From Gracilaria domingensis (Eukaryota; Rhodophyta; Florideophyceae; Gracilariales; Gracilariaceae), in NCBI GenBank assembly GCA_022539475.1, contig VCMS01000363.1, positions 1 to 64,000 of the forward strand: a stretch of 64,000 nt of DNA. The letters are read 5' to 3'. The translations under genes were made by a program, and so were the position numbers. The notes under the pieces are model-generated. The model ran no database searches and was not told where the DNA came from. It was given only the letters and a program-made list of their open reading frames with translations. Of the stretch, positions 1-64,000 are shown in pieces (within the stretch, counting starts at the first letter, position 1; each line of letters starts with the position of its first letter).

Positions 1-1984
1 TTGTTGATGACTGGACCGATCAATTCGACGTTGGATAGCCATTATCGGAAACAAAACGCCGCCGGATACCTATCTGGAATCGTTCTAATTTGCCCCAAGC
101 GGAGGAGATGCACTCGAGGCACGCACTGGTATCAAGGCGCGCACGCGCCGCCCTTCAGTAGAAGGCCGACTCCTACTGCCTCACTCGCGGTTCTGTTTCA
201 AGTGTTAGATAACCTACACCGTTACAGACGATGTTTCAATGCAGTCGGAATCTCGCCGCGACGACGGAAAAGAAAGCCAGTTAAAAAAGGACGGAGGCCC
301 GCTCTGTTACGCGACGTCAAGTCCCGCATTGCCCGTGCCCACTCTGCGGATATCGAACCACGCCCCTGGATGGAGACCCTATCCTCTCGACAGACCCCCG
401 CCCAACGCGATCCTCGTCACCTTATTTTCATACCTGTTACCAGGCCGCACATCGCTCAAGTATCATACGATGGCGAAATAGTGCCTCAGTATGGTCGTGC
501 GCCCGCCGACGAACGGTTCACCGACCAATCTCCTTCGTGCGAAGGCGGAGACTTCAGCCGGAACCAGCAACGGTGCCATCAAAGTGAACTTAGCGCCCCT
601 GCGAATCACAACCCCGCAGCATGGCGCGACGCTCCAGAAAAATGAGCCAAGGACCTTCCGCAATGGAGAGCGACCCCGCGACGTTTAGTGCGCTGAGGCT
701 GAGAAGCCTCGCTCCCCGTCCAATCCTTGAGAAACTGGCCACACAGACGTTGGACTCTGAACCTTGTGTCTGCGTCGCCGGGATACGGTCTAGAAAAGCG
801 GTCCCGGTAGAGTCCTGACAGGCAACGTATACAAGTCCCGGTTTTCCACCAGTACATGGTCGCAGTGTCCCGTGCTCGATACAGGAAGCTGGCCAAATTT
901 CTTGGTAATCGATGATTCCGCCGCACTTGCGGCTCGCGGCGTCGGCGCCGCAGATGCACATAGCGATGCGAAACAACCCCTATTCGAGTGTGAGAATAGA
1001 CTGCTCGCAGGTTGGCCTACGGGGCGAGCTCGATTTCTTGGTTTGCAACAACTCGCGCGGTATCTCGCTTCGACTCGTACCGCTCGCATCAATTCGACCG
1101 CGAAAGCCGAACCATCGAAATGAAGATGGAAATACTTACCGATCGTTCGGCCCCCTGCCCGGGCCTGAAGAAGCAAGTCGCCTTGCCTGCGCACAAGAAG
1201 CTACAGCCGAGAACGGAATCTACAAAGCCTGCCGAGTAGCTCGGCCCATTCCATCCCGCCGAATCACAGTCTGGGGTACTTGACGCTCCCCCACAATGTT
1301 GCTTACAAACGGTACAACCGTTGCCGCAAAGGAAAGCATACTTCCCTCTAATGGATTGTTTCGTCGAACCCGAAACCTTTTCATGCTGTTGCGAACTTCA
1401 CCGTTCCTCAACGTTTGGTTAGAGCAAGTTATTTTGTTGCTTCCGCACCCTGCGGCATAGTCTACTAGTTTCTATTGCGCTCGGAATCCTCGAAGCTGAG
1501 GAGGGACGATACGACAATTCCGAAACACTGGACCAACAGTTCGTCGAAGATGGCTATACGGGGGCCGGGCTTTTTCGTCGGATGCGAATAACCGCAGCCT
1601 GCGAAGGAAGCGTTGCCGACCTCTCGGGCAGTAATGAACGACCTGATGCTTGCTGAACGAAGGTTAAGCCCAGTACAGAACTGGAGTCTCTGGATCTTGA
1701 ACTGTCCAGAGACTCACGCGTAAATGCGCACATGCTTGAGGAGTTCACGCCCATGTGGATTGCATCTGGGTAAGATGGTATTACCGACATCGGATGATTT
1801 GCTACCGAAATACTCCGGCCCTTCACAGCACCCTTACAGGGGCAGGACCGACAGCTCGGCAGGAGAGAAAGCTAATGAGAAGATCCCGCCTGGAGGATCG
1901 AGCCGGGCCTCAGTCACCTTGGCATCGCCGGTAGTGCTCGCGCCAAAGCTGATGGCGTCTTGGCGATCACGATTACCCAGCTAA

Positions 1985-3055
1985 ACGCGCTACGGTCAAG
2001 GATGTGTATCCTACTCCCCGAATGGATATGCATCGAGATTGGCGACGCGAAAGGTTCACACCCTAGACGCGAATTGGGGCTATTGCAAGTTCCCGTTGGA
2101 AAGGCTGAGGTCGTGACAAAAGCCTTCGTGTCATGAGGATTGTACATTCAATCGGTGCCTTTGGAGTTAACGACGCGCCAGCCACTTTTCAACGAGTTGG
2201 ATATTTGCTAGCCCGCTTAGTGAAAGACCTTGCCTGGTATACTGTGACATCATTTCTACTCCAGCAACCTGATGAGCACTTGACGCCACGTACGGGATGT
2301 GATGCGAGTCCAGCATGCAGGCATTACGCTAAGCCAAGAAGTGTGATTTACGAAACGTCAGGTTATCTCGGCCATGTTATCCGTCCGGGACGGCTTCGAT
2401 TGGAAAAGAGTGACGCGTGAAACCCCAAAGAGCTAAGCACCGAGACGCAGACGGAACTTCCGATCTTTCTCGGGCTTGTGCAATTTATCGCCCCGCTCAT
2501 TCCGAGTCGGCGGAGATCGCGCACCCTCTGAACGAGCTTTCTTCGCAAAGACAGCCAGTCGATCGGAAGAAGTCGACGACCGCAAGCGTGTCGCGGGCTT
2601 TCTCGTCGCTCGTGACGCGGGGACATCGCCCACTGTTTTATCCCTGCTTAGGGCTGGTTGCCATATGCAGTAAGATACGGATGCGAGCGACTACCAATCG
2701 GCGTGCCCTATTCCAGACCACCAATGAGTGGCGAGCGATTGCCAATTGGGTATTGGTCAAGGAGCCCCTCAACGTTCACGAGAGGAATTACTCGGTATCC
2801 AGAAGGATGCCTTGGCGTTGTCTGGCGTTACAGACACTGCGGCCCTATCTTATGACGGACCCGCTCATTGTTCATTACCGATCATTCGCATTACGCTGCT
2901 ACTCTCTATAGCAGAGCCATCTGGCCCGCGTTGATGCCGGGGAGACTCGCTTGTCGGACCATTCGATTTCGAATCCGTACAAGAAAAGGACTCCTGAACA
3001 CGCAGCTGATGCACTGTCCCGCTTGGAAAACAGCGGCTGAAGCTTTCGCCAGTCG
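1985..3055 (+). pseudogene. Gypsy-A reverse transcriptase and RNase H remnant
   Basis: Short stretches in several frames match the Gypsy-D protein in the same order: a PTPRMD-like block near 2010, NDAPATFQR near 2175, YLGHVI near 2365, LPIGYWSR near 2740 and CLGVVW near 2810, ending with an ADALSRL-like block near 3010. These are hallmarks of gypsy RT followed by RNase H. The region is a fossil with many breaks. Confidence 0.75.
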
Positions 3056-3329
3056 ATGATCGAGATACCGTGCTTCCTCGTGGAAGACGGCTCGAGCGAT
3101 GCGAGTGAAGAATCGGAAGGATGGGACATCTACGATGGCTGTTTTTAAGCCTGTCAGACACGCAACCGAACCGGCTCTTTCGTACCGATCAAGCCGGAGG
3201 AACTCATCCGGGAGCAGCACACCGACCGTTTCTGTACGGAATTCGTAGTCGTCTAAACGGTGGAGCACAGTTGCCTTTCGTCGAGAACGACAAGGATTTC
3301 TAATCCGAACTGTCGGAACAGGCCACAGA

Positions 3330-4200
3330 TTGTGGTTCCGCACTCACTTCAGTCACGAGTACTGCATTTGTCGCACTATGCGAAGTTGTCAGCCCACCCT
3401 GGTGGCAGGAAGTTGTACTACACCTTACGGAAGGACTTTTACTGGCCAGCAATGGCTTTCGACGCGTACGCCACTGTTCGTGGATGTTCTGACTGCGCGA
3501 AGAACCGCGTCAAGCTGCATAAGTATTCCAAGAAGTTGGCACTATTCCCTGCTAGGGCTCCACTGGAGTTTGTAGCGATCGATCTACTCGGCGAGTTTAT
3601 TCGCACCCGCCGGGGAAACCGGTTTTTGCTTGTTATCACCGACCGCTTTTCTAAGCTGGTACGGACTGTGCCTTTAAAGAAGGTTACTGCTAGTGCGGTC
3701 GCCCAAGCTTTCGTTACTCACTGGGTTTTTGTCTAGGGACCGCCGATTGACTTACTATCGGATAATGGACCGCAGTTCACGGCTAAGTTCTTTCAGGACG
3801 TATGCCGCATCTTGCGGATCCAAAACTGGTTTACGACAACATATCATCCCCAGAGTAATGGGCAGGTTGAGCGTTTTAACCGCACGATGCTCAACGCATT
3901 GCGGACGTTTGTTTCCGAGCATCCGTCGGAATGGGATCAGTACACCGATGCGGTGACTTATGCCTACAATACGCAGGTTCATCGCACGACTCGAATCTCA
4001 CCGTTCGAGCTTGTGCTATCACGCGTCCCACCTTCGGTGGCTATCGAGCCACAGCCAACTTTGGATAAGTTTCCGTCACCCCGTCTACACAGGGACGCCT
4101 GGAAGGACTGGCTTAAGAACATTATCCCTACAGTTGGGCAGCATATCGCTAAGGCCCAGGCCGCATACAAGCGGAATTTCGACGCTAGAGTGCGTAAGAG
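3330..4200 (+). pseudogene. Gypsy-A integrase remnant
   Basis: The zinc-binding region (LSAHPGG, then C-x2-C in CSDCAK) and the catalytic core are readable: VAIDLLG, the second Asp region near 3750, and YHPQSNGQVERFNR with the Glu. About half or more of the readable residues match the Gypsy-D integrase. Integrase would join element DNA to the host chromosome. The region has at least one break. A long Pro/Ser/Glu-rich linker follows, about 4400-5530, with imperfect repeats each carrying CCGG-spaced-CCGG. Confidence 0.85.
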
Positions 4201-5784
4201 TGCCCCTCAGATCAGGGAAGGTAGCTTTGCCTTCGTACGGAAGGAGTACTACAACCCCGAAAAGGAGAAGCGCCACAAGCTTTCTCCTATCGCGGGCGGC
4301 CCGTTCCGGGTTATTGCTGTCACCGACACAACGGTTGTCCTTGATATCAAGGGAGAGCACGAGCGTTTGTCGCTAGATCGCATAACGCCTGCGCCAAAGC
4401 CTGTTTCGCAGGATTCGCTACCGTCATCGTCGGCCCCTACCGCACCCACTGTGGGAACAGCCGTCGAAACGGAAACAGACTCCGCGGCGGGTACCCGCGC
4501 TCAACCGTCTGTGTTGCCGCATCCCGATCGCGGACTTGCCCATTTGCCTGCTAAGCCGGAATCTGACCGGTCGGTCTCCAATGCCGCACATGTGCACACG
4601 CGGATAAGGGCCCCTATGGGGATACTCGCCGCCACCCCCGACACTCCCACTGAGGAGGGAGAGGAGGCAGGTCGTCCTTTTTCGTTGTCGCCGTCGTCGA
4701 CGGAGTCGCCTTCGCAGGCCTCGGTATCGCACGCAAGTCGTGATGAAGGCGCGTCAACGCGCGACACACAGCCGGAGAGCCGGAAAGAAGAGAACGACGC
4801 GCGGCTACCGCGGAAGCCTCAAGAAGAGGAAGATCACTCTCGCTCACCACCGCCGTCGCGAACGGAGTTACGTTTGCAGGCCCAAGAACGGGAACACAGT
4901 ACCGATGTGGTACGTGATTTGCAGCCGGAAAGCCGGAGGGATCGCACAGTATCGCGGAGGCTTTCTGAGAAGGACGCCACCTCGGTGACGATTGCAGCCG
5001 GAAGACCGGAAGAGAAGGACGCGCCGTTACCACGGAAGGCTGAGGTGGAAGGCACCACTATGGTGAATCGCAAAGCCGGAAGTCCGGAGAAAGAAGAGTT
5101 AGTTCGAAAAAACCGTGCTGTTACGGCAGACCCGACTTCGGGAGATTTTGGTGCAGCACCGAGTGCCAAAGCCGTCAGAAAGACGGAACCAACCACCAGT
5201 GTGGCGAACAGTCAAGCCACAGCAAGTGGGCAGCACTCAAGCACTGACGACGCGTGCACGTCGCGCCAAGTGTCGAGCTCCGTGGGAGATCTGCCTCCAA
5301 CCGAGGATTACAGTGCGCAAGCCGGGCACGCGCCAGCCACAGACCTGGCGCCGCCTAAAAACGGTTCAAAAAATTCCGAATTTGAATCGGCTCTTGACAG
5401 CCATGCAAAGGCGCAGGTGTCGCAAACCGCAGCGCGCGGCGAACCGCCGCCACGGCACGTGCCAGAACACCACTCGCTGGCTCACCGCTCTGCGGACCGT
5501 TCACCGTCGCAACGGGAGATTGTTCCGTAACGCCGGAAGCTCGCTATTCGAGAAGACCGAAGCACGGTCACAGCCCAGCAGCATGGGGAGAAGAACCAGG
5601 AATCTGGAAGCATGGTGGTCAGGAAAGTACCATGGTCACGGAGACCAAAGCCTGGCGTACAGGATGTACTGCCGTCAGGACGGAAGCCGATCACGAACGA
5701 CGATGCCCACGACGGGAGAAGCGACGACTACGCCTCGAAAGAGGATTCTTCAAGCAAGCCGCACACAGAGCGGAGTGTTCTCGA

Positions 5785-5980
5785 TGAGGAATATGTCATT
5801 GACCGTCTGGTAAGTCACGGCTACGCCCCTGACGGGGAACTACTGTATCGAGTCCGTTGGTACGGCTACGCCTCTTCAGAGGATACGCACGAGCCCATTG
5901 AGCACTTGCCTCGCTCGAAGGTCTTGCAGTACCACCGTCGCACACGGACACCGATACCGGCTACGCTGGACAAGGCCTAA
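5785..5980 (+). pseudogene. Gypsy-A chromodomain
   Basis: The C-terminal block contains RVRWYGYASSEDTHEP, the aromatic and acidic signature of chromodomains that chromoviruses use to aim integration at marked chromatin. Gypsy-D has the corresponding RVRWYGWSPEHDSMEP. The pol frame ends here and no gene follows on this strand until the LTR. Confidence 0.85.
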
Positions 5981-7756
5981 GTGGGTTGACCACCCACGTC
6001 TCTATTGAGCACAGCCGTCTCAGACGGAATATGCCGCCTCATGCGGACAATATTGCATTACGCAAAAATAAGCCGCTTCGAGCGGATGCAACCAAGTTAA
6101 GTTGAGAGCACCAAGCCGCCCTACGCGGACAGCTTTGCGCTGACAATACACGCCGCGAAACGCGGAAGCCACTTTACAGTGGAGAAGAAGAAGAAGAAAG
6201 AAGCCTAGAAGAAGGAAAAGAAGCCAGGATACTGGAATGAAGACTATGAAGTTATGATTCTACAGCCGCTCACTGCGGAAGGCTAGCCTCTCTCTCGCGG
6301 GTCATTCGCAACAGCCTTGAATGAGGTATTGCCCACTGAGAAGGGGAGAGCAGAAGAGAAATTTTGAGCCAAGCCGGCAACGGCTGGATGAATTACCACT
6401 ACTATCCTGGTCATGCCCTATCATCTATACCACCTTCTGGTGCCAATACATATCGCACAGTGCCGAGTTCCGTCGGTTTCTTTGCCGCAAAGACGGATTT
6501 ACATTCGCCATTACTGGAAAATTGCTCTCGACCGTTCTCGCTTTTCACGGTTTCATAGCCCAGTGTTCTTGAGTTATATGCACGCTCATGGGTGTCTGCC
6601 ATCTTTTGAACCGTTCTACGGCATGTTCGAAGTCCGTTTGTTGACGGTACGCCTTCATTTGTGACGAAGGTTTGAGCACTACAGTACTTCCAGTACGCTG
6701 GATCGGACATGTGCTGTATCCGTCACACGGCATTCCCGAAGATCTCGGCATCGCTAGACCAACTCTTTGGATGGTACGAAGCGCCTCTGGGAGATCCCTT
6801 TCCTTGGGGGAAGGCTGGACGCGAAGTTCCGAACTCATCTCGGTCGGTCAATCAACTTGCCCTTTTGGGATGTCCGAACTGGAACGATCGCGTTTGACCC
6901 ACTTAATCGGGAGCAAATTCCGATCTTTCGGCGTACATTGACTCTACCTAGAGAGAGTTAAACTTGAGTTGAATGGCTTATTGCCGTCTTCAACGGTTGT
7001 GAAGTTATGGCGCTCGCGAAAACACCCCCTGTCAGGCTATTTTTAGCACAACTTGGGACAGCGCTATCTCCGCAACGCGGCAGCGGATTGAGACGGAAAC
7101 TGCCATCCAAATAGAGATTTGGCAGGGCTACAAGGAATGCGAGGGAATGCCGAGTTCGGGTATCGTTCAAGCCGCTCAGCGGAGATGGTCAGTTTGCCGA
7201 ATTTCGGTTGTTTACAGTATACCTGAACCGAAAAGACCTCGTTTGAGGCACTTCCCGGTCTTCAAATCCAACTTTTTTGGGCTCGATCGTCTTGTACGAC
7301 GCAGGAGAAATATCCGACTAGCCGGTTTGCTCCGTACTTGACGGCAAGCCGAAAACTGGGAAGTGCCGAAACTGGTGAAGGACGTACTGTAGCCGATATC
7401 AGTCGGGGATTTTCGCTCAATGACGCCCACCGTCGTGGACGGGAGCCTCTCTGAGGAGGATGTAGGACTCATTGTCGCTTGTGTAGGAGACACGTACAGC
7501 CGCTAGGATGCGGAAGGGAAGCCCAACACTGGGAATTTTCGCGAACGACCTGAGAAACCTGCGGGCAGTCCGGAGCCGTCGTTGACGTTGTCGACACCTC
7601 GACAAGGAGGCTCGTGGTCACTGCCCTACGCGAGAAGCCCCCTGGGGGATCTGGGACGATTCGACCGAGGAGTTCGGCTTGCGAGGATGGATTGCCGGGT
7701 TCCGGGCTCGTCAACCGCATCTTTGCGCGTTGTGCCTCGTCCTGAGGAGGGGGAGA
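5981..7756. other. Gypsy-A gene-free 3' region packed with short hairpins
   Basis: No convincing gene is present. The stretch holds a dense series of short inverted repeats with arms CCxx and xxGG and a 3-6 base centre, for example at 6015-6027, 6034-6046, 6073-6085, 6116-6128, 6153-6165, 6169-6182, 6265-6277, 6984-6996, 7070-7080, 7172-7182, 7238-7249, 7500-7513 and 7522-7533. It ends with the purine tract gaggagggggaga just before the LTR, the expected polypurine primer. Confidence 0.75.
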
Positions 7757-8500
7757 TGTAGTGCAAATTACGCCAATATTATGCGCATTTTACAGTGCAT
7801 ATTATGCACCGGGTGTCCATTGCTGGACCCCGGCCTGCTGGCACATTTCTTAGAATTAGTAATTTATTTTGCCTAATATTTTAGGAATTTACACTGGCAC
7901 GCCTCGGCCTCCACAGTACTTAGGTGTGCCGACTGCGCGCCAGCTTCACTCAGAAAACCTCAACGAGGCCTTTGGCTCTGATCTTCTTGCCGCTTGCGCA
8001 CGGTCACCAGCCCCATCCTGGGGAATACCGCCGCAATTCCGGGCTGATCAACCAACCTCCGTCCCTGAGAAGTACTAATCCGTCGTCACGGCACTTTTCT
8101 TATCTATTTTATTGTTTTCATTTCCGTCTTACGGCTTTCGCTACTCTGCCCTACATTGTAGGTTTGTTTTATTTGTCTCGCGAGTTTTCCCGCTCATCAC
8201 GAGTCAGTGCTCCGCAGTGCGGCTCGTTTGTTGATCTTTTGTCGTCCCATACCGTTGGGCTGGATACCCCCACTCGCTGTGGCTCGCCGGAACCATCCGG
8301 ATACCTACGCCGATTCTACCCCTTCTACCTCCGACTGCACGCCCAGATCGGGGCCACCCGGATTTACACCCGGCTCGTGTTGGCCCTATCGGAGGGTTCT
8401 GCCGCTCGACTGCCCTTCACAGGGAGCAGGGCCTGAACACCCTGAGGTGCTCGTCCGCGACGCGGCTTGTTGTTTTCCCCGTCAAGGGTTTTGCACCACA
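7757..8500 (+). repeat. Gypsy-A 3' LTR
   Basis: It begins TGTAGTGC directly after a purine tract and ends GCACCACA. Its right two thirds match, in reverse, the LTR at 29139-29784. It shares the TGTAGT start and ACCACA end with the Gypsy-D LTR. An AT-rich core lies near 7850-7890. Small hairpins are common, such as CCCCA-TCC-TGGGG near 8013. Confidence 0.7.
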
Positions 8501-8517
8501 TTTCTCAGCAAACCCCA

Positions 8518-8910
8518 ATGGACCTCTCTGGCACACGACCGTCATCCACACAGCACCGCCCTAGCGGCAGTTCTTATCGGGGAGGGCGCGGTCGTGGTCG
8601 CGGACGATATGGAGGATCCAGCGCGCGAAGTCTTCGGAATGCTATACTCGACCTAACCAAGAAAATCGATGATATCAAACCACCTCGACCACGCAACACG
8701 CGTGGTCGTTCCACCGCGAAGCAGGCCTCCGCCGCAGACGACGCCATCGCCGCTGAAATCGCTCAGGCCATGAAAGCACTCGAGACCCTTCCCGAAACCG
8801 ACACTCCAGACCCCCAACAGTGTACGTACTCACTGGACTCGGGCGCTCACCCGAGCATCGTATCGCACTGCACAGAAGACGAAACTGACCTCGAAACCCC
8901 AATTCTGACA
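8518..8910 (+). pseudogene. Copia gag tail and protease part
   Basis: The frame opens with a short RG-rich run (GGRGRGRGRYGG), as in nucleic-acid-binding gag tails, and continues to LDSGAHPS near 8838, the aspartic-protease active-site pattern D-S-G-A. The continuation to about 9400 looks like the rest of the protease and a linker. It is part of a broken element. Confidence 0.6.
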
Positions 8911-9744
8911 CACACCGCATCGCCCACACCCTTACAGACAACGAAGAGCGGCACTCTTCGAATGATCAGTGATTTGGGGGCCTCCGTCAACATCCCCACA
9001 CTCATCAACCGAAATGTTAATGGAAACCTCATTTCCGTCCACTCGATCACGCAAAACCTCGGTCCCGTCATATTTACACCACACAATGCATACATTCTCA
9101 GTCGCACCATCCCAATTAAAGTACTTGGCACCGCTTCCTGGAACAATAACACCTACACACTCAATATAAGATCCCCTTCCAGCACCGCCAAAACCGTCCA
9201 CTCCGAAAGCTCCGAAACGCATATTCCGCTCCACAACTCCAAACCAGAGACCATACCAGCCCCACTACCCCGCAGTCAAAACAACTTTCATCCTTACTCC
9301 CGAACCACAGACCCCGTGGCATCACAGTCCAACGCGTTTAAAAACCACGTGCCGCATCGCACACCAAACAAAGTAACAAACACCACCCCCGCACCAACGA
9401 GCAGAAAGCAGGCCACCAAATACCCGGACGCACGAGCATGGTCACTAGCACACAACACAGAGCTCGAAAAGCTCGACAAGCTGCAAGCCATAAAATGGCT
9501 GCCACAGTCACAGCTCCCAAAACGACTGATCCCATTAACCATGACCTACAAATACAAACGCACACCAGAAGGAGACATTATCAGTCGCAAGGCCCGATGC
9601 TCCGTACGCGGAGATAGAATGATACCGTACAAGGACTTCAATCCAGAAGAAACAGCTGCACACTTCTCCACTTCAGCCAAAACCGACAAGGTTTGTCCAA
9701 AATCCTCGCGTTCGCCCTACGCTTCTTCAAAACGCAACAGGTAC

Positions 9745-10245
9745 GTCCCCCACCATATTCCTCTCCGACAACGCGAAAGAGTACTTGAGCAAAACGCTGC
9801 GACACGTACTTTCCGAACATGGCACAACCCAAGTTACCTCTACCGCTTATACACCGCAACAGAATGGCATTGCAGAGCGTGTCAATCAAACACTCTGCTC
9901 CGTTGCGAGAGCCAACCTCATCCACAGCGGCCTTAGCGATGAGTTCTGGGAAGACGCAATCCGCGACACGGCTTTCAAGTACAACCTGACCCCACACTCA
10001 GCCACCGGCAAAACCCCATACGCAGCCATATTCGGCTCCACGGCCAAACCTCGAGCACTGCATGCCTTTGGCCAGCTCGGCTACGCCTTACTCCCCACCA
10101 GTACTCAGTTACAGTCCAAGCTCGACAGCAGGGGAATACCCTGCCGATACATGTATGGAGTGACTCCCCAGAACATAGTCGTGATGGCACTCGGCACCGG
10201 CCAATACATACAAGTACCGACACACGAGTCCAGTCTACGTTAGAC
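9745..10245 (+). pseudogene. Copia integrase core part
   Basis: FLSDNAKEYLSK-like and TPQQNGIAERVNQT blocks, then EFWEDAI, are the second Asp and the Glu region of copia integrases. It is a fragment lacking the N-terminal zinc-binding part. Confidence 0.75.
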
Positions 10246-10269
10246 AACATCCAAAATTTGATGGCACGT

Positions 10270-11432
10270 ACACACATCCAGAACCAGGCGGGCAGCTCAT
10301 CTTAAATCTATATGGCACCCCTCCAGCCGGCCACTACTATCTCGAAGAAGCATGGAAGTACTTACAGTCACTCGGATTTGAACAATCGCCCGACGATCCA
10401 GCCCTTTTTGCTGCCCGCGACCCTCACAATCAGTACACTTTTGTAGTGCTGAACATCGACGACTTCGTTATTGCTGCTACAAGCAAACATAGAATCGATA
10501 AGCTGTTCTCACAACTCCAGCAAAAATACACCATCAAACGACTAGGCACTCCCGCCCAATATCTCGGATGGAAAATCACCAAAGACGACAACGGCGCAAT
10601 CGCTATCTCGCAACCACACACTGTGCAGCAGATCCTCACACTGCTGGGCCTCGAAAAGGCCAATGGCAAACGCACTCCATACACGTCCGGTGTCGGCTAC
10701 CACCCGCCCGACGCAAATGACGTTCCGTCGACGAAGTCAAAAAGTCTATATGCCCAGGTGGTCGGCTCCCTCCGATGGCTTTCAGACTGCACAAGGCCTG
10801 ACATTGCATTCGTCACCTCCAAATTGGCCCTTGCATTAACCAACCCTACTGCACGCCATTGGCAACATCTCAAGTCTGTAGGCCGATATCTCAAAGCAAC
10901 TGCCACCCACGGGCTGTACTACCCACGTAGTGTCTCAGTCAACCAACTAACGTCATACTCCGACGCAGACTTTGCGGCCGACACAACCACGCGCTGCTCC
11001 ACATCGGGGGCCACGCATTTCTTGAACGACAGTCTTGTCGATTGGACATCTAAAAAGCAGTCTGTCCCCGCTCTCTCTACGTGCGAGGCTGAATACTATG
11101 CAGCCACTGCTGCAACTCGGGACGCTGTGATGTTCAGAAGAATCCTTCAATTCTTGGGCTTTGCCATGAGAAATCCAACGCCAATGAAAGTGGACAACCA
11201 AGCAGCAATAGGCGCCGCTCTCCAACAAGGCTCGACAAAGCAGCGAAAGTACCTTGACCTCAGGCACCACTTTCTGCGACACCACATTCGCAAAAGAAAC
11301 ATCAAGCCAGAACACGTCCCGTCTGCTGCACAACGATCGGACATCATGACAAAGCCACTCCGACCACAACAATTCGAGCACAACATACGCTTGCTGAACT
11401 TACGGCCCGTGCGACACATCCGCAAGCCCTGA
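10270..11432 (+). pseudogene. Copia reverse transcriptase and RNase H part
   Basis: VVLNIDDFVIAA at about 10446 is the copia RT active-site region. It is followed by RLGTPAQYLGWKI, the YAQVVGSLRWLS block, then RNase H with YSDADFAAD, STCEAEYYAA, KVDNQAAIGA and HHFLRHHI. The C-terminal half is open for about 328 codons and looks well kept. The frame ends at 11432, followed by the purine tract tcagggggcg. Confidence 0.85.
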
Positions 11433-11458
11433 CGACGACCTGCGCTCATCAGGGGGCG

Positions 11459-11700
11459 TGTTATCACGCACCGAACGGTGCGCTCATGCCAGATAAGCGC
11501 CGATCGCCGCCAGCCAAACATTTGTTCTCACGCTGTCACCACGCCATCGAGTGGCCACGTAGCAACCCCTAATAAAGGGCTTGCCCGCCGGCGACCGCCG
11601 GCAGGGCGGCCATCGATCTTGCCTCTTCTCAATCTCTCAGAAAAGGTGGGGGAGATTGGTGCATCGAGAACAGTTTATGTCCGTCGTTTCCAAGCAGATG
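11459..11700 (+). repeat. Copia 3' LTR (probable, start only)
   Basis: The sequence starts TGTTATCAC directly after the purine tract. It holds the hairpin CGCACC-GAAC-GGTGCG at about 11468 and an AATAAA-like site near 11570. The right edge is not determined because no matching left LTR is in the window. Confidence 0.5.
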
Positions 11701-12033
11701 AACCGGTTGTTGTAAGCAGCGAGAATCAAATATGATATAATTTTTCTACCTTCTGATACATTATATATTTATGTTTATTGACTACCACATGATCAAACTC
11801 AAAGAAGAACCTGCAATGCCAATTAATCGTGTTCATATTGTTTATAGCGGTGAACGTGTGACACGAAGATGATCGAAAAGAATACGATCGGTGAATTTCG
11901 CGCTTTTCAACGGTCCATGTCATGGAACAATTTCATCAAACACGTTAAACAGCTCATTAGCGTTACACTGATGATGGATGCTAAACAATGGGACTGGGTG
12001 AGCACCAAATGCGCATGCTAAAGCTGTTTTTAG
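11701..12033. other. AT-rich spacer
   Basis: I see no gene or repeat structure here. The last eight bases, 12026-12033 (gtttttag), are the left target-site copy of the Harbinger element. Confidence 0.6.
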
Positions 12034-12551
12034 CAGGCGCGTATTTGTGACTAGATTTTCGACCAAGTCCAAAAGTCCAAGTCACTCAAAAAAATACGTA
12101 GTCAGTCATATTTAGTCACATTTTCTTTACTTTTTTCTCTAAGCGCGTTTGCTTAGAAATTAAACTGCTCTGCTCTTGGTCGGAGATATATAAGTACATA
12201 TGTCAGTTTGCTTAGGCTCTAACAAGGCATATTCGTTCTAAAGAATGTTATTATCAAACTTCAAGTTTTAGAAAAGTTTTTAAAAAGGAGCAAAACATTG
12301 AAAAAACCGGGACAGTTAATCAAACAAAGGGATATCTTAGGGCCGTTCTACGAGTTTATGAGGTTGACGAGAGGAAACCGGAAATTCTGATTGCACCAAT
12401 TATAATAATATACAAGTGTGTGGAGATTCTTTCCAGCTTATCATCATGTAGGCGCTGGACCGATTTCCGCCTACAAGGAAATTATCTGATCGACATCGCA
12501 TACACTTCTTCTGAACGATATCAGAATCGTTCTCATGTCCTCTTGCTTGTG

Positions 12552-13925
12552 ATGTCAATGGACACTCCGCACTCAAATCAAGTTCCGAAACATACTGTCT
12601 CCCAATCTGGCAACAGCCAACACCACAGTCGCGATGCTCCTTCGGCGCACAGTCATGTTGATGGACAAAATGCAAATGAAAATCTGCAACCATCTTCCGT
12701 ATGCCCCGTACCTCCTACGACCGTTGACGAGGCCACCAATCTTTTGCACGAACAAAAATTTGATAACAGTCGATGCAAAAGCGCCCTGAAGGCACTCAAA
12801 ATTATCGGGTCGCACAACGCCAGGATTGCGACAAAGCATCGATTAATTGCCACCAAAATGGTGCAAAGACAGATTACTATCATTCAGTTACATCAACTCA
12901 TGAACAACACAGCCAATAGCGACACCTCGATAACCGTTTTGCGTAGATTATCGTCCACTACAGTGCGTGTAGACCGTGCGGAAGACAGATCTGAAAATAT
13001 TGCATGGCTCCGTGGTGATATTCCGAAGATAGTGGATGGAAGCATTGCCATTCAAAGGCCTGGAGAAATCGTGACAGAGCCTACAATGAGCCTCTCACTC
13101 GAAGCAAGACGGCCTGACTTCGAAGCATCCGAATATTGCAGGTTGTTGCATGTTATTGGAGACACGCGTATGGCGGGAACGAGACCAAAGCTCTTGGAGT
13201 GCTTTGATCGAGAGAAACTCGACCAAGAAATTAACGATCCATGGAGTGAAAAAATTGCTGCACTGTTCAATGACATCGATTTTAAACCTGAACCTTGTTC
13301 TGTTTTGGCCGGGGGTGTCACAAGAAGTGACATATGTGACATTGATCCGAGCCAACGGCCATATATCAGAGACGGTGGTGTTCTGAAACGGAAGTATGGC
13401 GAGTTTAAGAGTTTATACGGCATTTGTTTGGCCCACTATGAGGCTTCGGGACAAGGAGATCCGCAGGCTTTCGCGAACTATGCAAATGGTAAATCGTACA
13501 TTATGTACGCGTTTTGTCTTTTGAAAGAAGACTCCGTACTGCAATCTTTTGCAAGGCGGACTTTGGAAATTGGAGCTCAAAGGGAAGAGGGAGGAGGCAG
13601 TACAGTTGGAGGCTATGGTTATGGAGGAGCGGAGTTTAGCGCACACCCGAGAAAGAAGAAGACGGATAAACACAACATAAACGTGGTAGGAATGGACAGT
13701 TTAGTATCTGCCTTACAACCGCCCAGCAACACGGTGTCTAGAGAGCTACAGGTGGCAGAATGTGATAAGATGAAGTTCGAGGCCATTGAAGCACAGGCGC
13801 GGTCAACGTGCTCCACCATGGAAGCGATTGCGAAAACGAAAGAGATGATTCAGAATGCATCTACGGAGGAGGAGAAGATCATTTTCACCCAAATGCTGAC
13901 GAAGTTGATGAACAATTTGAAATAG
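12552..13925 (+). CDS. Harbinger-associated accessory protein, 457 aa
   Basis: An open frame of 457 codons from the first ATG in frame; 12558 is a second possible start. Residues 1-60 are polar and probably disordered. Residues about 60-170 are helical. Residues about 250-370 contain NDPWSEKIAALF, then RKYGEFKSLYGICLAHYEASGQGDP and a NYANGKSYIMYAFCLL block, which resembles the DNA-binding partner genes that accompany Harbinger transposases in protists. A basic stretch PRKKKTDKH near residue 415 could be a nuclear signal. The C-terminus is a charged helix. In known Harbinger systems the second protein helps bring transposase to the nucleus and the ends. The family link is from memory and moderate. 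Confidence 0.6.
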   Translation: MSMDTPHSNQVPKHTVSQSGNSQHHSRDAPSAHSHVDGQNANENLQPSSVCPVPPTTVDEATNLLHEQKFDNSRCKSALKALKIIGSHNARIATKHRLIATKMVQRQITIIQLHQLMNNTANSDTSITVLRRLSSTTVRVDRAEDRSENIAWLRGDIPKIVDGSIAIQRPGEIVTEPTMSLSLEARRPDFEASEYCRLLHVIGDTRMAGTRPKLLECFDREKLDQEINDPWSEKIAALFNDIDFKPEPCSVLAGGVTRSDICDIDPSQRPYIRDGGVLKRKYGEFKSLYGICLAHYEASGQGDPQAFANYANGKSYIMYAFCLLKEDSVLQSFARRTLEIGAQREEGGGSTVGGYGYGGAEFSAHPRKKKTDKHNINVVGMDSLVSALQPPSNTVSRELQVAECDKMKFEAIEAQARSTCSTMEAIAKTKEMIQNASTEEEKIIFTQMLTKLMNNLK

Positions 13926-14622
13926 GTTCGTTTCTTCTACCTTCCGTCGATGTGGAAGCAGGACGTGATGATGTATGAATGGGCGTGCGGAATAGTTCAC
14001 CCTCGACCAAGGTGAGGTTTTGGTTGGACTGATCAACGACTTGTCGCGTGTGCAGCAGGGCTTTGGGTTCCATCTCTCGCGGGGGAAGGGAAGAGACGAA
14101 CAGAGACGCAGAAAAAAGCCGCACGGCAGAGGAAGGAAATAACTCGCTTCTGAGGGGCAATGCGCATGGCGGCGAGGTGTGGCTGGCAAAGATCCAGGCG
14201 GAAACATAAAGCAAAAGGGTTGGTCAGGGGCATAGATGCTTCGATTTGATATGTACTGTATAGAGTCTAGATATCACATCCAGCTGGTATCGCGCAGAAT
14301 ATTAGCCATGAGGGAGTATAATCGCGCAGATGCTGGAATGCAAGCATCCAATGGAGCGACGGGCCAATTCGGAGATTCGGTGATTCTTCGCAGGTGAAGA
14401 CAACGCATCGCGTCCAGGGACAGAAATACGACTGAAAGAGTATGTGCGATATAATGCGAACGGACCGAGCCAACGGAATCACGAGCGCTTTCGTAGGTGC
14501 CGGACCGTGAGGGTTGACGGAGTTGAACAGTAAAGGGGCATGTAAACTACGTCTTGCAAACGAAGGCACCCCGCAGTTCATCCCCTGCACTCCGGCAGCG
14601 CCGCAGTATCACTGACAAAATC
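13926..14622. other. Intergenic stretch between the two Harbinger genes
   Basis: The stretch lies between the convergent stop codons of the accessory and transposase genes. Several short frames exist on the minus strand but none has recognisable content. It probably holds the two 3' ends. Confidence 0.5.
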
Positions 14623-15672
14623 CTAGCTCCTGCGATGGCGTCTCTTTCGCACGAAACCGAGCTCTCGCAGACGGTCAGATAATGCGTCTCTCAGATCGGA
14701 GTTATCCCTCCTCCAGTTTCTAGATCTCCTGTTGTCTCTTTCTGTGTGGAGCATATCTTGAAAGTGCACTATTGGTGAGCCAGAGACAGTGTTAAGCTCA
14801 TGAACTGGTATCATTTCATAAAGCGAGTAGTCAGCGTTATCAATAATGAAATTGTGCAGCTTTAAAGCGACCATGATGATCAGAGTGCAATTGGATATAG
14901 GGTACCGCAATGCCGACCAGAATATCCCAAACCGACAAACAAGCATACCAAATGCTTGTTCTGCACATATTCGCACAGACGAGTGATAATAATTAAACGA
15001 ATCCTGCTTCCCAGACAAACCTCTTCCAGAGTACGGGGTCATTATTTTGCCTTCGTTAACATAAGCATTGTCCGCAAAAACAGTTGCCCAATCAGGAAGT
15101 TGGTCACTTTTCAACAGATTGTACAGATGGGTAGCAGCAAATGCCGTAGAGTCGTGCGTTCCGCCTGCATGTCGCGCTGACAGAAAAGAAAACTTGTAGT
15201 TGGCTTCAACAGCGGCTTGAACTACTAAAGCAAAGAAGCCTTTGCGATTGTAATACTTGCGCGGATCTGGTACTTCGGACAATGTTGGTCGACGAATCTC
15301 AAATGCAAAGCCATCTAAAGCACCCACCACTCCATGAAAAGGACTTTTGCGCAGCAGTTCGTAATTTCTCGCGCTGATGGTACATTCGTCTTCTGTGCAC
15401 GGAAAATGTAGCTTTGGTAACGTTCTATTAAGTGTGATCAAAGTTTCCTGGAAGACCTTGTAAACAGTTGAAACACCCAAGGCGTATGGCCAACACAGAT
15501 CAAGATAGCTTGCACCAGCTAGAAACCTTAGTGTGACAAATAACATGACTGCAGGGGAGACAGAACTTGCGGTAGTTGGATAGATCCTTTGCGTGCGCCG
15601 TAAAGAAGAATATAGGAAGGAATGAAGTAGTTTGAATTGAGTTTTGCTCATTCGATACATGCGCTTGAACAT
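14623..15672 (-). CDS. PIF/Harbinger DDE transposase, 349 aa
   Basis: The protein matches the DDE_Tnp_4 (HARBI1-like) family. GVVGALDGFAFEIRRP holds the first catalytic Asp; GGTHDSTAF follows; FADNAYVNEGKIMTPY holds the second Asp; RICAEQAFGMLVCRFGIF holds the catalytic Glu; and LHNFIID is the usual end block. The N-terminal helix-turn-helix-like part includes VYKVFQETL. Length is normal for the family, and the start at 15672 gives the full domain. It would cut and join the TIRs of 12034-16296 and of related non-autonomous copies. It runs toward the accessory gene; about 700 bases lie between the two stops. Confidence 0.92.
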   Translation of the reverse strand: MFKRMYRMSKTQFKLLHSFLYSSLRRTQRIYPTTASSVSPAVMLFVTLRFLAGASYLDLCWPYALGVSTVYKVFQETLITLNRTLPKLHFPCTEDECTISARNYELLRKSPFHGVVGALDGFAFEIRRPTLSEVPDPRKYYNRKGFFALVVQAAVEANYKFSFLSARHAGGTHDSTAFAATHLYNLLKSDQLPDWATVFADNAYVNEGKIMTPYSGRGLSGKQDSFNYYHSSVRICAEQAFGMLVCRFGIFWSALRYPISNCTLIIMVALKLHNFIIDNADYSLYEMIPVHELNTVSGSPIVHFQDMLHTERDNRRSRNWRRDNSDLRDALSDRLRELGFVRKRRHRRS

Positions 15673-16539
15673 TGGGTCTGGAAGACTTGATATGTGTTTG
15701 CGAAAGTCAAAAGAATGCCTTAGGTGAACATGACGATGTAAACAAGGCTGTTGTATGTTTGCAACAATTGCCTACACTGTGTAGATAACATGCAGTGCTA
15801 CTCGCCGAAGCCATGCGCTTTGATTATTGCGACGAGGTGGTTTGCGAAGACAAGATAATCGCAGGTTAGTCAAGGTGCGCTGGTGGTTCATGGAGAGAAT
15901 CTTGATGTGTATGGACTCTGCGCATGCATGTTCATGATCAACAGCACCACTGTTACCGAACTGAGAGAAAGAATTTCTTTTTGGAAATTAGTTTTCAGGA
16001 ACTTCGAATATTTCCTGTCATCAATTTTCTCAACTCATAGAACGGGCCTTAACAAATTGATAACTATGCTTACTTTTTATAGTCAAAAATAAACTTAAGA
16101 CTTCATTTGAAAACCATTTAGGCTATTATATTACATACGTGTAGAAAAATTAGTTGTTATAAATGTGAAACGTATGCTAGTAGCCACGTGTACTGTTAAT
16201 GACTAAATGTGCCTAGAATTTAATTGCATTTGCTAGTCAGTCAGTCACTAGTCACTTATTTTTCTATTAAGTCAGTCAGTCACAAATACGGGCCCGGTTC
16301 TTAGTGGGCATGTGACGTAGAAAACAAACAGTTGAGAATGAGAGTAGGCGTCTAAAATAGACCGAATTACTTATATGTAATTTCTCTCTCAATACAAACC
16401 TATGAAGGCGTTTTTGAGGGTGAGTCTTGGGACTTTCTAGGACACCCCCCCCCCTGATTCTTTTTTCCTGATCTCGGCCGGGAAATAAAAAACGTGCGGC
16501 GTGGAAGCTGCACTTTCCTCTCTCTGCCGCTTACAACTC

Positions 16540-17060
16540 TCTAGGCGCGCGCCACCCCGCACGGCGCCGCACCAAAGAGCTCGGTGTCCTTCGCACTGTC
16601 GTCGCGCTGCCGCGGCGCGACACCCGCGGCATTTGCGAGCCGCGTGGCTGCCGCATCAAGAAACGCCGCCGCTGCGCCGCTGCAAAAGTAAAAACGCCGC
16701 CGCCGCCGCGCCGCCGCAAGAAGAAACGCCGCTGCCGTCGCCCTGCCGCAACAGGAAGCGTTGCTGCCACACCGCTGCACCAAAAGAAGCGCCGCCGCCG
16801 CCGCGCCGCCACAAGAAGCAGCACGGCCGCTGCCGCGCCGCCGCAAGAAAAAACGCCGCCGTCGCCGCGCCGTCGCAAGAAAAAGCGCCGCCGCCGCGCC
16901 GCCGTAAGAAAAACCGCCGCCACCGCCGCGCCGCTGCACAAAAAGAAGCGTCGCCGCCGCCACGCACCCGCAAGAAGAACCGCGCGCGCGTGACGCCGCA
17001 GAAGAATCGAGGCGCGTGTCGCACCGCGCCGGCGCGACGCCGCACGGACGAATGGGACCA
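16540..17060. repeat. GCC-rich imperfect tandem repeat
   Basis: Many copies of a unit like CGCCGCCGCAAGAAGAAACG of variable length, very rich in GCC and AAGAA. It keeps several frames open on both strands by composition alone. It occupies the position of the GC hairpin array in the Gypsy-C LTR at 40.7-40.9 kb. Confidence 0.8.
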
Positions 17061-17238
17061 CCCCGCCGTCTCGGAGCAACGAAGCAGCTCTCCAAGGACG
17101 GTTACGCGATAACGCAGAAGAAGACCGTCTACTCAGACGCCATAAACGCAGGTACTATTGACGATGAGGGCTCTATACATCCCGAGGAAACAGCTGTTAG
17201 GCTGCACGCATAACAAAGAAGGACGAGCATCGTGAACT

Positions 17239-17643
17239 CTACGGGGAAAGAAGGGCACAAATGGCATCGTGCACAAGGCGGAGGGCGCGAGCACGAGGGA
17301 GCGATCGTTGCACCATCATGGCCAACGCTAGGCCCACGCCAATTCCACGTACGAAATGCACCGGAAGCTCGTTCAAGTTCTCACTAAGTTCTTCTAACGA
17401 AGTACCGCGTTTGAAAAGAAAGTCGTACAGTGCATCCTCACAAGCCATGAGCTGAACTTGCTCTCGTTCCTCCTGTACCTCTTTATCATCGTCCATCCTC
17501 TCTTCTTCCTCCTGGCGGATGTCATCAACCGTCACTTCTTTCGCTTCGCTGTCGATAAGGATGGTGGACTTCGCCGTGGGAACGTCGGAGTGGTCGGTAT
17601 CGTCGTCGGTCATGGCAGCCATAACTTCGTTCGGAGTCGTCAT
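17239..17643 (-). CDS. Antisense LTR gene, 134 aa (Gypsy-C family copy 1)
   Basis: This frame runs opposite to the LTR's sense direction and begins MTTPNEVMAAMTDDDTDHSD. The same protein is open at 41127-41537. By eye about two thirds of residues agree, with differences concentrated in the acidic middle (residues about 45-70) and near-identity in ALYDFLFKRG, NLNELPV and FVRGIGVGLAL. The protein has an acidic N-terminal half, a helical C-terminal half and a short hydrophobic stretch (GVGLALAMMV). No known family is recognised. Conservation of protein over DNA suggests real coding. The frame can be extended upstream in this copy, but the shared Met is the better start. It belongs to an LTR element fossil. 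Confidence 0.6.
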   Translation of the reverse strand: MTTPNEVMAAMTDDDTDHSDVPTAKSTILIDSEAKEVTVDDIRQEEEERMDDDKEVQEEREQVQLMACEDALYDFLFKRGTSLEELSENLNELPVHFVRGIGVGLALAMMVQRSLPRARALRLVHDAICALLSP

Positions 17644-17991
17644 GGTCTCAAGGAGGGGTAGCCGAAAGGCAGCGGCCAGCCAGAGGTAGCATGACAGACC
17701 TGGAAGGCACCCAAGGGTATATACAATATGAAACATAACCGCACGAAAGCTGGTCACGCACGGCCAACCCCGATGATGACATGATGGGACGACGTGGAAA
17801 GTAGACATTACCCAAAGAACTAATTGAAAACCTAAATAACGGGAAGAAACATAGCCAACCACCGACCTACATAACGAAGAACCGTATGTCGACATCACTA
17901 CCTACTATGGATATGGTGAGCAGACTAGGGTATTTGGTGGAAGCCGATGTTCAGCATGCCACTTAAGATACACAAAGCATTGAGATTGTAG

Positions 17992-17998
17992 ATATAAA
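17992..17998 (+). promoter_or_regulatory. Probable TATA box of the truncated Gypsy-C LTR
   Basis: ATATAAA lies in a block (GTAGATATAAACCCC) conserved with 42009-42015, upstream of the pyrimidine-rich leader. The antisense gene starts about 350 bases to the left and faces away, so the LTR would carry divergent promoters. Confidence 0.5.
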
Positions 17999-18898
17999 CC
18001 CCGGAACCCGAGCGCTCGAAAAGCAACTCGGTTCGGGCAGACCACTTCCGCCCACGACGACCCCCCTCATCCTTGCCTCTCTCGCCTTTCTTCCTGCCTT
18101 TCCGTCGTCACCAACCTTCTTTCCTTTGGCAATCCCACCTTCCCTCAGCGCATTCTGCGCCTGCCTGCCACCAAGCTTCCCCCCTACATTTCCTTATTCC
18201 CGGCGGCCCGGTCTCCCGCCGCTCCCTACCCAGTCGCCTTGTGCTGCCCTCCATTGTGCTCGTCCGCACATTGCGATCATATCTACATCCCCGTTCCCCG
18301 GGACGGACGTGGGCAGTGTTACGCATTGCACTGGTTCCATTCCTGTCGCCACCTCGCCTGGTTGTTAGGTTTGTGGTGGTATCGACGACAGGATCGAACG
18401 CTTTAACCCTGCCCCTTCTATTGTTCCGCCGACAGCCTTCGTGTTTTGGTCTGTTGGCCGCGCGTTCTGTTGCTTTGCTGGCATTCGGCATCGAACGCCG
18501 AACCACGCTCTCGTTTAATTACTCTCCCCGCTTCCTGTTAGCGGAGAGTGTCTATTATCTTGGGGTTATCTTGTCTGCTCCTGCAGGCATCTGAGCTACG
18601 TTAACTTGTCGCCCCTTTTGGGGTGGTACTCTCGAGCATTTATTGTGTCGCTCTCCTTGGGTTTGTCACCACTCGCGCTGTTTCCCCCAAAAATGGCGTC
18701 CACAAAACCCTATCTTGCGAATGGTGTAGGCTTTTCTTTGCCCTAGCCCGGATTGACGTGATACAAAATCACTCGTTAACCCTTGTCATTTGTACATAAA
18801 AAAGTTGTGACATTGCTGTAAAAGCGTACTTTCGAGCTCCCATATGCGTTAGTGATGTATAACCCAGAAACGAAAGATATATCTATGAGAAAGAAAAT

Positions 18899-19449
18899 CA
18901 GGCCCGTATTTGTGACTGACTGACTTCATAGAAAAATAAGTGACTAGTGACTGACTGACTAGCAAATGCAATTAAATTCTAGTCACATTTAGTCATTTAC
19001 AGTACACGTGGCTACTAGCATACGTATCACATTTATAACCACTAATTTTTCTACACGTATGTAATATAATAGCCTAAATGGTTTTCAAATGAAGTCTTAA
19101 GTTTATTTTTGACTATAAAAAGTAAACATAGTTATCAATTTGTTAAGATATCCCTTTGTTTGATTAATTGTCCCGGTTTTTTCAATGTTTTGCTCCTTTT
19201 TAAAAACTTTTCTAAAACTTGAAGTTTGATAATAACATTCTTTAGAACGAATATACCTTGTTAGAGCCTAAGCAAACTGACATATGTACTTATATATCTC
19301 CGACCAAGAGCAGAGCAGTTTAATTTCTAAGCAAACGCGCTTAGAGAAAAAAGTAAAGAAAATGTGACTAAATATGACTGACTACGTATTTTTTTGAGTG
19401 ACTTGGACTTTTGGACTTGGTCGAAAATCTAGTCACAAATACGCGCCTG
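18899..19449. mobile_element. Non-autonomous Harbinger derivative (MITE), 551 bp
   Basis: It starts CAGGCCCGTATTTGTGACT and ends in the complement of CAGGCGCGTATTTGTGAC, flanked by a perfect 8-bp duplication aagaaaat (18891-18898 and 19450-19457). In reverse orientation it equals about 12034-12339 joined to 16049-16296 of the full element, with TTA shared at the joint, so it arose by an internal deletion that removed both genes. It should be mobilisable by the 14623-15672 transposase. Confidence 0.92.
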
Positions 19450-19811
19450 AAGAAAATGCAAACATCTTTCGTTTGGGATAAGCAAAGTTCCAAACGATAA
19501 CGTAGTTTTGGCGATAAGCAACGTCATTTATTGTATCACAAAAGTACTACAATACAGCGAAATGAAACAAATTCTCTTCCGAAAAATTGGAAGAGCATCT
19601 ATTCCACATAGAAGAGATCTTATTCCAATACGGAAAACTATTTCTTTCAAAGGCAGCGCTTGTGTATTATCTCTGGCCGTGTAATGCAAGAATAAACGCG
19701 GTCTGATACTAATTGTAAAAGCGTTTCTTATCATATCTAAGATCTTTCTGAGATTTCAACATCTTAATGTAATCAATGTATCTTAGTTGAGATACTGTTC
19801 CGTACATTGTA
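19450..19811. other. Spacer without a gene
   Basis: AT-rich sequence with no frame or repeat I can support, lying between the Harbinger derivative and the left repeat of the DIRS-like element. Confidence 0.55.
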
Positions 19812-20015
19812 GATTGATTTTCCGGGAACCAGGAAGTGGATTTATTGGAAATTGGGTGCTGCGACCTGGATCTTTGCTGCACTGGTTTGCCGCCAAACAG
19901 TACAAAGTGTGCTTCGCGAGCACACAGCTTGGCGGCAAACCGCGCAACGCCGTTTGCAAGCATCGATCCATCACACACCTATGAATCTTCTTGTAGTCGT
20001 CTTAGTTTCTTTCAT
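19812..20015 (+). repeat. DIRS-like terminal repeat A1
   Basis: About 200 bases nearly identical to 25322-25520. It contains a nested inverted repeat: outer arms GGTTTGCCGCCAA (19884-19896) and TTGGCGGCAAACC (19929-19941), inner arms GTGTGCT (19907-19913) and AGCACAC (19919-19925). Confidence 0.9.
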
Positions 20016-20061
20016 CATGCTAACATCTTTCTTTACTCTGCGCGAAAACTAGACCACAGGT

Positions 20062-21354
20062 ATGGGCCCACCGATTTCCCTTACTCCGGCCGCAGCGTTT
20101 GTTTCACGATTAATGAGACAACATTGCGGTATAAGAAAGCATACACGTGATAAGCACTCTCTTTCTAAAACCAATCCTTTGCCACCCGCCTCCACTTTTT
20201 CCAGTCAGATCTTGAATAGGTCCCGCTTTATGGAACACACGCATGGTGTGCAGGAAATAACGCACAAACCGGTGTTCGAACCACAAGGGAACACTACAGA
20301 TCACCCACAGAGCGTCATACGCGTCACCGAAGAACGATCTGCTGCGTTTGATACCTTGAATCATGTGTTCTCACACACGATTGCTCCTTCGAAGCTTACA
20401 GCTGTCGTTACCGGAAAATGCTTCTTCGCTCTCAACCCACTCATAGCTGCATCCCTATTGGACTCTACGCCACATAAATATACCCTGTCGCTGCGGAGTT
20501 TTATTGAATGGAGCTCGACGCAACCGAACTGTAATCTTACACTGGACCAGCTGCTTGCAACCTACATACAGGATCGCTATCAAAATGACCCCCGCCCGGG
20601 GCAAAAGCAGCAAATGTCCAATCTTGTTTGTATGGTTTTGTTATTAATGCCACATATGCGAACTCACCTAGGTCTATCGCGCAGGTGTATCTCGGGCTGG
20701 AGAGACTTAAAGCCGTCCCAATCTGCGGCGCCCCTAAACCGCGAAATGGCTTTCGCGTTTGCATGGAATCATATCCAAAGGAACAAATTCGAATCTGCCG
20801 CTCTCCTTCTGCTCTCATATGCAGTTTACCTGCGCTCCACGGAGGCTATCAAACTGCGTTGGGAGAACGTCGAATTTCCTGGAGATGTTCGTATTTCATC
20901 CTTTGGGTCGAATGCAGCCGGGATAAACATATAAGACGCAAAAACGTCCAGGAAAACTGGGCGCTTGCAGTTTGTCCCTATCCATGAAACGGATATCATT
21001 ACGTTTCTCCAAAAGTACAAGGCCACCCAAGGTGGGCACGCTCGCTTTGCGCCAAGCAGTACATATCCTAAGTATCAACTTGATATCAAGCAAACCGCTC
21101 GTAATTCTGGTTTCACCCAAGGAAAGTTCACCACCCATTCTGTTCGAATCGGTAAGGCAACGGAGGATTACATTCGGGGCGTTCCCGTGAGGCAAATCGC
21201 CATCGACGGAAGATGGAGATCTTTAAACTCTATCCGCGGATACCTTGACAATGGTAAGTCCTGGATGCTAAATCTACCGCTTTCTGCCGAGCAGCAGAGC
21301 CAAATCCGCCAAGCATCAGTCTCCATCTTGGAAAAAGTAAGAGAACAGAACTGA
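20062..21354 (+). pseudogene. DIRS-like tyrosine recombinase part
   Basis: YLRSTEAIKLRWENV near 20830 fits the first catalytic Arg box. THSVRIGKATEDY near 21140 holds the His-x-x-Arg box and GRWRSLNSIRGYLDN near 21210 holds the Trp and the nucleophile Tyr. This enzyme replaces integrase in DIRS elements and inserts circular DNA without target duplication. It lies upstream of gag and RT here, unlike DIRS-1. Treated as a fossil. Confidence 0.8.
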
Positions 21355-21577
21355 AACATCGAATTATTAGTCTTGGCCCCCTTTACCTTCCAGCTTTAAG
21401 CATTTGAAAGCCTCACCCTCCATCCGCCTTTGAGGGTAGCTCGACACCTTTTGTGAAACTACTTCGGAACCTCTCTACACCTTTCACTCGGAATCAAGAA
21501 GTAAACGTCTCCCGTTGACATCGTTCGTCTTTTGCTTTCCCGTTCGCTTTATCTTCCGACCCATTATCATCGTTATC

Positions 21578-22842
21578 ATGGCCGACCCGCCGAATCCCGG
21601 TATCGCTCCCGCACCAGCCAACCAGGAATCTATACTTTCATACCAACCCGCTGGTGCCCAAGTTCATCCGCAGCCGTCCCCAGATGTCAGCCCATCAATG
21701 CCAATCGAACCCCTCTCCCATCTAGCACTGCGATCTCACCCCAAACCTCGTATCCTCTGTCTGGAAACCTTTCCTCAAAGAATCATATTTTCTTCCTTTC
21801 TGAACTCTCTCATGGGCAGCTTCTTCTCATATCGCAGTCAGCGCCGGCGAACATACGGACATCTTTTGGACCGTTTCCCTCTAAGGAACAGCTCATTGCC
21901 GATGTGCTTCGTTTAAGAGAACTAGAAGGATCGTCGAGGTCGAATGGCCATCAGAAGAAAATGGAAAAGCTTATGTCTATGCCTGCGCAGGAGATCATGC
22001 AACTTGCGAAAGAGAACCCAAACCATCTCATCAACCTCATGAACTCAGCCGTACTCGCCGATCAATCCCTGTCACCAAAGGTTTTCGCAGCAAGCCGCGC
22101 AGATGAAGCAGACGCCATAGCCATCTCTTGGCAACTGCAAGGCTTCCGACAAGCGTCAGCGCTGAATCAAACCAGACCCAACCGCCACGCGGCCTCTACA
22201 TTTGTTTCTCACGCAGCCTTGGCCACACGTAATGATACTGCCCAGCAACGAGTCGACATCATTTCGTCAGAAGATGAAGACGAAGGACCCCCCCGCAAAA
22301 AGGCTAAGCACTCTATTACACCGAAAACCTTCTCCATTGGAATGACAAATGCTCACAAATCAACGCTTCTGAACTATCCGGGAAAGGGAGTATCGTCCCT
22401 GAGTTTAAAAGTAGAAGAACTGATGGGACCAACCATTCTCTCGTTGATAATCTCTGGCGGCGCAGATCTTCCTACCTTCCTCCAGCACAATTTCAAGCAC
22501 TGGAAACGGAGTGCAACGGGCCAGCCCCTATCTTCAGAAATGAAAGCTATAACTCTAGGGCGCATCATCCATCTCGAGCTGCTAACTCACGCGTCTCCGA
22601 AGGAAGCACTGGAACAGCGTCCATCTCTAGAGGTCGCATTGAGAAGGCTTTACGCAATTCTTCACGTAGAGGAAGCGGTATCAACCGGGGAACACACAGA
22701 CCGCCGCGACGCATGGGAGGAAGTAACCCATATCCTAGAGACCGTACCGCAAGGCACGGTTCGGGCGGATACCCTGCAGGAAACGGTGACGAGAAAGATG
22801 TCCCTCCACAAGAGGAGACTGGCGGCAATCAAGGCCATCTAG
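21578..22842 (+). pseudogene. DIRS-like gag-type part
   Basis: A polar Pro-rich start is followed by helical sequence, an acidic patch (SSEDEDEG) and the basic PPRKKAKH, a likely nuclear signal near 22290. No zinc knuckle is visible. Position between recombinase and RT and the general composition suggest a gag-like role; no strong family match is recognised. Confidence 0.5.
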
Positions 22843-22849
22843 GAGGCTC

Positions 22850-25103
22850 GCGCGAAGGGTCGCTCGCAACGTTCGAATCGAGGCAAAAAACCTTCCGACC
22901 AACATCAGAAGGAGAAGCCTCGCCACGCGCGAAACTAGAGCATATCGCAAGAACGTCGAAAAAGATCTTTCCCTTGCCTCATCTCGAGCCCTCCTCTGTT
23001 CTCAATCTACACACAAATTCAGCCCTTGACGCTCTGTCCCATCTCTATCTCGGCCCACGCTTCGCGAAAACGACAGCACCTTCCACTCGTGCACCGTCCA
23101 AACTTCAGATCCAAGCAACGAAGAATATCCTCTCGTGTCTTTCGTCAACTATTGACAATCTGTATGAAGAGCACGTGCCTGAATGGAATCCCGAAGAGCA
23201 CCTGTTCAACATGGAATCATCTCATGCACTTCACCCCCAACTTCAGCATCATTTCCAAGATCCCTCAGCAGCCTTTACACGGGGTGTATTCAAAAGAATC
23301 CAAGCGGCCAAAATTGCTGTTCCGGCTTCGCGGCCACCACCAGACATTCGAAACGCTGAGCTCTGGATATCAAGGCTTCCGTCTGATTTGCAGCATCTTT
23401 TTCGTGGGGAAGGAGTATCCGAATTCGAAGTTCGACTGTACCGGCTGATATTCGATGCAGATGACTCTGACTCGCGACGACAAAACCTCCCCAAGCCAGT
23501 AACGCATGCGGACAGGAGAGAATATCTATCGTTACTGCATAGAACTGACGCAGCCGGAATGCTGTCGTGGTCTGTTGTTTCTGACGAAGCGCCAAGGTAC
23601 TCTCGTCTTGCAGAAATTATTCAGCTAAGTCTGTTTGCAGTGAAGAAGTCGAAGGAGGAAGATCGCTTAATTTCTTGACCCAGAGTCCAAAACACCCTTC
23701 TTCCAGACCCTCCATTCACGTCTCTTCCTGAACCAAGCCTTTTTGGGTCAATAGCGTCTAATGAAGGTTCTCTATCCGCCTTTTACTTCGATGTGGCGAA
23801 TATGTTTCACAACATAACTCTCCCGCCCGCCATATCGAGACTTTTTCCTTTGCCCCCAGTATGGATCAGCGACTTGAACCCACCTCTCCGTCAAGGACTC
23901 TCGGAGAGACTGCACGTTCCTATCACCAAAAATGTAGTGCTACGGCCATGCCAGGCCTCTATCCCTATGGGTTTCAAATGGAGCGTGTACGTAAGCAACA
24001 CTTTTGCATCTGCCCTTCTCCAGGAATCCTTCTACATCTTTCGTCAGTCACGTCTAGCACCTCCTCAAGCAGAGACACTCACGCCGCTACTGAAGGTAAA
24101 CGGCCCGTTCTACCTGACAAAACAGCAATCTTTGCTTCTACACATCATCGATGACATTGCGGTTGTCGCTCACAGTTGGCACGCGGACGCTCTTCGCCTG
24201 TTGCAGCGTATAATGAGAACTGTTTTCACTGCGGCGAAGTTGCCCATTAAGGAATCCAAATCATGTCCAGTCAGTCAGGTTGTGCAGAACCATATTCCTT
24301 TCATTGGATGCGTTTGGGACCTCCAGCAGAACCGGATTAGAGCAGAGATATCCAAAATAAGAAACATGCTCACTCGAATTCCTAGTCTCTGCACCTCATC
24401 TAGCATATCTCTTAACGCATGGCAGTCACTCCTTGGAAAGCTAATATGGCCATCCCTGCTGAAGCGACTGATGCTTTCATCCCTCAACGCGGCTTTCAAG
24501 TTCCACAATCGAGACCTACCGCAAAACACGCACTTGGAACTGCATCCCAGCATGAAACGAGAAGCTCTACTTCTCGGATCTCTGCTTCCCATGGCCCAGG
24601 TGTCTCCTTCGATGCCGATATCAAACTATGTGATTACATTCGATGCATCCCCGACTGCCGGGGCTGTGCTGTCATCTTTTGTTCTTCAAGCGACTGCGCG
24701 TAGACTCTGGCATCTTGGAAAACGTTTCAAAGGGACCACCTTTGAGGAGTTCAGAATGAAACACCAGGATGAAGTGGTTTCTCTCTACGAATCCAGCACT
24801 TGGCGTACTTGCTTCACGCACAAATGAAACAAGCCAGAGCGTATTAACGGTCTCGAAGCTGCAACTGCAGTCATGGCGCTCAAATGGCTAATCCGGAAAG
24901 GAGTTACAAACGCTAGAGTGGTGTTCTTCACCGATTCAAGTGTGACCCTTGGAGCTTTTTCGAGAAGAAGATCCTCCTCTATCCCTATGTTGTTAAGATG
25001 CAAACGTTTTGCAGCCCTATTTATGGCGTTCAACATAAAGGTGGTACTTCTGCACATTGATTCCAAGCGAAATCAAGCTGATAAACCCTCTAGAGAACTT
25101 TGA
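22850..25103 (+). pseudogene. DIRS-like reverse transcriptase and RNase H part
   Basis: A linker region to about 23680 is followed by RT blocks: SIPMGFKWSVYV near 23965 and LLHIIDDIAVVAHSW near 24135, with the Asp pair of the RT active site. RNase H follows: VITFDASPTAGAV near 24640, VVFFTDSSVTLGAF near 24930 and HIDSKRNQADKPSREL at the end. The protein resembles DIRS and PAT pol more than LTR pol. Some breaks are present. Confidence 0.8.
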
Positions 25104-25182
25104 TGGGTTTCTGTATACGCCTTCTACGCAGGCAGAGCCACATCGCAGCTTCGGAAACTGCTCATGTTCTGGGGTGGGACGT

Positions 25183-25318
25183 GTGATATCTGCGAGATAA
25201 ACATGCAGATTGATTATTCTATAATCTTTCTGGTGTCCCTAGTGTTTACTAGTTCACCTTCCTGCCGCCAAACAGTAAAGATCGCTCTAAGACCTGAACT
25301 AATGCAACACAATAATTG
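25183..25318 (+). repeat. DIRS-like repeat B1
   Basis: About 135 bases repeated at 25541-25676. It holds TGCCGCCAAACAGTA, one arm of the inverted repeat found in A1 and A2. Confidence 0.85.
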
Positions 25319-25321
25319 ATT

Positions 25322-25520
25322 TTTAGGGAACCAGGAAGTGGATTTATTGGAAATTTGGTGGTGCGACCTGGATCTCTGCTGCACTGGTTTGCCGCCAAAC
25401 AGTACAAAGTGTGCTTCGCGAGCACACAGCTTGGCGGCAAACCGCGCAACGCCGTTTGAAAGCATCGATCCATCGCACACCTATGAATCTTCTTGTAGTC
25501 GTCTTAGTTTCTTTCATCAC
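25322..25520 (+). repeat. DIRS-like repeat A2
   Basis: Second copy of A1, between B1 and B2, with the same nested inverted repeat at about 25384-25441. Confidence 0.9.
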
Positions 25521-25540
25521 CCACCCTCCCATACCCTTGG

Positions 25541-25676
25541 ACGTGTGATATCTTCGAGATACACATGCAGATTGATTATTCTATAATCTTTCTGGTGTCC
25601 CTAGTGTTTACTAGTTCACCTTCCTGCCGCCAAACAGTAGAGATCGCTCTAATAGCTGAACCAATGCAACACAATA
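25541..25676 (+). repeat. DIRS-like repeat B2
   Basis: Second copy of B1 and right border of the element. Confidence 0.85.
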
Positions 25677-25828
25677 AAAGAGCAGTACAGAACCGTTCTA
25701 AACCAAAATTCAGATGATAAACGAGTACCGTTTTCCGAATTGAGAGTTCAAAATAGAGATAATGTTTCGAAATACAGTGTCTAAGCCGAATCAAAAAGCA
25801 TATAATATATATAATATAAAAAGGCATA

Positions 25829-28010
25829 CTAGTTTTCTTTTTGTTTCTTCCTCGGACGTAATCGCTTTCGATACTCTTCAACCGCCCCCACTCGATGACT
25901 CTGGCTTTGATCATGTTGAGAACGTTCGTCATCAACACAAACATTATTGTTTTGAAGAACATTGCCGTCCATCGTTGAGTTGGATTTCGTCGTCCCCGGG
26001 CTTCTTCGATTGCACCACAAATGATCAGAAGTCTGCGCATATGTCAGAAGATTCGCGTGTGTCATTTAATGGGCTAGGACTGCAGAAAGAGCGCACTGAT
26101 GGTCTTCTTTGGACACCATATCTTCAACAATGGTTTTGGGGGAGAGAGCCATCTCATACAGATCGTCTCTCCAAGACAGCCGATTCCTTGGCTTCAAGGA
26201 GAAAAGAAAAGGAGTTATGAATGGTATTTGGCTGTATTGCATGAGGACAGCCCTTCTGTGGTTCCCTAAATCACGGTAGCCAAGAGCAAATGCCTCTCTC
26301 CCAGTCTTTGACTTTCCTTCTAGCAACCTAATCTCTCGCATTCCAGTACATGACAAGGATCTCTTCCGCTTTCTCGAAGTACTTTCGCTACAGGATATTG
26401 GATGATTTCCAGAGCGTTCGCATGTGGCCATGAACCGGACAGGAATCTGTCCGGAACTCATTCCTCTAATAATATCATTTGTTGCATAAGCTCTGTCAAT
26501 TGCAATGATTGATCCTGCAATCATCTCAGCAGCAATTCGAGCATTGCTCGGTGCGCATTGACATCATCAATAGAGCAGAAAGAACTTCAGGAACGGTCTC
26601 ACCTCGCATCGAATTGTGTAGTGCTTCAGTTAATCCTGTCAAAGTTGAGGTTAGGGACGTCGCATGCAGTCCCATTCCCTCCTTTCCATCTCCAGGCTTA
26701 AGGGGAAGTCTTTTGTGATAGCGTGAGGCAAAACGCAATTGATCGTCATCAAGTCCTAAAATAGTTTTCCCAGGACGAAGACATACTTCATTGGAAATAG
26801 AGGCAACTGCCTGCTCTAAAACGTTTAGAGCAGCGGTGTTATCTAAACGTAAATTTGTCCACTTCGAGCTACTGATTCCTTTCTTGCCTTCTCCAACAGT
26901 ACCCAGGCACACGTATACGAATGTCGCATTTCTTTAAACCTTCGAAAAGATATCCTGCGTCTGATTTCTTGCGTTTCATTCCATTGTTCATATTCGCTTT
27001 CCTGAAGAAGCTCAGACGGTGAACAGTCGTATACACCGCACATCATCAAAGCCTGAAAGTAGTGCATAACGTCTTCTGAAGTGTACACTGATGGCTCCTC
27101 ATCATTCTCAAATCTTCGAAAGTGACGCTGTCATAGGTTTGCGACATCGGCAAAAGAGTCCAAAACTTTCGAGTTGAAGAACACTTCAAACATTTGTTTT
27201 GCAGATGGTGGTTTTCGTAACAAAGACTCGGGGGTTAAGCCCAGACGATCACTCATCTTTCGAAGTATGTGAAATGATTCATCTATTAGTTTACCAGTGG
27301 AAGCACCGTCTAGATCATCAACTTCTAGATCGAGATTATCAGAACAAACAGAAATCTCAACCCAAGCGTATGGTTGCTCACCATCGCCCTTATTTTCTGA
27401 GCAGTCGAGCATGTCCTCGTCGCTGTCAAGCATGAATTCAGAATCACTTGATCCGTTTTTGTCTAAGGTAGTTATGTTTCCAGTACAATACTGTTCCGAA
27501 TGTGTTTTCTTGTTCGTATTTGGGTTGGAGTTGGGAGTTTTTATTGTCCCCAGTATGGTTCTTCTCTAGGTCTTTCTCATTTTGAAGTTTATGATTACTT
27601 TCAATGTTCAATGGTTTCTGTTGAAACCGAAGTTTACTATGAGCGTAACTTGGAGGTTGGATTGCTTCTTCAGCTCTCCCCGATCCAATCTCATCGGCTT
27701 CGTTGCATCCTGTACAAATTCGAGAAGCACCATAGCCCTCGGGTTTTATTCCGGGTGCATACTTCTCCATTTCGGCATTGGTTGGAGCCCGACCACAAAT
27801 TGCATGCATTGGTCTACTGCAAAACAAACAAGAATGTGTGTGACATCTAGTAGGATCATGATGCCGGCAAGCCCCGTAAATTGTGTCCGCACATTTAGAC
27901 ATTGTCGATTTCGTGTTACCAGAATGGCTACTCAACACTGTTGAAGATGAAAGCTGTTGGGTCCTGTACATGAACATAACAAACATTAGCCACTGACTCT
28001 TTGACTTCAT
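25829..28010 (-). pseudogene. PiggyBac-like transposase, interrupted
   Basis: Consecutive minus-strand open pieces read 28010-27444, 27433-27131, 27088-26843, 26912-26526, 26524-26066 and 26065-25829. The first has a Cys/His-rich domain (CHTHSCLFC, RICTGCNEAD). The next contain EDVMHYFQALMMCG and FRRFKEMRHSYTC, like the helical N-terminal part of piggyBac. ILGLDDDQLRFASR and SIIAIDRAYATNDII fit the two first catalytic Asp regions, and YRDLGNHRRAVLM lies later. Frame changes between pieces could be introns or decay, and I cannot decide which. Terminal repeats and TTAA sites were not found. PiggyBac is the best guess for a DNA transposase here, but other DDE families are possible. Confidence 0.45.
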
Positions 28011-28711
28011 ATTATATTTAATAGAACCAGCCTAGGACTAAAATTTTAGTCAGATAAGGTTTTCAGATTACGTGTTTGTTTACTCATTTTCCATTGGAAG
28101 GAGAACAAATTCAACGTCCAACGTGTATCAAAATTGCTTGTTCTTCTTTCCGTTTGGATGCACGCCTGTTTGCAGTAATTTGTTGCATAGATTTGTTGCT
28201 GTCAGCAAGTGAAATATACTATTCTGCGCACTGAATCATATACATCATTCATAGGAACGTTTGGTGGATTCTATGAAGCAATTGCTTCTTTCTTAAATGA
28301 ATACATGTTTGACATGATTAATCATCTTCTGCGAGATAAAGAAGTGCTCCCAAACATGAAGGAGCTCTTCGGGACCATGGGCTCCCGAGCTCTTACGGCC
28401 ATGGAAGAGCTCTTCCAAGTACCTATTCCAGGACAAACCCTACATGGAAGAGTTCTCTTCCATGTGTCTGACAAGGGTTAAGAGTACGGGGGAGATTGTT
28501 TACGTATAATGTAAGTGTAATAAAAACATAACAATGTCTGCAATTCATCAAAAAGTCCCTTTCTATCAAACACGTTGCTTTCTATAGAAAAGATAGGCTT
28601 TGACAGGAACAGAAGAAAGAGTGGCTATCGTTGGTGTCGCTTGATGCTCACTGCCTACGACAACATGCAGCCCTCCCACGCCAAAGCAACTCTTGATCAC
28701 ATCACAGAGAA
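28011..28711. other. Gene-poor stretch with a cluster of palindromes
   Basis: GACTAAAATTTTAGTC at 28036-28051 is a perfect 16-bp palindrome next to the 5' end of the piggyBac-like gene. GGAAGAGCTCTTCC (28403-28416) and an inverted repeat with 10-base arms (28443-28464) sit inside a 90-codon frame at 28209-28481 of unknown nature. A purine tract at about 28486-28494 is followed by TGTTTACG, so this may be the last piece of an LTR element. Confidence 0.5.
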
Positions 28712-29005
28712 TCAACAGGCTCTGCAGGGCGTCTGTAACAGAGGAGCTGTGGCGAAGCCGCCGAGATACCCAGTCGTGGGAACAGATGGACTAGGGTTGC
28801 CCGACGCCCCAGGCTCGGAAGGCTGGTCGCTATTCTGGTAAGGATTCATCGAGGAGACGATCTGAGGAGAGTCTGGGACCGCCGAGTCGTCGGAGCGCAC
28901 TGTGACTGCGGGAGAACTGGCTGTTGAACCGTGAGGCTCGTTGCGACGAGGGCCCGGGATGTCGGTAAGGCTCATCGCAGCTTGCGTATTTATACTCCTC
29001 TCCAT
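28712..29005 (-). pseudogene. Gag start attached to a Gypsy-A-type LTR
   Basis: The minus-strand frame from MERSINTQAAMSLTDIPGP continues Ser/Pro-rich to the edge of similarity at 28712; an earlier Met lies at 29101. It follows the LTR at 29139-29784 as gag should. It is too short to place by sequence. Confidence 0.4.
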
Positions 29006-29138
29006 TGGAAGTCTCCGCCGTTCTCGGCAATACCTCGAGGCTAAAGAGGGGGATGGGTAGAGCAAACGCGAAAGCGCGGTATCAGCACTGAAGATGCTCA
29101 TAACTCGTGCGCCGAGGTTTGATCCTAGGAAAGGAAAG

Positions 29139-29784
29139 TGTGGTGCAAAACCCTCGACGGGAAAACAACAAACCGCGTCGCGGACGAGCACCTCAGGGTG
29201 TTCAGGCCCTGCTCCCTGTGAAGGGCAGTCGAGCGGCAGAACTCTCCGATAGGGCCAACACGAGCCGGGTGTAAATCCGGATGGCCCCGATCTGGGCGTG
29301 CAGTCGGAGGTAGAAGGGGTACAATCGGCGTAGGTATCCGGATGGTTCCGGCGAGCCACAGCGAGTGGGGGTATCCAGCCCAACGGTATGGGACGACAAA
29401 AGATCAACAAACGAGCCGCACTGCGGAGCACTGACTCGCGATAAGCGGGAAAACTCCCGAGACAAATAAAACAAACCTACAATGTAGGGCAGAGTAGCGA
29501 AAGCCGTAAGACGGAAATGAAAACAATAAAATAGATAAGAAAAGTGCCGTGACGACGGATTAGTACTCCTCAGGGACCGAGGTTGGTTGATCAGCCCGGA
29601 ATTGCGGCGGTATTCCCCAGGATGGGGCTGGTGACCGTGCGCAAGCGGCAAGAAGATCAGAGCCAAAGGCCTCGTTGAGGTTTACTTCCCGTACAGTGGC
29701 GGCAAGTGCCGCCACTTATATACGGCACTTGAAAATATCAATTAAAATATCTAACTATCCGGCGCTGCCGGCCAATACACTACA
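29139..29784 (-). repeat. Gypsy-A-type 5' LTR, reversed
   Basis: Reading the minus strand, it starts TGTAGTGTATTGG and ends GCACCACA. From about 29690 down it is nearly identical to 7950-8500. The TATA-like TATATAAG lies near 29727. The hairpin GTGGCGGC-AAGT-GCCGCCAC is at about 29696-29715. Confidence 0.7.
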
Positions 29785-31142
29785 GGTGTGCAACCGTGGC
29801 AGGCTTAACACGGCGCACCCGCTATCGGGCCAACTTGGCACACGTGTGCAGAAACACTACCCTTCCTAGGCATAACCCAAAATGGGCCGGTAGTCGCAAT
29901 CCCCTCTCATAAATGAGGTGGCGAAGCCGGTAACGGATCAAACCTATATGAAAAGCACTGAAGTGCATCCCCATCGAGGGGCATTTTGCTCTACAGAAAG
30001 TATGAAACTTGGCCCAAAACTGGGATATTTTGAGGTGGTTGGATGTCGGAATGTGCGCTGGACTAGCCATGATGTGGCACGTGGTATTGAGTGGTCGTGG
30101 GTACACGTGTGGTCTGATTTGGGTCTATTCACAGAGGAATTGTTTCGACAGTCGAATTATTTACTGGCCGTTGACGCGGGCTGGTCACGTACACCACGTG
30201 TGTGGCTTTGCACAACTAGATTATTTAATTTAAATTAACTAATTTACCGGTTACGGTATAGCAGGTGACCTTGCGGCCATCTCCACCTTCAGTAAAGGGT
30301 AACCGGGTTCGGCTCTGGACTAGTTTCGGCTGCTCGAAGTGCACCATTTCTCACGGAGAGTCACCGTGTACAGTACGTTCTAGCTGCATCCTACGGGATC
30401 TTTCAGGCCGTTCTGATCATTTGTGGCTATTGGTATCGGACTAATTCCGTCTTCGGACACCTTACATTGTGCAAATACCTGCTTACCCACAAGTGGTAAA
30501 ACTACCAAATCTGTATAGAGATCTTTGCTGCGTGGGCAGAATACCTGTCTTCGTCACTTGCCACCGGGTCTTGTGCCGCTTTCCGCACGCCTCGCCGGGT
30601 ATTTTTTCTAGTTTTTCCCTCTTTTTCCCTTTTTTGCTTAGAGTTTCTACTGCTCGCTGGTGCGGCCTATATTTGTGGTCTCTGATTCCGGATCTTTACC
30701 TAACCTGTTCACCGTCTCTCCGAGGCATATGCCGAGGCACGGACGGTCTTACATTCGCCATTTTCCGTGCACGGAGGGCTCATTTTCTAAGTCTACCTCC
30801 CCTAGGGAGCTAGGACTCAAACGCTTTGAGTGTCTCTCCCGTACTCGGGTTTGCACTACACAGCTCGTGCAAGAAGACTAAATTATATATCCATAATTAG
30901 TACGTAAACGTCTATATCATGCGCCGTTACAGCGCATGGGCCATCATCGGCCACCCGCGCGGAATGCTTCGTTTACGACGAGACTAGCGGAAAACGGTAC
31001 GATTCGATATTGTTGAGATAAAATCGCACCGTTATGGGCTGGCTTCGTTGTTAACGCCACATTCTGATGCCAACAGAAGAGTTAGAGGATTTGAACACTG
31101 GCTGTGTTCGGGGTCACATGTTGATAAGAGAACGGGGATAGA
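29785..31142. other. Gene-free, hairpin-rich stretch
   Basis: No supportable gene. Many short inverted repeats of the Gypsy-A kind occur, such as CCCG-CTAT-CGGG, GCACACGTGTGC, GCACT-GA-AGTGC, CCCC-ATCGA-GGGG, CCCA-AAAC-TGGG, TCCG-TCTT-CGGA and CCCG-TACT-CGGG. An AT-rich core lies near 30215-30250. It is probably LTR or 3'-region debris of the same lineage. Confidence 0.5.
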
Positions 31143-31404
31143 TGTAGCCATTTCGGGCAGACTGCAGCCCAAAATGGCTGCTTGGCGACCCAGCGAATGC
31201 CACCCACGAATCGCAGCCTACGCAGACTCATCGTGAGTAGCATTCGGGAGTAGTAGGACCGTTCAAAGTAGAGTAGTAGCATGCAGGCCTCCACCGCATT
31301 GCACGAGCGCAGCGGTACTTAAACCGCGCTTCATGGCCCTCTCAGTAAACCGAGGGCATCGAACCTCACATTCTTGACGCCGAACACTCGCGTAGTTCGC
31401 CACA
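31143..31404 (+). repeat. Gypsy-B 5' LTR
   Basis: Runs TGTAGCC to CGCCACA. Its head forms an inverted repeat, AGCCATTT..GGGC against GCCC..AAATGGCT, at about 31145-31179. The primer site probably starts TGGCTTTCAC at 31413, eight bases inside. Confidence 0.95.
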
Positions 31405-31460
31405 GTGATCACTGGCTTTCACTACTTACGTTCAAACACGCAACAACTTGTTCGATCACT

Positions 31461-34400
31461 ATGTCAGGAGCCTCGTCAAGCTCCGGCATCGCACATCATA
31501 CGGATGAGTCGCAACAGAAGGCTACGTATACCGAACCGTCATTCGTATCAACCTCGATCAACCATCCGCGACTAACTCGCACAGATTCTGCTTCTATCAG
31601 AAAATTTCTGGTCTCATACGACCTGTACCGTAAGGAAATCACAGCACGAGCCCTTCAACTTGCCGTTGTAGACTCCACCACAACTGAACCAGTCCGTCCA
31701 GTGAACTTGGTTTACTGCTGCGATCCCGAATGGATTGAATCCATCCTCGATTTGCAGCTAATCCCCGACCTTTCTGATGCTAGCATGCTTACCGACGAGA
31801 TGCTTCGCGATTTTCTCGAAACCCGAGCCGAAATGAAGAAAACGACCATCTCACTTTCTGCGTTGAACTCCCTCGTCGACAAGGAACTTCGAATGGACAT
31901 GCACGATCCGAGTGCTTCCATGCGCATGGAAAATTTGTTCGCTTCTTACTTATCATTACTTCGTAGAAACGGGCTGAAGTGGGTGACGACTACTCGCCCC
32001 AAGATTGCAATTGGACATGTGGTCTCCGCCGTACGTCCAAAGTGGTTTCGGCAGAAACTAGAGTCTAACATTGCGTTCTCCCATTCCGAACTTAAAGCTG
32101 ATTTCAACGGTTTCTTCAAACACGCAATGAAACTCTCTCAATCATTTGAAGACATTGATAACGGCCCCGCGCCGACAAACCGTTTTCGTAAAGGTAATGG
32201 ACCGGAAAAATCATCTCAAGGGCACAAAGCTAACCCCGCGGCGGCTTCAACCGACGACAGCAAGAAACCACGCTCCCGAAGACCTCCACCACCATGCCCA
32301 CATCCTCCATGTAAGGCAGAAGGAGAACGGCACTGGGTCGATGATTGTGAAAGAGCTACTGAGGAAGAGAAGCGAGAAATGTTGGCTGTTCTGGCCGCCA
32401 AAAAAGCTGCTGACGGCCCCAGCAAATCAACTCGCAGCCAGAGGAACAAATCCAGCAAACGAGATTCGTCGTCAATCAGCAGAGGCACAGTTAATCGTAT
32501 TCGACCTCAAACGAAGGGTAACACCCCGTCCTGTCTCATCACAGTGTCTGACGGAAGCACCGCGCTTGACGGCACTGGCCGATGTGATGACGGGAGCGAT
32601 GACAGTATTGTGTCCCCCATTCTCGCGGAAAAAGCTGCTCTCAGAGGAATCGGGAAAATATCCGCAATCAAGAAGACTTTCTTGTCAGTCGCGCTGAAGT
32701 CCGGGTCCGAGCCCCAAAGTTTTTCTTTCTCAAGATCTTGGACAGCACCGCGAACCGTTCTTCATCTCGCGTCGGGTAGCTTGGCGTTGGTCAACATCAC
32801 CTATTTGGTCGCGGACAACGACCTCGCCTGCGAAGAACTCTTGATTGGGCGCCCTGTACTACGCCATCTACGCGTCGACACTGAAACCTTACTGGACAAC
32901 AACCGCTTCGCCCTCAATGGGGCGGACTGCTCCGATGTTGGGAATCCTACAGTAGATTCCGCAAGCGGCTACGTCAGCCGCCTCATGATCACACGGCTGC
33001 GGAACACCTCCGAATGGCAAGAGGAACCCCGAAACCCTCGGCCTCCCTCGAATCGCCCGCGTGCCAACTATCATGTCGCAAGGCAGGAACAAGACCCTTT
33101 CCCAGATCCTTCGATGCTCGACCCTATTGACCACAATCAGCACGTTGACATCGAAAGCGCAGTGAACGAAATGGTAGCAAGCGCACGACGTAATGGGCTC
33201 AGCGAAGAACTTGTAACAAGACTGCGAGCAATTCTCGACAAAAACATGGACGTATTTCGCGTGTCTCTCTCCGCCGGCCCATGCGCCAAAATTCGTCCCC
33301 TCAAGCTCGAGTTAACGCCAGATGCCAAACCCATTCGCGTCCGGCTTCGGAATTATTTCCAAGACCAGCGTAAGTTTCTCGAGAACTTTGTGAACGATCT
33401 TGTTAGAACCGGAATGGCGTATCCCAACCCAACCTCCCCATGGGCCAGCGCCCCTCTGATTGTCCCCAAGCCTGGTCCAGCTCGTTTCAGATTCACCGTC
33501 GACCTCCGTCCTGTTAACAAGTTCACCGTTCGACACCAGTTTCCGATGCCAAACATCGAGCACGAACTAACAAAACTCGCAGGCTCCAAATGTTTTGCAT
33601 CGTTTGACCTTTCAAATGGGTACTGGCAGTTCCACCTCCATGAAGATTCCCAAGCACTCCAGTCCTTCATTACACCGGATGGAATCTTCTCTCCTACCCG
33701 CGTACTACATGGAACCACCAATGCAACAACACATTTGCAGTCGGTCCTCGCTGAGATCTTCCCGAAGGAGCTCTGCCGAAAGCTTCTGTACTGGCTCGAC
33801 GACATTCTTTTACATAGCAGAAGCCCAGAGGAACTCCTCCACGGAATCGAGATGCTGTTACAACTTTGTCAGCAGTACAATATCCGGCTGCACCCCGCGA
33901 AATGCATTCTGTTCGCGCCATCCATCCGATGGTGCGGACGAATAATCTCCGCATCCGGCATCAAGTACGATCCGCGACAGCTTGAGGGTCTTCTAAGCAT
34001 GGAACCACCCTCCAACGGGGCACATCTGCAGCAGTTTTTGTGCGCGATGCAGTGGGTAAAGATGAGCATCCCCAACTTTTCGAAACTCGTCTCCCCATTG
34101 CATGACTTCCTGGAAAAGGTCTACACCAAGGCCGGAAAGCGCACGAAGGCTGCAGTAGCGCGAGTGGACCTCACCCAACTTGGCTGGTCCGATCTAGAGA
34201 CGACATCGTTTCGCGATTGCAAGGACGCCCTGGCCAACAGCGTCACTCTCGCTCATCGAGATGAAACCCAACGACTCTGCGTCTACACGGATGCATCAGA
34301 CAACATATGGTCCGGAATCATCACTCAAGTACCATTTGAAGACCTCGGCAAGCCTTACGATCAGCAACGCCACACCCCTCTCGCGTTCTGCTCTGGTTTC

Positions 34401-36224
34401 TTTAACGCCACTCAGCTAGGCTGGTCGGTCATGGAGAAAGAAGCTTTTGCAATCCTGGCCACATTAGAAAGAATGCATTGGATGGTAGCTACGTCAGCTG
34501 GTTTCGATCTCTTTACAGACCACAACAATCTCATTTTCATATTTGATCCACTTTCAATCATCCCTGACCTGAGTCTGCCCTCGGTTCGGAAAGTCCTTCG
34601 ATGGGCCGTGCGCATAAGCATTTACAACTACATATGCTTTCACATCAAGGGAATCGAGAACCTGTGGGCAGACTTGCTCACAAGATGGGCCGCTCCCCCT
34701 ACCGTACGTCGCCTGGTGAACATCCCGCCGCTGTTGTCAACCTCTTCCGAAGCGTTTTGCTGGCCGAAGCCGGCCGAAGTTCTTGACAGACAGTCCGAAC
34801 ACGAAACAGCTCGCCCAGATGATGTAACTAAGCGCGACGGTCTATGGAGATTTTCCAATGGAGATGTTTGGATCCCAGACTCTGAGGAGGATATGCAACT
34901 CCGTCTATGCGTCATCGCGCACACTGGACCGTCTGGGCATCGCGGCAGAATAGCGACGCTGAAAACGCTGCGAAAGCAGTTCTTATGGAGCACCCAGCAA
35001 GAAGACATCAGAAGCTTTGTACGCGCATGCATACACTGCATCTCTACCACTGGAGGAGAGAAAGTTCCTCGCCCGTTCGCCCCGGCAGTCCACGGCACTG
35101 CGCCAAATGATCTCTTACAGTTCGACTTCCTTGACATCGGTCCAAGTCGCAACGGCGAGCGGTACGTTCTCATGTTACGCGATGACAATTCTGACTATAA
35201 GTGGTTCTTCGCGTTTGCAAGTACAGCAGCAGAGAATTCCGCACAGGCACTCGTGGATTGGTGCGCGGCCTTTGCTGTTCCGAATGGCCTAATGTCCGAC
35301 GGCCCAACGCATTTCCGAAACGAGACCATACGTCTTCTCTCGAAAGCACTGCGGGTACCTCATCACTTCACGCTACCTTACACACCCTGGAGTAATGGAG
35401 CAGTAGAGCGTTTGGGTAAAGAAGTTCTGCGCACCTTTCGGGCATTGACGTCGGAGCTACAAATGGATTTTAACGAATGGACTGACCTCCTTCCGATCGT
35501 CCAGAGCGCCCTAAACAATTCACCTTCTCCGCACAGAGCTAACATAGCCCCCGTAACCGCCTTTCTCGGCATGCAGCCATCACCACCTATCTCATCCTTC
35601 CTGCGCTCTTCCAATCGCAAAACTCTGACAATCTCAGCTGTCTGTCGCGAGCGCTGCATCAACATGCAGGAATTGAAAACGGCATGCGCCGCGCTACACC
35701 CTTCGGTACAGAAAACACTGCAGCGCAATAGAGAAAAGTCGCGGGCTAAGGCCTCAACGGGAAAGTTACCTAACTTTGTCGAGGGCGACTTTGTTCTTGT
35801 AGCCAGGGAAGAATTTCATGCCGGCGAGAAGCTAGCATTGCGGTGGCGCGGGCCTCGTCGAATCCTGAAGGCTCTATCCGATCATGTTTTTCAAGTCGAA
35901 GACCTACGCACTGGAATAATCGAGAATATACATGCCTGCCGTCTGAAGTACTATCGCGACAGCTCGTTAGACACGGAGGCGATTATGTCACATGTCGTAT
36001 CGTCAGAAACTGGCATGCCTGTCTCACGTTTGATGAAGCTCACAGAAACCGAGGATGGTCTCATGGTACAAGTCAGGTGGAAAGGTCTCAGTCCAAACGA
36101 AGACACATTAGAACCTCTGCAGCGCATACATCAGGACGTCCCGCTCATGCTCACTCGACTTCTCAACCGGAAAAACACCCCACCGACTCTGGCAGCCAAA
36201 GCTCGTTTGCAACTCGGTCTTTGA
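31461..36224 (+). CDS. Gypsy-B Gag-Pol polyprotein, 1587 aa
   Basis: One frame from the first ATG (MSGASSSSG). Gag occupies about residues 1-340 and ends in a variant zinc knuckle, C-x4-C-x6-H-x4-C, near 32299-32352. A protease block GRCDDGSDDS is near 32580. RT runs about 33300-33900 with LLYWLDDILLHS at the active site, a Leu-Asp-Asp form. RNase H starts at CVYTDASDNIWSG, about 34275. Integrase has the H-H-C-C region at 34910-35045, then FDFLDIG, LMSDGPTHF and PWSNGAVERLG as the D,D,E core. The chromodomain (QVRWKGLSPNEDTLEP) is near 36070. Gag and Pol would be separated by the element's protease. It carries out reverse transcription and insertion of the element. Confidence 0.93.
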   Translation: MSGASSSSGIAHHTDESQQKATYTEPSFVSTSINHPRLTRTDSASIRKFLVSYDLYRKEITARALQLAVVDSTTTEPVRPVNLVYCCDPEWIESILDLQLIPDLSDASMLTDEMLRDFLETRAEMKKTTISLSALNSLVDKELRMDMHDPSASMRMENLFASYLSLLRRNGLKWVTTTRPKIAIGHVVSAVRPKWFRQKLESNIAFSHSELKADFNGFFKHAMKLSQSFEDIDNGPAPTNRFRKGNGPEKSSQGHKANPAAASTDDSKKPRSRRPPPPCPHPPCKAEGERHWVDDCERATEEEKREMLAVLAAKKAADGPSKSTRSQRNKSSKRDSSSISRGTVNRIRPQTKGNTPSCLITVSDGSTALDGTGRCDDGSDDSIVSPILAEKAALRGIGKISAIKKTFLSVALKSGSEPQSFSFSRSWTAPRTVLHLASGSLALVNITYLVADNDLACEELLIGRPVLRHLRVDTETLLDNNRFALNGADCSDVGNPTVDSASGYVSRLMITRLRNTSEWQEEPRNPRPPSNRPRANYHVARQEQDPFPDPSMLDPIDHNQHVDIESAVNEMVASARRNGLSEELVTRLRAILDKNMDVFRVSLSAGPCAKIRPLKLELTPDAKPIRVRLRNYFQDQRKFLENFVNDLVRTGMAYPNPTSPWASAPLIVPKPGPARFRFTVDLRPVNKFTVRHQFPMPNIEHELTKLAGSKCFASFDLSNGYWQFHLHEDSQALQSFITPDGIFSPTRVLHGTTNATTHLQSVLAEIFPKELCRKLLYWLDDILLHSRSPEELLHGIEMLLQLCQQYNIRLHPAKCILFAPSIRWCGRIISASGIKYDPRQLEGLLSMEPPSNGAHLQQFLCAMQWVKMSIPNFSKLVSPLHDFLEKVYTKAGKRTKAAVARVDLTQLGWSDLETTSFRDCKDALANSVTLAHRDETQRLCVYTDASDNIWSGIITQVPFEDLGKPYDQQRHTPLAFCSGFFNATQLGWSVMEKEAFAILATLERMHWMVATSAGFDLFTDHNNLIFIFDPLSIIPDLSLPSVRKVLRWAVRISIYNYICFHIKGIENLWADLLTRWAAPPTVRRLVNIPPLLSTSSEAFCWPKPAEVLDRQSEHETARPDDVTKRDGLWRFSNGDVWIPDSEEDMQLRLCVIAHTGPSGHRGRIATLKTLRKQFLWSTQQEDIRSFVRACIHCISTTGGEKVPRPFAPAVHGTAPNDLLQFDFLDIGPSRNGERYVLMLRDDNSDYKWFFAFASTAAENSAQALVDWCAAFAVPNGLMSDGPTHFRNETIRLLSKALRVPHHFTLPYTPWSNGAVERLGKEVLRTFRALTSELQMDFNEWTDLLPIVQSALNNSPSPHRANIAPVTAFLGMQPSPPISSFLRSSNRKTLTISAVCRERCINMQELKTACAALHPSVQKTLQRNREKSRAKASTGKLPNFVEGDFVLVAREEFHAGEKLALRWRGPRRILKALSDHVFQVEDLRTGIIENIHACRLKYYRDSSLDTEAIMSHVVSSETGMPVSRLMKLTETEDGLMVQVRWKGLSPNEDTLEPLQRIHQDVPLMLTRLLNRKNTPPTLAAKARLQLGL

Positions 36225-36234
36225 AAGAGGGGAG
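36224..36234 (+). promoter_or_regulatory. Gypsy-B polypurine tract
   Basis: The purine run aaagaggggag overlaps the last base of the stop codon and touches the right LTR. It is the plus-strand DNA primer site. Confidence 0.85.
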
Positions 36235-36496
36235 TGTAGCCATTTCGGGCAGACTGCAGCCCAAAATGGCTGCTTGGCGACCCAGCGAATGCCACCCACG
36301 AATCGCAGCCTACGCAGACTCATCGTGAGTAGCATTCGGGAGTAGTAGGACCGTTCAAAGTAGAGTAGTAGCATGCAGGCCTCCACCGCATTGCACGAGC
36401 GCAGCGGTACTTAAACCGCGCTTCATGGCCCTCTCAGTAAACCGAGGGCATCGAACCTCACATTCTTGACGCCGAACACTCGCGTAGTTCGCCACA
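36235..36496 (+). repeat. Gypsy-B 3' LTR
   Basis: 262 bases, identical by eye to 31143-31404, followed by the target copy ataga. Confidence 0.95.
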
Positions 36497-36501
36497 ATAG
36501 A

Positions 36502-36990
36502 GCATACTGTCGAAATACCACTGTACATGTTTGTTGTTAAAACGGACCATGAGTATCGATGGGCTCCAGATACGGCCTTTTAAAGACTGTACTCTGCGTT
36601 TTCAACAACACCTGCGACGGCTTCGTCGAAACTGTCAAAAATTAACCATAACGGCCTCCTCGAGGCTGCGGTGGCGGTAGATTCTACCAAATGGCGGCTA
36701 GTATCTTTATTAATAGGTTGAAAATGTCTCCTGTATTGTTGTGGATGTTGTTGGCAGTTGTTAGGCTATGCGCTACTTTTTGCGCTTTTATACTGCTTAG
36801 AATATTTCACTCTCGTAATACAACGACAAATAATGTACCTCTCTTGATTTCTAAATACTGAACAAGTAATGAAAATGATATGCATTATAATGCACAGACA
36901 GCTTTGCATTATACATTGCACTTGATCAACAAAATGCAACCTCACTCCCCTTAAATCATTGCATTTAAAATCGACGCACACAGCCTGTGC
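36502..36990. other. Spacer without a gene
   Basis: No frame or repeat can be supported. Flanking DNA of the Gypsy-B insertion. Confidence 0.55.
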
Positions 36991-36994
36991 CGGT

Positions 36995-37600
36995 GCTGCC
37001 TGCACGGTTTGAGAACGGGGTGTGCCCGTGCTTACACCTTGAGAAGAGGAGGTGGAAGCAATGGCAAAGCCTCTGCTCTCAACTTCACTTATCTAGGGGT
37101 GAACACAATCACGACCCGTGTCCAGAACATGGCTTTGAGAAAAGACTTTGACCATGCTCAAAATGTCACTTAAGTTGTGAACACGGGCAAAGCCCGAGTT
37201 CACAACTTTCAACCTCTTTTGGCAGCACAGCTACAGTTTTTGCTTCCGATCTCACCACATTGTGGGTTTGAGCACGGACCGTGCCCGCGCTCACAACGTC
37301 AGCAATGAAGGTGTTACCACGACACTGTCCCTGTTCACAAATCCACCACGCCTGTGGCTACCACAGGCTGAGGCCGTGCTCTCAACTTTTTTTCCCAGGG
37401 TGTGAGCAGCCGTGTTTAAAGCTTACAAAGCACAGGAATAGCTTGTCGTGGGCTGTTTCCGCTGCTCAACGCTTTACTTATCAAAGTATGAAGGCGCGCC
37501 TAATCCCTGTTAACACTCTTTTTCACCTAGGTTGTGAGCGCAGGAACAATTTGTGCTCACGACCTTTCTTTTGAAAGTGTGAAAACGGATGAAGGCTGTC
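36995..37600. repeat. Cluster of diverged hairpin units
   Basis: About seven spaced variants of a hairpin like TGTGAACACGGGC..GCCCGNGTTCACAAC occur at roughly 37005, 37095, 37173, 37266, 37330, 37400 and 37535. Unit spacing is 60-130 bases. The best pairs are at 37173-37207 (GTGAACACGGGC against GCCCGAGTTCAC) and 37266-37296. No gene is seen. It looks like an old tandem or repeatedly inserted short element. Confidence 0.6.
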
Positions 37601-38529
37601 TTTGCATTTGTACTTTTTTTCTTGTTGTTGCCTGTGGGATTCTATTAAAGCTGGACTGCTGTGCCTGCTGCGGTTTTAATAGCTGCATCATTGCGCAGAT
37701 TACAAAACGCTGTAATGAAACATTAAAATACTGTCGTAATTCTGCCAGAGACAAATAGAGGTTGCGTCGTAGATAAAAGGCACCTTAGATCTTAGAATAA
37801 GATGCAGAGATCAACGGCGCGCTGCTTATTGTGTCAGGAATCCGTCCAAATGCATGTTTTTTCGCTTTTTTCGAAAGAGGTAACATAAGGCTTACATTAC
37901 CTCTCTGCACTTTAAGACTTACAGTGCAGGGATGTAAGATAATTTTGCAAATTACCCCTATGTACTGTTTGCAAACCCCACTTTTTGGCCCATTAAATCA
38001 TTTTTGGTACACTTCTCGTTTTCGTCGTTTATGATTAGAATCTAACTTTTTGTTTCAAACAATGTAGTAAACGCTGGGGTTTTGTCTCAAAACATATGCC
38101 GTGTCACACAGCACATTTTGCCTTGTTTTTGGACATAGGATGCAATTAGATCAATAGACTACCAACAAATAAAAACGCAAGGAAAAAAAAGTACATGTTG
38201 TCCCAAATTGGGAGGACATATCCCTTGAATACCAAAACTGATTTAATTTTCCAAGCTTTCTATAGACATGTTAACAAGATATGCCAACAATTTGGAGCCT
38301 TTTAATTTTCCTTTTTTTGACTATAATAAATTGCTTTAGAAAGTTGACAAAAATTCAGATTTATAAATATTTAAGCAAACGCGTAAGGCTTGTGCAACAT
38401 AAAGTTCAAAAGAGAACTATTTAGCTTTTTACCTTTCTAGCTTTATATATGATACTATTGATTTGAACTCTTTAGAAGCAGAAATTCGCTTATTTCGCAA
38501 ATTTTCAAAGGAGCTTTGCGAGCTCTAAG
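37601..38529. other. AT-rich spacer
   Basis: No gene recognised; only short frames without known content. The last eight bases (gctctaag, 38522-38529) are the left target copy of the hAT derivative. Confidence 0.55.
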
Positions 38530-39153
38530 CAGGGGTCCTCAGCAATAAATTTCAATTGCAATATATTGCAATAAGCAATATCAATGCTTTATTGCATGTT
38601 TCTGAACATATTGCAATTTTTATTGCGGTCTTCTTCTTATTGCAATTTATATTGTAGGACAAAGAAGATATTGCTAGATTATTGCGTCTTGAATGGAAAC
38701 ATGTTACTAGCATGCGTTGGTCAACTTTTAGTGCTAACCTTGTACATGTTGGAGAAAATAAATTTAGATACACAGTACGTTTGAATTTCCTGCAAAATGA
38801 TATATGGCTTCAAAAAATAAACAAAACAGTACAAATCACTATTCAAATTAATCGCTTTTGAAACGTTTGCTTGTTTTCAGACCTTTTCCTCTCGTTTCAT
38901 ACAACAAGTAAATTCAAAACAGATTACGAGCGAAGCGCAAAGTTCTTGACCTTTCAAGGAGCTGAGCCGTAAACATATTCTTAAAGCATGAGTTCAATTG
39001 ACAACTTATTGCTACTGTCTGATCTTATTGCAGTAATATTGCAGATAAGTGTTTATATTGCAATATTTACTGCGCAAAAATTAGTTTGATAGCGCATATT
39101 GGATATTGCGTTCTGTAGAGCAATATATTGCAATAATATTGCGAGCAGCCCTG
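38530..39153. mobile_element. Non-autonomous hAT transposon, 624 bp
   Basis: Starts CAGGGGTCCTCAGCAATA and ends in the complement of CAGGGCTGCTCGCAATA, with a perfect 8-bp duplication gctctaag (38522-38529, 39154-39161). Both end regions are full of TTGCAATA and its variants, like the sub-terminal binding motifs of hAT elements. There is no transposase inside. Confidence 0.9.
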
Positions 39154-39260
39154 GCTCTAAGAAGTCTGCAAAGCTTGCTTTGCATAAATCTGATTTATTT
39201 ATGAAATTTTGCGTAATGCAAATTGCCAAAGCAAAAAGGGTGAGTCCAAATCAAACCGCA

Positions 39261-40013
39261 TTACGCTGCGACTCCTATGGGGCGTGCGCCTCCTATGCCC
39301 GCGGCGGGTGCGATTCGCCTGCCCCTGGGACAAGTGAAACAACAAGCTCTACAACACGATAAACTCCGTTGTGGTCTTATACAAGGGCGACAACAGCTTC
39401 CAAAAGGGGTCTGAGGGGGTAACGGTGTCGGTGTCGGTGGCATTGTAGCTGGTATTCGCAATGTAGAAGAACTTGTGACTGCAGCAACGTTGCAGGTGAT
39501 TGGTGGTTGATTTCCAACTGCTGCAAAGTTTATCGGGATACCATTTTCGTTTCGAGTGATGCCACGTTCTTGAATCACCACAGGGCGCTGCGTTCTGTCA
39601 TCGCTATACAGCCAGGCAATGTCGTCCCCAATTGTAGAAGGCATATTGTCGCACTCATATTCTTCGCCTTCCGATACACAAACTTGATTTTGGCATGCTA
39701 TCAGGATTCCTTGGTCTTCTCCTCCTGTGGCACTAAAACCACGAACACTAGACCCAATACTGCGGGTCGAAAATGTACCAAAACCGACTGTACTAAACCC
39801 ATTTCCTTGACTAAGAGAAGATGTCGGCGATGGTGATAGAGTTGCACCAACAGGAGTTGCGACTCCAGAACCACCTCTACCACTGGCCGAGCGACCAGCA
39901 AGAAATTCCACGCCACCAAGTCGCGGCCTTAGTGACATTGGAGTTCCATGAGCAGTCCACGCGCAAAGAAGAAGCCAGCACAACGTGCACACGCATACAG
40001 CAAACATGTTCAT
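39261..40013 (-). CDS. Putative secreted Cys-rich protein, 250 aa (host gene)
   Basis: Starting at MNMFAVCVCTLCWLLLCAWTAHG gives a clear signal peptide of about 23 residues with a likely cut after AHG. Residues about 30-110 are Gly/Ser-rich. Residues about 105-200 hold CQNQVCVSEGEEYECD and a conserved-looking segment. The tail is Thr/Pro-rich, then Cys-rich (CCRPC, CCRACCFTC). A TATA box at 40159-40168 predicts a transcript start near 40130, downstream of the longer possible start at 40145, so the start at 40013 is preferred. No family is recognised. It is the only gene in the window with no link to a mobile element. The simple-sequence C-terminus lowers confidence, and a hidden intron is possible. 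Confidence 0.5.
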   Translation of the reverse strand: MNMFAVCVCTLCWLLLCAWTAHGTPMSLRPRLGGVEFLAGRSASGRGGSGVATPVGATLSPSPTSSLSQGNGFSTVGFGTFSTRSIGSSVRGFSATGGEDQGILIACQNQVCVSEGEEYECDNMPSTIGDDIAWLYSDDRTQRPVVIQERGITRNENGIPINFAAVGNQPPITCNVAAVTSSSTLRIPATMPPTPTPLPPQTPFGSCCRPCIRPQRSLSCCRACCFTCPRGRRIAPAAGIGGARPIGVAA

Positions 40014-40158
40014 AGCGGAGCTGACGAACCCGCTGACGAAGAGCTGGTATCCAGAGCTTTGACCGATGGCTTGATATGAGCCTTGAGAAAGAACCCGGAA
40101 CACTGGCACTGAGGTAGGCGGCGATGGCAAGGTACGCAGGAGCACCGCATTTGGAACG

Positions 40159-40168
40159 CCTTTTTATA
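40159..40168 (-). promoter_or_regulatory. TATA box of the putative secreted protein gene
   Basis: GGTATAAAAAGG on the minus strand, about 150 bases upstream of the preferred ATG. Confidence 0.5.
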
Positions 40169-40584
40169 CCCTCACATCCACCCCTTGGGATCCATAACGT
40201 GAAACGAGAATGAAGTTTGTTAGGGTAATGACTCAAAGCTTGTAGCTGCCCTCTACCCATAGATACCCTTTTCCAACGCATGCTGTAGCAATGCAAGCAC
40301 AGCTAAATCTCACGACTTGCGGCCGGCCAGAAATATTCATGTGACAGAATGCCTCTTGCTCACGCTCATGCTTGAACGTACGGTAGAGAAAGCAACGTGA
40401 AACGAAATTTACAAAACCCTACTCAACTGGAACATGTGATGGTTTGGATACCCAATGGTAGCTCAATGAATTCTAGCTTTGTATAAAGGAGAAACTTGAA
40501 ACTAGTAGTCCAAAGTATCGATCGTACAAGGAATAGTTGGTAGAAAATGATTTGAGCGCAGCCTCTGTACTACTGTATACGACA
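40169..40584. other. Upstream region of the host-like gene
   Basis: No other frame recognised. It runs up to the left LTR of Gypsy-C; the bases before the LTR are tatacgaca. Confidence 0.5.
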
Positions 40585-40699
40585 TGTGGAGGCGGATGCA
40601 GGGGAGTGTCCCGCCACCCCAGGGACACTCCCGAACAATTTTTTTCTATATCTCCGACACCTTCCACCCCTGGACTGCGCCGTCACTCCCGCCGTCTGC

Positions 40700-40930
40700 G
40701 CCCACCGCTGCGCGCCGTGCGCTGCGACGCGGCGGCAAGGATGATGAGGTTTCGCGCCGCGCGCCGCGGCGCGCCCCCGACGGAGATGAAGAAGTCGCGC
40801 GCCGCTCGCTGCGGCGCGCCTGAAGAGGAGTATAATGAGGTTGCGCGTCGCGCGCCGCTGGCTGCGGCGCGCCCGCCGCTAAGCAGTCTTTGGAAGCTGG
40901 CGCCCCGCACGTTGCGGCGCGCCAGCTGCA
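40700..40930. repeat. GC hairpin array in the Gypsy-C LTR
   Basis: Four or five consecutive inverted repeats of the form GCGCGCCGC-5-GCGGCGCGC, at about 40706, 40752, 40797, 40844 and 40900, separated by less GC-rich spacers such as ATGAAGAAG. A copy lies at 49975-50230 in the right LTR. Confidence 0.75.
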
Positions 40931-41126
40931 GGGTAGGAAAGGAACGTGCGCGCAGCACCTGACGCTGGAGGACAGTGAGTGGAGCGCTCTCTTCGGGGAG
41001 CTCAGAAAGTTGTGGCGCGCTCTGTCGCGCGCGTCGGAACACATACGACCAGGGGATACAAATCAATTTAATCGAGAAGCAGGAGTTCTATGACAAAGAG
41101 GCAATCGAAGATACGAGAAATGGATA

Positions 41127-41537
41127 TCAATCAGAGGACAACAAAGCTTTCACAGCGTCATGAACGAGATGAAGCGCCCGTGCGCGGGAGGGAGAGCGTA
41201 GCACCATCATGGAAAGCGCCAACCCAACACCAATCCCGCGCACGAACAGTACTGGGAGCTCGTTAAGATTGTCTTTGAGCTCATCCATCGATATTCCACG
41301 CTTGAAGAGGAAGTCATATAGAGCCTCCTCGCAGGCGAAAAGTTGCGCTTCGGTACGTTCTTCGGTGGCAACATCGTCTTCGTTCGCAAATGCGGCGTCC
41401 TCCTCGAGCTGAATGGTGTCCGCAGTAACTTCTTTTGCTTCGCTCTCGATCAGGACGGTTGATTTGGCACGCGGAACATCGGAATGGTCGGTATCGTCGT
41501 CGGTCATAGTAGCAATAACTTCGTTTGGAGTTGACAT
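41127..41537 (-). CDS. Antisense LTR gene, 136 aa (Gypsy-C copy 2)
   Basis: Starts MSTPNEVIATMTDDDTDHSD on the strand opposite to gag-pol. It shares about two thirds of residues with the protein at 17239-17643, including ALYDFLFKRG, NLNELPV and FVRGIGVGLAL. It has an acidic N-terminus and a helical C-terminus with a short hydrophobic run and an Arg-rich turn (RSPSRARAL). It is not related to any family I know. Position in the LTR, antisense, recalls HBZ of HTLV only in arrangement. The third copy, in the right LTR, runs into the gap. Confidence 0.62.
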   Translation of the reverse strand: MSTPNEVIATMTDDDTDHSDVPRAKSTVLIESEAKEVTADTIQLEEDAAFANEDDVATEERTEAQLFACEEALYDFLFKRGISMDELKDNLNELPVLFVRGIGVGLALSMMVLRSPSRARALHLVHDAVKALLSSD

Positions 41538-42008
41538 CGTTCAAAAGATGGACACCTGAAAGGCGGTGGTAAGATAGGGGAAGCATGGCAGACCTGAGAG
41601 GCACCGAAGGGTAACTATAATATCGAATATACCGCCATGATAACTGGTCACGCACGCACAATCGTGATAGTGCCACGATGGCACGACATGGAAGGTGGAT
41701 GTCATCCGGAGGACTAGTTGAAAACCTAAATAGCCAGAAGAAATCTGGCCAACCACCGACCTACATAACGAAGAACCGTACGTTGACATTATTACCTATT
41801 ATGGACATGGTGAGCAATATTAAGTTGTTTGTCACAAGACGACAATCGGCGCACCGTATCACCAACAGCCAATGAACAGGAGACATAACGAAGAACCGTA
41901 TAACGGTATCACAACCAAGTATATGACCTGGTGAGCCGTTCTGAATGCCTTGGTGAAAGATGATATTAGGTGTTCGCTTGCGGTGACCATGCATTATCAC
42001 AATTGTAG

Positions 42009-42015
42009 ATATAAA
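42009..42015 (+). promoter_or_regulatory. Gypsy-C LTR TATA box
   Basis: ATATAAA in a block conserved with 17992-17998, about 470 bases from the start of the oppositely directed antisense gene. Confidence 0.55.
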
Positions 42016-42646
42016 CCCCCGAGTTCGAGCGCTCGCTGCAAACTCAACTCGGGCAGACCACTTCCCCTCCGGACGACTTCCCCCATCCTTGCCTCTCTCG
42101 CCTTTCTTCCTCCCCTTCCGTCGTCGCCAACCTTCCTTCCTTTGGCAATCCCATCTTCCCTTAGCGCAGTCTGCGCCTCCCTGCCACCAGCCTTTCCCCC
42201 TACATTTCCTTATTCCCGGCGGCCCGGTCTCCCGCCGTTCCCTAGCCAGTCGCCTTGTGCTGCCCTCCATTGGGCTCGTTCGCACACTGCGACCATCACC
42301 CATCACTACGTCTCCGTTCTCCCAGACGGACGTTGGCAGTGTTACGCATTGCGCTGGTTTTATTTCTGTCGCTACCTCGCCTGGTTGTTAGGTTCGTGGT
42401 GGCATCGACGACAGACTCTATCGCTTTAGTCCTACCACACTATTGTCCCGCCGACAGCTCTTGTGTGTCTTGGTCTGTTGGCCCTGCTTTCTGTTGTTGT
42501 GTTGGCTCTCGGTATCGGACGCTGAGCCATATCCTCGGTTGATTCTTACCCCTGCTTTCAGTTTGCGGGGAGTTTCCATCTATCTTGGGGTTATCTTGTC
42601 TGCTCCTGCAGGCATCTGAGCTACGTGAATCTGTCGCCCTTTGGGC

Positions 42647-42660
42647 TGGTACTCTCGAGC
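42647..42660 (+). promoter_or_regulatory. Gypsy-C primer-binding site (probable)
   Basis: TGGTACTCTCGAGC begins with TGG as tRNA primer sites do and lies just inside the LTR; the truncated family copy has TGGTACTCTCGAG near 18630. Confidence 0.45.
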
Positions 42661-42715
42661 ATTTATTGTGTCGCTCTCCTTGGGTTTGTCACCACCCGCG
42701 CTGTTTCCCCCAAAA

Positions 42716-45700
42716 ATGGCGTCCACATGGTACTCTCGAGGAGGGCCTGGTTCTCCTGAGTCTGGTGTGATTTCCTTCGATGGTTCTGCCGTCGACGTAA
42801 GGAAGTTTCTGTTTTACTTTGAGAATGTCGCTACCCCCAACGAAGAGGATAGTGTTCGAGCTATGAAGTTGCTCGGCTATCTTGAGGGGGAAGCGTTTGA
42901 CTTCTACTATGACAACTATGCTGTTGATGGCTCTCTTTCGATTGAAGCAAAGGAATATCAGAAGGTGAAGTTTGCTTTGATCGAACGTTTCGGTGCAATC
43001 GAGGAACCGGCGGAAAGGATTCGTCGGGCAGTTTCGGCGCGTTTAGATTATGTCGATCTGCTAGGGTCCTTGAAGAAGATGGACTCTTTCTTCGATCAGG
43101 CTGGTTTTAACTCGAAAGCTAAGTTCGGGTTACTACGAAACGCTGTCATGGAGTTTGCAGATCTTGCGCAGTTTGTCATATTCCGTGGAGCAGATGACTA
43201 TGAATCCTTGAAGGCCCTCGTTAAGGACTTTGTTGGCGGAAAGAAAGCTCTCGGGTCGTATGGTACCCTTAACGCTTTCCCACCGGCAAAGCACATTCTT
43301 CAACGTGCTAAAGAGCCCGCTCGTCCAAGTCCGCTGGAGTCGAAAGTGGATCAGTTGGCTGACCAGATGGCACAGTTGCACCTCCTAGTGAAGAAGACTC
43401 AGAGCGCTGCGACAACCATTGGACGTCAGGATACGGAGAAGGTTTGTTCGTATTGTAGCCAACCTGGTCACTTCGCAGCACGATGTGAGCTTAACCCGCA
43501 TCGAGGCACACGATGTAGTGTTTGTGGCAAGTTAGGTCACTCTGCAACTACGTGCTGGAGAAGGAATAATGATGATACTGTGCGAAAAGTGTCATTCGAA
43601 GATGTGAAGTCTGAATCAGAAAGGGAGAAGTTGCTCAAAGAGAAACGAGCTTCTCAGAAGACAGACGAGAACCAAGTCTCAGTTGTCATTGCTGACCCTT
43701 CAGATGATGAAGACCCCGTTGCAACCGCGAAAAGGGACGCAGATGGGGAGCCTCTGCCCAAGCAACCTCGAACTGGTCCTCTCTCAGGGATTTCTCCTGT
43801 AATGTTTCCCGACTCCCATACTACCAGGACTGCCTCTCAGCAAGCCAAAAACCCTCCCAAGAAGTCTACAAGGACCAGGAAGGGCACTGCGAAGAAGTCT
43901 AAAGGGAAGTCCCGGAGAGTGAAGATCCAAGAACACGTTGGGAAATATAACATTTACGAAGAGTTGGCGAGAGCCCCTTCTGGCATCACTTTCGGTCAAC
44001 TAGTCCGCGGTGATGCGGACGAGGCCAAGAAAGACATTCGGCGCATTCTTTCCGGAGGTTTTTCGTCAAGGCGTGTCAGTTACGCTCATACTCATTCACT
44101 CCCTCAGACTCTCAAAGTGGTGAATGTTACTGTCTATGGCACTAGTTCCCAGGCGCTGCTGGACTCTGGTGCTATCCCTAATCTTATGTCTATTGCGTTA
44201 TGCAACCGGTTATCGTTGGAGATGAAACCGTCGAGTAGGAGAATTGTCGTTGCCGACGGAACCAAATCCTTAGTTCGCGGAAGCCTGCACGATGTTCCCC
44301 TCGAGTTTGGTTCTCTCCGCGTCCCGTTGGATTTCCTGGTCGTTGAGAAGCCTCCCTTCAATGTGATCGTTGGCTGTCCTGCTCTTGAGTCACTCCAAGC
44401 CTGCTTGGACCTCGGTACTCAGCAAGTCTCTATGCAATTTGACGGCGCATCTGTTGTTTTGCCTCTCGATTACCATCGCCCTAGTGTAGTGTTCGACGAA
44501 GAGAATGAACACACCGATAGTGAGGATTTCACTTCCGCTTCAGAGTCGTTCTTCTCTGAGAGTTCAGAGAGCGACGACGAAGGATACGCGATCACTTTCT
44601 CGAAAGACAAAGTTGACACGTCAGTATATGCTTTGAATACTATGAATGAAGAACAAAACTCCTTACAACCACCCGAAGAGGAATCCGCGAACGAACTGAA
44701 GAATATTGGTGCTACGAGTCTCGGTCAGGAAAGCCCCTCCCCTGCTGATCCTCAGGATTTGGAGGAGGGCATTAGGCAATTGCGTGTGAATGATGTTGAA
44801 CCAGAACCTGCTATTACTACTCCTCACGCCACTGGGGAAGCAAGTAGAGAATTTGAGAACGATGAAGAATCGGAGGAAAGCGCAGACGACAACGACTCCG
44901 AAGGTTCTCCATCGGATGGAGGACACGAACGCGATCTCGTTGTCCCAGTCAGGGATGACGTTGTTCTTCTACGAGCCGAAGATGTGAGACGACAGCCTGA
45001 TTATCTTATCTTTCGAGTCTACCGTCGTTACCCTCAGCCACCGGATAGAGAACAACTTCATCCACACACCTCTGAACTTCCGTACGGAGAAATGGGTGTC
45101 CTAGAGCTGGACAACCGTTCCGAACCAATAGTCCGTTTCGGAGTAGGCTGGCCTATACCTGCACCGGCTGATGAAGAAACCCTCGCGGTTCCATCGCAAA
45201 GCGAAGCCCATGAAGACCATGTGATGGTTATAAGTCTTGACAACACTAACGATGAGGCCGATAACCAGCTGAGCGGTTTAGCTGAGCCGAATGACGATCA
45301 ACGACGATCGGTCTATCACACCCCGAATCCCTCGTCTTTTCAGAGTTCCATGACAGACACTAGCCTTCAACCACCTGACCCTCCCCTTTTGTCAACTGAC
45401 AACGATAGAGGAGCTGAAGAGAGGAACTCTGGAAGGGACGACGAAGAAGATGAAGATTGTGTAGAAGTAGAAGCAGGAGTTCATGAAGCAGAAGTAGAAG
45501 TAGAAGAGGAAGTGGTGAATAATGGAAATGAAGATGAACATGAAGAAGATGAAGATGGTTCCTCACCAGAAGAAGTCGAGCTGTCTGGTACCCCTCTCTA
45601 CCGCGACCCTGTCCTCACCATCCCGATTACGGACGAGGTCACTTTGCTACCACCTGAAGAAGGGGAACTTATCAGCGACTTTCTTTTGGTTCGTGTCCAG

Positions 45701-47400
45701 ATTCGGTACCCTGTACCCACTCCAGCGCACCCCCCTCACCTCGGCGTGCACAACATGCCTTTCGGTCGTACCGGGCTACTGGAGGAGGATGACGACGGCC
45801 GTTACGTGATTGCTTTCGAGGAAGAGCTCCCTCAAGAAGAGTTCTCGACGCAGGTCCCCCCACCACCTGTTAGAGAGTTGGAAGATCAACCCGACCCCTC
45901 GCAAACAGAGCCGCGTACCACTGGCTCTGGTGAAGGACACTCTACTTCACGTGATAATGAGCCGACGGTTGCGTGTCCCGCCCCTGAGATCGAATACTCC
46001 CTATTAGATCCGGTCGCGATTGATGGCAAGGGTCGTATACTGGATCGAAGAGATTACCCTCCTGACACGAGTCACGAAGAAGTCATCCTCAAAAGGCTTT
46101 CACACTTGCCCAGCAGGGAGCAACAGGAACTACTTCGTGTTTTACTTGACCTTGGTGTGGTCGCCTGGTCTTTGTATGATCTTCGACCTGCAGATGTACC
46201 AGTCATGCATGAGTTCTCACTGACGACCCAGACTCCGATACACTCAAGAGTTCGTAGGCTTCCGCCGCGACATGACGAAGTTGTCAAGAAGGAACTCGGT
46301 AAAATGCTTGACGCTGGGATAATCCAACCTTGTACCTCGCCATGGTCCTTTCCGATCGTCATTGCGACCAAAAAGGATGGCAAGCCAAGGTTCTGTGTAG
46401 ACTACCGAGCTCTGAACCGAGTTATGAAAGCGGACAGATGGCCCTTACCTCATATTGAACAAATCTTTGATGACTTAGGCGGCTGTTCGTTTTTCACTAC
46501 GCTTGACCTTTTCTCTGGGTACTGGCAGATCAGAATGTCACCTCGGTGTAAGAAGATGACCACCTTTGTTTGCCGTCAAGGAACCTATCAGTTTGAGGTC
46601 ATGCCCTTCGGCTTGATGAAAGCCCCCTCAACATTCCAAAGAATGATGGACTCTATCCTCAACAAGTATCCGTTTGTAAGGGTCTATCTGGACGACGTGG
46701 TTATCTATTCAAAAACCTTAGAGGATCACGTCGAGCACATCAAGTTAGTACTAAGGACAATTGCCTCCCATGGGTTGAAGCTGAAGATCTCTAAGTGCGA
46801 CTTTGCCCATCCCAAGATTGAACTGCTCGGACATGTTGTCGACCAGAGCGGAGTTGCAGTGGACGTGAAGAAAATAGAGGCCATCAAGGCGGCTCCGATC
46901 CCTAAGACAACCACTGAATTGAGGAGCTTTCTTGGGCTCGCTGGTTACTACCGCCGGTTTATCAAGCACTTTGCCAAAACTTCGGCAGTTCTCCATGCAG
47001 CAACGTCCGGAAATCGGAAACTAGTGTTCAACAATGAAATGGTTGCAGCCTTCAAAAACCTGAAGGAGAAGCTAACCAGTCCTCCAGTGTTGGCCTTTCC
47101 CGACTTCGACATTCCGTTTCGGGTCGAAACTGATGCTTTTTCATTTGCGTTGGGCGCCGTTCTCGCTCAGAAGAAATCTGATGGCATGTTTCACCCAATT
47201 CAGTATGCCAGCCGGACTATGACTGCAGCTGAAAGGAACTACGCGGTCTGTGAGCAGGAGGCGCTTGCTGTCATCTTCGCGTTCAAGAAATTTCGGCTAT
47301 ACCTTCTTGGAGCAAAGCCATTTCAATTGATTACAGACCATCAGGCGCTGAAGTATGCGTTTCAGAAGAAGGATGTACATGGGCGTTTGGCCAGGTGGCT
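42716..47400 (+). CDS. Gypsy-C Gag, protease, RT and RNase H part
   Basis: The frame starts MASTWYSRGGPG at the first ATG after the leader. Gag is helical to about 43400, with knuckles CSYCSQPGHFAARC and CSVCGKLGHSATTC (43447-43560) and a basic tail. The protease has LLDSGAIPNLMS near 44155. An acidic spacer (44500-46000) holds two copies of a module of about 78 residues, at 44928-45165 and 45598-45840. RT runs 46230-46900 with YLDDVVIYS, and RNase H follows with VETDAFSFALGAVL and ITDHQALKYA. RT and RNase H look intact. Integrase follows separately. Confidence 0.88.
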
Positions 47401-47559
47401 CGATTTCCTAGCTGAATACGAGTTCGAGGTTGTGTACCGCTCAGGGGATAAGAATTGCGCCTGCTGATTATCTTTCGCGCTGCTCCACAGTAAGGGGGCA
47501 TCATGCTCCAGAGGTGGCGACTACTGTTTCTTCCCCTACATGTGAAGCTTTTTCAGGCG

Positions 47560-48800
47560 TCGAACCTTATTATGCAAATATTGGTCGATATCTGAGCGCC
47601 CTTCCGGTCGATGAGCCCAACTCGAGCCTCAGAGGGGCGATCAAAAGGAATTCTAAGAAGTTTATGGTATGGAATGGGCAGTTGTATCGTAGAATGGGGT
47701 CCGGGTTACGACTCCTTCCTAACGTCAATGAAAGGCGTAAACTCTTGAAAACATTTCATGACGATGTGGGACACTGGGATGTCAGGGCGACCAGAAGGCA
47801 CGTCATCGATCGATTCTGGTGGCCCAATATTCACTCTGATGTCACAACCTACGTCAAGAGTTGTGATGGCTGCCAGTTCATGGGATCTTTTCTTGCCTAC
47901 CGAGCGGGGCAACGAGCCCCGCTGACGGATATCTTCCACACGTTTTCAATTGATTTCGCTGGACCCCTCAGGGTGACAAGGAACGGAAACCGATTCTTGC
48001 TCATTGGGGTCGAGCACCTCACGGGATGGCCGATCGCAGTGGCAACTCGAACATCTACTGCAGTCGACGTAGTCAACTTTATTAGAAGGGAGATCGTCAC
48101 ACCCTTCGGCTACCCCAGCACGATTGTCTCCGATAACGCTACCTCCTTTCTCGCGTCAAGTGTCCAAGCTTATCTAATGCGTCATGATATCACCCTCAAA
48201 CCGGTGCTCGCATATGCACCTATGTCTAATGGACGCGCAGAAAGAATGGTAGGGACGATCAAGAGGGCGATCGCGAAAACGATTCATGATCAGAACTCCG
48301 ATTGGGATGAAGTACTCCCGGAGGTTCTCTATGGTTATCGCACTCGACAAATGGCCGAAGGATATTCTCCATTTCAGCTCATGTATGGAGTACGGCCCCG
48401 AATGCATCCATCAGATCCTGCTTCCCTGATAGCCACGCCGTCACTTGATCATCGTGAGGTGGAACTACAAGCCTCCACTCTTGGGAGGGCCACAAGGGTA
48501 TTGCAGCAGCCTCGCCGTCAAGACGATGAGCGTCGTGGACATCGGTTCGCTGTTGGAGACCAGGTACTGGTAATGCGTGGTGAAGCCCTTAATCCTTCGG
48601 TGAAATGGCCATCATTCAAATCGAGGTTCTATGGACCATGCCACGTCGTTCGAGCTAATCATCCTCGGTACATATTGGTTTCTCCACACCGACGTATGTC
48701 GAGAAGGGGCATTCATGCGAGACGCTTAAGACCTTACCGTCCTAGACCAAGGCATATGATCCCGAGAACAGTACGATATGAAAGAAATAATCAGCCCGAA
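47560..48800 (+). CDS. Gypsy-C integrase part
   Basis: The zinc-binding region has HDDVGHWDVRAT and CDGCQF (47755-47875). The core has IDFAGPL, VSDNATSF and MSNGRAERMVG as D,D,E. A GPY-like end follows near 48560-48700 (VLVMRGE, SRFYGPCHV, HARRLRPY). No chromodomain follows. Confidence 0.88.
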
Positions 48801-48849
48801 GCGGCATGCCCGGTCGTGGTACAAGAAGGAACAAATCCAACCAGACCCC

Positions 48850-49385
48850 CTGCTGACTATCTGAGGATAATTGTGGCTGGATGGAGACTTTCCGAATGGC
48901 TTTCCCCTGTCAGCACGAGTACGAACGATCTACAGAAGGTGGCATGGAACCTATTACATGTTTACCTTGGGACTTTCAAACGACATGGACCCTACATAAC
49001 CGAGGGTCTTCTTACTAAGCTGGTCTCATTGACAGGAAGGGTGAACCCTTTCATTATACCGCTTGTGGGTCAGCAGTTTGTCTTTTACTACTATCACTTT
49101 GCAGTGGCTCGCTATGGACATCTTACCCCGCAGAGAACTTACGGGGTGGAGGTGTCAAGCTTCCTGCAGCGGATTGAAGCTGGAGAGGCTTTCGAGATCG
49201 ATCTGGCATATGACCAAGATCGCGGTGACGTACCTCCTCCGCTCCAGATTGAAGAAACCACCCCAGTAACGCCGGCTCTTCTTGCAATGCCGATAATTGT
49301 TGACTACGAAGTCTACAACCAGGACGTGAACTACTTGGAAATGGAAATCGTGGGCGTACACTTGAGAACTGGCTCTCCCCACTAG
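48850..49385 (+). CDS. Gypsy-C novel C-terminal domain after integrase
   Basis: About 175 residues, largely helical and aromatic-rich (LSEWLS, WNLLHVYLGTF, FVFYYYHFAVARYGHL, SFLQRIEAG), ending with an acidic tail. It sits where chromoviruses carry a chromodomain but has none of its residues. A weaker second copy of the same module seems to follow at about 49440-49745. The family is not recognised. It might bind host or element factors, but that is a guess. Confidence 0.55.
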
Positions 49386-49826
49386 AATGTGAGGACTGGG
49401 AGAAGCATTGTATTGTTTGGAATGGCTTTCATCTCTGCTTGAGTATTCATCTCGTATACGGTCAGTATTTTACACAGTATGCCCATGTGATGCTTGGCAG
49501 ATTGGCTAGAAGGCTCCATCTGCAGATGAACAGGCTTGGCGCGGATAGGACGATATTCTTTCTATATCATTATGTCATTGGAAAAGTATGGACATCTACC
49601 AGCTGCTGCGACGCACGAAGAGCAGGTGGAAGACTACATTCGTCGTATTGAAAATCATGAAGAGTTCCTAGTTGACTTTGAACCAGATTCTGAGTATCCA
49701 GAACCTCCACACCCTTTCAGGTATACTACCGAAGAGATTTCGCGGACGGAACGCCTTGGAACATTGATCAAACGCGTAAAGTTCTGGGTCGCACCAGGCC
49801 TGGTGCGACCGCTGAGTTGGGGAGTG

Positions 49827-50765
49827 TGTGGAGGCCGGATTGCAAGGGGAGTGTCCCGCGCCACCACCAGGGACACTCCCGAACAATTGTTTTTTCTATA
49901 ATTCTGCCGACACGCTTCCACCTGGACTGCGCCGGGTCCACTCCCGCCGTCTGCGCATCAATCTACCGCTGCGCGCCCACGTGCGGCTGCGACGCGGCGG
50001 CCCGCAAGGATGATGGTGTTCGAGGCCGCGCGCCGAGCGGCGCGCTCCGATTTCCGGACGGAGTATGAAGAAGTCGGCGCGGCCGCTCGCTGCGGCGAGC
50101 CTTGAAGAGGAGTTATAAATCAAGATGAGGTTGGCGCGTCGCGCGCAAGTCGTGGCTGGCTGCGGCGCGACCGCCGCTAAGCAGGTCTTTGGCAAGAGCT
50201 GGCGCCCCGCACGTTGCGGCGCGCGCAGCTTGCAGGGTAGGAAAGGGAAACGTGGGCGCGCAGCACCTGACGCTGGAGACTAGTGAGTGGAGCGCTCTCT
50301 TCGGGGAGCTCAGAAAGTTGTGGCGCGCTCTGTCGCGCGCTTGTCGACACAATACGACCAGGGGATAACAAATCAATTTAAATTTCGAGAAGCAGGAGTT
50401 CTATGACAAGAGAGTGCAATGCGAAGATACTTGAGAAATGGATATCAATCAGAAGGACACAAAGCTTTCAAGCGGTCATGAACGAGATGAAGCGCCCGTG
50501 CGGCGGAGGGAGAGCGTAAGCCCATCATGGAAAATGCGCAACCAACACCAATTCGCCGCGCACGGAATAAGTACTGGGAGCTTCGTTAAGATTGTTCTTT
50601 GAGCTCATGAGCCTAATCGATATTCCAGCGATTGAAGAGGAAAAAGTGCTTATATACAGAGCCTCCTCGCAGGCGAAAAGTTGCGGCTTGCGGTACGTTT
50701 CTTTCGGTGCAACATCGTCTTCGTTCGCGAAAATGCGGCCGTTCCTCCCTCGAGCTGAATGGTGT
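49827..50765 (+). repeat. Gypsy-C 3' LTR, cut by the assembly gap
   Basis: Matches 40585 to about 41410, including the hairpin array and the tail of the antisense gene. It differs from the left LTR mostly by single-base insertions, which looks more like poor base quality beside the gap than normal ageing. Confidence 0.8.
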
Positions 50766-51218
50766 NNNNNNNNNNNNNNNNNNNNNNNNNNNNNNNNNNN
50801 NNNNNNNNNNNNNNNNNNNNNNNNNNNNNNNNNNNNNNNNNNNNNNNNNNNNNNNNNNNNNNNNNNNNNNNNNNNNNNNNNNNNNNNNNNNNNNNNNNNN
50901 NNNNNNNNNNNNNNNNNNNNNNNNNNNNNNNNNNNNNNNNNNNNNNNNNNNNNNNNNNNNNNNNNNNNNNNNNNNNNNNNNNNNNNNNNNNNNNNNNNNN
51001 NNNNNNNNNNNNNNNNNNNNNNNNNNNNNNNNNNNNNNNNNNNNNNNNNNNNNNNNNNNNNNNNNNNNNNNNNNNNNNNNNNNNNNNNNNNNNNNNNNNN
51101 NNNNNNNNNNNNNNNNNNNNNNNNNNNNNNNNNNNNNNNNNNNNNNNNNNNNNNNNNNNNNNNNNNNNNNNNNNNNNNNNNNNNNNNNNNNNNNNNNNNN
51201 NNNNNNNNNNNNNNNNNN
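50766..51218. other. Assembly gap (N)
   Basis: 453 unknown bases. The missing right part of the LTR (about 1.2 kb in the left copy) does not fit, so the gap size or the join is not reliable. Confidence 0.99.
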
Positions 51219-51853
51219 ATAGTTTCTCATCGTTTCCTCAACACGTGGGCCTATCACCTCTGTAAGGTATTAGCCAGTTGCCATTCGGCCTTACAACCGG
51301 AGTTACGGTGGTACAGAGGGCCTGTCACTGTCTGCCCTCTCTCACGAGAGCGGACCTTCGGACAGTGCTGTGGGTTTCACTTCTTCGAGGTTGCCCACAT
51401 TCTCAGCAACTCAAATCAGTGTACGTCCGTGATCAATAAGATTAGGAATACAACCCTTTGCCCTTAATGGAGTGCCGAAATCCTGCAAAAGGAGACACGA
51501 AAGGCGTTCGGGAACCCTTCCTCGAAGAGTAAGCATTAGCTATGGAGCACTGCAGGAATGGTGCAACGGTCGGGGTATCCGAGACCAAAACCGTCACGAC
51601 GGGAGAAGAGGGCTCAAAATAGTGGACCTAGAGTCGGAGTTGCTGATGTAGAAAACGGCCGATGCCGGGCCTAAGATGTACGGACAGACACAACAAAAAG
51701 TATGTGGCACGGACGGCGACGAGCAGGGCGGCTACAGACGGAACAAGACGGAACAAAAAGAAACCGGCACACGGGTAGGCTTACCTGTCACAGTGACCAA
51801 AAAGAAAGAAGTAAAACAATGACACACAATAGGCCGAAGCGGCTCGAAGAGAA
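51219..51853. other. Gene-free stretch between gap and Gypsy-D
   Basis: No gene recognised. Some hairpins of the CC..GG kind occur, for instance GAGGGC against GCCCTC near 51320. It may be the 3' region of another element of the Gypsy-A lineage. Confidence 0.4.
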
Positions 51854-52367
51854 TGAAGATACCGGCCAGACCAACGGGGGGCTCTACAAGACCAATGGTG
51901 GAGCGCCGGGGAGGGACTGTACACGGGGCGCGCCAAGCGCAGGCTTGGACAGGACTAATAGTCACTCGTAATTAGAATTACACTAGGTAGTGTGATATGT
52001 GGCCGGCCCCCCCAAGCACCTCCCGGGCCCACTCGTGGCAGGCCCGTGAGAGCGAGGCGCTCGGGTGTACCGAAACCCCAACGCCAACCTCCCACACCAA
52101 ATGAAAGTCAAGCACAACTAGGTAATTTGACACCAGTGTCGGTTCTACAGCACCAATTGGTAAGTCTAGTAGTCCTCTAATAGTTGCTGACCTCGAGGGT
52201 TATACGGTGCCTGCCGCACACCAGTGAGGGCGTATTACCACTTGGGTCACCGTGCACTAGAGGCAACGGCGGGTTGCTGCCGACATTAGTGTCAGCGTGT
52301 TCACTCCTCCGCCGGGTCGAGCCCACGCAGGGTCCCCAAGCAGCTCGCACCGATCGGTTATACCACA
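51854..52367 (+). repeat. Gypsy-D 5' LTR
   Basis: Runs TGAAGAT to TATACCACA, aligned over its whole length with 62845-63415 but shorter, often differing where the other LTR has an ACCANNTGGT site. The next bases, TGGTCTCCCGACTAG (from about 52372), are a good primer-site candidate. Confidence 0.8.
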
Positions 52368-52371
52368 TATT

Positions 52372-52389
52372 TGGTCTCCCGACTAGAAT
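52372..52389 (+). promoter_or_regulatory. Gypsy-D primer-binding site (probable)
   Basis: TGGTCTCCCGACTAGAAT, four bases inside the LTR, reads as the complement of a tRNA acceptor end with CCA. Confidence 0.5.
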
Positions 52390-52659
52390 CTGTGGATTAC
52401 CAGTGGTTTTGGGAAGGAGGATTTGGAAGTCACGAGATACCGAGTGGTTTGGTTCCCGTTGCGGAAGCAATTGGCTCCGACGCCAAGTTACTAAATGGAG
52501 AAAGGGGCGGCGCTACCCAATAGGGGCGAGGCTCCAAAGTGGTCACCATACGGGGTTAGTGTCTATCGGTGTTGGATACCGGAGGACTGATTCGGAGGAA
52601 CGCCCACCGAGGGGGAAGAAGGTAGACCGAGAGGCTGGGGCCCTCGACCTTCCGGGCTG

Positions 52660-53965
52660 ACCAGTGGACGGAGGAGAGGCCTCCGCAGGGGGAGCCCGCT
52701 CCTGTAAACCCAGTGGTAGACCAAATGGAGGTGCCAGTCGGACCGCGACTGGATTGGACGAGGTCACCCGAGTGGTAGTTGATCGAGCTCCAGGAGGTCC
52801 TGACAAGGTACGTGGTGGTGTTACAGTACCTCGAAACGAGGTGCGAGGACACATCGACCGATTGGTTATGCTGGCTCTGCAGCAGCAGGGGTAAGCTTCA
52901 ACCTGAGATGGTGGCCAGGCCGCGCTCATGAAGCAAGCTCCCCGCTGCAGTGACGCCACCAAACCACTTGGTATTCTCACCCTAACCTTCCTACACAACG
53001 ACTGGTGAAGGATTTATCGACGTATGGGGAAAGAGGCAGAGCCTCAGGGATGGAGGGCCCGAGGTACGTTTACCTCCCCAACCTACTGGTGTAGCTCCGT
53101 CAGGACCAAGTGGTGGAGACCCTGATGGAGATTCGTCGAGCTCAGGAGACGAGCGTCGACGTAAACAAAATGGTAAGAAGAAGAAAACCAAAAGGGAAGA
53201 GAAAGAGTCGCCGGTCGGACTCGGACTCTTCGTCCTCAGACACCGATTCGGATTCGTCAGGAGACGACGACCGTAAGGTTCAGACGCAAGAGAAGGACTC
53301 TCGCAAGAAGAAAGGAAAGAATCCCGCAAGGGTAAGACCAAAAGGTATAACGATTCGGACTCAACTTCCGACGAGGAGACTGACCTAGAGGTGCTTACGC
53401 CGCTCAATGATTTATTCACCAAAGCGGTTGACTATCGTACCTATAGGTTAGAGAACAGACAGGCTGAGTATACCAAAGAGGTAGCTCAGAAGATAACGAA
53501 GCATCATAGGAAGCTTCGTTTCCAACTGGGTGAAACTCGCTTTAGCGGGGATGACCCTATTGCGATCATTGATTTCCTTCAAAGGTTCAAGATCGCTGTG
53601 ATCAGAATGGGTTTTCAGAGGCAGCAGCCATGTGGCTGTTTCAATTCTACCTAACTGGTCAGGCTGGAGCGTTGCTCCACAGCGCCTCCAAGGAAACCAT
53701 GGCGGTGGACGAAGACCAAACGGAAATGTTGACAACATACCCACAGGTGGTTAACTTCCTACTGGAAACCTACGCGACCGATGAGGTATCCAGGAGGCGT
53801 ACGCAGAGGTGCTTGCGTACGCCAGCGCGCGGGACAAACCGAATTGGAATTCGCTCGCTCCTTATGGGCATTAGCCTCCCGCTGTGGAAGCGTCTTTACT
53901 ACCAAAAGGTTGAAATCGATGTACGCCGACAACGTGGCGAAGTCTATCCGATCACAGGTTCGTAA
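52660..53965 (+). pseudogene. Gypsy-D gag region
   Basis: Pieces include a basic Ser/Lys/Arg-rich segment (53170-53340) and a gag-like block with FSGDDPIAIIDFLQRFK near 53545 and QVVNFLLETYATDEV near 53740, typical of gypsy capsid regions. Several breaks. Early ACCANNTGGT sites lie at 52963 and 53105. Confidence 0.55.
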
Positions 53966-54106
53966 CTACTAGCTACCAACCGCACGGTCGACTACAACGC
54001 ACTAGCCCGCCATGCACGGGACTAGGGACACCGTTCGGTCAGGGCCAGGAAGGACTCCGCACCACTCGGCAAACCATCGAAGGAGAAAGGAAAGACCAGG
54101 CGGTCA

Positions 54107-55489
54107 GTGTTTGACGTAGAGGAAGAGGAGACCACTACGGAGGAGGCGTCCACACAATACGCCTCCCAGGGTCACCCAGTCCACTTGGTGCATGCGCAAC
54201 CGACAACTCGATCGCACGGTAATACCTCTTGGTCCAGCTCGCTATCCAGCGAGCCACCCTCAAGACAAACCTCAGCTCCACCATCACAGGTATCCGTACC
54301 GGTCAGCCCGGTCCTAGCGGTACCATTCAAGCAATATGGTGAACAAGGACCATCCCCGCAGCAACGGAGTGCAGTACCTACTGGAGGCCGTCCCCCATCG
54401 CGCGTGAGGACCCACAACCGGCAATCTCCTCTGTTGGTTCTGTTTGTCGCCCACCACTTGGCAACAGCGTGCCCAAGTGTGGCTCCGCAGAACAGGAACG
54501 CTCTCCTGACTGCTCGCCAGCAGAACCACCAGGATATATTTGGGCCCCGGCACGGAGCGCAGGCACGGGACACGCAAATGCGCGACCCAATGCAGCCACA
54601 CCTCATCAGGTACACCTCGTCACGGAGCAGGACCAAACGGATCCCGCCCCGCAGGCGGAAAACGCCGAACAGTTGGGATAGAGGCCTTCCCCAACTGTCC
54701 GAAGACGGAAGGCCTTCCAGAACCAAGTGGTGCAAGTATGGACAATTACCCATTGGTTACAGGGAGGAGAGCCTCATGGACGGCACCGAACCGATATGCT
54801 TTCTCAAGCATAGTAACTATAAGGTAAACGTCACCCTCGGGTTTACTTCTAACCACTTGGTACCATGCGTCACTGTCCTGGACACCGGGGCAGGACCTAA
54901 TCTGGTGAATGCCAAACTATTAACTAACAGACAACTTAATAAGCTTCAGCCATGTACATTAACTAACCCACTGGTTGACGCCAACAACAGACCACTAACC
55001 GTCATGGGAGCGCTTACCATAATGGTATTGATTGACACCATGAGGGTCCGAGTTCGCTTCATAGTCGTTAACCAACTGGCAACAGACTGTATCCTCGGCA
55101 CAACTTTTATAGACCAGTATGTCAGGGCAATTTTTCCACGTTCTAAGACAGTTCTGTTCCATAATGGCCCCCGGATCGCCATTATTGGTAACCACAAGGG
55201 TGCCTCTACGAAAGAGAACCGCACTCAACACCAACCGGTCCCGGAAAACACACTCTCCAACAAGGTGCGATTGGCAAAGGCGGTAACAATACCGCCTATG
55301 AACCACTTGGTAGTGAAGGTCACATGCCAACAACCTGGCCTGTTATCCATTCAGAACCATTCACGGTTGGCCGAACGACACATGACCTTAATGGCGAATG
55401 GTATAGTCGACAACATACCGACAAAACCGTTTCAGGTCTACCTCAGTAACTTCAGCAACCGCCCGGTCAAGTTGCCAAACACACCGTAA
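54107..55489 (+). CDS. Gypsy-D gag tail and protease part
   Basis: About 240 residues of Pro/Ser/Gln-rich sequence precede a retropepsin-like domain with VTVLDTGAGPNLVN (near 54870) and DCILGTTFI (near 55090), the two usual signature regions. The frame is open for 460 codons. ACCANNTGGT sites at 54722, 54852 and 55302 are read in the coding sequence, for example as NHLV. Confidence 0.75.
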   Translation: MFDVEEEETTTEEASTQYASQGHPVHLVHAQPTTRSHGNTSWSSSLSSEPPSRQTSAPPSQVSVPVSPVLAVPFKQYGEQGPSPQQRSAVPTGGRPPSRVRTHNRQSPLLVLFVAHHLATACPSVAPQNRNALLTARQQNHQDIFGPRHGAQARDTQMRDPMQPHLIRYTSSRSRTKRIPPRRRKTPNSWDRGLPQLSEDGRPSRTKWCKYGQLPIGYREESLMDGTEPICFLKHSNYKVNVTLGFTSNHLVPCVTVLDTGAGPNLVNAKLLTNRQLNKLQPCTLTNPLVDANNRPLTVMGALTIMVLIDTMRVRVRFIVVNQLATDCILGTTFIDQYVRAIFPRSKTVLFHNGPRIAIIGNHKGASTKENRTQHQPVPENTLSNKVRLAKAVTIPPMNHLVVKVTCQQPGLLSIQNHSRLAERHMTLMANGIVDNIPTKPFQVYLSNFSNRPVKLPNTP

Positions 55490-55799
55490 TTGGTCTTGCC
55501 TTACCGGCTCCCCGTACGATCTTTACGATTATACCACAATGGTCCCACGAGGTCGTGGATGCTAAGGAAGGGGGGGGCAGTGTCAATTCGGTGAATTCGT
55601 CGCGAACAGACCATATGGTGCAGCGACTAGCTGAGCGAGAAGACCAGAAACTGGAGCTCGACCCAGTGACCAATTGGAAGACGGAGGTGAATATAGGACT
55701 TGAAGGGGAAGAGCTCAGAGCTCGGATCCTTGGACTCCTGGAGCCATTCAGTACCATGTGGTCGGGTAAGCTGGGAGCCATTAAGGCCACCCAGCACAG

Positions 55800-57100
55800 G
55801 ATTGACCTCAAACCGGACTCCCGTCCCATCCACCAACAGCCATACCGCGCGGGACATAAGGCCCGTGAGGTAGAGCTGGAGGAGGTAGAGCGGATGCTCC
55901 GCGAGGGGGTTATAGAACCGGCAAACTCGGAATGGGCTAGCCCTGTAGTGCTAGTCCAAAAACGAGGAGAGACCCGTATGAGGTTCTGTATTGACTACAG
56001 AAAACTTAATGCCGTAACGGTAAGGGACTCGTACCCCATCCCGAGGATGGATGAATGCATCGACTCCCTAGGAGATGCGAACATCTTTACCACACTGGAC
56101 GCGAACTGCGGTATTGGCAGATCGAAATACCAGAGGGTGACCGTGATAAGACTGCGTTTACATGCCACGCAGGCCTGTATCGCTTCTTACGCATGCCGTT
56201 TGGTTTAAGAAACGCCCCCGCTACCTTCCAAAGGGCGTTAGACATCATACTGTCTAAAGTGAAGTGGACAACCGCATTGGTATACATAGATGACGTAGTC
56301 ATCTACTCGAGGTCCATAGAGGAGCACTTCTCGCACGTCCAAGTGGTACTGCAGTTGCTACAAGAGGCAGGCGTGACCCTCAAACTACGAAAGTGTATGT
56401 TCTTCAACCAAGAGGTAGAGTACCTAGGGCATACAATAAGCCCCGGGAAACTCGAAGTGACCAAACGGAATATCCGAGCGGTACAGGAAGCGAAGCTCCC
56501 TACGTCGCAGACGGACATACGATCCTTTATAGGTCTATGCAACGTCTACCGGCGGTTCATCAAGGGTTTTGCAAAGATAGCCGCACCCCTGAACCGGAGG
56601 TTGCAGAAGGGCAGCCCACACACTTTCACCACCTGGAAGAGGACGAGGTAGAGGCGTTCTATACATTGAAAGCAGCGCTTCTCTCCCCACCGGTACTGGC
56701 ATTGCCCAAAACGGGACTCCCGTATACACTGGACACGGATGCGTCGGACGCCCAAATAGGTTGCTGCCTAATGCAGGAACAGGAGGACGGCAAGCTCGCA
56801 CCAATTGGGTATTGGAGTAGAGCTCTTAACCAAGCGGAGCAGAACTACACCGTAACGGAGAAGGAATGCCTAGCGGTTGTTTGGAGCATGCTCATGCTAC
56901 GTCCTTACCTATATGGTGTGCGCTTCACGCTCCGAACGGATCACGACTCCTTGAGGTGGATATTAGGCTTGGCGGACGCATCGGGTCGTCTGGCCCGATG
57001 GCGTCTGAGACTCTCGGAGTTTGAGTACGATGTGCAGTACCGCCCCGGGGTCAAGCACCGAGTGGCGGATGCATTGTCCCGGTTGAATACCGAAGGATTG
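55800..57100 (+). pseudogene. Gypsy-D reverse transcriptase and RNase H region
   Basis: RT blocks: FCIDYRKLNAVTV, YPIPRMDECIDSLG, FGLRNAPATFQRA and LVYIDDVVIYSRS (near 56285). RNase H blocks: TLDTDASDAQIG (near 56730), LAPIGYWSRALNQAE and TDHDSLRWIL. The RNase H end reads KHRVADALSRL near 57060. At least two breaks. Confidence 0.88.
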
Positions 57101-57379
57101 GACACTGACCCAGTGGACGACGACATCCCATGCTTTACTATAGAACCAGCTAACCACGAGGTCAATGAAGTTCTGAAGGGATACTGGCATGATGACAGTA
57201 CGTACCAAGTGGTAGTGGAGACCCTCCTCCTGTGGAGGAAGGGGAACACGCTCCAATCACCCGTGAGGAATTCTTACGCGAACAATCGACCGATAGGTTG
57301 TGCAAAACGCTCGCTGACGTACTTGGAAGGAAGGATTCTCATTTCGACGTCGACCACAATGGGTACCTCATCAGACGCT

Positions 57380-58275
57380 CACCTTTAGACGGAGCTCTCC
57401 AGAAGGTCGTACCTGAGTCATTAAGACAAAGGGTGTTATATCTGTCACACAATCCACGGCTTTCGGGGCACCCTGGAGCCACGCGGTTGTACTATACCCT
57501 TCGGAGGCAATTCTACTGGCCGCATATGGCTAACGATGTATATACCTATGTGGCGCAATGCAATTCGTGCATTAAGACCCGAGGTGGTGTGGCGAAGCAC
57601 AGGAAGTACCTAAAGCTATTCCCGGCGGCGGGGCCCCTGGAATTCGTAGCAATCGACATACTGGGGCCCCTGCCCAAGACCTCAGAGGGTTATCGCTTTG
57701 TAGTAGTCATAACCGACAGGTTCACAAAGCTCACCAGAGCCATACCTCTGAAGAACCAAACGGCAACGACACTAGCGACAGCCTTCCTGGAGAATTGGGT
57801 CTACCCGTACGGTGCTCCCATGTACCTACTGACCGATAACGGTTCGAACCTAGCTTCTAAGTTCTTCGAGGCGGTTTGTACAATGCTAGGGGTCAAGCAC
57901 TACTTTACTACGGCCTATCATCCGCAAACAAACGGCCAAGTGGAACGCTTCAATAAGACCCTAGTGGCACGCCTACGGCACTATGTCGAAGAGCACCAAA
58001 CCACATGGTCGGAGTATGTCCAACCATTGACATATGCGTACAACCTCCAGGTCCACAGGGTCACTCAAACAACCCCATTCGACCTGGTACTTTCGCGAAC
58101 ACCACATGGTATTATCGTCCAGCCCGGACCTGACCGCTCGGAAGCGGCCGGGACACTCACACCGGCGAAGGTCAAGAGAAACATACTCCAGAAGTTACGC
58201 GCCGCTTTGGCTGCTGCCAAAGTTAAGATGACAGCAGCCCAAGAACGTATAAAGCGGACTATGACCGAACGGTGA
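57380..58275 (+). CDS. Gypsy-D integrase part
   Basis: H-H-C-C region: LSHNPRLSGHPGATRLY to CNSCIK. Core: AIDILGPLP, LTDNGSNL and TNGQVERFNKT as D,D,E. The frame is open through the core. Two palindromes 100 bases apart (58000, 58101) are read in different phases, as TTW and as PHG, so the DNA motif and not the peptide is constant. Confidence 0.9.
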
Positions 58276-58779
58276 GCAAAGTGACCAAAGTGGTAGCAGG
58301 AGACATGGTCTTCCTTGACGTGCCACCAAAAGGTAAGCGACCAACCCCAGCGGAGATGGAAGAGGACATCCGCCTTGAGGAGGATATCAATTCTAAACTA
58401 CTACCCAAGTCCACGGGACCATACAAGGTGATTCGCTCCGACGAGCATACCGCTACGGTCATAATGGAAGGTTTGGAGAACACGGTCTCCATCGACAGGA
58501 TTGTCAAGGCCGCACAACCGACGACAGCGAATGCACAACCAATAGGTGAGCCAACGCAGCAGGAAGCGGAGAGGGAGCAAACGTCTCCCATACCCCTCCT
58601 ATGATGAGTCAGCCGAGCGGTCAACCTTCCACCAGAGCCGTAACGGCTGACCCCACGACCCAAGCGGCACAGGAGATCGAGCCTCGGCAAGACCAACGGG
58701 TCACACCACCCACGGGGAGCCACGCACCCCATGACCAAATGGAAGAGTCACACCCTCAAGTAGACACTCAGGAGTGCGC

Positions 58780-58975
58780 TATTGACACCATTGTAGGTCA
58801 CGAACACACCACAAAGGGTATGCGCTACCGGGTAAGATGGTATGGATGGTCGCCCGAGCACGACTCTATGGAACCACCTGGTCATATCCCTAACAACTTC
58901 ATCATCCGATACTGGCGCAAACAAGGGCGAACGCCCCCACCAACTGGTATTGCTTCGCGTGGTACGCGTCGCTAA
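58780..58975 (+). CDS. Gypsy-D chromodomain part
   Basis: RVRWYGWSPEHDSMEP and a following helix match chromodomains and the Gypsy-A copy. The stop at 58975 ends the sense coding part. Confidence 0.85.
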
Positions 58976-59125
58976 GGAAGGGGGGGGTTATCGAAGCCGT
59001 TGAACGCCACGCTACACAAAAAGCTAACTAACTAACCTAACAGGAAAACAAAAGAAGATCAGAGATCACAATGCAAGACACTTTATTAGTCGAGAAGAAT
59101 CCACGAGAGGGAACCACGAGGTGAC

Positions 59126-61852
59126 TTAGGAGGCCTTGGAGGACCCACGGCCACGTCCGCGTCCACGACTGGTTCCACGACCGCGACCACGTCCACGGGA
59201 GGTCCCGCGAGATGAAGCGGAACCTCCACGACCAGAGGACACCGACATAGGTCCGGCGGAGCTTCCGCCCCCGCCGCTAGCCGCGCTCGGTGGCGCACCA
59301 CCACTTGGTAAGGGAGCAAAAGTACCAGCAGGTCCCGCAGGGGTACCGCGGCTGACTACCGGCACGGTATTCGCAGGACCAGTGGGTGGATGGAAGGAAG
59401 GCGGTAAGCTAGACGGAGGGATGCCACCAGAGGTCGGAGGAGCAAGACCACTAGACGGCCCTGCACCGGGGGTCAGACCAGTAGGCGGCCTAGGAGCACC
59501 GGACGTCGGCGGAAGCGGAGCCGAACGGAAACCAGTTGAGAAACCACTTGGTGCTCCTGTCCCAGTACTTGCTGGAGGAAGAGGAACGTTGTGAGGACCA
59601 AGCGGAGTATGGAAAGGTGCCGCAGGATCACCACCAGGAGGTCCACCAGGGAGTTGATACGTACCAAGGCCACCAAAGCCTACCATTGGGGTCGCAGGTT
59701 GCTGTGACGCAGGAGCGTACGGGTTGAAACTTTCCACAGGGGGTCGATGTAACGGCGCGTGGCCTTCCACAAGGTTGCTCAACTGACCAACATAGGCTGT
59801 CACCTCACGGTAGAGATTGCGCTGGAAGTAGTCGCGGAACTGTCGCAGCTCAGAAGTGCGCCGCTCGTGGTGAGCAACCACGGGGAGCAAGTTGGTAAGA
59901 GTATCCACAGCGGTGAGGATGTCATTTGGACCAGGACGGTTGAAGTGCACCATCGAGGCGTGGTTGAGACGAGCCAGAGCGCTCCGTATCGCGCTACTAT
60001 CACCACCAGGGGGCACCGGATTCACCGGAAGCGACTGGAAACCAACCCGAAGAGGCCCCTGGGCAGCCCGTCCGGGAGGGTGAGCAGCCGCCTGAGGGTT
60101 AGCCAGACCACTTGGAACAGGCGCAGCCACGCTGGTCGGAGGAGTAGCCTGTACAGGTGCCGACGGAGGCAATGCGGGAGACTCATAGTTCTCGGCAGCC
60201 ACCATCACGGTATCGTCATTACCAAATGGGTCTTCGCCAGCCATGTGCTGCTGTTGGAGAGGCACGATGCTATGAACCTCCGGGTCGTAGACATCCCAAC
60301 CCTGTTCAGGCCCCCAATTGTGGTTACTTACCGCAGTGAGGTAGCCATCCAACTGCTGCGCAGTATATTTGGTGCCCTCCACGATGTTGGAGAGCCCCAT
60401 GGCACGAATGTCGCCGACCACATCGTTGGGAATATTGAAGATACGACCAACTGGTTGAGTTCCGCTGATCCCGACAGACTTGTCAGGGCAGCGCGTGTCC
60501 CAAGTCACACCTTCCACGGAAGCCTGAAGGGCGAGGATAGCCACCATGACGGCCCACTCGCTGCGCGCGACCGACCAAACGGCATATGCGTTGTTCCTCT
60601 CGAGGGAGATGCAACTACCAAAGTACGCAAGGACCGGCGGGGTCGGCACTTCCAGCCACTGACATACTTCATAGTGGTCCCACCAAGAGGGTCGATTGAC
60701 ATACCATGTCCGGCGGTTGTGGTCGCTCTGCGACCAATACTCAACGTTGTGGAACAGGAACATGGTCCGCGTACGGTTGTTACGGTGACGAACACGGCTC
60801 TCAGCCATCGCATCGGTCGCCCACCTCCCACGGTCAGTCCAATAATTGGTATCTAAAGGGCGCTCAAACGCGACGTACTCCAGATCGACCTCGATGTGCG
60901 TAGCAGGTTCGTCCAAGCGGTGAAGGATATCTACCAAACGGCGGAAGTAGTGGACCTCCCCATCGCAGCGGATGAAGGGGAGATCCGACGGTACGGCCAC
61001 GGGGATGTAGTATAGAAACTTCGTGTGTCGCTGCCGCGCATGGAAACACTGTTGTCGACCGAACCGGCTCTGCTTCTCGCCCTTGCGTGGTGGAGGAGGT
61101 GCCATAGGCACCGCCTTCAACCGGCGACAATCCCAACGGGCAATTGCGGTATACTGCGTGAGACCCATGTGGCGGAACCGCAAGGGACAGAGTGAGGAAC
61201 TGATGTGGAAAGGCCAGTTCCCCAGAGCGACCAATTCGGCGGAGATATCGGCAAAGCGTGCACCATAGTGGGCATGCGGCTGCCCGTGAGTCCTATTAAG
61301 GTCATGAGGATTCAGCTGTTGAGCCTCCACCGTACCGGCCACCGCAAGAGGGTTAACATTGCTCGGACCCGCGGCGGCTGCGTAGGGATCATACCCACCG
61401 CGACCGTAAGGGTCTTGACGAGAACGCGTACTCGACGGCGTGTTAGGCTTGAAGATGCCACCTCCGCGGCCGCGCGCTACCCCAGGGGTCTTGCCAGACA
61501 TCCTCGACCGGGAGGCAACAGTTTCGCGAACCGAACGGTTGACCTCCGCCGAGTGGGAGACTTCAGAAGCCGAATATCCCTTTATAGGGTCGAAGTGCGG
61601 CTCCTCCAATAACAAGTGGTTGGCCTCCACGGGAGCCTCGGCGCCCGATGGAAAGGACACAGGTGTACCGGTCTGGGACGGCAGACAGGGCTGCGAAGAG
61701 TCAACCACGTGGTAATTCGATTGAAACGGCGCCGTCTCACCCCCGGGGTCCACCACAACGGGAAGGGCGCGCGCGATGCCCTCCTCGGCACCGTCTTGAC
61801 GGCGTTCGAACGTCATCGACCACCCCGTTGGGGAAGCGGGTTGATCACCCAT
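59126..61852 (-). CDS. Gypsy-D antisense protein, 908 aa, RG-rich tail
   Basis: A fully open minus-strand frame inside the element, ending about 150 bases past the chromodomain stop. Residues 1-120 are polar; about 120-160 carry an RG/Gly patch (ARGRGGG, YGRGGYDPY); about 195-520 look folded, rich in Trp and His (NVEYWSQSDHNRRTWYVNRPS, RSEWAVMVAILALQ). About 560-870 is Pro/Gly/Ser-rich with a helical island (DILTAVDTLTNLLP). The tail has two RGRGRGRG runs, typical of RNA- or DNA-binding proteins. No known family is recognised. It is open while the sense genes are broken. At least five ACCANNTGGT sites lie within or just upstream of it. Confidence 0.7.
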   Translation of the reverse strand: MGDQPASPTGWSMTFERRQDGAEEGIARALPVVVDPGGETAPFQSNYHVVDSSQPCLPSQTGTPVSFPSGAEAPVEANHLLLEEPHFDPIKGYSASEVSHSAEVNRSVRETVASRSRMSGKTPGVARGRGGGIFKPNTPSSTRSRQDPYGRGGYDPYAAAAGPSNVNPLAVAGTVEAQQLNPHDLNRTHGQPHAHYGARFADISAELVALGNWPFHISSSLCPLRFRHMGLTQYTAIARWDCRRLKAVPMAPPPPRKGEKQSRFGRQQCFHARQRHTKFLYYIPVAVPSDLPFIRCDGEVHYFRRLVDILHRLDEPATHIEVDLEYVAFERPLDTNYWTDRGRWATDAMAESRVRHRNNRTRTMFLFHNVEYWSQSDHNRRTWYVNRPSWWDHYEVCQWLEVPTPPVLAYFGSCISLERNNAYAVWSVARSEWAVMVAILALQASVEGVTWDTRCPDKSVGISGTQPVGRIFNIPNDVVGDIRAMGLSNIVEGTKYTAQQLDGYLTAVSNHNWGPEQGWDVYDPEVHSIVPLQQQHMAGEDPFGNDDTVMVAAENYESPALPPSAPVQATPPTSVAAPVPSGLANPQAAAHPPGRAAQGPLRVGFQSLPVNPVPPGGDSSAIRSALARLNHASMVHFNRPGPNDILTAVDTLTNLLPVVAHHERRTSELRQFRDYFQRNLYREVTAYVGQLSNLVEGHAPLHRPPVESFNPYAPASQQPATPMVGFGGLGTYQLPGGPPGGDPAAPFHTPLGPHNVPLPPASTGTGAPSGFSTGFRSAPLPPTSGAPRPPTGLTPGAGPSSGLAPPTSGGIPPSSLPPSFHPPTGPANTVPVVSRGTPAGPAGTFAPLPSGGAPPSAASGGGGSSAGPMSVSSGRGGSASSRGTSRGRGRGRGTSRGRGRGRGSSKAS

Positions 61853-62844
61853 GAGGTATTAAAGGCGCGAGTTGGAGCGAGAGCGTGCCACGGAGGATAC
61901 CAACCGAGAGGGGGAACACCACCAATTGGATGACTAGATGAAACCTGAGGGTCACAGAGAACGGGCACGCCGCTCGAGCGAGCTGACACACCGTGAAAAT
62001 GACCAGGGTTGTGCGCCGGCTGGACGGGTTCCGTGAACCAGGGAGGGTACAACCACCCCAGAGGGAACCTAAGGGACGGAAGGAGACCGCGAGGAACCAG
62101 GTGGAGGGGCGCTGAACGCCACGCAGTCGGGTAAACCCCTCGGCTGGACCTGAAGCACGCCTGAACACCCCGATGAGGCAGACCACTAGGTAGAAGCGGC
62201 GTCAGCACCGGTACGGTCACGAAGTCTGAAGAGCCACGGGCAGGAGTCTCCTCGACGCGGCCGCCCAAGGCAACGACACCCCAGTGGCGCCCTCACTCAA
62301 GCGGAGAGACAGTACGTGTCGGAACCAACGAGGTTTCACCTCAGTACGGCACAAGACCAAGTGGCCAACAGAGGATAGGAGCGACACCACGAGGGGGCGG
62401 TGTGCCGATCGGTTGACAACTGCGAACCCCACCGAAGGGAGGCTCGAAACCAACTGGTAAGCCGGGACTAACCCGCCCAGGGGGAGGACGGACAGGGGAA
62501 GATGGAGTGACGGACTCCTCCGGGAGGGACCAAAGAGGCGAAGACAACCACGTGGTACCAGGCGCGCGACAAGATCAACCTGAATGGTCGCGGTTCGCGG
62601 TTTCGCGTTCCAATACCACGAGGGACGTAAGGTACGATCGCACCTACCACAGGGGGGTACGGCGGCGTGGGTAATGGCGCTGCAGTGCATGTGGCGAGCC
62701 GCGCCGTGCACCGCGCCATCTTCGCGTCATCGCGAGACGCGCCGTGCGCCAGGCGATGCGCGCCGACGACCGTTTGGTGAAAAGGCGGCAAACGCCGTAG
62801 GACCTTCGCAGCCACGGGGCGTGCCTGTCGGTAGGAGGGGGGTC
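61853..62844. promoter_or_regulatory. Region between antisense gene and 3' LTR
   Basis: About 1 kb with no supported gene. It would hold the antisense promoter. Perfect palindromes at 62449 and 62547, further near matches, and a purine tract (aggaggggggtc) just before the LTR. Confidence 0.45.
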
Positions 62845-63415
62845 TGTAGTATAGCTCGGCCAGATCAACGGGGGCTCTACAAGACCAAGTGGTGACGTCA
62901 CGCTCTCCCGGGCACGTGTGTCTACTGTACCACGTGGGACGCGCAAGCGCAGGATTGGACAGGACTAATTAGTCTATTCTCGATAATTTAGAATTAATAA
63001 TTACTAGGTAGTGTAGATATGTGGCCGGGGTGGTGCACCACAAATGCACCTCCCGGTGGCCCACGTGGCACTAGGCCCGTGAGAGCCGGAGGGGCGCTCG
63101 GGGTACTAAACCCCCGAGACGCCAACCTCCCACACCAAATGGTAAAGTCAAGCACCAACTAGGCTAATTTGACACCAGTTCGGTTCTACAGTCACCAATT
63201 GGTAAGTCTAGTAGTCCTCTAATAGTTTTGCTGACCTCGAGGGTTATACGTGCCTGCCGCACACCAGTGCAGGCGTATTTACCACTTGGTCACCGCGCAC
63301 TATAGGCAACGGCGGGTGCTGCCGACCTATTAGGTGTCACGCGTTTCACTCCTCCGCCGTGTCGAGCCCACGCAGGGCTCCCCACTAGCAGCTCGCACCG
63401 ATCGGTTATACCACA
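62845..63415 (+). repeat. Gypsy-D 3' LTR
   Basis: Runs TGTAGTATAGC to TATACCACA after the purine tract. Perfect ACCANNTGGT at 62884, 63134, 63194 and 63281. AT-rich core near 62975-63010. Confidence 0.85.
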
Positions 63416-64000
63416 GATAACTAGTCCATCACCAGGTAGTGACTCTCCGCGAGGAGGCTATCACGCACCAGGGGTTCCTGAGTCAGAGCCGACACTTGTT
63501 AAGTGCGTTTACTTGCCCAGTGCGGGTCGAGCTCACCCACCTAAGTAGATTGGCCGACCCCCACTCTCAGGGTGAAAATTAGTAAAATATCCTAACTATC
63601 TAGAATACTAGAGATAATACTAAGTTTCCCTACGAATGGGTGTAGTAGGCACTACACGTGTGTGAAGAATGCAGCAAAGGCTGTGTACACGACCGTGACC
63701 AATTCCTATTGTGACCATTCCCAAGTAATTGGCAAATCCACGTGCAACTCATAAAGAGCTGTACTTCACCTTCGTACCGGAGCGATTAGTATGAATCGCA
63801 TAACGGACAAAGTTCCGCGAAACGCGTTGCACTACGTATTCCCCTCTAAGGTGCAAACTCACCTCTGGAGCTGTCCTTAACCTCGCTCCGCGAGAGTATA
63901 AAATACCCACCGCGATGAGCGGGACGATACCGACTTCTCGTGTTCACACAGCTCCTGCGCACAATCCTCCCTCGCTTCCAGCGATACATCGAGTCTCCTC
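63416..64000 (+). other. LTR-like sequence with a TATA box, cut by window end
   Basis: AT-rich core near 63580-63620, hairpin GTGTAGT-AGGC-ACTACAC near 63641, and GTATAAAATA at about 63895 followed by a C-rich start region. It resembles the LTRs of the Gypsy-A/D lineage in layout but has no second copy in the window. Confidence 0.4.
63895..63904 (+). promoter_or_regulatory. TATA box in the right-edge LTR-like sequence
   Basis: GTATAAAATA; transcription would start near 63925-63935, heading out of the window. Confidence 0.5.

Follow-up and report, generated by a model that had tools for sequence, protein, structure and literature searches.

The window analysed here, a 64-kb stretch of DNA, carries at positions 51854-63415 a Ty3/gypsy LTR retroelement with a chromodomain. 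The element presents long terminal repeats (LTRs), a target-site duplication, protease, reverse transcriptase, RNase H and integrase domains in that order (with a weak protease match), and a chromodomain located 3' of the integrase. The 5-bp target-site duplication is exact at three other copies (C262, C65 and C72) compared by eye. Gag-pol is broken in the window copy, and intact copies, with open frames of up to 1571 aa, are present elsewhere in the genome. The features of the window are listed below with the basis of each; primer-binding sites start with TGG.

1..8000, + strand: second related element, G-like (see below), entering at the window edge, with 5.6 CCG-N6/7-CGG per kb
51849..51853, no strand: left target-site duplication, 5 bp, four of five bases the same as the right one (read from sequence)
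51854..52367, + strand: 5' LTR, TG...CA, one perfect ACCANNTGGT (LTR ends)
52372..52389, + strand: probable primer-binding site, starting with TGG (sequence and TGG rule)
53541..55489, + strand: gag/protease region, frames broken in this copy (ORFs)
54863-55114, + strand: aspartyl protease, weak match below the cut-off, E 0.012 (domain search)
56112..56438, + strand: reverse transcriptase PF00078, E 7.2e-26 (domain search)
56720..57022, + strand: RNase H PF17917, E 4.5e-36 (domain search)
57232..58275, + strand: integrase ORF (H2C2 at 57409-57579, rve at 57634-57924)
58781..58918, + strand: chromodomain PF00385, E 4.5e-07 (domain search)
59126..61852, - strand: antisense gene, 908 aa, RG-rich C-terminus, candidate reader (ORF and homologues)
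62832..62844, + strand: probable polypurine tract (from sequence)
62845..63415, + strand: 3' LTR, TG...CA, four perfect sites (LTR ends)
63416..63420, no strand: right target-site duplication (read from sequence)

The initial annotation had described the element as saturated with a 10-bp palindrome, with at least 23 perfect sites in its 11.6 kb. An exact count confirmed this figure: ACCANNTGGT occurs 23 times in the 64-kb window, always between 52152 and 63290, and is absent from bases 1-51800. Shuffled sequence was far from equally dense, with none of 100 dinucleotide shuffles of the window reaching 23 (mean 0.89, standard deviation 0.93, maximum 4). Also as annotated, the sites lie in the LTRs, in gag-pol, in the antisense gene and in non-coding parts, with 1 in the 5' LTR, 12 in the leader and gag-pol, 4 in the antisense ORF, 2 in the gap between this ORF and the 3' LTR, and 4 in the 3' LTR; several codon phases are used within ORFs. 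ACCANNTGGT is by far the commonest four-base palindrome in the element when spacers of 0-12 are tried, the runner-up, ACCGNNCGGT, having 7 copies, and ACCA..TGGT with any other spacer in this range occurs only 0-3 times. Genome-wide, ACCANNTGGT is found 4164 times, compared to 1620 for the reversed letters. The 23 sites, located by exact pattern count and given without strand, are:

52152..52161: ACCAATTGGT
52963..52972: ACCACTTGGT
53105..53114: ACCAAGTGGT
54722..54731: ACCAAGTGGT
54852..54861: ACCACTTGGT
55302..55311: ACCACTTGGT
55610..55619: ACCATATGGT
55753..55762: ACCATGTGGT
57204..57213: ACCAAGTGGT
58000..58009: ACCACATGGT
58101..58110: ACCACATGGT
58873..58882: ACCACCTGGT
58939..58948: ACCAACTGGT
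59300..59309: ACCACTTGGT
59543..59552: ACCACTTGGT
60446..60455: ACCAACTGGT
61704..61713: ACCACGTGGT
62449..62458: ACCAACTGGT
62547..62556: ACCACGTGGT
62884..62893: ACCAAGTGGT
63134..63143: ACCAAATGGT
63194..63203: ACCAATTGGT
63281..63290: ACCACTTGGT

The eight fixed bases of this palindrome constitute a real signal, but they are only the best-matching part of a broader CC-N4-GG site. The element holds 212 copies of CC-N4-GG (18.3 per kb; the range over six window control stretches is 1.6-4.5 per kb), and each of eight counted variants with one of the four bases altered has 36-91 copies. Binned at 2 kb, CC-N4-GG counts are 30-41 within the element and 0-13 before it. The flanks show a preference for A before CC and for A (or G) after CC. 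ACC-N4-GGT and ACC-N5-GGT occur 65 and 35 times, respectively, against a triplet expectation of 8.4 each, and the counts at spacers of 3, 6, 7 and 8 are 7, 20, 9 and 2.

A search of the genome with the integrase returned at least 117 scored matches in tiers of 85-100% (family A, that of the window element), 70-73% (B) and 58-61% (C), and searches with the antisense proteins of A and C returned at least 54 and at least 74 matches, besides groups at roughly 55-60% and 42-49%; these copy counts include repeated contigs, as seen in the identical right flank at C133, C363 and C543. Families D-F were separated by the identity of pol and of the antisense protein. Families B-H are represented by one to three stretches each: B by L031 (and the partial L037 and L038), C by L032, D by L034, E by L033 and L035, F by L036, G by L039, and H by L040, a partial stretch in which only the protease-side part of pol was matched. 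L039 shows 80-86% identity to the element at 1-8000 of the window. Part of a second element, with the G-type motif, is present in the family E stretch L033 as well.

Counting the motif in other families, as the initial annotation had proposed, revealed that related families in the same genome carry their own versions of it: ACC-N4/5-GGT in A and B, CCGNNCGG in C-F, and CCG-N6/7-CGG in G and H. ACC-N4/5-GGT reaches 8.65 and 10.2 per kb in A and B, compared to 0.5-1.5 in C-G; CCGNNCGG reaches 4.0, 4.2, 6.5 and 2.5 per kb in C, D, E and F, compared to 1.47 in A, 0.49 in B and 0.85 in G; and CCG-N6/7-CGG reaches 7.3 per kb in G, and the value given above in the G-like window element, compared to 0.5-1.2 in A-F. 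In family F, CCG-N3-CGG (22 copies) is nearly equal to CCGNNCGG (25). Family H has 33 copies each of CCG-N6-CGG and CCG-N7-CGG (4.5 expected), and family G has 21 of CCG-N7-CGG, against 4.2 expected; genome-wide, the latter motif occurs 33,756 times, compared to 21,264 reversed. Along the element group, the word recurs every 50-250 bases, genes included.

Ten control stretches, comprising two gypsy elements, a copia-like element and three further stretches of the window, three B flanks and an insertion in D, presented 0-0.9 sites per kb for each family motif. Site density is not raised in the three other retroelements of the window, although the controls are not wholly unrelated, since one of the gypsy elements has a reverse transcriptase about 40% identical to those of this clade (integrases 24-26%). 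Some control stretches show excesses of other palindromes, with 8 CAG-12-CTG in the copia-like element (1.1 expected) and 14 CGC-8-GCG in a GC repeat at 36-42 kb (2.2 expected).

The embedding of the sites in coding sequence was assessed by synonymous-codon shuffling of 12 ORFs from families A-E (1000 shuffles each), with the core defined as ACC-N4-GGT in A and B and as CCGNNCGG in C-E. The family core count was reached by none of 1000 shuffles in 10 of the 12 ORFs, the exceptions being a short A reverse transcriptase ORF (98/1000) and the C antisense ORF (149/1000). Control spacers of 3, 7 and 8 remained near expectation in these families, with a mild spacer-3 excess in the A ORFs (reached by 20, 17 and 38 of 1000 shuffles for reverse transcriptase, antisense and gag, respectively). 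Three control ORFs presented no core excess over codon shuffles, and in one of the three the CC-N4-GG count was reached by only 40/1000 shuffles. In G pol, CCG-N6 and CCG-N7 are raised (z of 6.5 and 8.7) and CC-N4-GG is not. Dinucleotide shuffles, triplet expectations and codon shuffles together rule out chance or composition as the cause of the sites.

Sites become scarce on crossing either border of the window element. Beyond the 3' ends of three B copies, stretches of 1.75-2.15 kb hold 1, 0 and 0 ACC-N4/5-GGT, and a further one lies about 190 bp past the end of the L031 element. The surroundings of a transposase ORF (PF03184) inside the D copy have a single CCGNNCGG, at 4892, between 3502 and 5894. 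Within elements, the sites are spread at least as evenly as random: the coefficient of variation of the gaps is 0.69-0.95 in six site sets, all below random and at least two standard deviations below it in A CC-N4-GG (0.80, compared to 0.98 +- 0.06) and in E (0.69, compared to 0.97 +- 0.12).

Alignment of family pairs identified dialect sites at common positions in A/B (3, from 6 and 15 sites), C/E (4, from 17 and 12), C/D (6, from 17 and 15; 5, from 21 and 10) and D/E (9, from 15 and 11, the two being 87% identical), against a chance expectation of 0.02-0.07. Dialect sites of A or B have no positions in common with those of C, and the CC-N4-GG sites of B (34) and C (39) share 5 positions, with 0.40 expected by chance. 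The sites are partly inherited and partly located at new positions, with their density maintained. Within a family, the suggestion that sites might decay like neutral bases was addressed by a weak test, which argued against it in one measure and not in the other: among 30 A copies, ACCANNTGGT columns have fewer minor alleles than obtained by shifting (0.49 vs 0.84 per column, p 0.012), but the fraction of variable columns is no different (p 0.21). Across four site classes in A copies, p was below 0.03 in three on minor alleles and in one on variable columns. Taken together, the stop at the element edge, the synonymous embedding, the even spread and the partial sharing of positions argue for selection acting on site density.

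Homologues of the antisense gene are present in families C, D, E and F, and also in G (E 2.6e-11), with the A and C proteins matching at 31% over 297 aa. Its dN/dS is 0.19-0.28 in five of eight pairs (0.20-0.28 in the four that involve the window copy, 0.19 in L022-L029), the other values being 0.42 for L027-L029 and 0.58 and 0.64 for two recent copies; judged by these ratios, the gene is under purifying selection. Among the G matches listed, 65 of 72 are at least 97% alike, which suggests that family G spread recently. No antisense homologue was detected in three of three B copies, which retain their sites, in the G-like stretch at 1-8000 of the window using the A, C, D, E and G proteins as queries, or in the partial H stretch. 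These elements would therefore depend on a relative's protein acting in trans, or on a reader encoded elsewhere (gag-pol or host).

The antisense protein (908 aa in the window, 782 aa in C and 610 aa in G) is a candidate reader of the sites. The A, C, D, E and G proteins gave no Pfam match, including to TRP28 (PF04195), and homologous-protein searches with the 908-aa protein and with an alignment returned nothing at E 1e-3. Comparison with solved structures identified only HIV Rev chains (E 0.07-0.77), which we take as chance. Two structure models were poor (pLDDT of 39 and 43), and one fold search returned a single match, at E 9.9; no known DNA-binding fold was found. Searches of a phage collection and of viral contigs yielded nothing.

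Further explanations were rejected. The sites do not reflect the integration target of family A, since GG stands at the place predicted by CC-N5-GG in 2/38 right flanks and at that predicted by CC-N4-GG in 0/38, these 38 distinct flanks being drawn from 91 places after removal of internal cases (primer-binding site next) and repeats, with a pattern that did not catch flanks with G at base 16. The symmetric cytosine-methylation site that the initial annotation had offered as an option was not borne out. PF00145 methyltransferases have no match in the genome (10 of 14 control genomes matched, those named being bacteria and archaea), and CpG observed/expected ratios of 0.92-1.24 in ten stretches reveal no depletion, which speaks against a 5-methylcytosine tag. 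C-to-T and G-to-A transitions amount to 0.529 per CpG C or G, compared to 0.457 elsewhere (1.16x, counting copies rather than events), and these values also argue against CpG decay of CCGNNCGG to CCANNTGG.

The firm part of this account comprises the enrichment, its limits at the element borders, the dialects, the codon embedding, the partial turnover and the purifying selection on the antisense gene. On this basis, we give even weight for and against to the reading that the palindromes are double-stranded DNA sites, symmetric and under selection, which a dimeric and probably element-encoded reader recognises with a preference that drifts between families. Double-stranded DNA and dimer reading are suggested by the palindromic form of the sites and their presence in every part of the element. 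Selection would hold the sites at high and roughly even density over the whole element, LTRs and coding sequence included, and the reader would be a symmetric (dimeric) DNA-binding protein whose architecture sets the outer CC-GG distance, mainly 4-5 bp in A-F and mainly 8-9 bp in G-H, with the inner bases representing a drifting specificity. In G-H, CC and GG stand 10-11 bp apart, about one helical turn. The most likely source of the reader would be the element group itself, through the antisense gene between pol and the 3' LTR, with the protein able to act in trans on relatives lacking this gene. A site about once per 100-250 bp may mark the chromatin or cDNA of the element as its own, possibly for escape from silencing or for coating of the element.

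The initial annotation had proposed that the element tags its own DNA for a protein that it encodes. A self-tag whose reader is a dimeric DNA-binding protein evolving along with it would give rise to element-specific, synonymous-favoured and family-versioned sites, and this part of the proposal agrees with the data. Its designation of the 908-aa protein as reader fared less well, since family B has dense sites in three of three copies with no antisense homologue, and no DNA-binding domain or fold was recognised in the antisense protein. Further observations that run against the dimeric-reader interpretation are that recent A copies conserve the sites only modestly, that the central bases favour one strand, which is unexpected of a purely double-stranded symmetric site, and that inner pairs in G and H covary over all four bases, which exceeds what one fixed half-site predicts. 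We read this covariation as a possible mixture of symmetric specificities, present or past, of fixed-geometry dimers. The families moreover belong to a single clade, and shared descent confounds the motif with the antisense gene. Tentatively, and somewhat short of an even chance, each family may write its symmetric dialect by means of synonymous codons and have it read by its own antisense-encoded protein, as a self-recognition code in which dialects split by half-site and spacer (4 bp or a helical turn) as families diverge, and in which relatives that are not autonomous persist or disappear depending on whether the reader serves them.

Among the alternatives, a product of gag-pol (Gag, integrase or the chromodomain tail) could be the reader, with the sites organising cDNA packaging, nuclear import or the pre-integration complex. 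The motif does track the pol phylogeny from A to G and persists in B, which lacks the antisense gene; however, the flanks of family A insertions do not match the site in the integration analysis, and the other gag-pol retroelements of the window, including the one with the related reverse transcriptase, are not enriched. We consider this unlikely. Recruitment of a host protein (an activator, insulator or chromatin protein), for which the elements would have evolved the sites, would likewise account for elements without the antisense gene, but the differing half-sites and spacers of the families would then require several host proteins or a very loose one, rendering it distinctly improbable. 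Zn-cluster factors bind everted CCG repeats; a search of the genome for these factors (PF00172) returned none, a result that says little because no control genome matched either.

Less probable still is a role of the palindromes as short RNA or single-stranded DNA hairpins, for instance as dispersed packaging signals. Inner positions in G and H covary as Watson-Crick pairs with any of the four bases over the first two or three inner pairs: at spacer 8 in G, the first inner pair is complementary in 66/94 sites (25 expected) and the second in 46/94 (24 expected), and A-F show a moderate excess of inner-pair complementarity at spacer 4. Stems of 5 bp with 3-base loops number 31 in G and 19 in H, against 2.1 and 1.7 expected. 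The central two bases in A and C-F also favour A and C on the sense strand, with C over G and A over T in five of five families; tested one by one against the composition of the element itself, this lean is significant in few cases (p between 0.004 and 1). However, A-F sites would have a 2-base loop if the inner pair forms and, to our knowledge, RNA makes no such loops. In G and its window relative, paired positions have not kept G-T (54 G-T and 87 A-C among 933 paired, compared to 53 and 71 among 535 unpaired), and it is the total site length (peak at 12-13) that is kept rather than stem or loop length, with 12, 31, 5 and 7 five-bp stems in G at loops of 2, 3, 4 and 5 (1.0-2.1 expected). Pairs outside CC/GG are mostly not complementary, and often less so than expected, so that stems are not extended outward in most sets (the exception being H at spacer 6, with 30 vs 18.6). 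RNA folding yields z-scores of -0.84 and -0.98 for A (one per strand) and -0.63 to 0.01 for B-D, not far from the -0.43 of a control element. Short hairpins are also about twofold in excess in a control stretch (for stems of 4 bp, 20, 19 and 21 at loops of 3, 4 and 5 vs 10.0, 9.0 and 8.3 expected), below the excess of G and H. The case that these tests make against hairpins is less firm than the one against integration targets or CpG decay. Fold-back copying by reverse transcriptase, a mutational process that would act element-wide on coding and non-coding sequence alike and might yield covariation, is very improbable, as it does not predict family-fixed outer bases, a kept distance or an even spread.

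VANC, from the Arabidopsis VANDAL elements (DNA transposons of the MULE type), is the closest precedent in principle for a reader of this kind. As described in the available excerpts of PMC5735166, VANDAL motifs are concentrated in their own family, differ between related families and matter through their density; they form tandem arrays in non-coding parts and are not described there as palindromic, and VANC causes cytosine methylation to be lost, an effect backed by ChIP and EMSA. As far as these excerpts go, the element group resembles VANC/VANDAL in pairing a family-specific motif, dense in its own family, with an element gene that has diverging relatives. It differs in that its sites are palindromic and dispersed, often fall in coding sequence and are spaced no less evenly than chance, and in that the window element is an LTR retroelement with reverse transcriptase and integrase. 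A methylation effect like that of VANC would have no evident substrate here (no PF00145 match and undepleted CpG), and binding by the reader is putative.

According to portions of PMC7264820, ORFs in antisense orientation between pol and the 3' LTR have been recognised from the 1990s on, with no determined function; DNA binding by the TRP28 protein of plant Retand is given as predicted only, and the Grande protein is nuclear (portions of PMC7264820 and PMC11963269). For plant elements with antisense ORFs, the same portions report tandem-repeat arrays and mention no element-wide palindromes (PMC7264820, PMC11963269). The antisense ORF occupies the same place here as in plant Tat/Retand, family B excepted, but the A, C, D, E and G proteins, unlike that of Retand, have no TRP28/Transposase_28 (PF04195) match. 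The word antisense is absent from the available part of an oomycete survey (PMC5348765). An oomycete host was considered and set aside when a search of the genome for elicitins returned no match, although no control genome matched either. Literature searches outside subscription journals listed no element-wide palindrome code.

Other codes offer partial parallels. The DNA uptake sequences of Neisseria and Pasteurellaceae are short words that saturate their own DNA, coding sequence included, with dialects and a protein reader; unlike the sites described here, they are bacterial, non-palindromic and serve DNA uptake. Packaging signals of small RNA viruses consist of many degenerate sites, fairly evenly distributed along the genome and inside genes; they are stem-loops with a loop motif, whereas our tests lean towards double-stranded DNA, with counter-evidence.

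At the level of sequence, the phenomenon is real, selected, family-specific and, within the literature searched, undescribed, and the reader and its benefit are put forward as proposals. The analysis provides a specific binding prediction for one antisense protein family from sequence alone. If true, the self-recognition code would offer a general answer to the role of orphan antisense ORFs in Ty3/gypsy elements. A dense protein-binding code at synonymous positions would also bias codon use, dN/dS and the dating of such elements. Furthermore, it would mean that self-tagging by transposable elements is not confined to VANC but occurs also in LTR retroelements and in a host with no evident cytosine methylation.

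The second retroelement lineage, comprising the G-like element at window positions 1-8000, the family G stretch L039 and the partial family H stretch L040, carries its own palindrome, CCG-N6/7-CGG, and the inner positions of its sites show base-pair covariation involving all four bases. The L040 element stretch (C1:16900-26700) is rich in this motif and matches the related pol over the protease-side part only; a search of the same stretch for a homologue of the antisense gene found none. This element is possibly a non-autonomous relative of family G.

The family A copy in the window has interrupted gag-pol frames (52368-58975) and an open antisense gene, and intact gag-pol frames are present in other copies. 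Because one identical insertion flank occurs on three contigs (C133, C363 and C543), the assembly probably contains alternative haplotypes and copy counts are probably inflated.

The family C stretch L032 contains an additional word, CGTACG, at 28 copies (3.0 per kb, against a window background of 0.16 per kb), which lie within CCGTACGG only in part. Other elements and repeats comprise:

L034:4287-5465, DDE transposase ORF (PF03184) within the family D element, used as an internal control
Window 8467-11432, copia-like retroelement (RVT_2)
Window 14623-15672, DDE_Tnp_4 transposase ORF
Window 36000-42000, GC-rich repeat in which CGC/GCG spacings occur in excess

These spacings include CCG-N7-CGG at 40757-40905, and the GC-rich repeat is unrelated to the palindrome finding.

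A whole-genome search for a cytosine-5 DNA methyltransferase returned no match, and no CpG depletion was found in the stretches examined.

On the pol-sense strand, the central two bases of family A and C-F sites tend towards A and C. Immediately outside the CC/GG core, the complementarity of base pairs is often below expectation (families A-C, G and H); at the second pair out, complementary pairs number 35 against 52 expected in family A, and 19 against 32 in family G sites with spacer 9. Judging by this low complementarity, it is as if longer palindromes were avoided.
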